Shown here one piece after another: positions 1-64,000 of a stretch of 64,000 nucleotides of DNA. How positions within the stretch are numbered: the stretch's first letter is position 1; every line of letters begins with the position of its first letter. Below the pieces are notes generated by a model, which was not told the DNA's origin, did not search any database, and saw only the letters and a program-made list of their open reading frames with translations. This stretch comes from Scenedesmus sp. ARA3. Its lineage: Eukaryota > Chlorophyta > Chlorophyceae > Sphaeropleales > Scenedesmaceae. Where the stretch lies: positions 1 through 64,000 of the forward strand of contig RWJK01001886.1 of the NCBI GenBank assembly GCA_004335835.1. The letters are read 5' to 3'. The position numbers and the translations under genes were made by a program.

Positions 1-1924
1 CGTTTTGCAATGATTTCACTCCGTGCAGTGGGGCGTATCGACGAGTGAAATTTGAAACGAAATGAAATGAAATGAAAGGAATCGAAACGTGAAATTTGAA
101 ACGGCACACCCCTGGACCAATGCTGTCGGGCGCATTCCATCTATCAAACCGTTGGATTCAAATTTGTACAATGGCCATCCTGTTTGTGCTGGCAGCAAGA
201 TGTGCCATCGGCACACCAAGTGCTTCAGCCCAGTCCTGCAGGGTTGCAAGGGAACTGCCGTAGTACAACAACCACGGCTAAACGAAGAATTTTTTTAATG
301 CGAAACTAGCATATTCTGCCTCTACCGTGCATGTGTCCTGCCAGGCCTGCACCTGCACCTGACATCTGGGGGGCTTCTGCAGTACAACTGTTGCCGCTGC
401 ACAGGTGTGCTGTCCTTTTATGACCATAACATGCACTTAAAAGTCATCCACGACATCATTTACAGGTTCTGTGAGCAGCCAACAGTCATCCACAGCAGCA
501 TGCTGTGGATGCACCAGTCAGGCGCTGTGGACGACTTGAGGATGGGTTGTGGATCAGGCTTGGCCATAGCCTGATCAGGCTGCTGCTGCTGCAGTTGACA
601 GCAGATTTGCTGTCCTAGTGTCACCCGCAGCAACGCTCCACGCAATCAGAAGTATCGTGCAAGGAACTACTACTTTCTCAAGGTGCAAAAGCACTGGCCT
701 GCCCATAGTGGCGAGCTGGGAGGCGGCATTAGCCCCTCATACGTCAAGACCTCCTTGTGCGCAGGCCTTGGTGCTGCATACGGCCTACTAGATCTTCGAA
801 AGACAACACAATTAAGTTGAAGCATCTGCCGGCACGGTGAATGGCTGTTGCAAATATAAAAGTAGGGCGGTGCGAACTTTTGGTCTTCACACCCGCGGTG
901 GGTGACCCACCCATCTGTAACACAGACTGCTGCACACGCCATTGCAACGCTAGTTTTCAAAACACCAAGGTGTAGCCAGCTGCTAGCTGGATAAATCAAG
1001 ATCTGCCCAGCGCACACGCCTGGCACTTGTGGACAGAGCATCCTGCTGCAGCGAAGGCAGGGCTACGTAGCTCGGAGAGAGCGTTCCGCACCCAAGTTAC
1101 GTCAACATAGCCGAGAAGCAGCAAGATGCGGTCATCGCCGTCTGGCACTATAAAGACGAGGAGCGCTAGCCCAAAGTCAGCGAAGGGGCTACTGCTTGCC
1201 GCGCTGTGCATCGCCTGTGCCTGTGCTGCTTCGTATGTGGCTGGACTTCACGCTTCCAGGTGCAAGCTTACTGGTGCGTGGGTGGGCAGCTGGCAAGGAG
1301 GGTTGTCGGTTGAACTCACATGTCAGACATGAGGCCTAGGCATGTGGAAGACATGTGGCAGCATGTGGCACAGCAGAGGCATGACTCACTGCTGAAGAAA
1401 CATGTGCCGGCATGTAGCAGCCCTGGTCCGCAGTACAACCGTCATTTGGTACTGCAAGCAGTGCAGCAAGCTGCTCACTGCTCCACGTTGCAAGCAGCAG
1501 TTGAACCACTGGCAAGAGGCATTGTAAGTACTGCTTCAGTGCTACCCCTCAACCTACTGCTGGGCGCAACAAGGAATACTGTAGAATTGCCACTGCCACT
1601 AGAAAACAATGCAGCAGACTTGCACACCCAGCAGCCCTGCTGCGTAAAGACCAATACAGCAGCAACATGTTTGCATCCATGGATGCGGTGTGGCCGCACC
1701 GCTGTATGTTTGACAATTATCCCACTACACTCCTTGACAAGTAAGCCTCAGCCATCCCATTGCTGCTGCTGCTGCTGCTACTGCTGCCTCTTTCTGCTCC
1801 TGCTGTTGCTGCTGTCAGCCGTCATCCATGGTGCAGCCTCGCCAGCGCACCCACAGCAGCAGCAGCCTGTGCGGCACATTGCGCCAGCTTCACCACCAGC
1901 CATCGCTGCAACCCACCAGCCACC

Positions 1925-1964
<40 letters not shown>

Positions 1965-1982
1965 TCTGCTGCCCATGCCCCC
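1..1982. other. Upstream region, no confident gene
   Basis: No family-recognisable coding exon is visible here. The one candidate is an open stretch starting at ATG 1126 on the plus strand. It has a basic N-terminus followed by a hydrophobic segment (residues about 20-40, core LLLAALCIACACAA) and a possible donor at 1260. It could be a leader or anchor exon of the downstream polyamine gene, but I found no acceptor whose phase matches, so it is not joined. The open frame running from 1320 into the decarboxylase exon is low-complexity and not family-like. Confidence 0.4.
1920..1975 (+). repeat. CAG trinucleotide run
   Basis: A nearly pure (CAG)n tract just upstream of the SpeD start. In the decarboxylase frame it would read poly-Ser. 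Similar tracts recur throughout the window, both in exons and next to splice acceptors. Confidence 0.9.
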
Positions 1983-4860
1983 ATGGGTCGTCACACCCTC
2001 CTCGAGTTCTACAACATTCCCGAGCACCTTTTTGCGCCCCTGACAGACATAGACACCCTGCAGCGCTCCCTCACTGTGCTCATCCAGCAGTCCGCTATGA
2101 CCTACCTAGGCCATTCCTGCCACGTCTTTGCCGGTACGCAAGGCGTGACGTGTGTGTTCCTGCTGTCGGAGTCACACCTGTCCCTCCACACCTGGCCGGA
2201 GCACCACTACGCAGGTGGGCTGGCAACGTGTACAAATGGTCGGGTTGCGCCATACAGGCCTCTGACTGTACTGCATGCAGAGGGTAGTAGCTGCAGCAAC
2301 CGAGGCTGCACCCCGTCAGCTGCGGCGGCTCTGCTGTCAGCTAACACCTTGCGGTGAGCTGCATGCATGCATGCCTCACACAGCATTGCAGCAGGAAATC
2401 GGAGCCCGGGCCCCACCTGTTGTAATTCAACACAAACACACATACACAGCTGTAACGACCAAATCGCTGCCCGGTGTTGTCATCGCCTCATGCAGCGCTC
2501 GACATCTTCACGTGCGGCAAAGCTGCCCACCCTGAGGTGATGGAGCAGGGCCTGCGCGAGCTGCTGCAGCCAGGGCTGGTGCTAAGGCAGCAGCTCGCTC
2601 GTGGAGGCTTGGAGCTGGACAAGCTCTCTCCTGAGCAGCGCAAAGCCAAGGTGGGCTCATGTATATTAAATAGTACTCATAGTAGTTATCTAGAAAGCAA
2701 GTGATTTACAATGTCTTTGGCTCCTTAGCAATGTTTGCCAGTCGGCTCGATGGAAATCAAAGAAATGAGCAGCGCAAAGGCAAGGTGGGAGGCAGCAGCT
2801 TGAAGAGGCTGCGCAGGCAGGAAAGAGGCTGCAGTGTTAAGAGGCGTGGGATTTCGGGTTGCATTTGCAGCGGTGACAATGCATGGAGGATGGAGGATGC
2901 GCGTACGAGTGGTGCAGGTGTTGCAGCTGTGCAAGCAGGTATGCAGCAGCAGCGGCAGTTGATGCTGTAGCTGGTTGATAACGCCGTTCCAGCGGCACTC
3001 AGCAAAACATGCAGGCAGCGGTGTGTTACCGTGTGCAGAGATTATGCGTGCAAGCAGCCAGTGTGCCTGCTACAAGCAGGAAAGCATTGTCACTGGGTGC
3101 TGTTCAGCTGTCACATATAACATGGACAGCAGCCACAACCAGCTATATCAAAATACTTTGTGGTTTCAACTGCTGCCAGGTGCTGCATACTTTTATGGCC
3201 AACGGCCAAGACGGCGAAAGCTTGGGGCAGGTGTTGCACCAGGTGAGTCGGCAGCTGCAGCAGCAGCAGCAGCAAGTGGCGGCGGCGGCCCCAGTATGTG
3301 CAAGGAGCAGCAGAAGCAGCTGCAGCAGCAGCACTGTGTGAGGCTTATCATGAGCAGAAGAGCAGTTGCACACGATGTGAACTCAAACCAATGGACCCAC
3401 CAACAGGACACGCGCTGTGTGCGTCAACAGCTGCATGCCTGCGCCAAGGCTACCTCAATTGTATGTGGCTGACTTGTCAAGTTCACAGCCCGTAAAGTGC
3501 ATTACATTAGCAGAAGCATAGCGCAATGCAATCCTTCCATTACAGCTCTCCACAAGCTCATCATTTAGGGACTGAAGCACGATGCTGAGCATCACACACT
3601 GCATACACCAGGCCAGCAGGCAACCCTTGTCCTCTTCCACTGCGTTGTTGCTCTCTGCAGGTCCCAATCCTGCACTCAAGCGCCAGCCGCTACCAGTCCA
3701 TCACAGTCATAGAGGTTCCAGGTCAGCTAGGCAGGTGTCTCATGCTGGACAACACCATCCAGTTCTGCTCCCAGGATCTAGATGGCTACACAGACCACAT
3801 GGCCCGCCACCCCCTGCAGCTGATGCAAGCTGTACGCGGATGCGGCCCTGCAGCAGACAGGCTGACGGCAAGCACAAACTTGGAATCCAGAGGCAACAGC
3901 CCTGCTGCCGCTGCTGCTGCTGCAGCAGCAGATGCAGATGCGCTGCCAGTGTCTGTTACGCCAGTCACATCTGCGCCTGCTGCATCATCGCCCATTGAGG
4001 GACACGTGACCTGTCGCAAGTCACTGCTGCAGCCGCCTGATCACATTATGCAAGCTGCTGCTGCAGCTGGCGGTGCTGCACGCACTGCCAGCACTGCTGG
4101 TGGTATGCCGAGTTGCCTTGGGGCATCTGAGAAGAGCAAGGCACGAGTGCTGCTAGTTGGTGGTGGTGATGGCTGGATTGCGGGCCACCTTGTCAGCTGC
4201 TATGGCGATTATGTTGAGCATGTGACGGCTGTTGAGCTTGATAAGGCTGTGTCTGATGTCACGCAGCAGCATTTCCGGCACATTATGCATCATGGCTCGC
4301 CCTTCAGGCATCCCCGCATCACTTGGGAGTATCAGGATGCGTACGCTTGGGCACTGCAGAAGGCTACACAGTGCAGCAGCGATGCAGGGGTGAGGACCGA
4401 AGCATCTAACAGCAGCAGCGCACCTCACGCACCAGGACCGGCAGCGACTGAATACCCTGCAGCAGCAGCGGAAGGGCGGCGGCTGCTTGTTGACACTGCT
4501 GGCAGCTCCAAAATAGCTGCCCCATCCAGCCACATCAAAGGTGACGGCAGCCCCCATGGCTCAAAAAGCACAACGGACTGTGCAGGGTATGACGTGGTGA
4601 TCATCGACTCCACAGACTTCACTTTTGCGGCTGCAAGCAAGCTGCACAGTGAGGCGTTCTATGCTGCTTTGCATGCGCTGATGCGCCCCCAGGCAGCGCT
4701 GATTCAGATTGTTGAAATTTACATGCGCGTGTTTGAACAGGACTTTGCAAAGATGGAGAGTGCCCTGCGCAGTGCAGGATGGCAGGGAGTGGGCAGGAGC
4801 AGCGTGTTTGTGCCATCTTACAGTGGAGAGGCGCTGATGCTGCATGCAGTGAAGCATTAG
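1983..4860 (+). CDS. Fused S-adenosylmethionine decarboxylase (SpeD type) - spermidine synthase
   Basis: Proposed exons are 1983-2214, 2496-2650, 3180-3242 and 3661-4860; phases agree and give 549 residues. The N-terminal part is a bacterial-type SpeD: it begins GRHTLLEFY, carries the processing site ESHLSLHTWPE (the Ser becomes the pyruvoyl cofactor), and the exon join restores YAALDIFTCG with the conserved Cys. The C-terminal part is a spermidine synthase with the AdoMet-type loop LLVGGGDGW, an acidic VELDKA and the catalytic Asp region VVIIDSTDF. Family knowledge: SpeD makes decarboxylated AdoMet, the aminopropyl donor that the synthase transfers to putrescine, so the fusion couples consecutive steps. 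The start is set at the ATG directly before the SpeD domain; an upstream Ser-rich or targeting extension is possible. The 63-base third exon is the least certain. Low-complexity Ala and Ser insertions lie inside the synthase part. A decoy copy of the exon 2 donor lies in intron 2. Confidence 0.85.
2625..2790 (+). repeat. Duplicated exon edge and donor in the SpeD-SpeE gene
   Basis: The end of exon 2 (GAGCAGCGCAAAGCCAAG followed by gtggg, ending at 2650) is repeated about 131 bases downstream in the intron as GAGCAGCGCAAAGGCAAG followed by gtggg (about 2767-2789). The second copy is not joined to an open exon and appears to be a decoy donor. Confidence 0.7.
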
Positions 4861-7800
4861 GCACACTGCTTGAGTTGCTACAGATCAGCGTGAGATCTCG
4901 CCACGCCATAGCGCATGTGATGTCGCACAGGCTCAACCGTCTGATGGTTGGTGGAACTGGAATACAACTTAGGGTGTCTGCAAATCGTTGGCACCTTTTA
5001 GGCATGCGATACATTGGATGCATCAGATACATTCTGCGTGCGCTTTGGTTGTGAGGGTCAGCATTACAGAGTTGTCTATTGGGATTTGAGGGGCTGTTTG
5101 ATGAGGCATGACACCAGGTGTATTGCATGCCGCTGCATGTGGCTTTCCTAAAATCAATAAAGTGTCACGTGTTGGAAGGATTTGTCTGTCTTTGGGTGCG
5201 CCGCATGGCAATGCGGTGGCACCTGCAACAGCAGAGGGCTCGCGCGTGCTGCCTTATGCATGTGCATGGAACCATGATCTGGGCTGGCTCCTTGCTCAGG
5301 GCTTCAATCAGACTAGGCTACACTGCTTGTGCATTGACCCTGTGTGGCTTCTGCTAAAGGTGTGTTTATGGTTGATAATGTGGCAGCGCAACCCACCGCT
5401 TCTGTTAAAGGTGTGTTTATGATTCATGGTATGGCAGCGCAATTTAACATCTGCCTCTCAGGTGCCTGGTGCTACTTAGCACGAGTGGCACCTGGGGTGG
5501 CTTATATCCCACCCCATTGCTGCCAGGTCGTTTAAACGCATTTGAACACTTTTGAGCACACCTCCTGTGCGAGGCGTGGCATCCATAGCAGCTGCACACA
5601 GCCCCCTGCCAACTCCTGTGCTGGTGATGTCCTGGCTTCCTTACACTTCCCATGATGTGGCAACACATGTGCAGTGACACTGCAGGGAGGGGGGGGGGCA
5701 CCCAACCATGCTGGGGTGTGGCCATTCTAGGTTTTGTTGCACTTGGCTTTGAAGGTTGCGTAGCATGGTCAGATGCAGGGTGTATGAGTCCATTGTGTTA
5801 GGGACAGCCACATCGAGCAAAAACGTCAAGGGTGTGTGTGTGTGTGCATCTTTGATGCATGCATGGCAAAAGTGTTGGGTCGAACCCCATCATCCTGGGC
5901 GCGTCAAAAGCATCGGTGAAACGCCTGCAGTGTGGGTCCCGTTGTGCAGAGTGTGAGTGCCATTTCGTGTTACTGCTGCTGCTCAGCCACTGAAGACAGT
6001 GCAGTGCAGCATTTGCTTCACAGCAGCCTTTGCACAGAGGGAAGCGCAATTTGTGCAGCTTTCTTGTTGTTGCATTCAGATGGTTTGTGGCATCTTTTTG
6101 CCTGCTGCATGTTGTTGTCAACATGCATGTTGCGTATCCTGTGTTCTGTGAGGAGGTATCTGATGTGCCGCACGTGCACCTGCATACATATGTTGATGTA
6201 TAGATATTATGTCACATATACTTGCAGCAGCACTGGCAATTGCCCTGGTTGCAGAGCTGGTTTACGAGGTGCTGCGCGCATGCCAGAGTCTGGTCAGACC
6301 CAGCTACGGCACAGAGAGCGAGTGCAAACTGGGATGGTAGTAAACTGCATGTTTGATACACACTGTGTATACCAGCCGGGCTGGCAGCCCGGTCAGCTGT
6401 TAGTGTGAGCACCAGCATATCCTGGTCAGGTTCCTTTCGCTCTTTTGGTAGTAGACAATTGTGGAAGAGAGTGTACAGAGTATGCATGGAGTTTGCAGTT
6501 GTGTGTTGCATCTTCTGTGATCAGTGCTATCTACATTGTGCTTTGCACAGCATACCACCGCTTTGTCTGCTGGCTGTGCTAGTATGACAGACGCATTGCC
6601 GAGCCCGTGCGTCAGTCCAGAGGTGGCCTCTTGGTCTGGTGAGTGTTACATTTGTGTTACGCGAGGGGTTGTGTGTGGCGCCTGCTCGCCCTACTTGTTG
6701 ACAAAGGAAATACACTTGGATGCACGCCAGCAGCACAGCAATATTGGTTGTAGTGATACAATCCACGGTTCATCAGGGTGTTACCTTGTGATCAGTCATT
6801 GTGATGCTTCAGCATGAAGTGCAGTGCATCATGCAGTGCAGCGCACACTGAGCTGCAGCAGCTTGCTGAATGTTCGAAACGTGGCGGCATGCATGCGTGC
6901 TGCCACAGCCCAGGCAGGGCCCTGCAGCAGAGTCACTAGCTGTGCAACACTCTGGGTGCACCCTGCAGGGCCATGCTTCTCTTTGCACTGCGCCGCACGC
7001 CAGCTGGCGCACATGCGTGGGCCAGAGACACACGATCGCGAGCGGGAGCTTGAATGTGTTGACTCGCAGGCCGGCAGCATGAGCATATGATGGTGTGCAC
7101 AGATGCACATGGGGCATATCTGTCAGAGCTGATTATGACGTCAGAGTCGACACTGAAATGGCATTTCCCACTCACGCCTGTACATGCATGTAAGCTTTTA
7201 CAGCAGCTGTGGTTCTCTTTTCACTGCGCGGCCTGATCACGTGACCTCGGCCGCGTGGGGAGGCGACAGGCTCCTTGGGCAGAGGAGAAAGCCACTAGCG
7301 GCGCTCAGCGCTGTTACAGCGGTTGTGTGGCTGTGTACTTCGCCTGCCATGCATACGGGCCGATGGCCTCAGTTTGTTGTTGCATGTTTGCAGTTTTTGC
7401 TTACTACTTAGCTACATTCATTGTGCCAGAAGCAAAAGAGAGTGCCAAAAGCAAAAAAGAAGCATAAAACCCTGTCAGACACCCTCTTGACTCGCGCGTT
7501 ACTGACGTGGCGACAACCACACTCGCGGCTGGGCTACAGGAGACGTGCATTGGTTGGTTTTCGTAATATTTTGTCAGTTTTGGCATGACCTCGATCGCAA
7601 TAGCAAGTTCAGACTTGAAAGCTTTCAAACAGCAAGGTCACCTCTCGTCACCCACCAAGCTGAAGCAGCCAGCGTCTGCATCCAGCTACCGTTCGAATAG
7701 CAAACCTTAAAGTGTTGCGCTCTGGCGCTGCAGGTAGCTCAGACAGATGCGCTGGCTTGTAGGTGCTGAGCTTTTTAGCTCGGCCTCTGTATTGGTGGCC

Positions 7801-8123
7801 TTGAATTACGTGTTTGGATCAGGTGAGGCTGAGTTTTCAGCTCGGACACATTGCTTCTCCATGTTTTCAACGTGGGAGTTGGAGGGCTTGCAAGCCGTGC
7901 TGAGCTGTCCGCCAGATCTACGGCTGATTAACTCAAGCTTGCGTAAATGTCAAACTAAGAGGGTCGCAGCTGGCTTTGCTGCGCCCTTTTTGAGGAGTAG
8001 TGTGGTAGTCTCCAGCTTCCCTCACATCGTTCCAACCTCCAACTGTTGCTTCCGCTTGCCTCCCATTCGCTTTGTAGGCGCATGATGCTCATCGAGCTCT
8101 GCGCGCGCGCAAGGTCCGCTGCC
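4861..8123. other. Intergenic region, no confident gene
   Basis: This holds the 3' flank of the polyamine gene, with an AATAAA-like motif at 5156-5161. A two-copy repeat of about 51 bases starts at 5347 and 5398 and shares AAAGGTGTGTTTATG. There are G and GT runs at 5686-5699 and 5831-5844. One weak protein-like tail sits at 7395-7467 and ends VPEAKESAKSKKEA before a stop, preceded by a hydrophobic stretch and a possible acceptor ending at 7391. It could be the last exon of a small membrane protein, but I could not build the rest. Confidence 0.4.
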
Positions 8124-10614
8124 ATGAACACGTCGAAGACCCCACAGCAGCAGGTCAACACAGCAGCTTGATCACCTGGCCTGAGCTACAGTGAAGCCAG
8201 GAAGGCAGTGGAGTGTCAGGGCCAACAGCTGCTGTTCAGTCAGCTTTGGCGCTTGGTTTGCACAACACAGCAGTATCAACTGTTTCGGAAGACATGTCGG
8301 GCAAGCTGTACATGCTGACCCCCATCTCTTCCCCAATGGTGACTCGCCCAACATCGCCAACAGCAGGCGAGGCAGCAGGAGCTACAGCAGCATCTTTTGA
8401 AGAATCGGCAGGCATGCTCAGTGGCAGCAGCCTTGGCACCAGCCGCTTTGCTAAGCTGGGCCGTGCTGTTACTAGCAGCACTGCCTCTGGAGAGCTTCCT
8501 ACAAATGCAGACTGCTCGCCCTTTGCAATAGCAGCGATGCAGCCTGCGCGCACCGGCAGCCCAGAAGCTGCCGCATCCTCTCCTGCAGGCAACCGCAGCA
8601 GCAGCAGCGCTGCCCAACAGCAGGTTCGCTGGCGCTCGCCGCCCTGCTGCTCTAGCTGTGGCGCAGCAAAGGCAGACGGTGGCTGCTGCAGCGGCTGCGG
8701 CGGGAGGTTCTGCAAGGCATGCATGCTGCCTGAGTGCAGCAGCAGCAGGATGGATGGGGTGCCGGACGCTGCTGCGGCTTCTGCAAAGGCAGCCTCACCG
8801 GCAGCAGGGCGCAGCGGCCTGGGAGGCTCCTGCAGCAACTGCAGCAGCCTGTGCAACGCATGCAAGCCGATCATCTGCAGGTGAGCACACCTAGGAGGAT
8901 GCATCAGCAGGCAGCAGTTATTCACTGAATTTGGCACTAGCTGTACATGTTCCTGCAAACGGCAGCCCCCAAATGGTGCTTGTGATTGCATGCAGCATGC
9001 TTGCTCCAGCTGCGCTGTTTGGCCCGGCTGCCGGGTCCCTGTGTGCGGTGTGGTGTGGTGCCTTGAATCCCGCACATATGCGTAGCGCGCATAGCATGAC
9101 CACCGCACTTGCAGCGCAAACTGATGTCAACATGGCCTGCTGGCAAATCCTCCTCATCCCATCCCACGCATGTCTTGTGCGATAAACATGCGTTCACCTG
9201 TCTGCCCTGCTGCAATCTCTTTCGCCCTGCCTGCTGCGCAGCTTTTGTGAGCTTAGCAGCGGCACAGCAGCTGCAGGCCGCATGTGTGAGGCTTGTGCAG
9301 GCACCTGCGACTGCTGCAAGCGCCCAGCATGCGACCCCTGTGCAGCCTCCTTTGCTGCATGCGCCAGCTGCGGCTTTGCAACATGTGAGGCGTGCAGCCT
9401 GCAGATGCGCATGGGGCGGGAGGGAGTGGCGCGCGGCGCTGCTGCTGCTGCTGGTGCAAATGGTGCTGGCTGCTGGTGCGCGCCGCCGCTGCGCTCTGCA
9501 AGCAATGTCAGGTGGGTGCAGCTTACGTGCTTGCAGCGCTGCTGGTGCTTGAAGCTGTTTTGAAAAGCCTGCTTTTTAAGTGATGATCAGGGCGTGGTGG
9601 CGAAGTCAGGTCCGAAGATTTGCTGGGAAGCAGCTAGCACAGCCTGCGGCCGGTTCCAAGCAGCATTGGCGGACGTCGCTGTTCTGCTGCTGCATGTGCA
9701 CCTGCTGCTGCCGCTGGCACCTTGGCTCACCTTGTGTCGCCTGCTGTCATTTCTGCTGCTGCTACATGTGTTTCCAGCAGGCACGTGAGCAGCCAGCGCT
9801 ACCAGCTGTCACAGCTGCACCCATCAGTGCTTGCCTCATCCATGCAGGCCGCAGGCTTGAGCTGTTCATGCTGCTGCATCTGCACCTGCTGCCGCCGCTG
9901 GCACCTGGGCTCATTTGCTGTCGCCGCTGCTGCTTCATGCTTTCCTGCAGGCACGTGAGCAGCCAGCGCTACCAGCTGTCACAGCTGCACCCATCAGTGC
10001 TTGCCTCATCCATGCAGGCCGCAGGCCTGCGCGACCCTGAGGATTACGAGGATGACGAAAACGACAACAGCTACGACGATTTTGAATACAATTTTGAATT
10101 CAACCCCGCCACCAGCAGCAGCGTCATGAATGCGGCGGCAGCGTTTGATGCGCTGGCGCGCGGCGGCGGCGGCAGCAGCGAGCCAGACAAGCAGCAGCGG
10201 CAGGACATGCAGCAGCAGCTGGATGCTGATGTGCTGTCTGCACACCACAGACACTGGGCTGGTGCTGCTTCAGGTTCAGATCGCCTGGCTGGCTTGGATG
10301 CTAAGTCCCTCGGGGCCGTCTTGGGTGCAATTGGATCACTTAGTGGCTCGCTCAGTGGTGCGTATGGGCTGGCTAGCCCCGGCAGCAGCCACAGCAGCGG
10401 CAGCCACATGCTGCAGGGTAGCTATCAGGGCTCATTTGCTGCTGCTGCTGCGGCGGCTGCGGCTGCCAGCAGCGGCAGCAGCGCTGCGTACTACCACCAA
10501 CACCAGCAGCAGCAGCAACAGCAGCGGGCGGCAGGCGGCACTGGGGCTGCAGCTGTGGTGGCGGCTGCAGCTGCTGCTGGGCTGGGCGCACAGCGCGAGG
10601 TTCGGTGTGTTTGA
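8124..10614 (+). CDS. Cys-rich protein with acidic and Ala/Gln-rich tail, unrecognised
   Basis: Proposed exons are 8124-8153, 8240-8880, 9242-9511 and 9951-10614; phases agree and give 534 residues. The first exon (MNTSKTPQQQ) is tentative; without it the start would be ATG 8294 (MSGKLYML). A Ser/Ala-rich N-terminal third is followed by clustered CxxC pairs spread over exons 2 and 3 (CCSSCG, CCSGCGG, CKAC, CSNC, CNAC, then CEAC, CDCCKR, CDPC, CASCG, CEAC). This suggests several zinc-binding knuckles in tandem. An acidic run follows (DPEDYEDDENDNSYDDFE, starting near residue 321), then a low-complexity Ser/Ala/Gln tail with HQHQQQQQQQ. I do not recognise the family; no RING, FYVE or B-box spacing fits cleanly. 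A duplicated copy of the last exon's 5' edge lies in intron 3. Confidence 0.6.
9683..10026 (+). repeat. Two-copy tandem repeat at the acceptor of the last Cys-rich exon
   Basis: The first 76 bases of the last exon (9951-10026) occur unchanged at 9781-9856, with about 90 bases of similar, more diverged intron upstream of each copy. The downstream copy continues into the open exon in the correct phase. The upstream copy has an AG before it but runs into sequence with no good donor. It is therefore a decoy acceptor, or a dead exon copy, inside the intron. Confidence 0.85.
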
Positions 10615-13600
10615 AGGCGTGAGTTGTTTGGTTGCCGAGCGAAAGCAGAGAAGACTGATGTGGGGCTTGTATTGCGGATGCCACCTGGCTGGCTGGATGG
10701 CTGGCTGTTCTTTTGTGACACGAGGTGTCTGGAAGTGCTAGTCGAGAGTTTGTGTGCATCTGTGCTTGAGGCGCTGGCTCTTCAACAGGACAGGCACATC
10801 GTTTGGTGTACCCATGGCTGTCACATCGTGGCTGTGCAGACTTTCTTGTCCGTTGGTGGGTTGTGCACATCTCTTGTCTGTTGGTGGTGCAGTTGCTTTC
10901 TTACGGAGGCGTGCTGGCTACAGTCTGTGTTGCTTTGAGCACGACTACGCCTGGACCGGCAGGTCGGATTGCTGCTTCTTGTCGGCAGGGACGGTGCTGG
11001 CGCGTCATCGTCTTCAGATTCAGGGCTTAGATGCAGGTTCGGCGCTAAGTGTGCTGCTGGATTGCCGAGCACCTCAGATGGTACTACAGCTAGGGGAAGC
11101 TGCGCAATGCGCAAATTTTGAGTCTGCTGCTGTACATGGCATGTGCTAGGACCGCTCTTGCATTTGCAGCAGCAGCGGCGGCTGTTGACAGCTGCTGGTG
11201 GCCAGAGGCACGTTCAGTTGTCATCTGGTGATCGTTGTGCACAGTTTTGCTGTTATGTCGGGTCAAGATGGCCGGGAAACGGCGGCTTCTGTACGGCAGA
11301 TGTGAAGAGGGTTGCCAGAGGGGAAAGCGAGCATGGACACCGAGTAATCGGGCATGCAGAGCGAGTGGCTTTCAATGCAGCACAGCGCACGGTCATGCCA
11401 CAGCAAGGCCCAGTGTGATTGTTGCTGCTTGTATCGCCCTTCTTCTCTTTCCTGGGCACTTCACCTGGATGTTGTGCACCCTCTGAGAACTGCCGTGGTG
11501 GTGGTATAGCAGGCAACCACGCAGTGTGTATTGCTGCTACAGCCCCGCCAGCTTGCCTGCTACACACATATCTTTACCCAACCGCATGTGCACCGCTGTG
11601 GCTGTGTGCTACCTACTGCCTACTGCCATGTCACTATCCATGTTTCTTTCTTTTCGTTCTGTTACTACGCGCATAGCAGCATGGCTGCTTCAGAGGTATG
11701 GCAGCTGCTGCTGCCTGCTTTTTGGCGTGCACACATCACCCACTCAGGCCTGCCTGTTATCATGTACAAACTAGCACACGTATATGCACACATGTACTAC
11801 ATTACTGTATGATGCGCGGAGCGCTTAGTGTTGCTGTGATCTGATATATTGCGTTGTATTACAGAGGATGTATGTGTGGGACCGCTGCCCCTGTGACTGT
11901 GCCGCTCGACAGAAGCTTGTTGAGTTTGATATGTGTACTCTAAATGCTGACAGGCTGCAGTTGCCGCGGGCTTCTGTGTGTGTATCATGCTGCTGCTGCT
12001 GCTGCTGAGTTGCCTCACCAGGCACAGCAACAGTAGCTGAGCAATCTGCGCATGTTGAATCGTGCTACTGCAATGTGTGTTACCTACAACCCTTTATACA
12101 GCTGAGCAACCTGAGAAGCAGCCTGTGGCCTGCTCCTTGCTGCGCAGACGTCCCTGCGGCGGCTGTTGATGGCTTGTTGTTCTGTGATGGGTTGCAGTAT
12201 CCCTTGAGCAGTTGTCGCGAATCGTCTGAGAAGAAATACCCACCGGTTTAATACTCGTACTGCGGCCAACATCACTGCAGGTTGTGCAGGTTGTTGGACC
12301 AGGTTGACGGCAGTGTCCTGCATGCCGTGGGCAGGCCTTGCTTGTTGTGCAATGCGATTGCTGTGCATGCTGCATGATTGGCATAGAGCTGTGCGTGGCG
12401 TGGACGATGTGACCACAATGAAAGTGTGCTGGCTGTCAGCAGGCCCTGTTGCTTGCAACAACAGGTGCAAGCACCGGCTGCTAGTAGGGCTGTGCACCAA
12501 TTTGTGCATTGACTGGGAGTTGTGTATCTGCCATCGGACAAGTGCATGTGACCGGGAAATTGTGGGGGTAGGGGAAGAAACCGTGGGGAGCTGTGTGTTT
12601 CAACTTGGAGGCTCGTGCCAATGTGGTGCATGCTGCAGCGTGCGCAAATAGGAGTGTGGCGCTGCGCTGCCATGGTTCCTGTTGTCATGTTGCATGCATG
12701 TGTGTGTCCTGTGCCCCCTGCGGGCAGACATTACGCGCCGGACTGCTGTGTCTTATGTTGCCGACCCTGCTACCGCCGGGCTTGCTTTGAGACTTCTGAA
12801 AGCACTGTTTACAGACCGCCAGGTAACAAGTTTTAGACCTTCCCAAGCTGCATGACCTCGACCTGTTTGTAGGTTGGTGTGTCTGTTCTCAAAACAGCAG
12901 TGCTGCAGCTACCTGTGCAACGGAGCACTGTACAGTATGGTCACCATGCATGCATTGTGCGGGCATGTGCAATATGGTGCACCATGCTCCACGTGGAGCA
13001 GTGCTGTATTCTCCTTTGGTGGGCGGGGCACGGGGTATTGTCTTGATGGGTAACATGATGTATGTAAGGTGGACTGTTCAACGCAAGTGTAAGCAAACTC
13101 TGGTAACACAACACAATCTGGTGATGGTTACATGACCGCTGGTAGGCCCTGCAACATGAACGCAGAGCTCCAGACAACAGGCAACAGTGCGCACTTTTCA
13201 AGTGAAAACAGCTGGTTTCTGCTGGCCGCGATCTCATGCCGAAGGGTAGGGCTGGCAATACGTAAAACATCCCAGCACAATTCAGCAAGACATCCGCCGA
13301 GGCTGTTGTAGATGCAACCTGTGGCAACTCTGCGTTTCAACCATGTTATGCCGAAGCTACAGCCAAAAGGCCAACGGCTGCCAGCCGTGCCCATCAGTGA
13401 TCACCCGGACCATCCACACGTGCCACCTTTCTATTACAGTGCGCCCTTTCAAACCCTGTGGATCTGTGACAAGATACACCACAAGTGAAGGCCAGGCTAT
13501 ATATAAAGACGGCAGAACCCTTGGCTTCTACAAGATCTGCAGCTGAGATGACCATCCAAGCTAGTGCTCTAGTTTGCCTTTCTATTTGCCGCTCAAAGTC

Positions 13601-13670
13601 CAGAGCCATCAACACAGAGCCAGCCATCAGCAGTGGCACCTGTGCACCACACGATTGCATAGCAACCTAG
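10615..13670. other. Intergenic region between convergent genes
   Basis: This holds the 3' flanks of the Cys-rich gene (from the left) and of the kinesin (from the right). I see no coherent exon chain or family motif. A reverse-strand TGTAA lies at 13434-13438, about 235 bases past the kinesin stop, and could be its polyadenylation signal. Confidence 0.5.
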
Positions 13671-16600
13671 CTACACATTAGCCGAGCGCTGCTGCAGGTG
13701 CTGCACATTCTCCTTGTCAGCAGCGCTGACCTCCGGCTGGGGCGCAACGCCCGCCTTGGTGCTTGCTGCGCCTGCAGCTGTCTTGGCCGCCCCGCGCTGC
13801 TGTTGCTGCTCAGCTGTCTGGCGCAGCAGCCGCTCGTACTTCTGCGGCAGGGGAAGGAGCCACACACGAAGCAAATGAGCAAGCAGCAGACTGGCATGGG
13901 TGCTTCAGTGAAACTAAACACCGATCTACTCCCAGTGGCCCAACCACGCATCACAAAACAGGTAAACCACAGATCAAGACAGCAATAGGCCTGGACAATG
14001 CGCAGCTGCAGCAGCACCAGGCTGGGTCAACTCATGGCTTGTCAGCACCTCAAGCAACCTTCTCTCAGCAGCCTTTTCTGATCAATATAACCTTTACCAA
14101 GCAGAGCTGTTTCCTGCAGGGCCTGCACCCGACTCACCTTGCACTTGTTGGTGAGGAAGTCCACCTCATACTCCAGGTTGCGCACATCCTGCAGGTTGTC
14201 AAACAGGCCGGGGTTGCTGCCCAGGCCCGCCACGTCCTGCCGCAGCCGGTACAGCAACGCCTGCAGCTTCTGCTCCGCGCGCTTGCTCTTGCGCAGCTCA
14301 GACTCCAGAGCGGAGGCGCGCGCCTGCACGCAAGCAGCAAGGAAGCATGGCAGGAGCATTTAGCAACAATCCGGACAGGCATTTGTTAAGTAGTACACTT
14401 GCTCCCTGTTGCGGGCCATATTGCATCATCACATAGGGGCACGTGCAGGCGTACATGGTGGAGATGCCAGATGGGAGCATCCTCAAGCCAGGCCCACTCA
14501 CCGCAAGGTCAGAGGCCGCCGCCTTCTGCTGCTGTCCGGCAGCAGCAGCTGCAGCTGCCTGCGCTGCTGCCGCGCCCTCAGCAGCGCTGTCCTGTGCCTG
14601 CTGCAGCTCGCCCTGCAGCCGCTGGTTGTCCTGGCTGAGCCAGTGGATGTGGCTCTCCAGCTGCAGCACCCTGGCGTTCAGCTCAGCCTCCTTGGCCTCA
14701 GCCAGCTGGCGCACCTGCACGCACACATGCAGGACGGCAGGATACTGCTTGTTAGTTACATGTCACGTGCCGATCAACTGCATAACCACAGCAGCATGTC
14801 AATGGTAGGTGGGGAGCCTAAATACACTGTCAGGGAAGGCAAGGTGCAGTGTGCCGGACCTGTACAGGTAAGCCACAGTTAAGGCAGACCCTGCAGCATC
14901 GCACCTCTTGCAGCGCCACATCATGCATGGCTGCCAGTGTCTCAGTCCTGTTGCTGCCACGCAGCCTGGCGAGCTCGGCACGCAGCACCTGCACCTGCTG
15001 GGCGTTGTGGTTGTCACGGGCCAGCAGTGCATCAATCTGCAGCAGCCAGGCAGGCCAAGGAGTCGCGCAGGTGAGATAGGTAATGCCCAGTACTAACAAC
15101 CGAGGCTGTCCATGCAAGGGCAGTCGCAGCTACAGAAAGTCGGACAATAGTATGATATCCCTCACAAGCATGAAGTCTGCAGCTGCCATGTGAGCAAGCA
15201 TCACCCTGTCACACGCACATGCTACTGTGCTGCCGCTGCTGCCGACCCTCACCTCTGCAGCAGACTTAGCCTGCAGCGCTGATGCCTGTGCCTGCAGCTG
15301 CTCCACAGCAGCACTGCAAGCAGCAAGGGCAGCAGGCACGAGTTATAATGACGGCAGTTGTTGGTAAGACAAGATGCATGCACATACGGATTCCATCTTA
15401 CAGCACGCCGCATCACTGCATGACAACATTCACACCATAGTTGGTGAAAGCACGAAATTATACTGCCATATGCAGCACAAGCTCACTTGTGCTGCTGGAC
15501 TTCCTCATGGTAGCGCTGGTTGGCCTCCGCCAGCTGCTGCTGCAGGTTCCTGCTGGCGCTGTCTGCCTGCTGCTGCGCCTCCTGAGAGGCCTGGCTCTGG
15601 GCCGCCAGCTGACCCTGCAGCTCCTCGTTGTGCTGCTGCAGCTGCTGCACAGAGTGTGACAGCTGCTGCAGCTGCTGCTGCAGCTCCTGAGCAGTGCCTG
15701 CCGCTGCCTGCAGCTCCTGCAGCTGGTGCTTCACCTGCAAGCACATATTACCTTACATCAATGCCATGGAAGCAGTATTTTCACTCTAGCGGCTAACAAA
15801 CCTTTGACGCGCTGCAGTTTGCATGCTGAGCTGTCCAGGGAGCAGCAGCACGCATGTCCTCCGACTCCTGCCTGCTACATGGGCCAACCTCAACTCACCT
15901 GGGAGTTCTCAGCTGTGAGGCGTGTCACAGCCTCTTTCAGCTGCTCTGCCTGGGCTAGCCTGTCTTGCAGCTGCTGCAGTTCAGCCTGCGATCCGTGCAG
16001 AGCTGCCAGCTGCTGACGCAGGTCAGCATTGGCAGCCTCCAGCTGCTGAGCCGTCGCTTGCAGCTCAGCAACCTGAGGGCAGATGCAAAAACCGCGGCAA
16101 CAGTAACAAAGCTCAGACACAGCAATCGCAAAGCTGGCAGAGAGGTGTTGCGCGATGGCAGCGTCGTGCCATAAACATGGTCAAGCCAGCTGACAAGTTG
16201 TTGCTGTCGGCAGCAATGTGCACTGCTGGCATGAGCATGCATCAAGGAGCCGCACCTGTGCAGTCAGGCCAGCGCTGCTTGCCTGCTCCTTGCTCAGCGA
16301 CTCCACCAGCTGCTTGTTATTCTCCTGAACAGCAGCAAGTGTCGCCTGCAGCTCTGCTTGCGCTGCGCCGGCGCCGGTCTGCTGCTGTTCAGCTGCCAGC
16401 TGCAGTGCCTGGCATTGCTGCGACAGCTCTTGCAGCTGTATCCCAAGCTCCTGCACCTGCTGCAGGGCCGCATCCTTCTGCTGCTGCAGCTGCTCAAGCC
16501 CTGATGCACTGCTCTGTGCATCGGCCAGGGCCTCTGACAGCCGCTGCACTTCCACAGCATCCGCAGCTGCCTTGCTATGCAGTTCAGCCAGCTGCTGCTG

Positions 16601-19600
16601 CATCTGCTGCACTTGCGCTTGCACCGCATCAGCGTTCATGGCAGTGCTCGAGGTCCCTGCGCCAGCCGCTGCACTCTCCTCGCCCCTCAGCGCTGCAGCA
16701 TATGATGATGGAGGTCCAGCCCTCGTGGTCGCCTCCTGCAGCTCCTGCTGCACTGCTGCCAGCTGCTGCTGTAGCTCGGTCACCTGAGCATCTCTGCCTG
16801 CCAGCTGTTGTTCTACTGCCTTCCTGCGCTGCTCTGACGCCTTGAGCTCGTCGCCCATGCTGCTGATCTCCCACTTCAGGTGATCCCTGCTGCGTGCAGG
16901 TGTGTTGGGGTCGAGCAGGTTGCCGCCAAACCCAGCGGCTGCAGCAGCATCCAAGCTCTCCTGGTACTGCTGCTCCAGCTGCTGCAGCGACTGCTGCAGC
17001 GCCTGCACCTCAGCATGCAGTTGGCCTGCCTGTGCCGCCTGCTCCTGCAGTGCCGCAAGGTCATCTGCAGAAATGCCTGCTGCTGGAGCTGCTGCAGCAG
17101 CTGGCTCTGCTGCTGCTGCTGCCTGCTGCAGGGCAGCCTGCACCTGCTGGTGCTCTTGCACCAGCTGCTCGTGCTGAGCTTGCAGCTCACCAATGGTCTG
17201 CTGCACCTGGCACTGCTGCTGCTCAACCTGCTGCTTCTGCAGGACCGCAGCCTGGCAGCTCTGCTCTAGGTCTGCTGCACGAGACTCCAATGCTGCTGCC
17301 TGGCCCTCAAGCTCTGCCTTGCGCACCTCTGCTGCAGCGCAAGCCTCCTGCAGCTGCTGCACCTGCCCTTGCAGCTGCAGCAACAGCTTCTGTTCCTCTT
17401 CAGCTGCCTCTGCTGCAGTCTCCTGCTCCTCCTCCGTCTGCTGCAGCTGCTGCTTGGCTGCAACAGCAGCCGCAATGGCTGCCTGCTGGCCTGCCTGCAG
17501 CTCTGCCAGCATCTGCTGTGCTGCAGCCTGTTGCTGCTGCATCTCTTGCAGCTGCCCGCCCGCCTGCTGTAGCTCTGACAGCGCCTGCTGGGTCTGCTGC
17601 AGCTGCTGTGTAAGGCTGTCCACGCTGCCCTCCAGTCCAGCCTTCTGCTGCTGCATGGCTTCCAGCTGCTCATTGCTGCTGTTCAGTGCCTCCTGCAGCT
17701 GCTCTACTGACGCTTGCGCTGCTGTGAGGTCAGCTGACAGCTGGTCAACCTGCTGCTGCAGCTCCTGAGCGGCGGTGTTGTTGGCTGCCGCCTGGTCGGC
17801 TGCGGCCTTGCGCTCGGCGCCCTGTGTTACCAGATAACAGTGCAGCAAGAAGCAGGGTCGTAAGTAGAGGCAATAACATCAGTAGAAAGTGGCTGTGTGA
17901 TGCCAGCCACAAGGCTGCAATCAAGCGCTACTTTTTGTGGTGGTGCTTGGCCAGCTGGCGCATTGTCTGCATTGGCCAGGCAGGGGGCTGCAGCCCCCCG
18001 AACCACCTTCTGCAACATGCAAGTGGCAAGTACGAAGCTACCGGCTGCTGTGGTGTGTCGCACCTTGAGCTGCTCCTGTGCCTGCTGCAGCTGCGCCTCC
18101 AGCGCCACCTTGTCCTGGTCACTGCTGAACTGCAGCTCACTCAGGTCGTTGTAGGCCTGGTCCAACTGGGATTGGACCTCAGCCAAAGCAGACTGGTGCG
18201 CCTGCAGCAATGCGCACGCAGCAGTGTGCGGCAGGTGGTGAGGTGTGGGCTGTTGCGTGTCGTGGTAGAGGCCCCAGCCCCTGAGATTCAAACGTCTGTT
18301 GACGCCCGTGTGCTGCTGGTGTAGCACCGCAGTTCCTACTGTTGGTGTCTTGTCACATAACCAGTAGGCAGCAGTTCGTCTGAAGCGCATGCAAGCAGGG
18401 GCGTGTACACCCTGGTGACTGACGAAAGCAATGTTCACTAGCAGGCCAGCAGCACTCACCGTCTTCAGCTCCTCAATCTTACTCTGCCAGGCCTGCAGCT
18501 CATTGCTGCTGGTGGCCTTGAGCTGCGTCAGCTCCTCCTCCTTGGCTGACAGCTGCTGCGCTGCATCAGTGGCAGCCTGCTGCTGTTGCTGCAGCTGCAC
18601 CTTCAGGTCCGCAATGTTGTCCTGCAGGATATCAGGTGGAAACACGAACAGCTGTGAGCGATGCTCAAAAGCAACAGGCTGAGAAGCAAGCATTCACTTT
18701 GTATGCACGTCATGGAAGCAAGCACAAGGCACAGCAGAGCGCACATGGCAAGCAGCAGCATGCCGGCTGGTGCCAGGAAACACACCTGCAGCTGCTGCGT
18801 GCTGGCCTCTGCGTCGCCTGCCTGCCCCTTGGCCTTCTGCAGCTCAGCCGCAAGGTTCTCCACGCGCAGCTCCAGGGCCTTCTTGCCATCCATGACAGAC
18901 TGCAGCTTGCCTGTAGTGTGCAACAGCAGGCACAACCAGACATTGCAAGTGGTGCTTTAAGTGGACACCTGCAACAGGAGGATGCAACTGGTTGTGCTGA
19001 GATAACAACCTTAACAGCAGAATCAGCTTCAGCAGCATGCTTGACTACAGCTACCAGTGCATACCCCAACAAGCAGCATGCTGCAGAAACAGCTGCCGAG
19101 CGCTGTACTTGCGCTGTACATATCACTGCATGCTGACCTTGCTGTGTTGTGCACAGTTCATACAGCTCCTCCAGCTGCTTCTCATGCTGTGTGGCACGCG
19201 CAGTGGCAGCCGTCGCCTCCAGCTGCAGCCGGTCCTTCTGGTGTGTGGCTGCCTCCAGCTGGCTTTCCAGCTGGCGCTTTTCCGTTGTGAGGGTCTGCTC
19301 CTTGGCAGCCGCTGCAGCGCGCTGCTCCTCCAGCTTGAAGCGCAGGTCGGAGATCTCCTCGTGTGCCTTGCTGATCTGCTTCTGCAGCACATCGATCTCT
19401 GGCAGGCGTCCCTGCGAGCAGCAACGTGCATGCAGGCAAAATGAGGTGGATCAGTATGACACTTGCAAAAGCCAACGAACACAGTGGGCATGTGGGTAGT
19501 CTTGGCACCCCTAGGTGGTGGCTAGGTATGACACTGCATACAGTACAGCTGTTGTTCGGACACTGCAGCAGTTGCTTCCTGTGCCGCTGCCTGCGTAACA

Positions 19601-22600
19601 GCTTTTCTGCGCGCAAATAAGACAGCTGGGCAGGCAGACCCACCTCTGCACGCACGCGGGCCTCCTGCGACTTCTGCAGGGCATCCTTGGTGCTCTGCAG
19701 CTCACTGGTTGCCTTGGCGTGCATCTGCTGCAGCTCTGCATTCGCTGGCTTCAGGCTTCCCAGCTCTGTGTCCAGCGCTTCCTTCTGCTCCTGCAGCTGC
19801 TTGTGGCTGGTGTGCAGCTGTGACAGCTCATCTGTAATGCTCTGCCTCTCAGCAGACAGCTGCAAGCGAGTGCAGCAGGTGTGGACACATGTAGGTCGTT
19901 AGGCACGCACATGTTCGAGTGTGCGTGCAGTATACATGTGTTGCTAGCACACACTTGTGCAGCGCTATCTGCAGGTGTAGTGAGCTGCATGTCCATTTAC
20001 AGTTCTGGTCACTGCAGATATCAACCCGGCAAGCCCACCTTGTTGTGCTCCTCCTGCAGCTGCTTGAGGCTGTTGTCCAGGTCTGCAGAGGAGGCCTCCA
20101 GGCTGGACAGTTGCTCAGTCAGGGTCTGTACATTGCCTGCGCACGCATCAGACAGCAGAGAAACAACCAGTGAGTTAGCATGGCTATCAGCTTTGCCTTG
20201 CCAAATTTGTGCCCAACCACAGGTGAGGTGGACACACAGTGCAGCAATACATGTACATGGTTCACTTCAACACGCACCATACCATGCCATCCAGGTGCCA
20301 CCCACCTGTGAGCTCGTCCCTGCTTGTGGTGGTTGTTGCCAGCAGCTCCTCCAGCTCAGCCAGCTTGGCCTCCAGGGCAGTCTTGGCCTTGGACAGGCCT
20401 GCCTCAGACGCACGCAGCTCTGACAGCTGATTCTCCAGCGTGCTGCACTCGCCTGCAGCAAGATGGCACGGCAGGGCGGACCAGCAAAGGCAAAAGTCAA
20501 GATACCACAGGAGATCAGCCCTTGTCCAAGCGCCAAGCAGGTAGAGGCAGCCCTGCGTGCTGTAACCGCTGCACAGCAGGTACGTGACAGTCATCAGTCA
20601 GGCAAGACAACAGCAGCAGCAGCAGCTAGGTGTGGCTCACTTGTCTTGGCCAGCAGGTCCATGTTGGTACGCTGCAGTTCCAGCTGCAACTGCTTGGTGC
20701 GCTCCTCTGCAATGGTCAGCTGATCACGCGTCTTGTTCAGGCCGACCAGGATGGTTTCGCGCCGCTTCTCAGCCTGCATGCAGCACAGCGCCAGCCTGTC
20801 AGCCAATAGAAACTCTCGAGGCTGACATCTGTGTGACTTGCCAGCCAGGTGCTAACTATTTCTGAATGCAAAACTCCAAAATGCACAGAGTTCTGCTGTG
20901 GTTTGTATTTGGAACATCGACCCGGAGAATTGCACAGCAGCCTGCACCCACCTGGGTCTCCTTCTTCTCCAGGTTCTTCTCCAGCATTGACGAGCGGCTG
21001 TTGAGCTGCTTCAGCTGGCGCTCCAGGTTTGCCTTGTCCTGCAGGAGCAACAAAGCAGCAGTCGGCAGTGCATGGCTGTCTCATCATGCAGATGAGGCTG
21101 AAGCATGCAGGAGCCTCCTTGGGGTCAAGGTTAGTTACACCACAGCCTGTGCAGAACATCACAGCTACTTGCAGCCCCAGCGCCCTCAGCTCGCTGTTCA
21201 GCCAGTGGCACTTACCTGCAGCGCAGCCTGCTTGTCTGACATTGCCACTTTGAGCTTGGCCTCAACATCCTGCAGCTTCTTCTTGGTGGCCTCGAGGTCC
21301 TTGGAGGCGACCTCTTTGCCCTTGTTGCCTGCCTTGCTCTCCTGCTGCAGCTTCTGCAGCTCCTGCTTCATGGCGGCCAGCTCCTGCTTGTGCTTCACCC
21401 TGCAGGTCGTTGAAGCGGAGCAGCAAATGGCAACCAGGGCGCCGAGTTGCAAGACGTTCTCAACTGCCCTGCGCAGCAGGAGACCTGTATTGTGTCTTAC
21501 GGCTGGTTCACACTGTCTTGGGAGAAGAGAAGCAGGCCTGCAGAGCAAAGTAGTTTGTGCATCAAAGCTGTGCTGCATGACTATTCCGCACTTCCGACAC
21601 TTGCTGCCGACGCACCTGGCTTCCCTGAGCTCCTCCTTTGCATTCAGCACTCCCGCAGCCTCGGCAAGCTTGGCTTTCACCGCCTCCACCTCCTTCTCCA
21701 TCGCCTCCTTGGCGGCAGCTGCCTCAGCCTCTGTTGCGGTTGCCGTCTCCATCACCTTCTTCAGCAGCTCGCTGGTGCTCTCCAGGCTGGACTGCAGCTG
21801 CTGCACCTCGGACTCTGCCGCAGCCTGCACACGTCAGCAGCAAGGCAGAGGCAGCAGGGCGGCATCTGCAGTGTCAGCAGTACAGTGGTGTGCTGGTGCA
21901 ACACTTGGTTCACAGTAACCGCAGCAATGTCCAATGTTACCCAACGCGGCTGATGGCTGTGCTGCTGCTGCCATCCATGCTTACCTTCACTGCAGCAAGC
22001 TCTGCCTGCACCTTGCTGACCTCTGCCTCGCGCTGCTCACTGGCCTGCTGCAGCTGGCCAGCAGCTGCCTCCTGTGCCTCTTGCAGCTGCTGTGCTGCAG
22101 CTTCCTGTGCTGCCTTGAGAGCTGCTTCTACTGCATCAGCTGCCTGCTGGTGCTCTGCTGCCGTTGACTCTGCCTCCTGCTCCAGCACCTCAATACGCTC
22201 CTTGGCTGCTGCCGCGCAGGCCTGGCTCTCGCCTGCAGCAAAGCAGAGCAGACAGCAGCACATGACGTCCAGGTCAGCCACATTGCAGAGGCATTGCTTT
22301 GATATGTTGAACATGCCAGCTGTCATGACAAGAGAGGCCAAAAAACCCTGCTAGTTTTATATCAACAGGCGGCAGTAAATGCAGCACCCATGTGCAGGCT
22401 ACGCGTTGTGCCCACTCACCCAGCTGTGCCTGCACATCTGCCAGTGTTGCTTGCAATGCCTCAAACTGCTCTTGCTGCTGTGCGGCAGCAGCCTGCTCTG
22501 TCGCCAGCTGCTGCTGCAGGGCCTCGTAAGCCTCCTTGGCCTGCTGCACCTCTGCCTGCAGGCTAGCGATGGCGTCTTGGTGTGTGGTCTGCAGAGACAG

Positions 22601-25600
22601 GCAACATGTGGTGTGTGCGTTATGAAAGGTAGCAGGCATTGCCAGGGGTTAGTAGCATTGCCGTTGTGAATGTCAGCAGCAGTGCTGCGTGTGATCTTGC
22701 AAGGTATTGCCATTCAATTAGGAGCACTGTGATCTGTCAGATGATGCGCCAAGGTGCGCGCTCACACCAACTTGCGAGCGACCTACTTTGACTAGGCATG
22801 ACACGCATTGCAGAACGCTTGCCAATGCAACCAAGGATAACACGCTGCAAAGCACAGCACAACAGCACTTGGCTGTCGCCTTACCTCCAGCTTGGTGCGC
22901 TCCACCTGCATCTTCTGCAGCTCCAGGGCAGAAGCCTCAGCAGCCTTGCTGGCCTCATCAGCAGCAGCCTGCTTGGTGGCTGCCAGCTCCTCCTGCAGCT
23001 CCTGCATGGCCTTGCTGGCGGCCTCCATGGACTCCTGCAGGGCAGCAACGGGGCAGGACACAGTAAGCCACATGCAAAACAACCCTCCTGGTCCAGACAA
23101 ACAGCAGGCGCTAAAGTGAACTGCATGTGCAGCATGCAGCCAGGATCCTGCAGCTGCCGATTGTTGACTCCAGCCTGCCAGCTGCACGACCGCCTGTGAC
23201 ATGCCCAGCAACGGCCTGCTGCTGGCGCCGCAACCCTGCTGACCTTCAGCTCCTTGGTCCTTAGCTCAGCCTCATGAGCGCGTGTCTCTGCCTCCAACGC
23301 TTTGTCCACAGCAGCCTTCAGCTCCTCCTCCTGCGGGCAGCAGCAGTGCACACGTGGCTCAGCACAAGCACAGAGTGTTTACACCGCCGCAGCAGGCACG
23401 GCTGAACACACTTCGCCGCTCAACGCCATAACATGTAGCAAATCATACACGCACCATTATGACAGCAGGCGTGCAGCACAGCAGTTGCAGCTGCTGTTCC
23501 CGGTGTTTGCGCACCTGCTTCTTCTGGTAGAGGGGTGCGCGCTTGCGGCTCTCCAGGTCGTGCACGTGTGCCTCCAGGCGCTGGTTGCAGTCATACAGCT
23601 CCCTGGCGCGCTCCTCGACCTCCTCCAGCTTCTCAGTCATCACCTGCAAAGAATGCCGCAGCAGGCAGGGCACAACATGCGCATGGGTCAGCCAGCAGCC
23701 AAAACTGTGTTGCCAATGCAGGGAGTCTATTTCCTGCAGGCCAAGCAGTGATAGGTATATTTTGGGTATGCTGCTGGCAAATGACATATAGCAGCAGACA
23801 TGACGCATGTCAGCAGGACCAGAACTGCGTTGATCCAAAAAGCAGCCTTGCAAACAACCGCAGCCCCTACAATGCATGGAAGACCAGCGGCAACAGCCGT
23901 GATGCCAGATGCAACTGCAACAGAAAGCGCCATTGTACCTCCAGCTGCTTGGTGATCTGCTCCAGCTCTGCAGCCTTCTCCTTGGTCTTGGCGGCCTGCT
24001 CCTGCAGCTGCGCATCGTGCTGCTTATCGCGGCCTTCCAGGATGGACACCTGCACAACATCATAGGAGGAGGGTTACTCACAAGATACTAAATGACAAGT
24101 GCCATTTGGCATGAGCAAGGATATTGAGGACAGCTCAAGGCATGCTTGGCTGCTGTTAAGCAGCGCCCACACATGTGCTATTGACTGATGCGCCTACGCA
24201 GCAGAAAAATGCTGCCTGTGTAGCTTCATTACCGGCTCACCCACCTGCTTGGCCTGCACCTCCAGCTGCCCCTTCAGGTCCAGGTTGCTGGCGTTGGCCT
24301 CCTTCAGGCTGTCACGCAATGTGGCGTTCTCAGCCGCCAGTTCCTCCAGCCTGCTGCTCCACTCCAGCTGCTTGATGGCTGCTGCCTCTTCTGCCTCGGA
24401 CTGTGCCTGCTGAGCCTGGTTGATTGCCTGCAGATAAGCACATGCCACAGTTGAACACGGTGATGCAGGTGCTGACAGCACCAGAAGGGGCTAGGCAAGT
24501 TGCGGCACGGGTTGTGCTTGAAGGCTTAACGTGAAACGCCTGAGCTATCAATGTTGTCAGCAGCTGAGTCAGCATGCACACTATAGAAGCGCAGCTGAAT
24601 GCTGATCAACACGCCCAGCTGCATTGAGTGTACTGTTCTGGTGCGCACCTGCTCTGCCTGGGTCTTAGCTGCTGCTGCCTCCTCCAGCTTCTTCTCCAGC
24701 TGCCTGTTCTGCCACCGTGCCTGCTCAAGCTGCGGCACCAGCTTCTCCTTCTCTGCTGCTGCCTGCTCCAGGTTGGCTGCCAGCTCTGCCTTGGCACTGC
24801 TCAGCTCCTCAACCTGGCCACCAGCCATCCTACAGTTAGCAGCAGTGAGGGGACAACGGCGGTGACAGCAGCAGTGAGGAAACGTAGTAGCGCACTGTAG
24901 CGGATGCAGTTGAAAAGGTATAATTCACATCACTACTAGTCAGTGCAGCTGCCAGGATGCATGCACTCTTCTGTATGGCCGCCATGCAACTGATGTTATG
25001 AGCAAACTGGCATGGCTCTCTCATCTGACACATGTGCCACACACGGCTGAGCTTCACTTTCCCGTGCCTGTGCAGCCTACAAGTGTAGCAGTATAATGTC
25101 CTGCCAACCTACTTGAGTGCCTCCTCCTGCTCCTGCAGGCGTGACTCTGCTGCCAGCAGCTCCTGTTTGCCAGCCTCTGTGTCTGCCTCCAGCTCGCGCA
25201 CACGCGACTGCAGCATCTCAACCAGCTCGTTGTTCTGCGGAAAGCACCACACAGCAAGGGTCAACACAAACAAGGGTGAATCACAGCATGCTGGCTGCTT
25301 GGCCTTGCAGATGATGAAGGAACAGATGCAAAAGCCAACTGGCAAAGGCATAGCAGCACACTATCATAAAGCTTAGCGCACAACAAGATTGGTTAGTGCT
25401 GTACTTGCTGCCTGAAAGCTTTGAAAGGCCACACTTACCCTGCCGCCAGCCACTGATGACTTGCGCACGTGTACCGATGTGGGAAGGGCCAGCACTGGCT
25501 CGTCATTGTCATCATTTGAGGTGGCACTGTCGCCTTCTCCCATGGCTGCACACAGAGGTAGGGTTGAAGGAACAAAGAATGCTACTCAGTTTTCAACATC

Positions 25601-28600
25601 GTAGTTCTGCAAGCTGTCAGCAGACATGGCAGCCAGCCACCCACCCACCCACGTATTACCGCCACAGTCAAGTGCATGGCTTCACTGCCTTTGGTACAGG
25701 TGCAGGGCTTCCACACTCTGCAGTCAACGCACACCCTCTCAGCTGCCCAGCCAGATGCAAAACCAGCCGCTTACCTGGCTCGCTGTGACGGGCATGCTTC
25801 CCTGCGGGCTGCAGCTCTGACGCCTCCTCCTGGCCCTCCTCTGGCACACCTGAAGTGAGCATGCTGCAGGATGGCTCCTCTTCCAGCATGCTCAAGGCCC
25901 CCAGTGGGCGCTTGCGGCTGGCACCATCTGCATAGAATGCAGGGCAATATGACAAAAGGTGTCAGCCTTGATGTATGTCAAAGCATGGTCGCATGATCTC
26001 TGCACAGCAGCAGCGTCATGCTCCATGCAGGATGCCCCCATTTGCTGCAGCTGATGTCAACAGTGCGGCGGCAATTGCGAGGTTCACAGCACCCATCCAC
26101 CGTACCTGCTGGCAGTGGTGCCCAGTTGGAGCGCCCTGGGCACCAGGTCTCACGCCTGTTGTTCTTGCGGCTGCCTGCGCCTGCTGGCTCCTCCTTCTGC
26201 TGCTCAAACATGATCTTCTTGGCCATCTCAACCTGAAGACACAAAGCAGCAGTACAGTGCGTTTGTACAGAGCACAAGCAGCACACAGCATGTGCTGACT
26301 GCAAGCATGGCAGCTGCCTGCAACACTAGCCTCCAATACTGCTCCAGCCTGTTGTAAGTGTACCAGCCATAAATGCATCGGCAAACAACTCCTCCAAGCA
26401 AGTGCCAGACATCCAGCTCAGAGCTACAATACCGCATCCTGCTGCAACAAACACGTTGTATACAGGCACCGGAGGCTCATCAACCATAAACCCACCTGCT
26501 TCTGTGCCTTCTCCCTCTCCGCTGTCTCCTGCTCCAGCTTGATGCGCATGAGCTCGTTGTCCTGCTCAGAGCGCAGCAGCTGTGCGCGCAGGTGGCCGAT
26601 CTGGCACTCAACGTCAGCGTTGCTGCAGGGTTGCAGAACAGGTGGAAAAACACAACAGGATCAGCAGCAACCATAGAGGAGCATACATACACACCAACAC
26701 TCGTGCAGCAGGCACCTGCTCAACAGGCCTTCAGTGTACTTGACAGTGTTTCCCAAGCCACATGAGTCCTGCAAGTGCCCCTTTGCAGCTACCCCCGAGT
26801 AGCACTTACCCGCTAGCAGCCAGCGCACGCCGCAGCTCTGCGATCTCATTTGCCTGCCGCTTGAGCACAGCAGCATCAGACAGCACCTCGTTCACCACTG
26901 CATTGTTCACCACGCGCTTGGCCCTGCAGGCAAAGCGCAGCGTGCTGTGGCTCTCCTCCACATGGCAGGACGCTGGCGTGATGTTGCAGATGATGGCGGT
27001 CTTGGCATTGCCACCCAGCGAAGGCTGCAGAATGCGGGTCAGCTTGGAGTCGCGGTAGGGAATGTGGCCGCCTTCGCGGTGGAAGAGATTGCAGGACAGA
27101 AGCAGCAGTGCACGCCAGGAGCGTATGTAACGGTTCGTGTGATATAGTGGTGCTGTGTGTGTGATGTGGGGTAGTGCTTACGCCTCAAGCACCAGTCTCA
27201 AATGGTAGCTGCAACGGTTTCAAGCATTGCTTGGCCATCTGCAGGCTGCATGCTACAATCACATCATGCTGTCTGTGAATGCTGTGATGCTGCCCAGGTG
27301 GCTTGCAGCAACCCATCCTGTCCCTGCCCACCTTGAGCAGCCACGCCCTCGCTCAGCTTGTTGATGACATTGCCAAGCGTCAGCAGGCTCTTGTTGATTG
27401 CTGTGCCCTCCTTCATGCGTATGCCCTCAGCGCCAGTCTTGGCCACACGCTCAGAGCCTGCAAGATCCACCAGCGTCAGCGTGGACACCAGGATGGCGCC
27501 CGCCTCTGCCGCTGCTGCTGCGTCTGGTGGCACCTCATCCGCCATGCTGTCGTTGAGGAGCCGGCTCTCGATGACCTGGTGACAACGAAGTTGAGGCAGG
27601 GCAATGCAGCAGCGCAGAACGTGTAAGGGGTAAGCTGTCCATCGTGCAGCCAAGCAAGCGCTGTATGGTTATTGAGCATAACTTGTCAATGTGTGCTTCA
27701 GTTGCGGCCGGCTGTATGGCAGGAGGTGTGACCAGGACATGCAGATTGCTGTAGCCACAAGCTGTGCACCCAGCCCTTCCGCAGCAGAGGGCGCCACTGC
27801 TTGTAGTGCATGCCCTCACCATGCGGAACACCGTGTGTGAGCGGCTGCTGCCCTCATTCATCTTCGTGGCGCCGATGTGCCTGTTGGCCTCTCCTTCGCG
27901 CAGAAGCTCCAGCACCTGCTCAGGCGACACCACGATGTCCTCACGCAGGCCTGCCACATACACCCCATTTTCCTTGCTCTCATGGATGGGCAGCTTGAGG
28001 TTCTCTGGCGCCAGCAGGTCATTGATGTCCTCATTGTACAGCTGCAGCAACAGGCACACACAAGCAAACCAGGAACGTTTTCTGTAGTGAGTTCACTGAA
28101 AGGTCATTTTGCAAGCAGCTCGAAGCAAAAATGTGGCAGTCCTGCATGTGCAGCAGAGTTGACCAGATTCATGGCAGCGGATCATGCTTGACGCTGGCTC
28201 TGCTGCTGCATTGTGCTGTCCGGCTCTAGATAAAAGCAGGCCCCGCTTAGCAGACTTTGCACACAAAGACCAGTGGCAGCGCTGCTGGCGAGTGCTGCAA
28301 CTACTGCTGGTGTTGCTGTGTGCCTGCAACCCAAGCCATCCATGTTTGGGAGCTCACCTCCATGTATGACACACGCAGCAGGAATTCTCTGTCCTGCAGT
28401 GACTCAATGAGCCCAAACACTTCCTGCACTGCCATGGGGATGATGCCAGGCTCATCTGCAGTACCACGCATGGTGTGCGTCTTGCCGCTGCTTGTCTGAC
28501 CATAGGCAAAGACAGTGCTGTTAAAGCCATTGACCAGCTTCCTGATCAGCCCCTGCGTGGTTTCCTCGTAAATGGCACGTGTCGACTGCTTAGGGCCAAA

Positions 28601-28910
28601 GATGTGGTCCAGCTTGTACTTCTGATCACGAGCCTTCTCTGGCTCACGAGTTGCTGGGTCAACCTGCTGCAAACTGTTGTTTTCTATGCGCCAAGCGAAG
28701 CCATCGCTCTGCTCCTGCTTGTTCAGCGGGCGCACACGCACGCTCACACTGTAGAGTACAGCAGCAAAGGATAGCAGATCAGCAGGGGCACACAGCAAAT
28801 GCTTCAGCAGGAGTGAGGTGCATGCAGGTGCGCAGAGCTGCCAGCTGATGGCGTCGGCGTGTTGTTTCGAGCTGTATAATGCTTGCTAGGACGCACCTGA
28901 TGTTCTCCAT
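13671..28910 (-). CDS. Kinesin-7 (CENP-E-like) motor with very long coiled coil
   Basis: A 37-exon chain, phase-consistent throughout, gives 2516 residues. Motor domain (about 1-390): starts [18 protein letters not shown]-loop [11 protein letters not shown]; switch [14 protein letters not shown]; switch [11 protein letters not shown]; then the kinesin-7-like neck region [15 protein letters not shown]. The rest is predicted coiled coil rich in Gln, Ala, Glu and Leu, including one 1566-base exon. Family knowledge: kinesin-7 motors move toward microtubule plus ends in chromosome alignment or intracellular transport. Exons: 28910-28897, 28748-28358, 28041-27820, 27575-27332, 27071-26810, 26622-26496, 26232-26106, 25927-25775, 25545-25439, 25234-25113, 24829-24649, 24427-24245, 24049-23939, 23643-23515, 23330-23244, 23034-22885, 22588-22420, 22232-21985, 21824-21616, 21399-21216, 21038-20952, 20773-20641, 20452-20306, 20136-20039, 19859-19644, 19411-19138, 18910-18786, 18621-18460, 18201-18064, 17821-16256, 16072-15899, 15734-15487, 15313-15253, 15036-14905, 14714-14502, 14323-14138, 13841-13671. 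No exon-edge arrays were seen. Splice sites of some coiled-coil exons may be off by a few bases. Confidence 0.93.
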
Positions 28911-29540
28911 TGCTGCTGCTCACAGTCCGCGAATGGCCGCAGCCTCCAGCACAGCCTACTGACGCAGCGCCCTTAATATAAACTATGGTTATACTATGCT
29001 ACGTGTGTACTGCAGGTGCATTGTCCGAAGAGCACCATGTTGTTGGTTCTTGAGTTGTGGCCGTTGTGCATGGCGCTGCTGCACGCCTAAAGCACCATCG
29101 AAACACACCATACACTGAAAACCCACCCACAAAACTTTTGGCAACCTAGCGTTCACGGCAGCTCGACAGCTGTCGCCCAAGACAAAAGTTGTTAAACATG
29201 AAGTCGTAACTGTTATCAGCGTGCAGAGACACAGCGCAAACGGCGGGGCGTTGAAGGTTTAGCAATAGTATCAACTTTCTATAAACAGTCTCCGCAAGCT
29301 TCCAACACTGTAGTCGTGAGCCTTTTGCTTTGATCAGGAGCCTGTGTTGGTGCCCGCTGCACCCATCAATTCATAATCGACGTTTGTGTTCAACTTCTTC
29401 ATCCTTGATAAGGCGTCGCTGTCTGCGACCCAGTCACTTCTTCATCCCACTGACAGCAGCAGCAGCAGGCGACAGCTGCTCTGGTGGCACTGGACTACTG
29501 GAAGCTTCGTATACTATAAAGCCAGCAGAAAGCAGCAGCC
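28911..29540. promoter_or_regulatory. Divergent promoter region, kinesin-7 / RPB6
   Basis: About 630 bases separate the two divergent start codons. An AT-rich TATA-like element (reverse strand, about 28974-28981) lies roughly 65 bases before the kinesin ATG. On the plus strand, TACTATAAA at 29511-29519 lies only about 20 bases before the RPB6 ATG, closer than a usual TATA. No other element is assigned. Confidence 0.4.
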
Positions 29541-31159
29541 ATGGCAGATTACGATGAGGGTGGCGGGTACGCAGTTCTCCCATCAATGTTGATGCAGCTG
29601 GGCATGCAGCAATGCCTGCAGCACTCTCTGCTGCCATATATTCACACGCAGCTGCACTTGATATTTGCGCGTAATTAACAGAGCATACACCAACCTATGG
29701 TAACATTGCTGCAGGATGGAGGATGTGGACATGGGAGGGGATGAGCTTGGAGACGTAGAGGACCCCTTTGCAGAGGTATGCAGGCTCGGCTGCACAGCCC
29801 CAGCAACTATATGGCCACATAGCTGCAGCTGTTCCACGCATCAACAGCAGTAGAGAACCTGAAACGACAGCAGCGTATGTGCCTATTATGTCTTGCTGAG
29901 CAGTGGACGGGGATTGGGCGCTGCCATGTGGCATGGATTTGCGCACTCTGCACTAGCATGCTTGAAAACATGCAGCTCGTCTAGCGCACTGCGCCACAGC
30001 ACATCTATTTTTGTGGTGCTCCTAGTCGTACGTGCCACCTATCATGCTGTTGCCATCCCCGTTGTCGCTCTCACTGCACTCGCGCCGCAGCCTGGAGAGG
30101 GCGGCGAAGAGGGGCAGCAGGGCGAAGGGGAGGAGCATGCAGACATCCTCATTGATGGAGAGGGTGGTGGCTCAATGGAAGGCCGTGCACGCACTGTGGC
30201 AGAGCGCATCACCACGCGCTACCTCACAAAGTATGAGCGCGCACGCGTGCTCGGCACGCGCGCACTGCAGATCAGGTGCGCTGCTGTGCAGCTGCAGCGG
30301 CCGTCAGCAGCTGCAGCCGCAGCCGACGCGCAGGTGCTTAATGTATGTTGCTTGCCGTCTTGTACATGCATGCCGCTGCCTGCCTGCATTGATGGCTGTC
30401 GTGTCTATTGTGGCAACAGGAGCAGCAGCAGCAGGCAGGCAGCAGCAGCAGCAGGCAACAAGCGAGAAGCGAGAAGCACCTGGCTGACTTCTGCTCTGCC
30501 TGTTGTCACTTGTTCTGCAGCATGAACGCACCCGTCATGGTGGATACTGGTGATGAGACAGACCCCCTAGAGGTGAGCTGCACTGCATGGTTGACACAGC
30601 AAAGCCTGGCATCTATGGCTGGGCCTGGTATTCAACAAAAAAATGCCGCCTCTGCAGATAGTGACGTGCTGGTGCAGTGTGCACTTTGCAGTGTGCTGCA
30701 AGTCAGCTGCACAGAAGCGCTAGAAGACCCAGCTTTTACATTTCACATGCATTGTTTTGGCTGTGCGGGGCACGGCAGCTTGTACAGCTCGTGCAGCCAC
30801 ATGTCAACCTCAATATTCAGTTATTTTTGTTGACGCTGGACTGCCTGTGCTGCACTGCTGTGTGCAGATTGCAATGAAGGAGCTGCGAGAAAAGAAGATC
30901 CCATTCACAATCCGGCGGTACCTTCCAGACGGCAGGTAGGCCTGCTGTAAAAGCTTGAACCTGATTATGTGTGTAGATCTGCTTGTGGTGGCAGCACAAA
31001 CAGTTGTGTTCTCTCGTGCCATGCCCGCAGTATCCTCTGCATCCTCAGGTGTCCCTTGCCTGACACTAGCTGGCAACTGATACGTTCGCACCGTACCTTG
31101 CCGTGTATTGCAGCTACGAGGACTGGGCACTGAAGGAGCTGATCATCACAGACGCTTGA
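29541..31159 (+). CDS. RPB6: RPB6, common subunit of RNA polymerases I, II and III
   Basis: Six exons (29541-29566, 29715-29775, 30091-30275, 30521-30572, 30868-30935, 31114-31159) give 145 residues with correct phases, the usual size for this subunit. The N-terminus is acidic and Gly-rich, as in eukaryotic RPB6. The core is almost invariant: [20 protein letters not shown], then [17 protein letters not shown], then [27 protein letters not shown] and a short C-terminal strand ELIITDA. It is a small structural subunit at the base of the polymerase clamp, homologous to bacterial omega. A TGTAA at 31494-31498, about 335 bases past the stop, may be the polyadenylation signal. No exon-edge arrays are present. 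Confidence 0.97.
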
Positions 31160-31690
31160 GCAGCAGCAGTGCCAGCAGCTGTGGTGAAGACGACGGTGCC
31201 AGCAGGAACTCCCGCTGAAGACTGTGAGCCATCAGCAGGGCTTGCAGGGATAGCCAGCCGCAGGATCGTCAACCATGCTTCGGCCCTCCTTTCAGGCATC
31301 TGTTGTGTCTAAGGGTTGAGGAAGCTGTGCTACTTGAGCATCAGCAGCAGGGACAGCAGCACCACCACCAGCGGCAGCAGCAGCAGCAGCAGCATTGATC
31401 ACCAGCTGGCATGACTGAACCCTAGTAGTGACTCAGGCCAGAGCAGCTCCGCCTGTGTTGCTGTTGATGGCTGGTTTGCTGCCCTTGAACGTTTGTAATG
31501 TCACTGCCACGATTACCTGATATACGGAAGCATTGCAAGTTGCTTTGTGCTGCACGTCTGAAACATGCAGCATTGAGACAGTGAGCAGGGCAACACGTCT
31601 GAAAACTTGTGTTTAGATCGTGCGAATTTTCACCGATCACACACAGAACGTGCCTGAACCGTGAATCGCCATTGGTACAGGATAACCAGT
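31160..31690. other. Intergenic region, RPB6 to ethanolamine kinase
   Basis: 3' flank of RPB6 and 5' flank of the kinase. A CAG run lies at about 31373-31392. No gene seen. Confidence 0.5.
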
Positions 31691-33895
31691 ATGGCCGTTG
31701 TGACGCCCCCTGCTCCAGCTGTAGCAGCCCCACAGCAGCTGGTGGTGCTGGACGATGAAGCAGTAACGCTGAAAAGCGGCAATAGCACCGCGCACAAGCA
31801 AATGCTTGCTGTTTGCCAGAAGGCGCTGGCGGGCTGGGAGCATGTAACTGCTGCTGATGTTGAGGCAAGTCCCTCACTGTACTACACTGCAAAGGCACCG
31901 CCCAAGTTAGAGCAGCAGAGCACTCAGCAGTACATAACACGTCTTTTTCCTCTCGTAGTTCAGCACTGTAAGCGCTGGCATCACAAATGTGAACGCCAAG
32001 CTGGCGCCCAGGCCAGAACTAGGCCTGGCGCCTGTCATGTTCAAAGTGTTTGGAGAGAAGACAGAGCAGATCATTGACAGGAGTGCAGAGAGGGTGATAG
32101 TAGTGGCGCTGGGAGAACAAGGCTTTGGGCCTCAGGTGTGACATGGGAGAGAGGCAGCGGCTGCCTTGCTTCCGGTTTGGCTGCAGTGCTGGCAGCTGCA
32201 GCACATGGCACAAAATTGCAACAGTGCATCAGGCTGCATGCATAAATGTGTGCATGCATGCTGCACCTACCGTGCAAGCATAACCTGCAGCCAGCAGCAA
32301 TGCTAGGCTTCTCTGCATTCCAAACTTGTGCACAAATGCATGGATACATGGATACTCAACAGTAGGCAGAGTGGGTGATAGTAGTGGCGCCTGGGAGATC
32401 AAGGCTTTGGGCCTCAGGTGTGACATCGGGGAGAGGCAGCAGCGGTGTGACGTGCGCTAAGCTCGGCTGCAGTGCTGGCAGTTGCAGCACATAGCACAAG
32501 ATTGCAACAGTGCGTCAGGCTGCATGCATAATTGTGTGCATGCATGCTGCACCTGGCGCGCAAGCAGAATGTGCAGTTGGCAACGCAGTCAGGCGTCTGC
32601 GCACTTGTGCATGGATACATGGATACTCCAGAGTATGCAGCTGCAGGACCTGCTGCAGCCAAAGGACCAAGTGGCATGCACACAGTATATACAGCAGCAA
32701 GGTGTGAGCAGCAGTTGATGCTAAGGTACGTGTTGTACCGCACAGTGAAAGCATATGCTAGCATGTGTGCCGGCTCGCCCACACGCACGCTTTATGACAG
32801 TTCAAACCTATCCTGTGCATGGGAACGCAGCATCAAACGGCAGCCCCACATGTTCAGTTCGCCACAGATTCTCTCTTCCACCAACCCTGTTGTATGCCGC
32901 CCACCGCAACCCAACCACCGACACGCAGGTCCTTGCGCTGTTTGCAAACGGGCGCATAGAGCAGTGGCTCAACTGCTGCAGCATCACCCCGCAGGACATG
33001 TGCAGCGCCCGCATGGTGCCTCGCATTGCTCGGCAGCTGCGGCGCTTCCATGGCATACAGGTTGACCTGCCTAGGCAGCCGCATGCGCCCTGGGGCGTGA
33101 TCAATGAGTGGATGGACAAGGCACAGCAGCTGCAGTTCACAGACCCAGTGAAGCAGGTAAGTCTTGCAGTTGCTGCTGTGGGAAGATTGACAGCTGGTTA
33201 TGCTTGTAGCTGCACTGTGAGTAGTACGTACCGGCTGGGGTGGTTCTGGCACTGGCAATGCAGGGTCAAGTGCTGCATATGTCTGCTGTTGCCACACAGG
33301 CAGCTTTGTGCTTTCAACATGTTGAGACAAACGCAAAGCTTGCTGCAAGTGCTTATGATGAGCATGACCACGCCTTCACCATGCTGGCTGACATAAGCAC
33401 CCACAGCTTTACAAAGACCAGTGTGTACACGCATGTGTCCTGTGTGTGATGTGCTGTGCTGCCCTGCAGGCCGCGTACGAGCAGATAGACTTTGCAGCAC
33501 TGGCGGCAGAAGTGCGGGAGACGCAGGCGGTGTGTGCACTCACACAGAGCCCAGTGGTCTTTGGACACTGTGAGTGTTACAAAGCCTTGTTTGATGTTGT
33601 GTTTTGACGCTTTCGATGCTTCGCATATGCCAACTGCAGCACCACACACAAAGCTGCCAAGCAGTAGCTGCACACTGGCATGCGGTGCGGGGTCTGTCAT
33701 CGTGTTGGCTTTGTATAGCAATGGGTGCTGTGATGTCTTGGCTGCTGAGAGCAACGAACACGCCTGCTGCATATGCTTGCGCTGCTGCTGTCGTGCCATT
33801 GATGCAGACGACCTGTCATCAACCCCATGAGTCCATACGATGTGCAAACAGCTGTTTCATCACCGTTGTGGTGATTGCTATCACATGGTGATTGT

Positions 33896-33928
<33 letters not shown>

Positions 33929-34014
33929 GTCACCTGTGCAGGCGACTTGCTGTCAATCGAGCCTATACCACGTGTACAACACTGCTTAAATATCCTCTGC
34001 GGTGTGTTGTCACA

Positions 34015-34062
<48 letters not shown>

Positions 34063-34895
34063 CACCTGTGCAGGCGACCTGCTGTCCGGCAACATCCTCA
34101 TCTTGCAGCAGCCGGGCTTTGACCCCTCAGCGCCAGACCTGGACGGCCCCCTCATCTTCATTGACTATGAATATGGCGGCTACACCTTCAGGTGGGTGGT
34201 GAGCCCTGCCGCTGCTGCTGCTGCTGCTCCTGCAGGACTGTAGACCACTGCAAGTCTTAACTTGCTGCTGATGCAGACACAGCCACTCGCTGCATGCTGT
34301 CTTTGCAGTGCGACCCTTGGGTTGTACTGCGCTGCTGTGCCAATCAATGTATAGCATGAGAGCCAAATGTTTAGTCGAAGGAGCTTGCTGCATTGCGCCG
34401 TGCAGGGGCTTTGATGTGGGCAACCATTTCACGGAGTATGCAGGCTTTGAGGGAGACTACACCCGGTGAGCAGCAGTGAAACCAGCCAGCTGCAATTATG
34501 TACGGTTTTTCAGAACGTATTAAAATAATGTATGTCCTTGTTGCCATGTATGAGGTAGCAAGGGACGACTTACTCACAGCAGCATGCAAACTTTGTATTT
34601 TAACCAGTCCAGTGCCCCAGGCTGCCACAATGCCATGTTGCTTTCAGTGAAATTTGCCATGCATGCATGGTTTGCTCTGCTTGCATGCCACGTTACCCGC
34701 AGCCCACACCCGTCATGGTCACTTTGCAGCATCAAGCACATCAGCTGAGGCTGCACCTTCGTGCCAATATCATGTGAATCCCCACAGGTACCCCAGCAAG
34801 CAGCAGCAGGAGCTCTTCTTCAGGCACTACCTAGCGCAGGAGCAGCAGGAGGTGGCAGCAGCAACAGCAGCAGCAGCGGGCGCAACCCTTGACCC

Positions 34896-34934
<39 letters not shown>

Positions 34935-35193
34935 GCTGCCGCCGGTCGATCCAGAGGTCTTGGATAGGCTGTCAGCAGAGGCCAATGTGTGGGCACTGGC
35001 GGCCCACATCTATTGGGGGGTGTGGGCAATCATCCAGGCCTGCAACAGCCCCATTGACTTTGACTACATGCAGTTCAGCAGGGTGAGGCTGGGGGAGTTC
35101 AGGCGAAGGAAGGAAGAGTTCCTGGCTGAGGCGCGTAGGGTGTTTGGTGGGGCTGATGGCGATGCCGCAGCAGCGGCTGCGGCAGACAGCTAG
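31691..35193 (+). CDS. Ethanolamine/choline kinase
   Basis: Seven exons (31691-31864, 31959-32135, 32929-33156, 33470-33569, 34074-34191, 34406-34465, 34788-35193) give 420 residues with matching phases. Family landmarks in order: SAGITNVNAKL (nucleotide loop), VMFKVFGEKTEQIIDR, VLALFANGRIEQWL, the catalytic loop HCDLLSGNILIL, the metal-binding region FIDYEYGGYTFRGFDVGNHF, the TEYAGFEGDYTRYPS motif, and a C-terminal helix with IYWGVWAIIQ. It phosphorylates ethanolamine (or choline) in the first step of the CDP-ethanolamine branch of phospholipid synthesis. The FDVGNHFTEYAGF region resembles ethanolamine kinases more than choline kinases. Oddities: the usual HND of the catalytic loop reads HCD; intron 1 appears to be GC-AG (donor gcaagt at 31865); the C-terminal half carries a poly-Ala insertion. 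Decoy copies of the exon 2 donor and the exon 5 acceptor lie in the introns. Confidence 0.92.
32085..32640 (+). repeat. 281-base tandem duplication carrying an exon edge and donor (kinase intron 2)
   Basis: The last about 42 bases of exon 2, its donor (ending at 32135) and about 230 bases of intron are repeated directly downstream (32085-32365 and 32366-32640) with scattered differences. The second copy keeps AAGGCTTTGGGCCTCAG followed by gtgtga, a decoy donor about 281 bases into the intron. Confidence 0.85.
33895..34095 (+). repeat. Duplicated acceptor with CTG tract (kinase exon 5)
   Basis: Two copies of a block made of a (CTG)n run, an acceptor CACCTGTGCAG and the first about 15 bases of exon 5. 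The first (CTG run 33898-33926, decoy exon start about 33943) leads to sequence without the kinase frame. The second (CTG run about 34018-34060, exon start 34074) joins the true exon GCGACCTGCTGTCCGG. Spacing is about 131 bases. Confidence 0.8.
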
Positions 35194-36201
35194 CAGAAGG
35201 TGCCGACGGCGCCAGCGACGCTGTGTTTGGAAGCAGCAGCAGCGCAATGAAGGAGGTGATGGTTTGTGAGGCAGCTGTTGCTGTTGCTGCCTAAGCACTG
35301 CTTGTGTATGCGCGTGCGTTGGCCAGAAAGGCAGTTTGCAGCAGCCGTCGCAAAACAATGTGCTACGGTGCACCTGCTTACCATCACTAGCGTATGACCC
35401 CGTCCCCGTCTCACTTTGTGCTGTGGCATGTTCTGGCTGATGCAGTGGTGAGGTGTTCTGTGTGCTGCACACATCGTGATCATGTGCTGCATGCCAGCAT
35501 ACGTAGCCGCTACCTGTACTTGACATGTGCAGTTGTGATCATAGGTGCGAGCGATGTTGGGTGGTGCAGTGACCCTGTGCATGAGGCGTGTGTTGTATTA
35601 CGATTATCTGTGGTTGTGTGTTGTGTCAACTGCTGGTCCCTTGTTTTTGGACTGCGTCATGACATGGTCCATTACACTGCAGGCAATTGATGGGTGGTGA
35701 AACGGGCTGTGTTCCCGTCGTGGTGCCCCAGTGGGTACTAGCTGTCATGCCATGTTGGTATGTCAGTCACTGGCATGTTGGATGCTGCAGTGGCAACAAC
35801 AGGACAACTGTTCATCATTGAAGCTCTTCAAGCTTATCAGCAGGTAACAGTGCTGGTTCCTATCTCTGGCTTGTGGGTCAAACCCCCCGAGGCAGGTACA
35901 CCTGGCATTTGGAGTTGCCTATTGCTGGCTGCCTTGGACTGGCTGCAGCATTCGCATTAACAACCAGCCTGATTGCTGAATTCATGTACCCGTAATGACC
36001 TTTAGGTCATGAAGGGATTACATGATTTCCGGGGGGTCCCCTGTCCGAAAGTTCGTCACAACCCTGCGGAGCCCTAAACAGCCCTGGGTTTTTGTTTTTT
36101 TTATGCCGCTCTCCAGCCCATACTCTGTCATATTAGCCTTTATCAGCGCATTTTTTGATATTTTTGCCGTGCACGATGGCTGTGCGCATGCTTGCAGCTA
36201 A
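35194..36201. other. Intergenic region
   Basis: 3' flank of the kinase, then AT-richer sequence. It contains a short interrupted palindrome, ATGACC-TTTA-GGTCAT (about 35996-36011), and a T run near 36090-36101. No gene seen. Confidence 0.4.
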
Positions 36202-36672
36202 CAAGGGGCCGCTGATGAACCTGCTGTCAGACGAAGGGAGCAGCGCGCAGCTCAGCCGCTTGACGTGTGGACAGCCGCACGAGAAGCTGCGGCAGCCAGA
36301 CAAAGGGAGCGACGTGCAGCCCAGCCTGAGGATGTAAGGCAAGCCGCACGGCAGGCTGCAGCGATCAGGCAAAAGGCGCGGCGTGCGGCCATGTCAGAGG
36401 TTGAGAGGCAGGCCGCACGGGAATCAAACACGATTAATCGACGGGAGTTGCGTGCGGCAGCGCGTGGACGCCCACTGTGTGAGGCCTGCTGGCGCTTTTG
36501 CTGCACTTGTGAGGCAGGTTCTGCTGAATTGGTTGTGGTGCTTGCAAGACTTGCACTTAGTGCCTCTGCTTCTAATCCACTAGGGCATGATACATATAGC
36601 AGCGTTTGTCAACATGGAGTTTTCACTTTTTGTGTTGGTGCGTGCTTGCCCAGCAGGCAAAGAGAAGTTTGA
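36202..36672 (+). CDS. Possible STPR-repeat protein or gene fragment
   Basis: An open plus-strand stretch encodes three consecutive Arg/Ala-rich units of exactly 23 residues and a partial fourth. The units share the core (R)xxRRAAxxxxxxRQAAR and begin near VRRREQRAAQP, ARQRERRAAQP, IRQKARRAAMS and INRRELRAAA. A short Cys cluster CEACWRFCCTC follows. The period and composition match the STPR (23-residue peptide repeat) DNA-binding module known from silkworm FMBP-1; similar repeats occur near some transposon-encoded proteins. There is no in-frame ATG at the 5' end. The ATG at 36177 is in another frame, so either a splice near the AG at 36229-36230 or a frameshift separates them. It may be a fragment or pseudogene; function unknown. 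Confidence 0.4.
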   Translation, partial: QGAADEPAVRRREQRAAQPLDVWTAAREAAAARQRERRAAQPEDVRQAARQAAAIRQKARRAAMSEVERQAARESNTINRRELRAAARGRPLCEACWRFCCTCEAGSAELVVVLARLALSASASNPLGHDTYSSVCQHGVFTFCVGACLPSRQREV

Positions 36673-37404
36673 AGATTGAATTTTGAAGAACAGTGGGAGC
36701 GCGCACAGGCCACCGCCTGCCGCTCACTAGTGGGTTGCCGCGTGCTGCATTGCGTTGGCACCACGCCTGAGCCGTTTAACACTAGGAACGTCTCATCGGG
36801 CTCACACCGTGCAACTTATTTGGCGAAGTGGGCCGCCCACTGCAGCGGCTGCAGCATACCCCAACCCTGATCCTGCACATTGACTGCACATACCAATCGT
36901 TCTTACACTCACACAACGCAACGCCACTTCAGCTATGAAGAAGACTAAGAAGACTTGTTACAGGGGAGGTGACAGAGTCAGAGGGAACTTGTCAACAATG
37001 GTCAAACATTACTCTTTCCCTCACACTTCTTCACTTCTACCTGCAGCAACCCGGTTGATGCCGCATCATCATCCGATCCCACATGGATTTTTTTGCTGGC
37101 AACCTTCCCAAGGCAAGTTACTCACTGCCACTAGCATCTCAAGCTTTGCTACTGCTGCTGCGGCTGGTGCTGTGTGTCACGTGCTGCTCACTTCTGGCGT
37201 TGCTGCCAGCTGCACAGTCGGTCATTACGGCTTTGCGTCGCGCAATTTATATAAAGTTACGTTCTAACCATCGCATTCCCTGTTTCCCATGAAACCCTAA
37301 ACTGAACAAGAAGGGTCTCGACGACCTCTACATGCCCTTTGCTAGCTGGCGTTCTCCGTGTCAGAACCGACTTTCCCGTTGCTGCACAGCACTTTGCGGA
37401 CGCG
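36673..37404. other. 5' flank of the glutathione-transferase-like gene
   Basis: No gene seen in 36673-37240. A TATA-like TTTATATAAAG sits at 37246-37256. Between it and the proposed start (37405) are two out-of-frame ATGs, at 37288 (three codons, then stop) and 37332 (65 codons, overlapping the start). They could act as upstream reading frames if transcription begins just after the TATA. Confidence 0.4.
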
Positions 37405-40400
37405 ATGAGTGCAATGCGCGCAGCCAACACCAGGATCTGCTCTCGTTTCGCCAAGCCATTGGTGGTGCCAGCACCATCTGCACGCCCAAAGCTTTTGAAA
37501 CCACTTGCTCCTCGTGTTGGTGTGCTTGAGTCCCTGTCCATTGACGAGGATGGGGAAATCACCTGGGACGTTGTTCTGCCCAACACAGAAGACACCGATC
37601 GCATCTCATGGCCTTCTGAGAGTGTTCTCGATGGCTATCAGCTGAGGCCAGGGCAGGTGCCAGCTGCGGCACCCACATCAACCCTGCCTACTCGGCCTGG
37701 TGGGCGTTTGGCAGCAAGAATCACGTTTTCTGCAGCTGGGATCCGCATGCAAGGGCCCCATTGGCGGTGGTGGATGCATCAAACGATGCAAGCAGTGCAA
37801 TTGATTGTTGGCAGCATCGGCAGCAGCAGCCTGGTCTGTGCAGCGGCAGCAACAGCAGTAGCACTAGCAGGCCTGCTAGGATGCTCTCAGGTGGCTGTCT
37901 AGTCTCGCCCGGGGAGCACTGGTATCAGCTGACAATCATGAGGGACACAACATGATCGCGCAAAAACTTGCTCTGCAACTTCAGCATATCAACAGCTTGC
38001 CCGCACGCAGCAGCAACTCAAGCTGCTGCACTGCGCTGCTGTTGCTGCTGCTCTGCTGAATAATTGCAGACTCGCTCAAGCGCAGCAACAAGCCAGTGGT
38101 GCTTGTGAGGGACACCAACGCATGGTGCCCCTTCTGCGAGCGGGTGAGCGGGGAAGTTTGCCTGCTGCAGCACACTGTGCAGCAGTTACATGACAAGGGC
38201 CCGTCTGATACGGTATGCTTGCAGCCATGACATGAGTCTGGCTCTAGTGTCACCAGCCCTGCTGCACATGCGCACATGCACATGCTGGCAACCCAACAGG
38301 TGCAGCCGCCGTAAGGGGAAAGCGAGCGCTAGCCGCAGCGTCGCAGCAGTGACAAACCATGCGTATGTCCCTGATACGTTTGCTGTGACTTGGGGCTCTG
38401 CAGGTGTGGCTGGCGCTGGAGGAGAGGGCTGTGCCCTGCCTCAACTATTGCTGCATGTCCATTGACATGCCGGTGCCTGCTTTTGCATATCTGTTTCTTC
38501 CTCCTTTTGTCATCAGGTGTGGCTGGCGCTGGAGGAGAAGGCTGTGCCGTACTATTTCACTGACTGCTATCAGCTGCCGGCCTTGACATGCGCCTCTGCT
38601 TGCTGTCTTGCCGTGTTCAATTAGGTGTGGCTGGCGCTGGAGGAGAAGGCGGTGCCGTACAATGTCACTGATTGCAATCAGTTGGTGGTCTTGACATGCT
38701 TGCTGTCTCTGTTCTGTGTCATCAGGTGTGGCTGGCGCTGGAGGAGAAGGCGGTGCCGTACGACTGCGTGCTCATCGAGCTGTACAACAAGCCCGAGTGG
38801 TACAAGGAGCTGGTGCCCACCAGCCTGGTGCCCGCAGTGGTGAGCTTTGCTTATGATTGAAATGACAGTTATCTGAAATGACAGCAGACAGCAGTGGCAC
38901 ACATTAGTGCTACAAGGAGCTGGTGCCCACCAGCCTGGTGCCCACAATAGTGAGCTTTGCTTATAATGGAAATGACAGTTGTTTGAAATGACAGCAGGCA
39001 GCAGTGGCACACAATAGTGGTACAAGGAGCTGGTGCCCACCAGCCTGGTGCCCACAAATGTGAGCTTTGCTTATAATGGAAATGACAGTTGTTTGAAATG
39101 ACAGCAGGCAGCAGTGGCACACAATAGTGGTACAGGGAGCTGGTGCCCACCAGCCTGGTGCCCGCAGTGGGGAGCTTGCGGATCTCTCTACATGATTTAG
39201 CATGTAATTTGTGATCAGCAGGGCAGAACTGGCAGCTGCCTCATCTACTAGCAGCAGCCAGCAGCGGCACACACGTGGCAGCAGCAGCGTGTGCCCACCG
39301 GCCTGGTGCCCGCGTTGGTGAGTCACTTGCGCTTCACACGAGCAGCAGCAGCTCCGTCGCCTGTACCAGCAGCAGCTGTGGCAGCCAGCAGCGGCACACG
39401 CACAGAGTGTTACAAGGAGCTGGTGCCCACCAGCCTGGTGCCCGCAGTGGTGGCTTTTTAGAGCTGCACCAAAGAATTGCATGTGAACTATTGATCATCA
39501 GGGCATGTAGCAGCTGCGTTGCACGCATGCTCACAGCACGCAGCTGTGGCGCTTCATGTACTTTGCTTGTCGTTGCTCTGCCGCAGTCCTTCAACGAGGA
39601 TGGCGCTGTGGTGTGGGAGTCCAAGGACACTTGTTGCTCTGTTGCTGCTCTGGCTTATAATCCGATAATCGACGATAATCCCACAAGCTTTTTCCGCTTA
39701 TGTTGCCGCAGTCCTTCAGCGAGGACGGCGCTGTGGTGTGGGAGTCCAAGGACATCCTGCTGGCACTGGAGGAGCGCTTCCCACACGCCAACCCGCTGCT
39801 GCCAACAGACGAGGAGGAGAAGCAGAAGGTGTGCGCCAGCAGCAGCAGCAACAGCAGCTGGGGTTGTGCCGACAGTGACAGCAGCAGCAGCAGCGGCGGC
39901 GGCAGGTCAGGTGCCAGCAGGAACAACGGCAGCCGTAGCAGGGGCTTGGCTGGCAGTAACAGCAGCGGCAACAGCAGGAGCTGAGCTGGCAGCGGCAGCA
40001 GAGCAGGCAGTATGCGGGCAGCGGCGGCAGCAGCAGCAGCAGGTTCTGTACTTACCGCGGCAGCAGCACCAGACATATGGGCAGCACCACCAGCAGCAGC
40101 GTCAGGCTGATTCACCCGCACTTGGCCTGTTTCTTTTTGCTTTTTCAGGCGCTGGAGTTCCTGGTTGAGCTGGAGGCGTGTGGTATCGACAAGATTGGCT
40201 ACGCCTTCAACCCTGCTGCCCTGCTGTTGCACCCGCTGAACCAGCTGCACTGCGCCTGTTCACTTTTGCTTGTTCAGGCGCTGGAGTTTCTGGTTGAGCT
40301 GGAGGCTTGCGGCATTGACAAGACTGGCTACGCCTTCATGACAGGCGGCCGCATGATCGGGCGCAGCGCCGGCAGCGCCTTTGACCAGCCACCACCCGAC

Positions 40401-40951
40401 ATGGCTGAACTGGAGGCAGCCTTTGTGAAGGTAGGGCGTTGACTTGTGTGTTTGTTGACAGAATATATGGCTACTTGTTTGCCTGTATTGCGAGCAGCCG
40501 CCTGACATGGCTGAGCTGGAGGTAGCCTTTGTCAAGGTGGGGCTTGACACACCACATACTGTTTTGTTGTTGGATGGTTTGATAGTTTGTTGCTTGCTGT
40601 ATTGCCAGCCGCCGCTTAGCCAGAGCCGCTTACATGGCTCCTGGTTAAAAAGCTGCTAGGTTGTATTGGTGTGTGCGGTTGACAGTATCAATCGTTGTGG
40701 TGTGCGCAGCCTGATAGCTATGATGGACCAGGACGGCCTCGTCACTGTGGCTCTGCGGCACCTGCCGGGGCACAGCTTGCCATAGATTGCTACTGCCGTC
40801 GAAGCATCAGCAATAAAAGGCGTGGTTAACATCTGCTGCTGCTGCTGCTGCGCAGTCCCTGGAGTGGTTTGAGGGCAGTGCGCTGTCGCGCCACGAGGGG
40901 CCGTACCTGCTACTGCTGTTGAATTGCACGTCGAGTCTCGTGGTGGTCACA

Positions 40952-40995
<44 letters not shown>

Positions 40996-43900
40996 GCAGT
41001 CCCTGGAGTGGTTCGAGGGCAGTGCGCTGTCACGCCACGAGGGTCCGTACCTGCTGGGGGCGGAGTTTAGCATGCTTGACATCATGATGATCAGCTCCCT
41101 GGAGCGCATCGGCGCAGGTGGGTGCAGGATGTCATTTTGTCGGTTACTGTGTTACATTGGTGCTATGCTTTATGATACATGGTGCTTTCTCATCAGGCAT
41201 CAGCTGTCACGTCGGTGGCTGCAGGTGCAGGGTTGGGCATGCTGGACAATGTGCTGGTTGTATCTGTTGGGTCAAGTCAAAGCAGATGATATGTGCCGCT
41301 AGACATGCCTGTGTCATCATGGCACATATGAAATGCTTCAACTGCCATCATGCCCTACTGCTGCTGCTGTTGCCGCAGGCCTGCCCAAGTTCCGCAACTT
41401 CAACATCCGCAGCAACCCCGCCTACCCCAACACAGCAGCATGGTTCGCAGCCCTCGCGGGGCGCCCAGCCTACCAGAAAGTCAGCAGCGACGACCAGACC
41501 CTGCAGCTGCTGTTCCAACGCATGATGGGCCTCACCCCGGGCGCTGCAGCAGCAGCAACACGCACGAGCGCTGCAGCAGCTGCTGCGGCTGCTGCTGCTG
41601 CGTTTGCAAAGACGCAGGCGGAGGTGGCGGCTGCTGCTGCGAGTGAGAAGGAGCTGCAGGCGGCTAAGAATGAGGCATACGATGCACTGCAGGTGTGTGA
41701 GGGTTTGGTTCGTTGTTTTTGGGGTATTGTTTACGCTTGACATTTAGTGTGTTTGCTCTCATGTTCGCCACTCACCAGCAAATTGCATTGCTTGCTTTGT
41801 GCCGCACAGTAGCTGCACGCTACACATGGTGGATTCCAATGCTGGTTTTGCCGTGCATTCTAGTAGCAGTTGGCATGCTTCAAGGCAGCACCAGTGTGTG
41901 CCTGCTTGCAGAGCTACATGCTGCTATGTGGGCTTTCTGTTTGAGGCAACTGCTCCTTCCAGTGCTGCTCTAAATACTATGCTGCTGCTTCTGTTGTTGT
42001 TGTGCTGCTGCTGAATCGCTGCAGGCAAGTGCAGGTGATGTTGTGCGTGACATTCTGGCCAAGAGCGGCGTGACGCGCTACCAGGCCAGCCCATACGGTG
42101 AGCTGCTGCTGCTGCTGCTGAAACTGCTGCTGCTGCTGCTGAAACTGCTGCTGCTGCTGCTGCCTGCTGTTGCATCTCTTCTTGCCGTCTCGTGAACGTG
42201 CTGTCATGGCAGCTGCCAGTGCTGCACGCACGCGCGCCATCCAATGACAGCTGCAGCCAGCAGAGAAAATCGTTGTCTCGGACCGCTCGCTCGCTGCTGC
42301 TGCCGCTGCTGCTGCTGCTGCAGGCGCCACCACGCTCAGCGTCAACGGCCACAAGCCTCGCGTGGCGCTGCCAGTGCGCGAGGCTGTTGAGAAGCAGGTG
42401 GTGCGCGTGATGAAGGCGCTGCTGCTGGGGTCAGCGGGCCCCAAGCCAGACACATCCATTGCTGCTGCATTTGGCAGCGTGGCGGCTGCATTCCTGCGCA
42501 ACAGGTGGGGATGGCACTGCCTCGCTGCTGCTGCATCTCTGTGCTGCTGGAGTGCTGCAGTTTCAATGCGCCAGTCATAGTACTGCGCGCGCCCACTGCG
42601 TGGTGATTGTTGTGCATGCATGCAAACTGCTGTCGCGCACACCTTGCGGCACGGGAGGCTGTGGCGGCTGACTGGAGCCTTCGCACTGTGCAGCAAAGTG
42701 CCACCTTTGGCCTCCTCTGCCGTGCCGTCTTGGCACATATACATCTGCATTGGCGTCTGACCGTGCGCCTGCTTCTTTACTGCAAACAATCATCCTGCAG
42801 GCACCAGGACTGTGGGCAGCTGGGTGAGCTGAGCCTGAACAGCCTTCCTGCAAACATCCATAAAATCCTGCTGACATCCATCTTCCTGCTGACAACCAAA
42901 CCCCCTGCAGGCACCAGGACTGTGGGCAGCCATCTGCAGTGCCGTCTGGCCATGCGGCTTCTTCTTCCTCCTTCTGCAAACAGCCATCTGCAATGCCGTC
43001 TGATGGAGCGTCTGCTTCTTTCCTGTAAACAATTATCCTGCAGGCACCAGGACTGTGGGCAGCTGGGAGAGCTGAGCCCGGCAGCCTTCCTGCAATTATC
43101 TCTACAATCCTGCTGATATTCATCTTCCTGCTGACACCCATCCTGCAGGCACCCGGACTGTGGGCAGCTGGGCAAGCTGAGCCTGAACAGCCTTCCTGCA
43201 AATAGCAATGAAACCCTGCTGATATTCATCTTCCTGCAACCAATTAATCTGCAGGCACCAGGACTGTGGGCAGCTGGGCGAGCTCAGCCCAGCAGCAGCA
43301 GAGCAGCTGAGCATCGCGTGCACGCAGGCGCTGACACAGTCATATGCAGATGGTGTTGAGGCGCTTGTGTTCACGCCACCAGAGCAGGGCAGTGCTGCCG
43401 CAGCTGCATCTGCGGAGGCAGCAGCCAAGATCAAGTCAAACAAGGACGCGATTGTGGATGACATCTTGCAGAAGAGCGGCATCGCGCGGCGCGGCAGGCG
43501 CTCTGGCTCGACATACGGTGAGCTGCAACCAGAGCAGTGTGCAGGAATTGTGAAGCGCTACACACAATGTGATGACAGGTGCACGGGTGATGCTTGTTGG
43601 GTAGTCAGCGCTCTGTATGGCTGTGCATTGGTGGTGCATTGCTCCGGCAGGACATATGTGAGCCCATTGTGCAGCTGCAACATGCGCAAGGTGAGGTACT
43701 GTCCTCGGCGTTCTGCCCCGTCCAGTCAACACCAATGTTCTCACTGTGCTGCATTGTGACTGCGTTGTACCTAGCTGCGTGGTACCTGGCTGTGCTGCTC
43801 CTGCTGCTGCTGCGCAGTGTCCATCAACGGCAACAAGTCCCAGGTCAGCCCCGCAGTGCGCAACGCAGTCACCTTCCACCTGGACCGGCTCACAACGCTG

Positions 43901-44071
43901 CTGCTCACAGGCAGTGCAGGGCCGCGCGTGACAGAGCCAGAGGCAGCTGCTGTTGGCGCTGCTGCGCTTGCGTTCTTCCGCAACCGCGCGTCGGCGCCGC
44001 GTGACATGAGTGCTGCGGCCACGGTGCAGTTCCGGGCGGCGTGCGACGCTGTGCTTGCTGACACCTACTGA
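37405..44071 (+). CDS. Glutathione-transferase-like protein with duplicated C-terminal module
   Basis: Eleven exons (37405-37699, 38070-38143, 38726-38839, 39712-39828, 40278-40430, 41000-41117, 41379-41692, 42025-42097, 42324-42504, 43255-43517, 43818-44071), all phases agreeing, give 651 residues. Residues 1 to about 110 are rich in Arg, Ala and Ser at the start, suggesting a plastid transit peptide. The thioredoxin-fold half carries VRDTNAWCPFCERVWLALEE (a CPFC active site as in dehydroascorbate-reductase or omega-like GSTs), LVPTSLVPAV and the ESKD glutathione-binding turn. The helical half has GPYLLGAEFSMLDIMMISSL. After an Ala-rich linker come two related modules of unknown family, each with DIL-KSG near its start, then SVNG/SING, then LLLGSAGP / LLLTGSAGP and AFLRNR / AFFRNR. 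Probable role is glutathione-dependent reduction or conjugation; substrate unknown. Eight exon-edge arrays lie in its introns and 3' end. Confidence 0.85.
38395..38765 (+). repeat. Four-copy acceptor array (GST exon 3, VWLALEE)
   Basis: Exon starts reading GTGTGGCTGGCGCTGGAGGA occur at 38404, 38517, 38625 and 38726, each preceded by AG. Each of the first three is followed by a few similar bases and a shared TTGACATGC spacer. Only the fourth copy continues as the full exon. Spacings are 113, 108 and 101. Confidence 0.95.
38801..39460 (+). repeat. Donor array of about six copies (GST exon 3 end, LVPTSLVPA)
   Basis: The exon end TACAAGGAGCTGGTGCCCAC and its donor side are repeated at 38801 (the true exon end, donor at 38840), 38911, 39021 and 39131, exactly 110 bases apart. 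A diverged copy lies near 39285 and another at 39411. The intronic filler (AATGACAG, GCAGTGGCACACA) is repeated too. The downstream copies are not in an open exon. Confidence 0.95.
39575..39760 (+). repeat. Two-copy acceptor array (GST exon 4)
   Basis: TCCTTCAACGAGGATGGCGC at 39587 and TCCTTCAGCGAGGACGGCGC at 39712, both after GCCGCAG, share the next 40 or so bases (through GAGTCCAAGGACA). The second continues as the true exon. Confidence 0.92.
40125..40340 (+). repeat. Two-copy acceptor array (GST exon 5)
   Basis: GCGCTGGAGTTCCTGGTTGA at 40149 and GCGCTGGAGTTTCTGGTTGA at 40278 share about 63 bases of exon and about 24 bases of upstream intron (CCTGTT...TTTTGCTT). The second is the true exon start. 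Spacing is 129. Confidence 0.92.
40390..40540 (+). repeat. Two-copy donor array (GST exon 5 end)
   Basis: The exon end encoding MAELEAAFVK, with donor gtaggg at 40431, is repeated about 105 bases downstream as ATGGCTGAGCTGGAGGTAGC ... AAG followed by gtgggg (about 40497-40541). The second copy is intronic. Confidence 0.88.
40827..41060 (+). repeat. Two-copy acceptor array with CTG tract (GST exon 6)
   Basis: TCCCTGGAGTGGTTTGAGGG at 40856 and TCCCTGGAGTGGTTCGAGGG at 41000 share about 58 exon bases. Each is preceded by an ACATCTGCTGCTG... run and CAG. The tract before the true (second) copy has expanded (about 40951-40993). Spacing is 144. Confidence 0.92.
42789..43300 (+). repeat. Five-copy acceptor array (GST exon 10, HQDCGQLGEL)
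   Basis: CTGCAG followed by GCACCAGGACTGTGGGCAGC occurs with exon starts at 42801, 42911, 43044, 43149 (one base different) and 43255. Spacings are 110, 133, 105 and 106. Filler such as GAACAGCCTTCCTGCAA and TCATCTTCCTGC is shared. Only the fifth copy leads into the true exon. Confidence 0.95.
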
Positions 44072-44535
44072 GCAGGGATCTGCTGAGCGGATGTCTACTT
44101 CTATCTGAGCTGCTTGATGGTTGCAGTCCACGGCGGCATGTGCCGCTGTGCTTGCTGACATACATTGAGCAAGGATCTGCTGAGTGGACAAGTACCTAGC
44201 TGCTTGGTGGTTGCAGTTCCGCGCGGCGTGTGACGTTGTGCTTGCTGACATCTACTGAGCAGGGATCTGCTGGGCGGATGTCTACTTTATATCTGAGCCG
44301 CTTGATGGTTGCAGTCCACGGCGGCATGTCCCGCTGTGCTTGCTGACATCTACTGAGCAAGGATCTGCTGAGTGGACAAGTACCGAGCTGCTTGATGGTT
44401 GCAGTCCACGGCGGCATGTGCCGCTGTGCTTGCTGACATCTACTGAGCAGGGATCTGCTGAGCAGACAAGTACCGAGCTGCTTGGTGGTTGCAGTTCCGG
44501 GCAGCGTGTGACGCTGTGCTTGCTGACATCTACTG
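44026..44535 (+). repeat. Six-copy array of the last exon's end and stop codon
   Basis: The end of the GST-like coding sequence and its 3' flank recur six times. GTGCTTGCTGACA lies at 44051 (true), 44148, 44238, 44336, 44426 and 44516, spaced 90-98 bases. Each unit includes a TACTGAGCA-like stop region and GGATCTGCTGAG. The later copies lie after the stop, each preceded by GGTTGCAGT, which resembles a splice acceptor. Confidence 0.93.
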
Positions 44536-46533
44536 AGCAGCTTGGCAGCAGTGAGCAGCCGTGCTGGCTTGCTGGCTTGTTCAGGCTTAGCTTGCTGCTG
44601 TGGTGTAGCGTGTGTGTATGTGGGGCCATACTGTGATGTGTTGTGCTTGCAGGCAATCACGTTGGCAGCTGGTACTGTCACTGCCGTGCGTGAATCGCTG
44701 TGTGTGTGTGGTGCTGACAATGTGGAGCTTGCAGGGGGCTGTCCATGATGGGTGGTTGGTGGCGCATGTTGCTGGGGAAGTGCAGCATTCTTCTGCCATG
44801 TGGCGTGTGTGCAATCACTTCTGCTAGCCCAGGCAGGCATGCAGGTTGTTGTGCAGCTTGGTAAGGCGCTGTGCTATGTGCACTTGAGCAGCTGATCTCG
44901 TTGTGTATTGCAAGCACGCGTGTATGCATGTGTGGAGAATTGGCGTGGTAGCCAGTGTGCACAACTTGCTGCTGCTGTCTGCGCAACATTGTGCACGGTG
45001 TGCTTTGCAGTGGCAGGAGTGTAGATACCATGCATGATGTTGGAGGCCTGTTTTGTGTGTATGGATGGGCCTTCTGTTGTGTGTGGGTGCTGATCTGCCT
45101 GTGAAATCCTCGCTGTGGTTTTCTCTCAAACGGCTGCTAGCATCGGCATCTGTAGTGATTTTGCTGTATGCATTCCAATGCTGCGCCTGCTCCATTCTGC
45201 TCGCGCATGCGGTATTACTAGTTGCTGTATTTTGAGCAGCCGCCCGCCACAGTTCTCAGGCACCATTTATTGGTTGGCGGCAACAGCAATAACATGTTCA
45301 TGCGTACCATCAAGGTTGCGGGTGTCAGCAGCATCATGCATGATGCCACTGGCTTAGGCTTGCTTGAGCATTCTGAAGTTGCTGCGTTGAGCAATTGTTC
45401 AGGGCCTTGATATTTGTAGAAGAGGGTATTTTGTTTTGTTCTGCACTGGTGTAACTAGCATTGTGATGAATTCTCAGTCACATGTAGCGAGATCTGTCCT
45501 CCGGCGGGAAGGGAGGCAAACTTTTGGCAGCAGTCGACTGGAAAAGCACAGCACGTGCAGGACATCACGCTGTCAAGCACTGTTTAAGTACCAGTGGTTC
45601 TGGTGCTGCTTGCAACGCCACATGAGCAAGTCAACGCCGAAGTGCCCACTCCACATCAGCAGCAATTCAGACTGCTGAAAATCTGGGGCCCCCTGAGGAG
45701 CAAAGCTTGACAGACTGTTGGTGAGCAGTGTGTCATAGACTCTTGATGCTCTAGAAGTTAACCAATGCTAGAACCCGGAGATGTCCACGACAGCTCATCA
45801 ATCGGGCCCAACCAAGTGGGAGGTGGCCACCAGTACTGCCTCCTGGAGCAAAAGTCCAGTGTTGCCAGTGCTAACAACTTTGGTCTAAGATTCGTTGTGC
45901 ACATGACGGTGGCAATCGAATGAACGCAAGAATGGAATCATGTAATGTTCTTCTCGATAGCAGATTGCCAAGCTTTTGCTGAACTCGCGAGGTGTTCCGT
46001 ACAGGAGCAGAGACCTACTGAAGAAGTTGTGTCACCAGGTGTTGCTCAGGTATTGAGCCATCTCGTACTATATTAAGGTGCGCAGCCATACCCTACAAGC
46101 ATGCAACGCCGTTAATTGTGGCAGTCGTATGAAGCAGCAGGAGAACAGCGACCCAGCTTTCTCCGAGTGCCAAAGTCTGGCCTGCGCATGCTGTCGGGCA
46201 GCGTCAGCAGACACCAGCTGTTCGACTTGATATCTTAAGCCAGTACTTGGGTGTTGCGTGACGCTACTATCACTACTGTAGCACGGGCAGCTTGCACGGA
46301 AGCACCCAGGAACAAGCATGTGCGAGTGGTTGAGGTGATTGTGCCTTGCAGCGTTCAATCCACCGCTGTGATGTTCATTAAATCGATTCACAGGCTTGAA
46401 GTCACGGTGCAGCCATGCGCATCAGCAGCTGCAGCAACAGCAGCAGCAAGCCACGGTGATGCCATCACATGTACATGCACATGCTGTTCCTGATTATGAG
46501 CTTCTTTACTTCCGCAGGTGCAGGTGCTAGGTG
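44536..46533. other. Intergenic region, no confident gene
   Basis: No exon chain was found. A plus-strand open stretch at 45270-45410 has ordinary codon use (reads NMFMRTIKVAGVSSIMHDAT before a stop) but no recognisable family or partner exons. The stretch 45780-46060 differs in composition and may be an old insertion; nothing specific is assignable. Confidence 0.4.
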
Positions 46534-47970
46534 ATGATTAGCAGGGTGACAGAGCAGCACACAGCAGTTGAGAATGCTTGCAGAAAGTCAGGCAGCACAG
46601 CTGCATGCCACGCCCGTGCTGCTGCTGCGCGCTTCTTGCACAAATTGCAATGGCAGCACTTGCTGGCAGTTGCGGCGGTTTTACTCTCCATCCAAGCTTG
46701 TTTGATGCGGCAGCAGAAGCCCTGGTACGAGCGCGGCATGAGCCAGGTCAGCTGCCAGCTGCTGCAGCATAGCTTTGACAGCAGCGCCGTGCTGGCAGGC
46801 CTGCAGGACCAGCAGCAGGCAGCAGCAGCAGCAGGCGGTACACCCCCACAGCTGCACATCTTAACCATTATAGGCAGCAACACTCCCAGGGCACGTGTAG
46901 AGAGGTCGCCGCTGCTGCAGAGCCTGCCCCCAGTGGAGCGCAGCAGAGTAAAAGTCCTGCAAGCTGAGACACGCATGGGGCATGGGCTGCAGGGCTTTGG
47001 TGCATACGGAGCAAAAATTATTGAGGTGAGGTGCAGTGGGCCTGATGCAGATTGCTTTGCATAAGACTTTTCTCTTTGCATACAATTTGGCGTTGAGTTT
47101 GATGCAGCCTCACTCTTCCGCAGCTTCAATCAGCGTTGCCTGGAGGCATGGCAAGCAAGTGTGCTGTGGCGTTGTAGTGCTGCTGCTGCCACTCATTGAT
47201 TGCCGTGACTGACATGCTCCCACTGCTGCATACTGGCGTAAGGGCATTTCACGCGCGTCACGTCAGTTTGCAGAAATCGGCTGTTGGTGTGCTGCATCAC
47301 ATGTTACGTGGCGTTCTTCACCTTTGTAACCAGCTGTGTCGCCCCTGTCCTGTGCACCCTGCAGCTGCACAAGTATGTGAGCAACAGCAGCATCCCGCCA
47401 ACCGACTTGGTGCTGCTGACAGACGCATTCGACGTCACATTGGATGCACGCGCAATCGCCAGCATACCTGACAAATTTGCAGCGGTTACAAACAGCAGCA
47501 GCAGCAGCAGCCTGGCTGTGCTGTTTGCAGCGGAGCGTGCCTGCTGGCCAGACATTGAGAGGTGGAGCTGCTATCCGCAGCTGCAGCACACCCCTTACAG
47601 ATATTTGAATGCAGGTGGGCTAGTGGGGCATGTGGGGTACCTGAGGGCTTTGCTGCAGCCATTTATGGGCCTAGTCAGCAGCTGGACAGACGATCAGAGG
47701 TTCTATACCACAGCGTATCTGGCGCTGCGAGAGCAGAATGGATTCCACATAGATTCTGGCTGCGAGGTGTTTCAGACGCTGAACCAGGTGGATATGGCGG
47801 CAGGGGAGTTGGTATTTGATGCTGAGCGCGGCGGATGGTTCAATGTGCAGACAAACAGTTATCCAGCGCTGGTGCACGGCAATGGCAACACTAAGGATTT
47901 GTTTTTTGAGGAGATATTGCAAAAGGCGGCAGGAGGGTGGCACTGGCTGAACAGCAGTGAAACAAGATGA
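46534..47970 (+). CDS. PLOD-type glycosyltransferase, type II membrane protein
   Basis: Two exons (46534-47025, 47365-47970) give 365 residues in phase. A single hydrophobic segment near residues 43-58 (LLAVAAVLLSIQACLM) after a basic N-terminus indicates a Golgi/ER type II anchor. The catalytic domain has VLLTDAFDVTLDA (the acidic metal- and UDP-sugar-binding motif), AAERACWPD, YRYLNAGGLVGHVGYL, DDQRFYTTAYL and PALVHGNGN. That is the order seen in the glycosyltransferase domain of procollagen-lysine dioxygenases (PLOD) and related enzymes. It probably adds a sugar to a secreted hydroxylated protein; the exact substrate is unknown. Its neighbour to the right is a secreted modular protein, a plausible but unproven client. 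The start is ATG 46534; an upstream non-coding exon is possible (AG at 46516-46517). Confidence 0.85.
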
Positions 47971-50900
47971 TGCATGCACCATATGGTGCACTGACCATCC
48001 CAGCATTGAAACGTTGGAACCTGGGTCTGTTGAGCACATGCGCTTTTACTGGAATGTGGAGGCAGCAGCAAAGCAAATCGAAAGAATGTTGAACGTATGG
48101 GAACTCAGCAGGAGCAGCATGGCATTTTCTTACGAGTGTGGGACGATCATGCTGTGTGTCAGCATCATACATGGCGTTTGGTGGAGTAGCTGCTGATTGC
48201 AGCAGCGCTTCTGTGTGGAAGTGCAAAAGTGCGTTGTTTGGGAGCCATACGTAATCATGAAGACTCTGGAGCGCACACCATTGTTGTGAGCATGTACTTC
48301 CTCACATGCGCTGCACGTGTGTGGCCGTAGCACAAGGCTGCCCTCTGCTATGCCTCCCTTTGCACCATGGTATGGCCATATGGCGGCCCCGTTGGAGCGT
48401 CAAGAGACTTTCTCAACCATTTGTGTCCTCAGGACAATCGAGTGTAGCAACCCCGCGGGGCGTTGAGTGTGTTTTTCTTGTTACCAGTAGCAGTACTAAT
48501 GCATAGCGGGTCAACACCTGCTCTGACCTGGTGTCCTGAAATATCCTAGAGAAACTTGGGACATGTGTATCATTGTACATGCAGGTGTTGTTAATCACCC
48601 ATCGCCCTTTGCACAATGGTGATCACATGACCTCACTTCTTCAACCTGCACGAGGGTTACAATGCATCATGCACGCATGCATGATTGGAGCCCCTGGGCG
48701 AGATGCAGATTCTCGTACAAGCAGGTGTGATAATTGTATCTCATGAGTTACATTTCTGATCAGATAGGAGTCCTCATCAAATGTTGTGCCAAGGTAGCCG
48801 TTGGTTTGGCATCATGCCAGGCTGAACAAACATCAACAAACCCCTGGCCAGGCGGTCTCACATAAGTACCTGATCAAAGCGTAAAAGTGTTTAGTCAAAG
48901 CAGCATCAGCCGTGCAAAAACACGCAAAACAGCGGTTCAGCAACCGTTGCTTGAAGCACGCAACAGAGGAGCACGCTCCTCTGTGGCAGTGGCACATCAT
49001 CACGGCAGCATGTATTCCATGCCTGTCTCAGCTGCAGCTGATGCAGCTGATCAGACCAGCTGTACAACCAGCTTCAAACAACAAGAATCTGCGGATGTGA
49101 GATGTTGGCGCATGAAGCGTCGGACGCTACAAGTGCATATGTTATGCAGCTTAAACGCCTTATGGCATGGCACGGCTATCATGGATCATCTGTTTGATCG
49201 CGTCCACATAGGATGCAGACAGCCGTGGTTACGCATGATCGCGTCCACATAGGATGCAGACAGCCGTGGCTACGCATGATCGCGTCCACATAGGATGCAG
49301 ACAGCCGTGGTTACGCGTGATCACAACCTCAATGTGGCGGCACATTGCTCACGGAGTGTAATTGGATGTGTGCTGTGATGCCCACCACAAGCCATCAGCT
49401 TTGCACCAGTGCTTTGTGCGACTCCCAATTAATGCGTTGTGGCTGACAGCGCATACACACACAACTGTTGGTAAGAGTTCTGGCAGATATGCCTCACTCT
49501 GCATGCAGGCAGCAGATGCTTTGACGTCTGCCACACCACCTATAATGTTCAGGCTGCAGCGCTGCTGCTGTTCATTATGTATCAAGGTCAACAACATGAC
49601 CCATGCAATGATGGCTGTGTCACGCAAGGAAACAAGTGGCAACCAGGAAACAGCAGCACAGCAGCACACAGCACAAGTTCTTACCATGCTGGACAGTAAC
49701 AGCAGCAGCAGCAGCAGCAGCAGCAGCGCTGCTGGGCAGCCCTGGCCATCTACCCACCAAGGTGCTTGCACACACAAAGAAGAGCATGCAACAGCTACGT
49801 ACCTTGCTTGTGCAGCACTGCCCAAGCAAGAAACTCACTGTGTTGTGTGCCGGTAGGCATACGCAAGTGTAGTGTGAAACAACGCATTTCCATTCACAGC
49901 ACATGTGCCTTGCCAGACACGCACCGCACGCTCATAAGGTACAGCACTCTATGCATACCGTATGTCAAGTATGACTCTCTATGCATACGTAGACGAAAGA
50001 GTGCTTCATCATCGTGTCAATACATCCAAATCAGTGCATATGTGTGTGCTGCATAGCCTCACAACACAAAAGGCCCACGCAGGAAGCGCCGTCGGCCCTG
50101 GAAAAGGACCACTGCATTGGATCGTCATGTGGAGCCTGTGGCCAGCAGTGTTTTAGGATCGCAGGAAACTACATTGAAAGGGAGGCAGACGTACTTGTGC
50201 CTCCACCACCTCAGATTCGGATCCTGTGTGTTACTGCTGATGCGGTACTGCACCCGGATGACTCCAGGCGGCAGCTGGGAAGACCAGGTTGTGGCCTGCA
50301 CCATGCACATGCCAAAATGCCAAATGCCCAAAGGCCCAACGATTCAGTCACACAACATTAGGCGCTGACTAGCACCTCTCAGTGTACACATGTAGTGAGT
50401 GCGAGTATCTGCAAGCTGTTATGCATGCATGGCGCATGCACAGTGCTGTAACAACAAGTTCAGGATAGTATGCCATCTTAATGGGCCATTGCAGCCTCTC
50501 GTTGCCTCCCATTCCTGTGTTTAGCAGTTATGCGGTACGTTAAAGTGAAGCTCAACTAGACATGACTGCCGGTCGGGGCAGGTTGCCCGGCATTAGCAGC
50601 CAACATGCGCTGATCAACACAGTCCTCATATAATGGGCACAATTGTTGCATCCAAAGATGCAGGACACACTTCCCTTTGCATGCACAGCATGCAGTACAC
50701 AGTTGACCCTGGGTGGCACACACATGCAAGGACACAACCACAGCAGCAATGCTGACAGCAATGCAGAGGCTGGAAAGCAGGTGACGTCAAATCACAAACA
50801 CCAACGTTTACGCTGGCAGGCAGTAACACACTCACACATAACTGGCAACACCGCAGGCACATGGTCAACCGGAAGCCGCACAGGGTGACCAGATCATTGC

Positions 50901-51035
50901 GGCACCAGCACAACATTGTGCTGTGTCACCCGTTGGTGGCAGTGCACCCCCCCCCCTCTCCCGCCGCCTTTCCCAAAAAGGGCATGCGCCACTTGCTCCA
51001 GGATCAGGAGCAGCATCTGATGCATCGATGATTAA
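47971..51035. other. Intergenic region, no confident gene
   Basis: No gene was found on either strand. It contains a 41-base repeat in three copies (49196-49318), a short CAG run (about 49701-49727) and a C run (50947-50956). Confidence 0.5.
49196..49318. repeat. 41-base direct repeat, three copies
   Basis: Units start at 49196, 49237 and 49278 with GATCGCGTCCACATAGGATG and differ by one or two bases. There are no spacers, so this is a minisatellite and not a CRISPR array. Confidence 0.92.
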
Positions 51036-54000
51036 TCACTTGCCGCACGCGCTCAGCGGCAGGTTCCTGTAACTTGCAAAGTCCACAATGCCGTGGTAGA
51101 CACTGCTGCAGCTGCAGCCAGCGGTCACGTTGAACTCAACTGTGGAGACACCATCGATCACGGTGCTGTTGTAGCCTTCTGGCAGTCCTGGCTGGCCAGA
51201 TTTGGCCCTGACGCTGACCCAGCGGGGGCTGCCGGGGCATGTGGGTGAAGATGTAGGTGCTGCGCAGGACACAAAGTAGCGCCGCTCAGACGACCTGCAG
51301 CAAAAAGCGCGGCCACAAAGAGTGTGGTGAGTTTGCACCACACTAGACACAAATGAGCGCCGCTCAGACGACCTGCAGCAGGCACAGTCAGGGAGTTCAG
51401 CAACAGGTCAGCCAAGGTCAGGTAGAGGGTGGAGCCCAGAGGCGCCACCCCTGGCCACACACACCTTCTTAGCCTTAACTTACCCAGGAGCTGCAGAGCT
51501 GCCTGGGTAGTCACTCACCCACTCACTCACTCACTCAGCCAGGGAGTTCAACGAATGCAAGAGCAGATGTGTGCAAACTGTGCAAGGAGTGCAGCTGTGC
51601 TCTTGCAGTCCACCGCAGCTGCAGGTGCCTGCACCTGACAGTGGTGCATTATAAGGTGCATGGCGACGCATGGCAAAAGCGTAGCAAACCATGGCACAAG
51701 CATGGCAGGTTTGTCGTCACCCGTTGCTACTTGCTGCCAACTCACCTAAATGCAGCGGGTGTAGCAATTTTGAAGTGCACCTTGTTGGCAGCAGCACCGT
51801 CTGGGCAGGACACATTCACGCTGCCAACCTCAACAGCATCGCTGCAGCTGTTGCTTTTCTGAGCAAGGAACAGCTTGCCGGAGCCCGGGCCTTGGTTGGA
51901 GTAGCCGGAGGCAGTAACAGCCTTTGCGCACTGCTCCCCCGTGGCGCCTGGTCTTGAGTGCTGAAAGCAGGTGGGCTTGCTGCTGCTGCTGCTGCTGCTG
52001 CTGCTGTCAGCCTTTGCGTAGCTGCTGCCGGTTGTGCAGCAGAGCACCGACACGTTGGCCTTAGCAGAGCCTGCGAGGGGGCAGGGGTTGAACACAGATG
52101 ACGCTCAATATACACACACGCTTGGAGCATCAGCAACGCCCCTCGTTCTGTTAACAGTTACTGACTGCTAACCTGCATCCGTGGGTGGAGGATGTTGACA
52201 AAGCACATTTGAGGCGGTGACAGCACATGTGATTGAGCATGAGCTACAGCTGGTGCTTACACAGCTGTTTGAAATGCCAAGCTTTTGAAGATCAGGTAAG
52301 GGCTCAAAGACAGATTGTGATGCAGCGTCGCAGGTGCACATGTTGATGTGAACATCTGTACTGCGGCTTCTGGCACACTGAGCAAGCGTGATGCGTCATG
52401 AAGCATCTGCTATCGCTGCTGCTGCTGCTGCGGCGGCGGCTGCTGAAGACCCCGTTGGCCATAAGCACAGCTGGCAGGGTGCATGTGTCAGGCACCTGAT
52501 CACCTGTGGTGTTGTTGAGATGCGACCCAGTTACAAAAAGCTGGAACAAGCAACCATGGACTTACCTTGCGCTGTCCCGCAGCCCTTCGGGCTTGCTGTC
52601 ATGTTGAGCTGCACAGGCACAGCTGGTGTTGTTGGGATGTTCACTTGGTTACAAAGCGCTGGACCGTGAACTCACCTTGTATGTTTCCGCAGCCCTCCGG
52701 GCTTGCTGTCATGTTGAGCTCCACAGGCACCGGCGTGGTGTTGGTTGAGGTGTTATTTTATTACAATGCGCTGGATCAAGCCACCATGAACTCACCTTGT
52801 ATGTTTCCGCATCCCTCAGGGCTTGCTGTCATGTTGAGCTCCACAGGCACTGGCACGCCTGGCGCAAACGCCCCGCTGCACGTCACAATGACAATGCCGT
52901 TTGCTTTGCTGGGATCTGCATCAGCAGCAGCAGCAGCAGCAGCAGGAACAGCGGCACAGACAATGAAAAGGACAGCTGAGCCCGGACTGGTGTGCATACT
53001 GTCAGAGCTGTGAACACTAGCTGTGTGTAGCTCTTTGATAGCAGCAGTGCAGCTGTGAAGGTAGTGCCAAATTATCCCACTACATGCAAACTGAGGTGTC
53101 AGCATGCAAAGCCATGCACTGCAATCGACGGTGCAACAGCAATTCAACCCGTGAGCATGGCAGCTGCATTCCTCCTTGCAAGCAGCTTGTGCATAACCAC
53201 ACCGCCTGCCCCAGCAGAGACGCTCACGGTATGTGACCTTTGTGGTACAGGCTGGGCCGACTTGTGCAGCAACCTCAAAGTCCTGCCCAATCAGCATCCC
53301 ATTCACTTTGTATCTGGACACTGCCACAGCAGGCTTCCCGCCACACCCCGGCTGCGGCTGCCTGCCCAGGCGCACTGTGATTGTGGGGCGCGGCGCAGTC
53401 GTGATGTTGGTGGTTGAGGCAGTTATCGACTGCGCGCCGCTGCAAGTGAAGTTGGCAGTGAGCTGCAGGCGCAGAGCAGGCAGCAGCAGCAGCAACAGCA
53501 ACAGCAACAGACTCGTGCATTAGCACATCGGCAGCTCGCAGCTCAACGCACTGGCAGCACATAAGTAACATACGTAGATTCAGTGACTTCTGGCGTGCAG
53601 CAATGCACATAATGCAACCGCGGCCGCCGCAAGAGTTGGACCTCAAGCTGCTCTGGCAGCGGCGTGCTGTTCTTATTTTTTATTTTTTGAAATAACTTTT
53701 GTTAGTTGAGCAGGCTAAGCAGCTACGGAAGGCTCACCAGTAGCTCAGCTGTTGCTGCCTCAGTGAAGGCGCTTCCATCGTCCTTCTGGCAGGTGACAGT
53801 CACAACGGTGCCTGTGGCGTTGCCAGGGAGCACAGCTGCGGCAGCAAAGTCAGGCATTCAGCACAGCAGCAGCATTGGCAGAAGCAGAGTCAGATGTGCA
53901 TGTGGCGTATGCACACTGATGCCTGTGGCGTTGCCAGGGAGCACCNNNNNNNNNNNNNNNNNNNNNNNNNNNNNNNNNNNNNNNNNNNNNNNNNNNNNNN

Positions 54001-55627
54001 NNNNNNNNNNNNNNNNNNNNNNNNNNNNNNNNNNNNNNNNNNNNNNNNNNNNNNNNNNNNNNNNNNNNNNNNNNNNNNNNNNNNNNNNNNNNNNNNNNNN
54101 NNNNNNNNNNNNNNAACAAAGTCAGGCATTCAGCACACCAGCGGCATTGGCAGGAGCAGAGTCAGATGTGCATGTGGCGTGTGCACACTGACGCCTGTGG
54201 TGTTGCCTGGGAGCACAGCTGCCGCAACAAAGGCAGGCATTCAGCACAGCAGCGGCATCGGCACAAGCAGAGTCAGATGAGCAGGTGACAGTTACAACGG
54301 TGCCTGTGGCGTTGCCTAGGAGCAGCGCTGCGGCAGCAAGAGTGGCAGACATCACAGCAGCGGCATTGGCACAAGCAGAGTCAGATGTGCATGTGGCGTG
54401 TGCACAACGGTGCCTGTGGCGTTGCCAGGGAGCAGCGCTGCGGCAACAACGTCAGGCATTCAGCACAGCAGCGGCATTGGCACAAGCAGTCAGGTTTGCA
54501 TGTTGTACATGTGTGTGCACTTTGGTGCCAGTGGCGTTGCCTGGGTGCACAGCTGCGGCAGCCACACCAGACATAACAGCACAACAGCAGCAGCACTAGG
54601 AGAGCTCTGAAAAGGAGCAGCAACAAAAGCAGATCCTCCAGAAATGGCAGCAGCAACGTCAGGCTGCTGCTTAAAGGCTGCCAGCACGCTTCAGCCTGCT
54701 GCCTGGAACAGCAGCTGTCCCTTGCCATGCAATAATGATTGACGAGATAAACTCGCACTTTCATCTTTCAGGATCACAGGCGCTAATGCTGCACAATGTG
54801 GCGCCACACTCGCTTTTGATTATTTACACCTCGTTGGCTGTGTAATGTTGGACCTGGCATACTTGACATCATGCTCACCTGGCGTGACACTGCATGCAGT
54901 GGTGTTGCTGCCAGTGATCCTTGCAGCAAGAATAGAGTTGCCCTCAGCGGAGCTGCAAGCAACACCACCGACAAGTGCAGTCGGCACGGCCAGTCAAAGG
55001 GGTCATGTGAATGGGCATGAGCATGTGCCTGCTGCACACGCACATGCTGTCAACAGCTGCAGTCCAAGCTTCAAATTTGTCGTGTCACTGATGTGCCTGC
55101 GCGGCGGCTGCTGCTGCTGCAAAGCTGAAAGTCACATTGTGGGCAGCCCCGCAATGCACAGCGCAGGCTGTGCCAGGGGCTGCCTGCAGCACACATGCCT
55201 TGCTTTGTCCACTGTAACAGGCCCCGTCCTGACAGCATTCACAGTGCTTGGCATGAACCACATGCTAGAGATGCCCTGCTGATCTGATCTGGTATGACCT
55301 GATCTGATCTGATCTGATCTCATCTGATCTGATCTGACGTGATCTGATCTGATTTGACTTGATCTGGTCTCTGCGCTGAATGTTACGCTGTGCATTCAGC
55401 GCAACATGGGCTTGAGCAAGGCAGGCTGTGCTACAGCCTGAATCTAGCTCTGCACAATGCAGCCAGGCCTTACCTGGTAGCAATGTATTTGAAAGTGGCA
55501 TACAGCGTGTTCACTCCACCGCAGACTGTCACCTTGGACTTGCTGCTGCTGTGCTGTGCGCTGATGATGCCGGCGCTGCTGTTGGCTGGTGTGTTTGGCA
55601 TCAGCTGCACCAGGCAGCTGTCTGTGA

Positions 55628-55686
<59 letters not shown>

Positions 55687-57649
55687 AGCGATCTGAAGCA
55701 GGCCAGAACAGGTGAGAGTCAGCTGCCGTTGGGGTGTGCGGCTGCAGTATGTGCAGCCTACAAACAGTTCTGCCAGGCGCATTGTGAATACAAGGCAACC
55801 AGGCGAGTGCTGAAGTTACAAGTTCTACAGCATCCCCGGCTTACTCTGGCGTGTGTAAATCAAGGAAGAGGGTTAGTGAGCCGAGAATCACGTCACTGTA
55901 ATGTCGTGACATAACCCCCCACCACTGGATGTGCACACAGAGCAAAATCCGTGAATGTAATGCAGTGACAGTGTGCCTCACCTCTGCCCGCAGAGGCCCC
56001 CAAGGGCCGGCCAGTGCTGTCACTCACAGCCAGTGACATCTGCAAAAAACACCAGCCGCAACAGTTGTTGGTTTGTCGTGCACAGTCTGTGCGGGTGATG
56101 ATGCAAAATAAGCATTAGCAGGCAGGGGGTTGCTCAGCATGGTCCCAGCATGGATGCTGTGGTGTGATGCATGAGTGTGTGCATGGTTGGTGTGCCCTAC
56201 GCTGACCTTGATCCTGTTCACATCTCAGCAGCAGTGTGGTTCTGGGTTGCGCAGTGCAACGCGTAGTAGGATAGGAATGAGTTGTTGCGATAGAGCTCTC
56301 AGGCCCACACAAGGCCTGTCCTTGTCCTTCTCTATCTACGCACAAAAGAGCATAGGCTCAAGCAGGTTTGCCTGCTTCTGATGCGTAGGACTTGTAACTT
56401 GTAACTAGCGCAAAGCATGGTGTGATCTGGAACGCTTGCCTGCGAGATGCAGAACTCGGACACCAGCTTTTCTCTCGCCAAGGCCTGGCCTAGCGTGATC
56501 AGATAGCTCATAGCTGAGGGTGTGTTTATGGCAGCATCCAGCACAGCCTCTGCTGTCTTAGCCACAAAGCCCTGGCCAAGCAACACCTGCAGGGCAGCCA
56601 CAGCAGCGGTCCAGTGATGTTTAGGGACATGATGTTTCAGATATGAGGTGTGCTGGTTTGTGTTTCCAGCAGGTCAAAGTCAATGCCCCTGCCAACTGAC
56701 AGCTGCATGGCACAACATAGCACAGCTGTTATTTGATGTTTTCAAGCAGACCGCGACAGCTGCGTGGCAGGCACAACATAGAGCCGGTCATTTGATGTGA
56801 TCAAGCAGACCGCTACAGCTGTCTGGCAGGCTCAACATAGCACAGCGGTTCTTTGATGTGATTAAGCAGACAGCTGCATGTAGGCACAGCAGCAGGTCAG
56901 CACAGGTGTCAAGGAGTGTGCTTGGCGCATGAGGGTAGGTGCCCAGCGGTAGCCATTCCGCACAAAATGCAATGCAACATGCAAGTATGCAATGCAGAAA
57001 GTGCAAAAGATGCACCTGAGCCACGCCTAAGCCGCCGCAGCCCACTGTGCTATGTTGTGCCTGCCATGCAGCCGTTGCTGTCTGCTTGATCACATCATAT
57101 AACCGCTGTGCTATGTTGTGCCTGCCATGCCGCGGCAGCCCACAACACCCAGGCTTCACCTGCACACCAACCACCACCGCGTCCATGCCGCCATGATGCA
57201 GTGCAAGCTGCCCGCTGCTGCCGCTGCTGCTGCCTCTGTGCCTCACCTGCACGCCCACCACCACCTCATCTTTGCCGCCATGCTCCACCAGCCACCACTC
57301 CGCTCATGTTCCGTCACCAGTAGATGCAATAACACAATTGCAGCACAAAACCTCCCTCACCTGCACGCCCACCACAACCTCATCCATGCCGCCATGCTCC
57401 ACCAGCCACCACTCCGCTTATGTTCCGTCGCCAGAAGATGTGACAGAACGATTGTAGCACACTCAGCACCCTCTCTCACCTGTACGCCCACCCTCACCCC
57501 ATCCATGCCCCCGTGCTCCACCAGCCTCTGTGAGGCCTGCCACAGCCCACAACACCCAGGCGTCCTGCACACCAACCACCACCGCGTCCATGCCGCCATG
57601 ATGCAGTGCGAGCTGCAAGCTGCTGCTGCTGCCGCTGCTGCCGCTGCTG

Positions 57650-57702
<53 letters not shown>

Positions 57703-58968
57703 GCCTCACCTGCAAGCCCACCACTACCTCATCCATACCCCCGTGTTCCACCAGCCACCACTTTGCCAATATCCTTTGCCAGAAGATGCGACAAAACAAA
57801 TGTCGCACACTCAACACCCTCTCTCACCTGCACGCCCACCACCACCTCATCCATGCCCCCGTGCTCCACCAGCCACCACTCCGCTCATGTTCCGTTGCCA
57901 GTAGATGCAACATAACGATTGAAGCACAAAACCTCTCTCACCTGCACGCCCACCACCACCTCATCCATGCCGCCATGCTCCACCAGCCGCTGCGAGGCGG
58001 CACGCCGCCTTTGCGTGTTGGAGGTCGACTGGCTGATCCAGGCATCTTGCACTGAGATGTTGAGCACGCACAGGGCAGGGTTGTACAGAGCGACTGCATG
58101 CATAGGCACAGCCGACAGGGCAACAGGCAACAACAATGAACACAATGAAAAGGCAACAGTTCCTTCAGACTGATGTGACGCATGGAGTGACATCCGCCGC
58201 TGTTTGTGCTACCTGAGTGTGATAATCAGAGGATGGAAAACAGTCAAGTGCAGCCACTGACTTGATGTGGATCTAGATGATACCTGGATAAAGTCTTACG
58301 CTGCCTGCTGTACTTGACTGTGCAACAGACCAGCTGCAGCCCGCATCTTGGGGCAGCAAGCAGCGCGAGCTCAATGCTGCTGCTTCTGCTGCTGCTGCCG
58401 GTGTGTGCATGCAGTCCTTCACTATGCTGCTGCCCCACTCACAGTCTTTCTGCCGCTGCATCAGCACGTTGTTGGCCATGGTCAGTGCCGCCCCGCTGTG
58501 GATGTCTTCAATCAGGGAGATCATGTTATGGCCGAGACCTGTTGCGCGCACATGGAGGTGGCAGGCAGCAGCATGCAAGATAACTGTCGACACAGAGTAG
58601 CACATCACCATCAGCTGTTGAGGATCTTGTGTGCACAAGTGCCGAGACAGAAGGCATGTGGAAAGGTGGAAGGCATGCATTGCATGCCACTATGAGCCTG
58701 ACATTGGCTGCTGACTAGCTGGCTGCCGCCTCCTGCTGCGTGAAGTATGGCTCCCTGCCCAAATGAGCCCGTGCTTGCAAAATGTACCGCCGCCAAATAT
58801 CTGTCATACTCAACGTAACAACAGGTGGTTCTTCATGCAACGTAATGCAATGTGCGGCTGCCTGCAACAGGGCCAGATGTCATGCAGCACACAGTATGCA
58901 TGTCAGTGGCGTGTGTAGCATGCAGAGCACCCACCTTGGACATTGAAGTAGTAGATCTTCGATGCTGC

Positions 58969-59003
<35 letters not shown>

Positions 59004-59357
59004 GCAACAAAAACAGCAGCAGCAGCAGCAGCAGGTCAACATCAAGTATGGCAGGTGTCACCCTTTGTGGCGCAGCAACAACAACCCCGTTACTGAACAT
59101 AACTGCTGGGATGTCCTAGAGAGTTGCAAGAGTGCGCGCACTGTTGCTATGCGTGGCTGAAAGAAAGTATGTGTTATGCTCAGCGCACTCAGCAGGTAGT
59201 GCTGCAGGCCAAGAACCCTGTGCTGTATGATGGGGGCGGCTGAAGAACAGCAGCCACGCTGCAGCTCTGCAGCAACGCTTCTTACCAGTGCCAGCACAAC
59301 TGCCACGGGAGTAAACCCAGGTGCCTGCAGCTCAGAAGCAGCAGCAGCCAGCAGCAG

Positions 59358-59393
<36 letters not shown>

Positions 59394-61080
59394 TTGCAAA
59401 GCAAGTTTAGTGGTAACTTACTTCCGACAAGTCAGCCACATAATGCTGAGCAAGCCGCGTCAGCACACCTCAAAACTATCAAATTACACCTCGCAGGCAA
59501 ACTTGCATGCGCGTCAGCTGCTGCTGCATCAGCCGAAGTGTGTTCTTTGTCTTGTTCTTCTTCTTCTGCTGCTGCTGCTGCTGCTTTCCCCTGCTTGGCC
59601 GGCTACTGCTGAACCCCTAGCACCTGATGTGAACAGCTACACATGAAGGTGTGCGAATGCGAGCAGCGAGTCACCCTGCCAGAGCAGGTGAAGGTGTGCT
59701 GTTGCAGCTACGGCATAGGCATGATTTGCAGCCGCTGCATGCGCACCAAAGTCACAGATGGCCGTTGTGGGGTCTGGCGCGTTGGTGCCGTTGCATCCTG
59801 CAGTGCACGCCGCGCCATGGGCAGTGGGCAGCTGGCAGGACCACAGTGCATCAGGGTCTAGCTGGGGCTTGGGGTTGGAGGGGCAGCCTGCATAAGTGCG
59901 GCAGGCGCATTGTCAGGTAAGAGTCCAGCAGCAGTCACAGATTGGAAGTCGCACAAGTGCCCTGCAGGGTGTATATACACTGCAACAGGGTCTAGCTGGG
60001 GCTTGGGGTTGCTGGCACAACCTGCATAAGTGTGGCAGGCGCGGTGACGTCAACTTTTGCAGCCCATTCAAAGCAGGACCACAGTGCATCAAAGCAGGAC
60101 CACAGTGCATCAGGATCTAGCTGGGGCTTGGGGTTGGCGAGGCACCCTGCAGCAGCACGGCGGGCGCACGTTCTGCAGCAGATCAGAGCAGCGAGCTGAT
60201 GCAGACAGCGAGGCAAGTATACAAAAGACACAAAACGAACCAGCACGGCCTTTTGCCTCCCAACACACAGCCAGAGACACCAGCTGTCTGCGATGCACAT
60301 GCTGCTGCCAGCTCACCAGCAGGCGTGCATGTGTGATGGAGGCAAGTGTGAGGGTTGAAAATGTCACTCTCTGTTCTTTCATCACCAACACCACCAACAG
60401 ATGACTGTCCTGCGCATGCTGCTGCCAGCTCACCTGCAGGCGTGCATGTGATGGATGTTGTCGGCTGCACCCAGTTTCCTGCAGGCACAACAGCAGCAAA
60501 GTGCAGCAAGCAACGGGTGAGGCACAGATGGCTGCAGGAACTGCTACATATATCGATATCACTACATTAGGCAGTAAGCAGCCCTGCAAACAGTTTCTTG
60601 CGAGCCCAGCAGCAAAGTGCAGCGGTTAGCAGGTGAGGCGTAGATGGCTGCAGGTGTTGCTTTGTCATGATGCTTGGCAAGCAGTCAACAGCCTTGCACA
60701 TAGCACTGCTGACTCAACTCCAAACGTGCAGTAAGCGCCGCATTGTCAGCAAGCATGCAGCGGCTGGCCGTAACATACTGTTTCAGCTGCCAGCATAACC
60801 CGGAAGCGGGCACACTGCGCAAGCATTGCTGTGCAGACCGGCTCAGTTGCAGCTGATGCAGCACATGCATCATAAACAGCACAGCAGCAGGCACATGCCC
60901 ACCATTGAAGCACCACGCTGTGATGGCGCCTGTCCTGTTGTATCCTGGTTCGCAGCTGGCTGTGCAGGCTGCTGCATGTGACACAGGAGCCTGGCAATCC
61001 CACTCGCCACCAGCAGGCAGCCAAAGCAACGGTGGCGGCTGCCGGCAGGGGTCAGTGCCTGCAGGCAAGCAGCAGCAGGC

Positions 61081-61131
<51 letters not shown>

Positions 61132-61609
61132 ACCGCCTTGATGAAACTGGTGAGTAGACTCATCAGCGCCGGCCTACAGCAGGCAGCAGTGTGCCAGTGT
61201 CATCCCAACATCCAAATGGAAAGACAACATCCAAATAGAAAGACAACATCGGAATGGAAAGGATGCTCAGCAGACCTGACACCTTGCTGTCATGATGTGA
61301 ACACGCAAGGCAGCAATGTTTACGTTCCAACAAAGCACACATCCTGACAGCGTGCATACCACAACGTAAATACCACCAGCTGCTGCCTGGCGTGACATGC
61401 CCGGCTGTGCTGCCATACCTGCTTGCAAGCAATTGCACAGAAAGTGTGACGCAGTGCTCACCAAGGATACAGGTCATATCGCCTGTTGGCTGCTCCCACA
61501 GGCCGTCCAGGCATGCAGCCGTGCGAGTTGTTCTTGCCACGTTGACGTACCCAGGTGCACAAGCAGCCTGGCATGTGGTGCCGCTGAGAGTGGCTTGGCC
61601 ACAGGCCCT

Positions 61610-61656
<47 letters not shown>

Positions 61657-63863
61657 CGTTGGCATGGGTGAGCCCATGGAGATGCTGACTGAATCCTAAT
61701 TCAGATGTGCAAGGTAAGGCGCCAGGCAACTGTTACAATGCCGGGCCAGGTTCAAGGGCGCACGCCAATGCAGATGGCTCCAGGTTTCCAATGTGACAGA
61801 TGCTGCTGCTGCTGCTGCTGCTGCCGCGGTCGCTCTGCCGCTCACCACTGTGTGTTTGCCGGCATGCCATCTGTAGATGGGCCAGGGCTGTTTGAACAAG
61901 GTCCATCCGGCACTGCACGCAGCAAGCAGGCAATCCAAAGAATAGCCCGCAGCAGAACAAAGAGACAGAGTAAGCCGCAGTAAAACAAAGAGACAGCACG
62001 CACAAAAACAACATCCTGCCAGCCTGCATGACATGCAAGCTTGCAATGCATAGCGCTACCTGCATGCAGCAAGTGCACAGCCGGCAGCGGCAGCCAGCAC
62101 CACTGCAGTGCCTGTTGCTCCAGCTGCGCAGCACATGCCAAGCAGCACATGCCATGCAGCACATGCCATGCAGCACATGCCATGCAGCACATGCCGGCCA
62201 GCGGGCCTGCATCCGTCTCCGTCTATTAATCGCACCCGCAGCCGCCGATGTTGAATGCCATTGCTGCTGCTGCCGTTGCGTCACATGGTGCTGTACCTAT
62301 GAGGCTGCAGGTGATGCCGCTGCCACTGCCGCTGCCACTCTGGCTGCTGCGACTGCTGCTGCTGCTGCTGCTGCCCCAGACAACGACACCCTACAACCGC
62401 ACCTATGAGGCTGCAGGTGACGCCAGAGCTGGCTGGTGCCTGCCAGCCTGCTGCTGCTGCTGCTGCTGCTGCCACAAACAACAATGACATCCTGTGGCCG
62501 CACCTATGAGGCTGCAGGTGACACCAGTGCCAGTTGGTGCCTGCCAGCCTTGCTGGGTGCAGGTCGACTCCCAGCTGCCTGCCTGGCGGTAGCCGGGCGC
62601 ACACTGTGTGGTGCAGGTGGAGCCCACCGCAGCGTTGCTGCTGCCGCATGACCAGGCCGCGTTATCAGGCAGAGGGGAGCTGCCGGGCACTCCAGTGCAG
62701 CCTGCAGATCACATGGCAGCAGCCAGCATGTCAGTTGCAGCCGCTTTGGGAGCCATGCGCACTGGCTTCACCAGCTAGCTCGGTTTGCTCAGCTTGCAAC
62801 TGCTGCTGGTGTGGGCGATCTTCCGTGCAGATCTCAGCCGCATGTCTCATGCAGTACACGTGCAGCAGCATCACGCAGGGTGAGTTGCAGCCACCTCACC
62901 TGGCCGTTTGCATGCCAGCGAAGTTGCTGTAGCAGCCCACACGTCGTTGCCTTCATAAAATGAACAAGTGGCTGAAAAGCTCCCCGATGCAGTGAAGCCA
63001 GGCAGGCAGGCAGCCTGACACTCAGTGTTAGAATTCGATTCCTGAACTGCAGGGTCGCAGTTCCCGCTTGCAACCCACTGTGCATTGGTGGGCGGCGCCG
63101 GCAGGTCGTTGTTAGCACAGCCGGTGGTCCCCAGCAGCGAGCGAGCCATGTCCCCAGTGAGCTCTGCCCCTGCAGGCCCAGCAGGACCGGCAGGCCCTGC
63201 AGCGCTGACTGGCCCTTCAGAGGTTTTAGGCGCTGCAGAGGGTTTAGGCCCTGCAGAGCTGGCTACATGTACATGCGCAGCGCTAACAGCGCCCAGGGGT
63301 GCTCCTGCAGGCGCAGCAGGCTGTGCCGCATGCACATGCATATGGCCCGATGCTGCTGATGGCCCAGCCGGGCCTGATTCGGCTGCAGCTGCGTGGGCTG
63401 CGCCTGCTGCTGCATGCGCACGCAAAGCAGGCAGCGGCACAGGTATACAATTGCAGGCCGGCAGAGGCAGCAAGAGACGCATGGGGTGTGTCAGCGGTGA
63501 GGTGGGGCACCACCTGCAGCAGGCAGACATGCTGGCAGCTGCAGTAATCTTGCTAATCCATCACCATCGAATGCTGATAGAGGTATGGAGGAGTTGCAAT
63601 GGGTGCTGCTGGTGGTTGCTGTGTCACTCTGGAAGCAGCAGTTAATGGGTGGGCAGTAAGAAGGATATGATCAGGCGGCCCCCGTGCATGGATTGACTGC
63701 TTTGTCCGTGAAGCAATTGTAACTGTGTTCGCCAGAACAGGCAGCGATCGGGAATGTCTGGGTGCGTTGGTCGTACGCTAGCGCGGGCGATTAATCGTGG
63801 CAGCTTACCTCGATGAGAGAAGATCACCACGCAGATCACAACGCAAATCCATTTATTCTCCAT
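51036..63863 (-). CDS. Secreted modular protein: CCP/sushi-like modules plus Cys/Asn-rich modules
   Basis: The minus-strand start at 63863 encodes MENKWICVVICVVIFSHR, a short signal peptide. Phase-linked exons: 63863-63809, 63409-62900, 62701-62504, 61607-61462, 61058-60903, 60478-60434, 59887-59747, 59324-59286, 58964-58935, 58538-58443, 58051-57942, 56586-56440, 56039-55982, 55621-55474; then 54957-54879, 53835-53738, 53462-53238, about 52920-52796, 52070-51746 and 51294-51036 (stop). Joins are unsettled at 62504-61607, 55474-54957 and 53238-52920. After a Pro/Ala/Gly-rich stretch come about five Cys-rich modules of CCP style (CxAxCxPGY then W-x-C, for example CQAACLPGF, CTTQCAPGY, CQAACAPGY, CTASCEPGY). 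A helical middle follows, then repeated modules with VTVTC, VNVSC and N-x-T/S sequons. Length is at least about 1000 residues. Probably an extracellular-matrix or cell-wall protein. It may prove to be two genes. Seven exon-edge arrays. Confidence 0.6.
51279..51380 (-). repeat. Two-copy acceptor array (last exon of the secreted-protein gene)
   Basis: On the minus strand CTGCAG followed by GTCGTCTGAGCGGCGCT occurs with starts near 51373 and at 51294, 78-79 bases apart. The second continues as the final exon; the first is a decoy. Confidence 0.85.
52555..52860 (-). repeat. Three-copy donor array (secreted-protein gene)
   Basis: The exon end encoding ELNMTASPEGCGNIQ and its donor (gtgag at 52795-52791) recurs with donors near 52675 and 52565, spaced about 120 and 110 bases. 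Shared exon sequence includes GGAGCTCAACATGACAGCAA. The true copy is the upstream one in transcription order. Confidence 0.92.
53805..54560 (-). repeat. Acceptor array, at least six copies, interrupted by gap (secreted-protein gene)
   Basis: Units of about 110 bases carry GCAG followed by CTGTGCTCCCTGGCAACGCC on the minus strand. The plus-strand landmark GCCTGTGGCG or a close variant is at 53810, 53921, 54193, 54302, 54412 and 54527. The lowest copy joins the true exon (53835-53738, VLPGNATGTVVTVTC). The N gap 53946-54114 falls inside the array, so the copy number is unknown. Confidence 0.9.
53946..54114. other. Assembly gap (169 N)
   Basis: A run of unknown bases inside a tandem array. The true length and unit count are unresolved. 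Confidence 1.
55279..55370. repeat. Degenerate GATCT pentamer microsatellite
   Basis: About 17 imperfect copies of GATCT/TGATC lie in an intron of the secreted-protein gene. The motif is nearly self-complementary (GATC core), unlike the CAG repeats that dominate the rest of the window. Confidence 0.9.
56695..57130. repeat. Direct and inverted 60-base repeats inside an intron
   Basis: Three direct units of about 60 bases (landmark CAACATAG near 56713, 56774 and 56833; 56695-56880) are matched by an inverted two-unit block at 57043-57130 (landmark CTATGTTGTGCCTGCCATGC). The arms could pair into a long hairpin in the intron between exons 58051-57942 and 56586-56440. Confidence 0.85.
57140..57995 (-). 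repeat. Donor array of about eight copies (secreted-protein gene, LVEHGGMDEVVVGVQ)
   Basis: The end of exon 58051-57942 and its donor are repeated downstream in transcription order. Donor-site landmarks on the plus strand (CTCAC followed by CTGCACGCCCACC or close variants) lie at 57937 (true), 57823, 57705, 57475, 57356, 57242 and 57155; a further copy near 57560 lacks the donor. Spacings are mostly 114-119. The array runs through an intronic CTG tract (57649-57700). Confidence 0.93.
59825..60150 (-). repeat. Three-copy acceptor array (secreted-protein gene, NPKPQLDPDALWSC)
   Basis: On the minus strand CCAACCCCAAGCCCCAGCTA after an AG occurs three times (plus-strand landmark GCTGGGGCTTGGGGTTG at 60120, 59996 and 59861). 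The last in transcription order is the true exon start (59887). A separate 21-base doublet, AAAGCAGGACCACAGTGCATC, lies at 60072-60113. Confidence 0.9.
60300..60445 (-). repeat. Two-copy donor array (secreted-protein gene)
   Basis: The exon end encoding TCTPA with donor gtgagctggcagcagcatg at 60433 is repeated 117 bases downstream in transcription order (donor near 60316). The second copy has the same flank. Confidence 0.85.
61207..61262. repeat. Short tandem repeat, about 18-19 bases, three copies
   Basis: CAACATCCAAATGGAAAGA and two close variants, in an intron of the secreted-protein gene. Confidence 0.85.
61611..61653. repeat. CAG/CTG run next to an acceptor
   Basis: A pure tract immediately upstream (minus strand) of the acceptor of exon 61607-61462. 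Similar tracts precede exon 61058 (61063-61130), exon 59324 (59338-59393), exon 58964 (58968-59001) and exon 55621 (about 55629-55685). Confidence 0.9.
62131..62200. repeat. 14-base tandem repeat, five copies
   Basis: GCACATGCCATGCA units with one or two changes, no spacers, lying between exons of the secreted-protein gene. Confidence 0.9.
62285..62535 (-). repeat. Three-copy donor array (secreted-protein gene, TGVTCSLI)
   Basis: The exon end GTCACCTGCAGCCTCATAG with donor gtgcgg (exon end 62504) is repeated with CCTATGAGGCTGCAGGTGA-type landmarks near 62402 and 62296, about 107 bases apart. The flanking CTG run and CTGGTGCCTGCCAGCCT are shared between the first two. Confidence 0.9.
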
Positions 63864-64000
63864 GATATGCGCTGCAGGTGGCGAGAGTGGCTGTCAAGGG
63901 CTGCAGAGCATGCAGACTCCTGATGCGCGAAGAGGCAGTGATGGCTAGCTGCGCCAACGCAAGCTAGAAAACTAAGTAATTTCTGTTGCTGGTACCACAG

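Follow-up and report, generated by a model that had tools for sequence, protein, structure and literature searches.

Tandem genomic duplication is already known to alter introns: in the process described in PMC3443670, which references Hellsten 2011 and Gao and Lynch 2009 on the subject, duplication of AGGT within an exon creates a new intron there. The arrays that we describe here from the green alga Tetradesmus obliquus are similar in that an exon-bearing segment is duplicated and splicing makes the duplication harmless, but in T. obliquus it is existing junctions that are duplicated and existing introns that lengthen, and the signature of intron gain is almost absent (below). In Chlamydomonas and Volvox tandem repeats are enriched near intron ends (PMC3887541); these are likewise green-algal introns with repeats near their ends, whereas the T. 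obliquus units, which measure about 118 bases and include an exon edge, lie beyond the 1–50 base range of that survey. Break repair with Pol alpha-primase fill-in is a known route to small tandem duplications (PMC8355091), but the induced overhangs are about 43 bases long and the consulted part of that article describes no link to exons, so for the T. obliquus arrays we treat it as a candidate mechanism only. Introners also account for many intron changes within a single genome; they are, however, dispersed copies of an element (PMC9860276), whereas the T. obliquus copies are local in the stretches searched. We found no title or abstract in the open-licence literature on junction-spanning arrays of this kind.

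The window (the whole stretch of 64,000 bases analysed here) contains a GST-domain gene in which the first-pass annotation had reported eight arrays, and self-comparison of positions 37900-44700 together with reading of the sequence recovered all eight, with array self-matches at E-values of 1e-5 to 1e-117 (Table 1). Seven of them lie on splice junctions, as had been claimed for every unit; the eighth departs from that claim and lies on the border between the stop codon and the 3'UTR. Only one copy in each array was said to join the complete exon, and this is borne out by the product: joining the exons, with a single copy per array kept, namely the one continuous with the complete exon, gives 546 residues that match the T. 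obliquus UniRef entry P0001 (possibly itself a gene prediction) at 99% over 100% of the query, and the product of the exon at the 38726 acceptor array is present once in P0001. The copies lie head to tail, one unit at one place, as in a minisatellite or tandem duplication; whole-unit copies are evident in some arrays, and some two-copy pairs retain a recognisable copy of the exon-edge part alone. Other genes of the T. obliquus genome, including further predicted genes of the window, carry similar arrays.

Table 1. Arrays and their host gene in the window. Some copy positions listed for the GST-domain gene are uncertain by 1-2 bases.
Feature	Positions	Strand	Details
GST-domain gene, Tetradesmus obliquus	37500..44072	+	encodes P0001 residues; start shown is 37500, gene extends farther upstream
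Acceptor array, four copies; intron tail and first ~36 exon bases	38404..38761	+	self-comparison, sequence; copies start at 38404, 38517, 38625, 38726 (spacing 113, 108, 101); last copy (38726) joined to full exon
Donor array, six copies; ~40 exon bases and intron head	38796..39462	+	self-comparison, sequence, TRF; copies end at 38839, 38949, 39059, 39169, ~39317, 39449; spacing 110 across first four, looser after; real copy is the first (exon end 38839)
Acceptor array, two copies (decoy 39587, real 39712)	39579..39754	+	self-comparison; 51-base repeat, 96%, offset 125
Acceptor array, two copies (decoy 40149, real 40278)	40106..40338	+	self-comparison; offset 129
Donor array, two copies (real exon end 40430, decoy 40536)	40387..40543	+	self-comparison; offset 106
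Acceptor array, two copies (decoy 40856, real 41000)	40833..41055	+	self-comparison; offset 144
Acceptor array, five copies (42801, 42911, 43044, 43149, real 43255)	42733..43296	+	self-comparison, TRF; spacing 105-133
Stop-codon/3'UTR array, six copies, no splice junction	44019..44546	+	self-comparison, TRF; copies start near 44025, 44122, 44212, 44310, 44400, 44490 (spacing ~90-98); TRF periods 90 and 188
Acceptor array, two copies, another predicted gene	51260..51387	-	offset 78
Donor array	52564..52861	-	unit ~120
Acceptor array, six visible copies	53780..54566	-	unit ~110; assembly gap (N) within
Two donor arrays	57152..58001	-	units 114 and 118
Repeat pair at predicted exon edge	62380..62539	-	offset 101

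A survey of 230 kb of the T. obliquus genome gave 58 local repeat events, present in 9 of the 15 sequences scanned; 54 were classed, a coding repeat (L013 3784-5005) and three events with units shorter than 60 bases being excluded. Coding borders hold an excess: 39 events fall at predicted splice junctions, 4 at other coding borders (a class of these 4 events only), 6 in introns, 3 in intergenic DNA and 2 in exons, where the fractions expected for random units are.249,.035,.239,.274 and.203, respectively. The gene models behind these classes are predictions of our own gene finder. Of the 11 curated exon starts in the GST gene it places 7 exactly, and of the 11 ends 5; it fused 40856-41117 into a single exon, so that the array there was counted as exon-only, and P0001 shows a junction at that place. 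Stricter classing of the 54 by the repeat in the more exonic copy gives 31 junction, 10 intron, 7 exon, 4 intergenic and 2 border events. The window was picked for having arrays; outside it, the 35 events comprise 27 at junctions, 3 at borders, 3 in introns, 1 in an exon and 1 in intergenic DNA. In 2000 rotations, with a junction flagged if it lay no more than 6 bases from a copy, 23.2 +/- 3.7 junction events were obtained (highest 35) against 39 of 58 observed; the class counts, made by whole extent, also give 39, with three events differing in each direction. The unit has a median length of 118.5 bases and measures 75-144 in 46 of the 54 events. Events are clustered, with a dispersion of 2.45 over 44 bins of 5 kb (covering 52 of the 54) that was matched by 0 of 20000 random draws, and p-values that assume independence are for this reason too small.

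We think it rather likely that these arrays come from recurrent local tandem duplication in steps of about 120 bases, that the process favours exon-containing DNA, and that its survivors are those hidden by splicing or by a stop codon. T. obliquus genes would repeatedly undergo local duplication of a unit of this characteristic length, for the most part 90-145 bases, preferentially in DNA that includes exon sequence and far more often in some regions than in others. Exon-only units would mostly be purged by selection, while units that straddle a junction would persist, since splicing uses the copy contiguous with the remainder of the exon and the other ends up as intron; in a last exon, a copy downstream of the first stop codon would persist likewise. 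Each event would turn a piece of exon into intron, make the intron longer by one unit and leave behind a decoy splice site, which would go unused; decoys would drift afterwards, and further duplication would enlarge some arrays.

A bias toward exons might be unnecessary if duplications of about 120 bases were random and the junction excess were a filter, exon-interior copies being harmful and intron-only copies fading faster. Such tolerance would fit the scarcity of exon-only events (2 of 54 against 20% of random units, the L013 coding repeat having been excluded beforehand) and an exon part of the unit that is compatible with random placement, but we consider it unlikely as the whole explanation. 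Intron-only (6 of 54) and intergenic (3 of 54) copies are rare though equally hidden, and a simulation in which duplication is random, exon-only events are removed, copies decay neutrally and our detection limits apply places 36-45% of events at borders, junctions and coding borders together (35.5% in its first version), against 43 of 52 non-exon events observed (83%) and 36 of 40 in the hot bins. Tolerance alone is therefore insufficient, and some bias of the duplication process is needed beyond it. The first-pass annotation had not expected random duplication to fall on so many borders of one gene; the tolerance that it offered as a possible explanation, where splicing hides copies, contributes without sufficing.

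It had also suggested duplication targeted to splice junctions. Machinery that recognises the junction (for example, through a paused polymerase, an R-loop or a positioned nucleosome) and sets breakpoints at a fixed distance from it would explain the junction excess, the restriction of exon parts to 17-67 bases in all 20 curated pairs, and intron parts that measure shorter than simulated (p 0.018), a result that also tells against our preferred reading. We find this targeting decidedly unlikely, because the exon parts are distributed in a way not significantly different from that given by random placement (KS p 0.087, Mann-Whitney p 0.35) and because there is an array at the stop codon and other coding borders are hit too (4 of 54 against.035 expected). 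The bias looks tied to exon-containing DNA rather than to splice signals; what survives of the targeting proposal is a bias of the process, not its anchoring at the junction.

After duplication the decoys appear, from their sequence, to drift nearly neutrally. The 155 mismatches between decoy and real copies (34 pair rows outside the GST gene, the array at 57 kb supplying six) fall 69 at third, 31 at first and 55 at second codon positions, which is close to our own estimate of about 47% third where the decoy is free and the exon facing it constrained; coding constraint on the decoys finds no support in these counts. The GST gene leans further to third positions: by our reading its three two-copy acceptor arrays place 9 of 11 mismatches there, above the drift expectation. 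The stretch from decoy to real copy is stop-free in 8 of 19 pairs, not above the 45-58% of random intron stretches of 60-90 bases. We saw no sign of coding use in the 155 mismatches or in these 19 stretches. Tandem duplicate or mutually exclusive exons, in which a whole exon with both splice sites is copied and kept under coding constraint, were also rejected, since in the pairs compared a single exon edge is copied and the 155 mismatches are not restricted to third positions. The copies of exon edges that lie in introns are probably hidden by splicing.

Gene conversion or selection might instead keep the exon halves of decoys exon-like while intron-only copies vanish, and decoys might then serve alternative splicing. 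Three repeats (L008 2503/2638, L008 8123/8216 and window 39579/39704) are 96-98% identical within sharp bounds and have flanks that are sharply unlike, AG or GT is kept in 28 of 30 decoys (the L010 pair excluded), and units are divisible by three in 28 of 54 events (p 0.004, post hoc) and in 10 of 19 curated pairs (p 0.065). The case for constrained or converted exon halves looked strong at first. We now give it little credence: the mismatch positions and stop-free stretches stand against it, and the intron halves are consistent with neutral divergence at indel/substitution ratios of 0.3 and 0.6, although at 0.1 they exceed it (Fisher p 0.004).

That the arrays are artefacts, with divergent haplotypes or collapsed repeats placed in series by the assembly, is very improbable. 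An assembly gap does lie inside one array (53780..54566), but arrays hold up to six copies, events are spread over many of the sequences scanned, and the alignable intron halves of two-copy pairs, identical in about two thirds of columns, are too unlike for alleles, though in two GST donor decoys the intron halves are identical.

The intron-gain signature, a match of at least 24/40 at an offset equal to intron length, was found between upstream exon end and intron end in 1 of 244 predicted introns, within the 57 kb donor array (null fraction 0.0012), and between intron start and downstream exon start in 0 of 244 (null fraction 0.0006); template switching during intron gain, another earlier suggestion, finds no support in this count. 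Repair from a reverse transcript fares no better, since the copies include intron sequence, which disfavours a spliced cDNA template. Telomere-like filler in the spacers was considered and rejected: such words show no clear excess in introns generally (spacers counted together with introns). Insertion of an introner or other mobile element that makes long target-site duplications is scarcely credible, for although some pairs read as direct repeat, spacer, direct repeat, no dispersed copy family was found for the five array stretches searched in their own genome by a method that skips simple repeats and common words (four, including the five-copy GST acceptor array and the stop array, gave self-matches only, and the fifth one extra 44-base match elsewhere), and 6 of 19 pairs show a relationship, at p<0.05, between the spacer and the intron flank next to it.

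Intron lengthening is usually ascribed to transposons or small insertions. The arrays offer a testable route of intron growth, apparently ongoing in steps of about 120 bases at existing junctions, and leave remnants of exon edges that can be dated, next to the copy still in use. More tentatively, this lineage may possess a distinct mutational process acting on exon edges in such steps, which would convert edges into intron, extend introns stepwise and have left perhaps 18,000 recognisable events (a rough figure, scaled to 87 Mb from the 35 events found in the 166 kb that lie outside the window), many with near-intact splice sites for the spliceosome to bypass. Such decoys would be natural experiments in how the spliceosome ignores a good site. 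If true, intron growth, the choice among near-identical splice sites and the cause of fixed-length duplication would all be testable in one culturable alga.

The spliced product of the GST-domain gene at 38-44 kb contains GST_N and GST_C domains and matches a Tetradesmus obliquus UniRef entry (P0001) at 99%, with 546/546 query residues covered; the few residue differences between them suggest that the source is a strain other than that of P0001. All of the arrays that the first-pass annotation had named in this gene were confirmed by self-comparison and sequence reading. Its statement that every unit lies on an exon-intron border holds for seven of the eight arrays, which span splice junctions (acceptors in four, two, two, two and five copies, donors in six and two), but not for the eighth, where the stop codon and 3'UTR are repeated at a coding border that has no splice site. 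As it had also noted, a single copy in each splice array is attached to the complete exon, namely the last for acceptors and the first for donors (the real copy; duplicate exon edges left in the intron are called decoys here), and the exon product of the arrays occurs once in P0001. P0002, a relative whose name looks transcript-derived, is 72% identical to the query, 97% of which is covered, and inspection by eye revealed no inserted copies in it.

Such border arrays are not confined to the GST gene. The sample of 230 kb (about 0.26% of the genome) consisted of the window, which was picked for its arrays, and 166 kb from 14 other contigs, and it was scanned for ungapped repeats at offsets of 25-600 with at least 33/40 matches and low-complexity sequence masked. 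Gene models were the predictions of a simple gene finder trained on this sample, which placed 7/11 starts and 5/11 ends of the curated GST exons exactly, the misses including decoys called as exons, copies that were merged and slight inaccuracies in the curated end list. In a Pfam scan of seven predicted proteins, or parts of them, encoded at loci with arrays, 6/7 gave a match (Kazal, BCNT, ALO, Myb, UbiA and an ArsA-type ATPase) and one did not. CTG repeats were observed upstream of predicted acceptors in the 230 kb, with the consensus CTGCTGCTGCAG.

Among 58 repeat events, 39 had a predicted junction in, or at most 6 bases from, a copy, compared with 23.2 +/- 3.7 (maximum 35) in 2000 rotated junction maps. 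Four events were left out before classing (one coding repeat and three with units below 60 bases). Of the 54 that were kept, the predicted models class 39 as junction, 4 as coding border, 6 as intron, 2 as exon and 3 as intergenic. Events are also unevenly spread: when 52/54 were placed in 44 bins of 5 kb, 23/44 bins held none and 11/44 held two or more, and the resulting dispersion of 2.45 was reached by 0/20000 random draws. Exon GC is similar in hot and cold bins (.634 and.628); hot bins have 7.0 introns per bin vs 5.6, and an intron share of 49% vs 30%.

Classes of repeat events (counts) and of random units (fractions); border denotes a coding border other than a splice junction
Set	n	Junction	Border	Intron	Exon	Intergenic
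Events kept	54	39	4	6	2	3
Events beyond the window	35	27	3	3	1	1
Window events excluding GST	11	6		3		2
Events in hot bins	42	32	4	4	2	0
Stricter classing (by the repeat in the more exonic copy alone)		31	2	10	7	4
Random units, matched lengths		.249	.035	.239	.203	.274
Random units in hot bins		.286	.040	.339	.131	.204
Random 60-base windows (strict null)		.121	.018	.309	.264	.287

Locations of individual features; L008, L012 and C1404 (L018+L016+L019 joined) are samples from other contigs of the same genome
Sequence	Position	Observation
Window	10039-32101	22 kb with no repeat event, in strong contrast with the region to its right; holds two long, intron-rich genes predicted on the minus strand
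Window	49195-49331	41-base minisatellite beyond predicted genes
Window	53780-54566	Acceptor array, six visible copies of ~110 bases, assembly gap within
Window	59829	Non-junction event, like unit (125)
Window	60288	Non-junction event, like unit (117)
L008	1417-1860	Complete unit visibly repeated (116); three decoys near-identical mutually and clearly less like the presumed real exon copy, which may be read as recent growth among decoys
L008	4563-9322	Predicted BCNT-domain gene, six repeat events, among them a three-copy acceptor array (the GST gene has eight events)
L008	4623-4867	Complete unit visibly repeated (102)
L012	5866	Non-junction event, like unit (135)
C1404	19162	Non-junction event, unlike unit (50 and 100)
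C1404	22739-23160	Repeat within a predicted exon, offsets 120, 123, 244 and 255, the first two divisible by three

Selection that tolerates copies where splicing hides them, which the first-pass annotation had offered as an explanation, is retained here as part of the account, but tolerance by itself is insufficient for the border excess. In a simulation of random duplications from which exon-only ones were left out, both copies diverged (the real exon only a quarter as fast as neutral sequence, with three indel rates and two regions) and similar detection was applied; 31-40% of detected events were junction and 4-6% border, or 36-45% together (35.5% in the first version). With exon-only events excluded, we observed 43/52 junction or border events overall and 36/40 in hot bins (binomial p of 3e-10 against 0.40 and 3e-9 against 0.45), and since the events are clustered and the gene models predicted, we trust the direction and not the size of these p-values. 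Duplication targeted to splice junctions had been the other proposal, and the splice site as such is probably not the target: for 20 curated pairs, the median length of the exon part (40 bases vs 44 simulated) does not differ significantly from random placement (Mann-Whitney p 0.35, KS p 0.087), that of the intron part is 15.5 vs 33 simulated (p 0.018, KS p 0.069), and coding borders, the stop array included, are also over-represented. The few border events (four) point to exon content as the probable common factor.

Template switching during intron gain found no support in the ends of 244 predicted introns, only one of which bears the signature of intron gain by duplication, and that one lies inside an array. 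Copying from a reverse transcript does not fit copies that carry intron sequence, which argues that the template was not spliced cDNA. A search of the genome (87 Mb in 1567 contigs), which skips simple repeats and common words, returned only self-matches for four array stretches and one 44-base match elsewhere for a fifth, and so, within this scope, no dispersed element was indicated. A haplotype artefact does not fit arrays of up to six copies and diverged intron halves.

Unit length, taken as the smallest offset of at least 60, has a median of 118.5 and quartiles of 103 and 135 (n=54), with 46/54 units in 75-144. Units divisible by three number 28/54 in the 230 kb (p 0.004, post hoc), and decoy stretches are not kept open. 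Outside the GST gene, decoys mismatch the real exon at 155 of 1271 sites (69 third, 31 first and 55 second codon positions, from 34 pair rows that are partly non-independent), a third-position share of 44.5% vs the ~47% estimated for a free decoy and an exon changing mainly at synonymous sites; the three two-copy acceptor arrays of the GST gene, a small set, run in the opposite direction, with 9/11 mismatches at third positions. Exon halves of two-copy pairs are less diverged than intron halves, whose divergence exceeds neutral expectation at an indel/substitution ratio of 0.1 (Fisher p 0.004) and shows no excess at 0.3 (p 0.40) or 0.6 (p 0.89). The spacer is related (p<0.05) to the flank predicted by whole-unit duplication in 6/19 pairs, and intron halves in multi-copy arrays can be aligned if many gaps are allowed, one case showing identical halves. 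Correctly placed decoys retain AG or GT in 28/30 cases, and the splice-site score is higher for the real copy in 18/31 pairs and lower in 9/31, so that decoys may plausibly serve as competing splice sites. An open frame runs from the decoy to the real site in 8/19 cases, about the same as in random intron.

Our literature search, partial in coverage, found no junction-spanning arrays of this type. The nearest published ideas it returned are tandem genomic duplication as a source of new introns (PMC3443670) and the occurrence, in two green algae, of tandem repeats with units of 1-50 bases close to the ends of introns (PMC3887541). We consider recurrent exon-associated duplication, hidden by splicing or by the stop codon, to be the most likely account. 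Tandem duplication, mostly of 90-145 bases, would repeatedly hit DNA that includes exon sequence, and would do so more in some parts of the genome than in others. For its length and exon bias, fill-in at staggered breaks during repair (PMC8355091) is a candidate source only. Duplications inside exons would be purged by selection, and those at borders would be concealed by splicing or the stop codon. Each surviving copy would then lengthen its intron by one unit and leave a decaying decoy behind.
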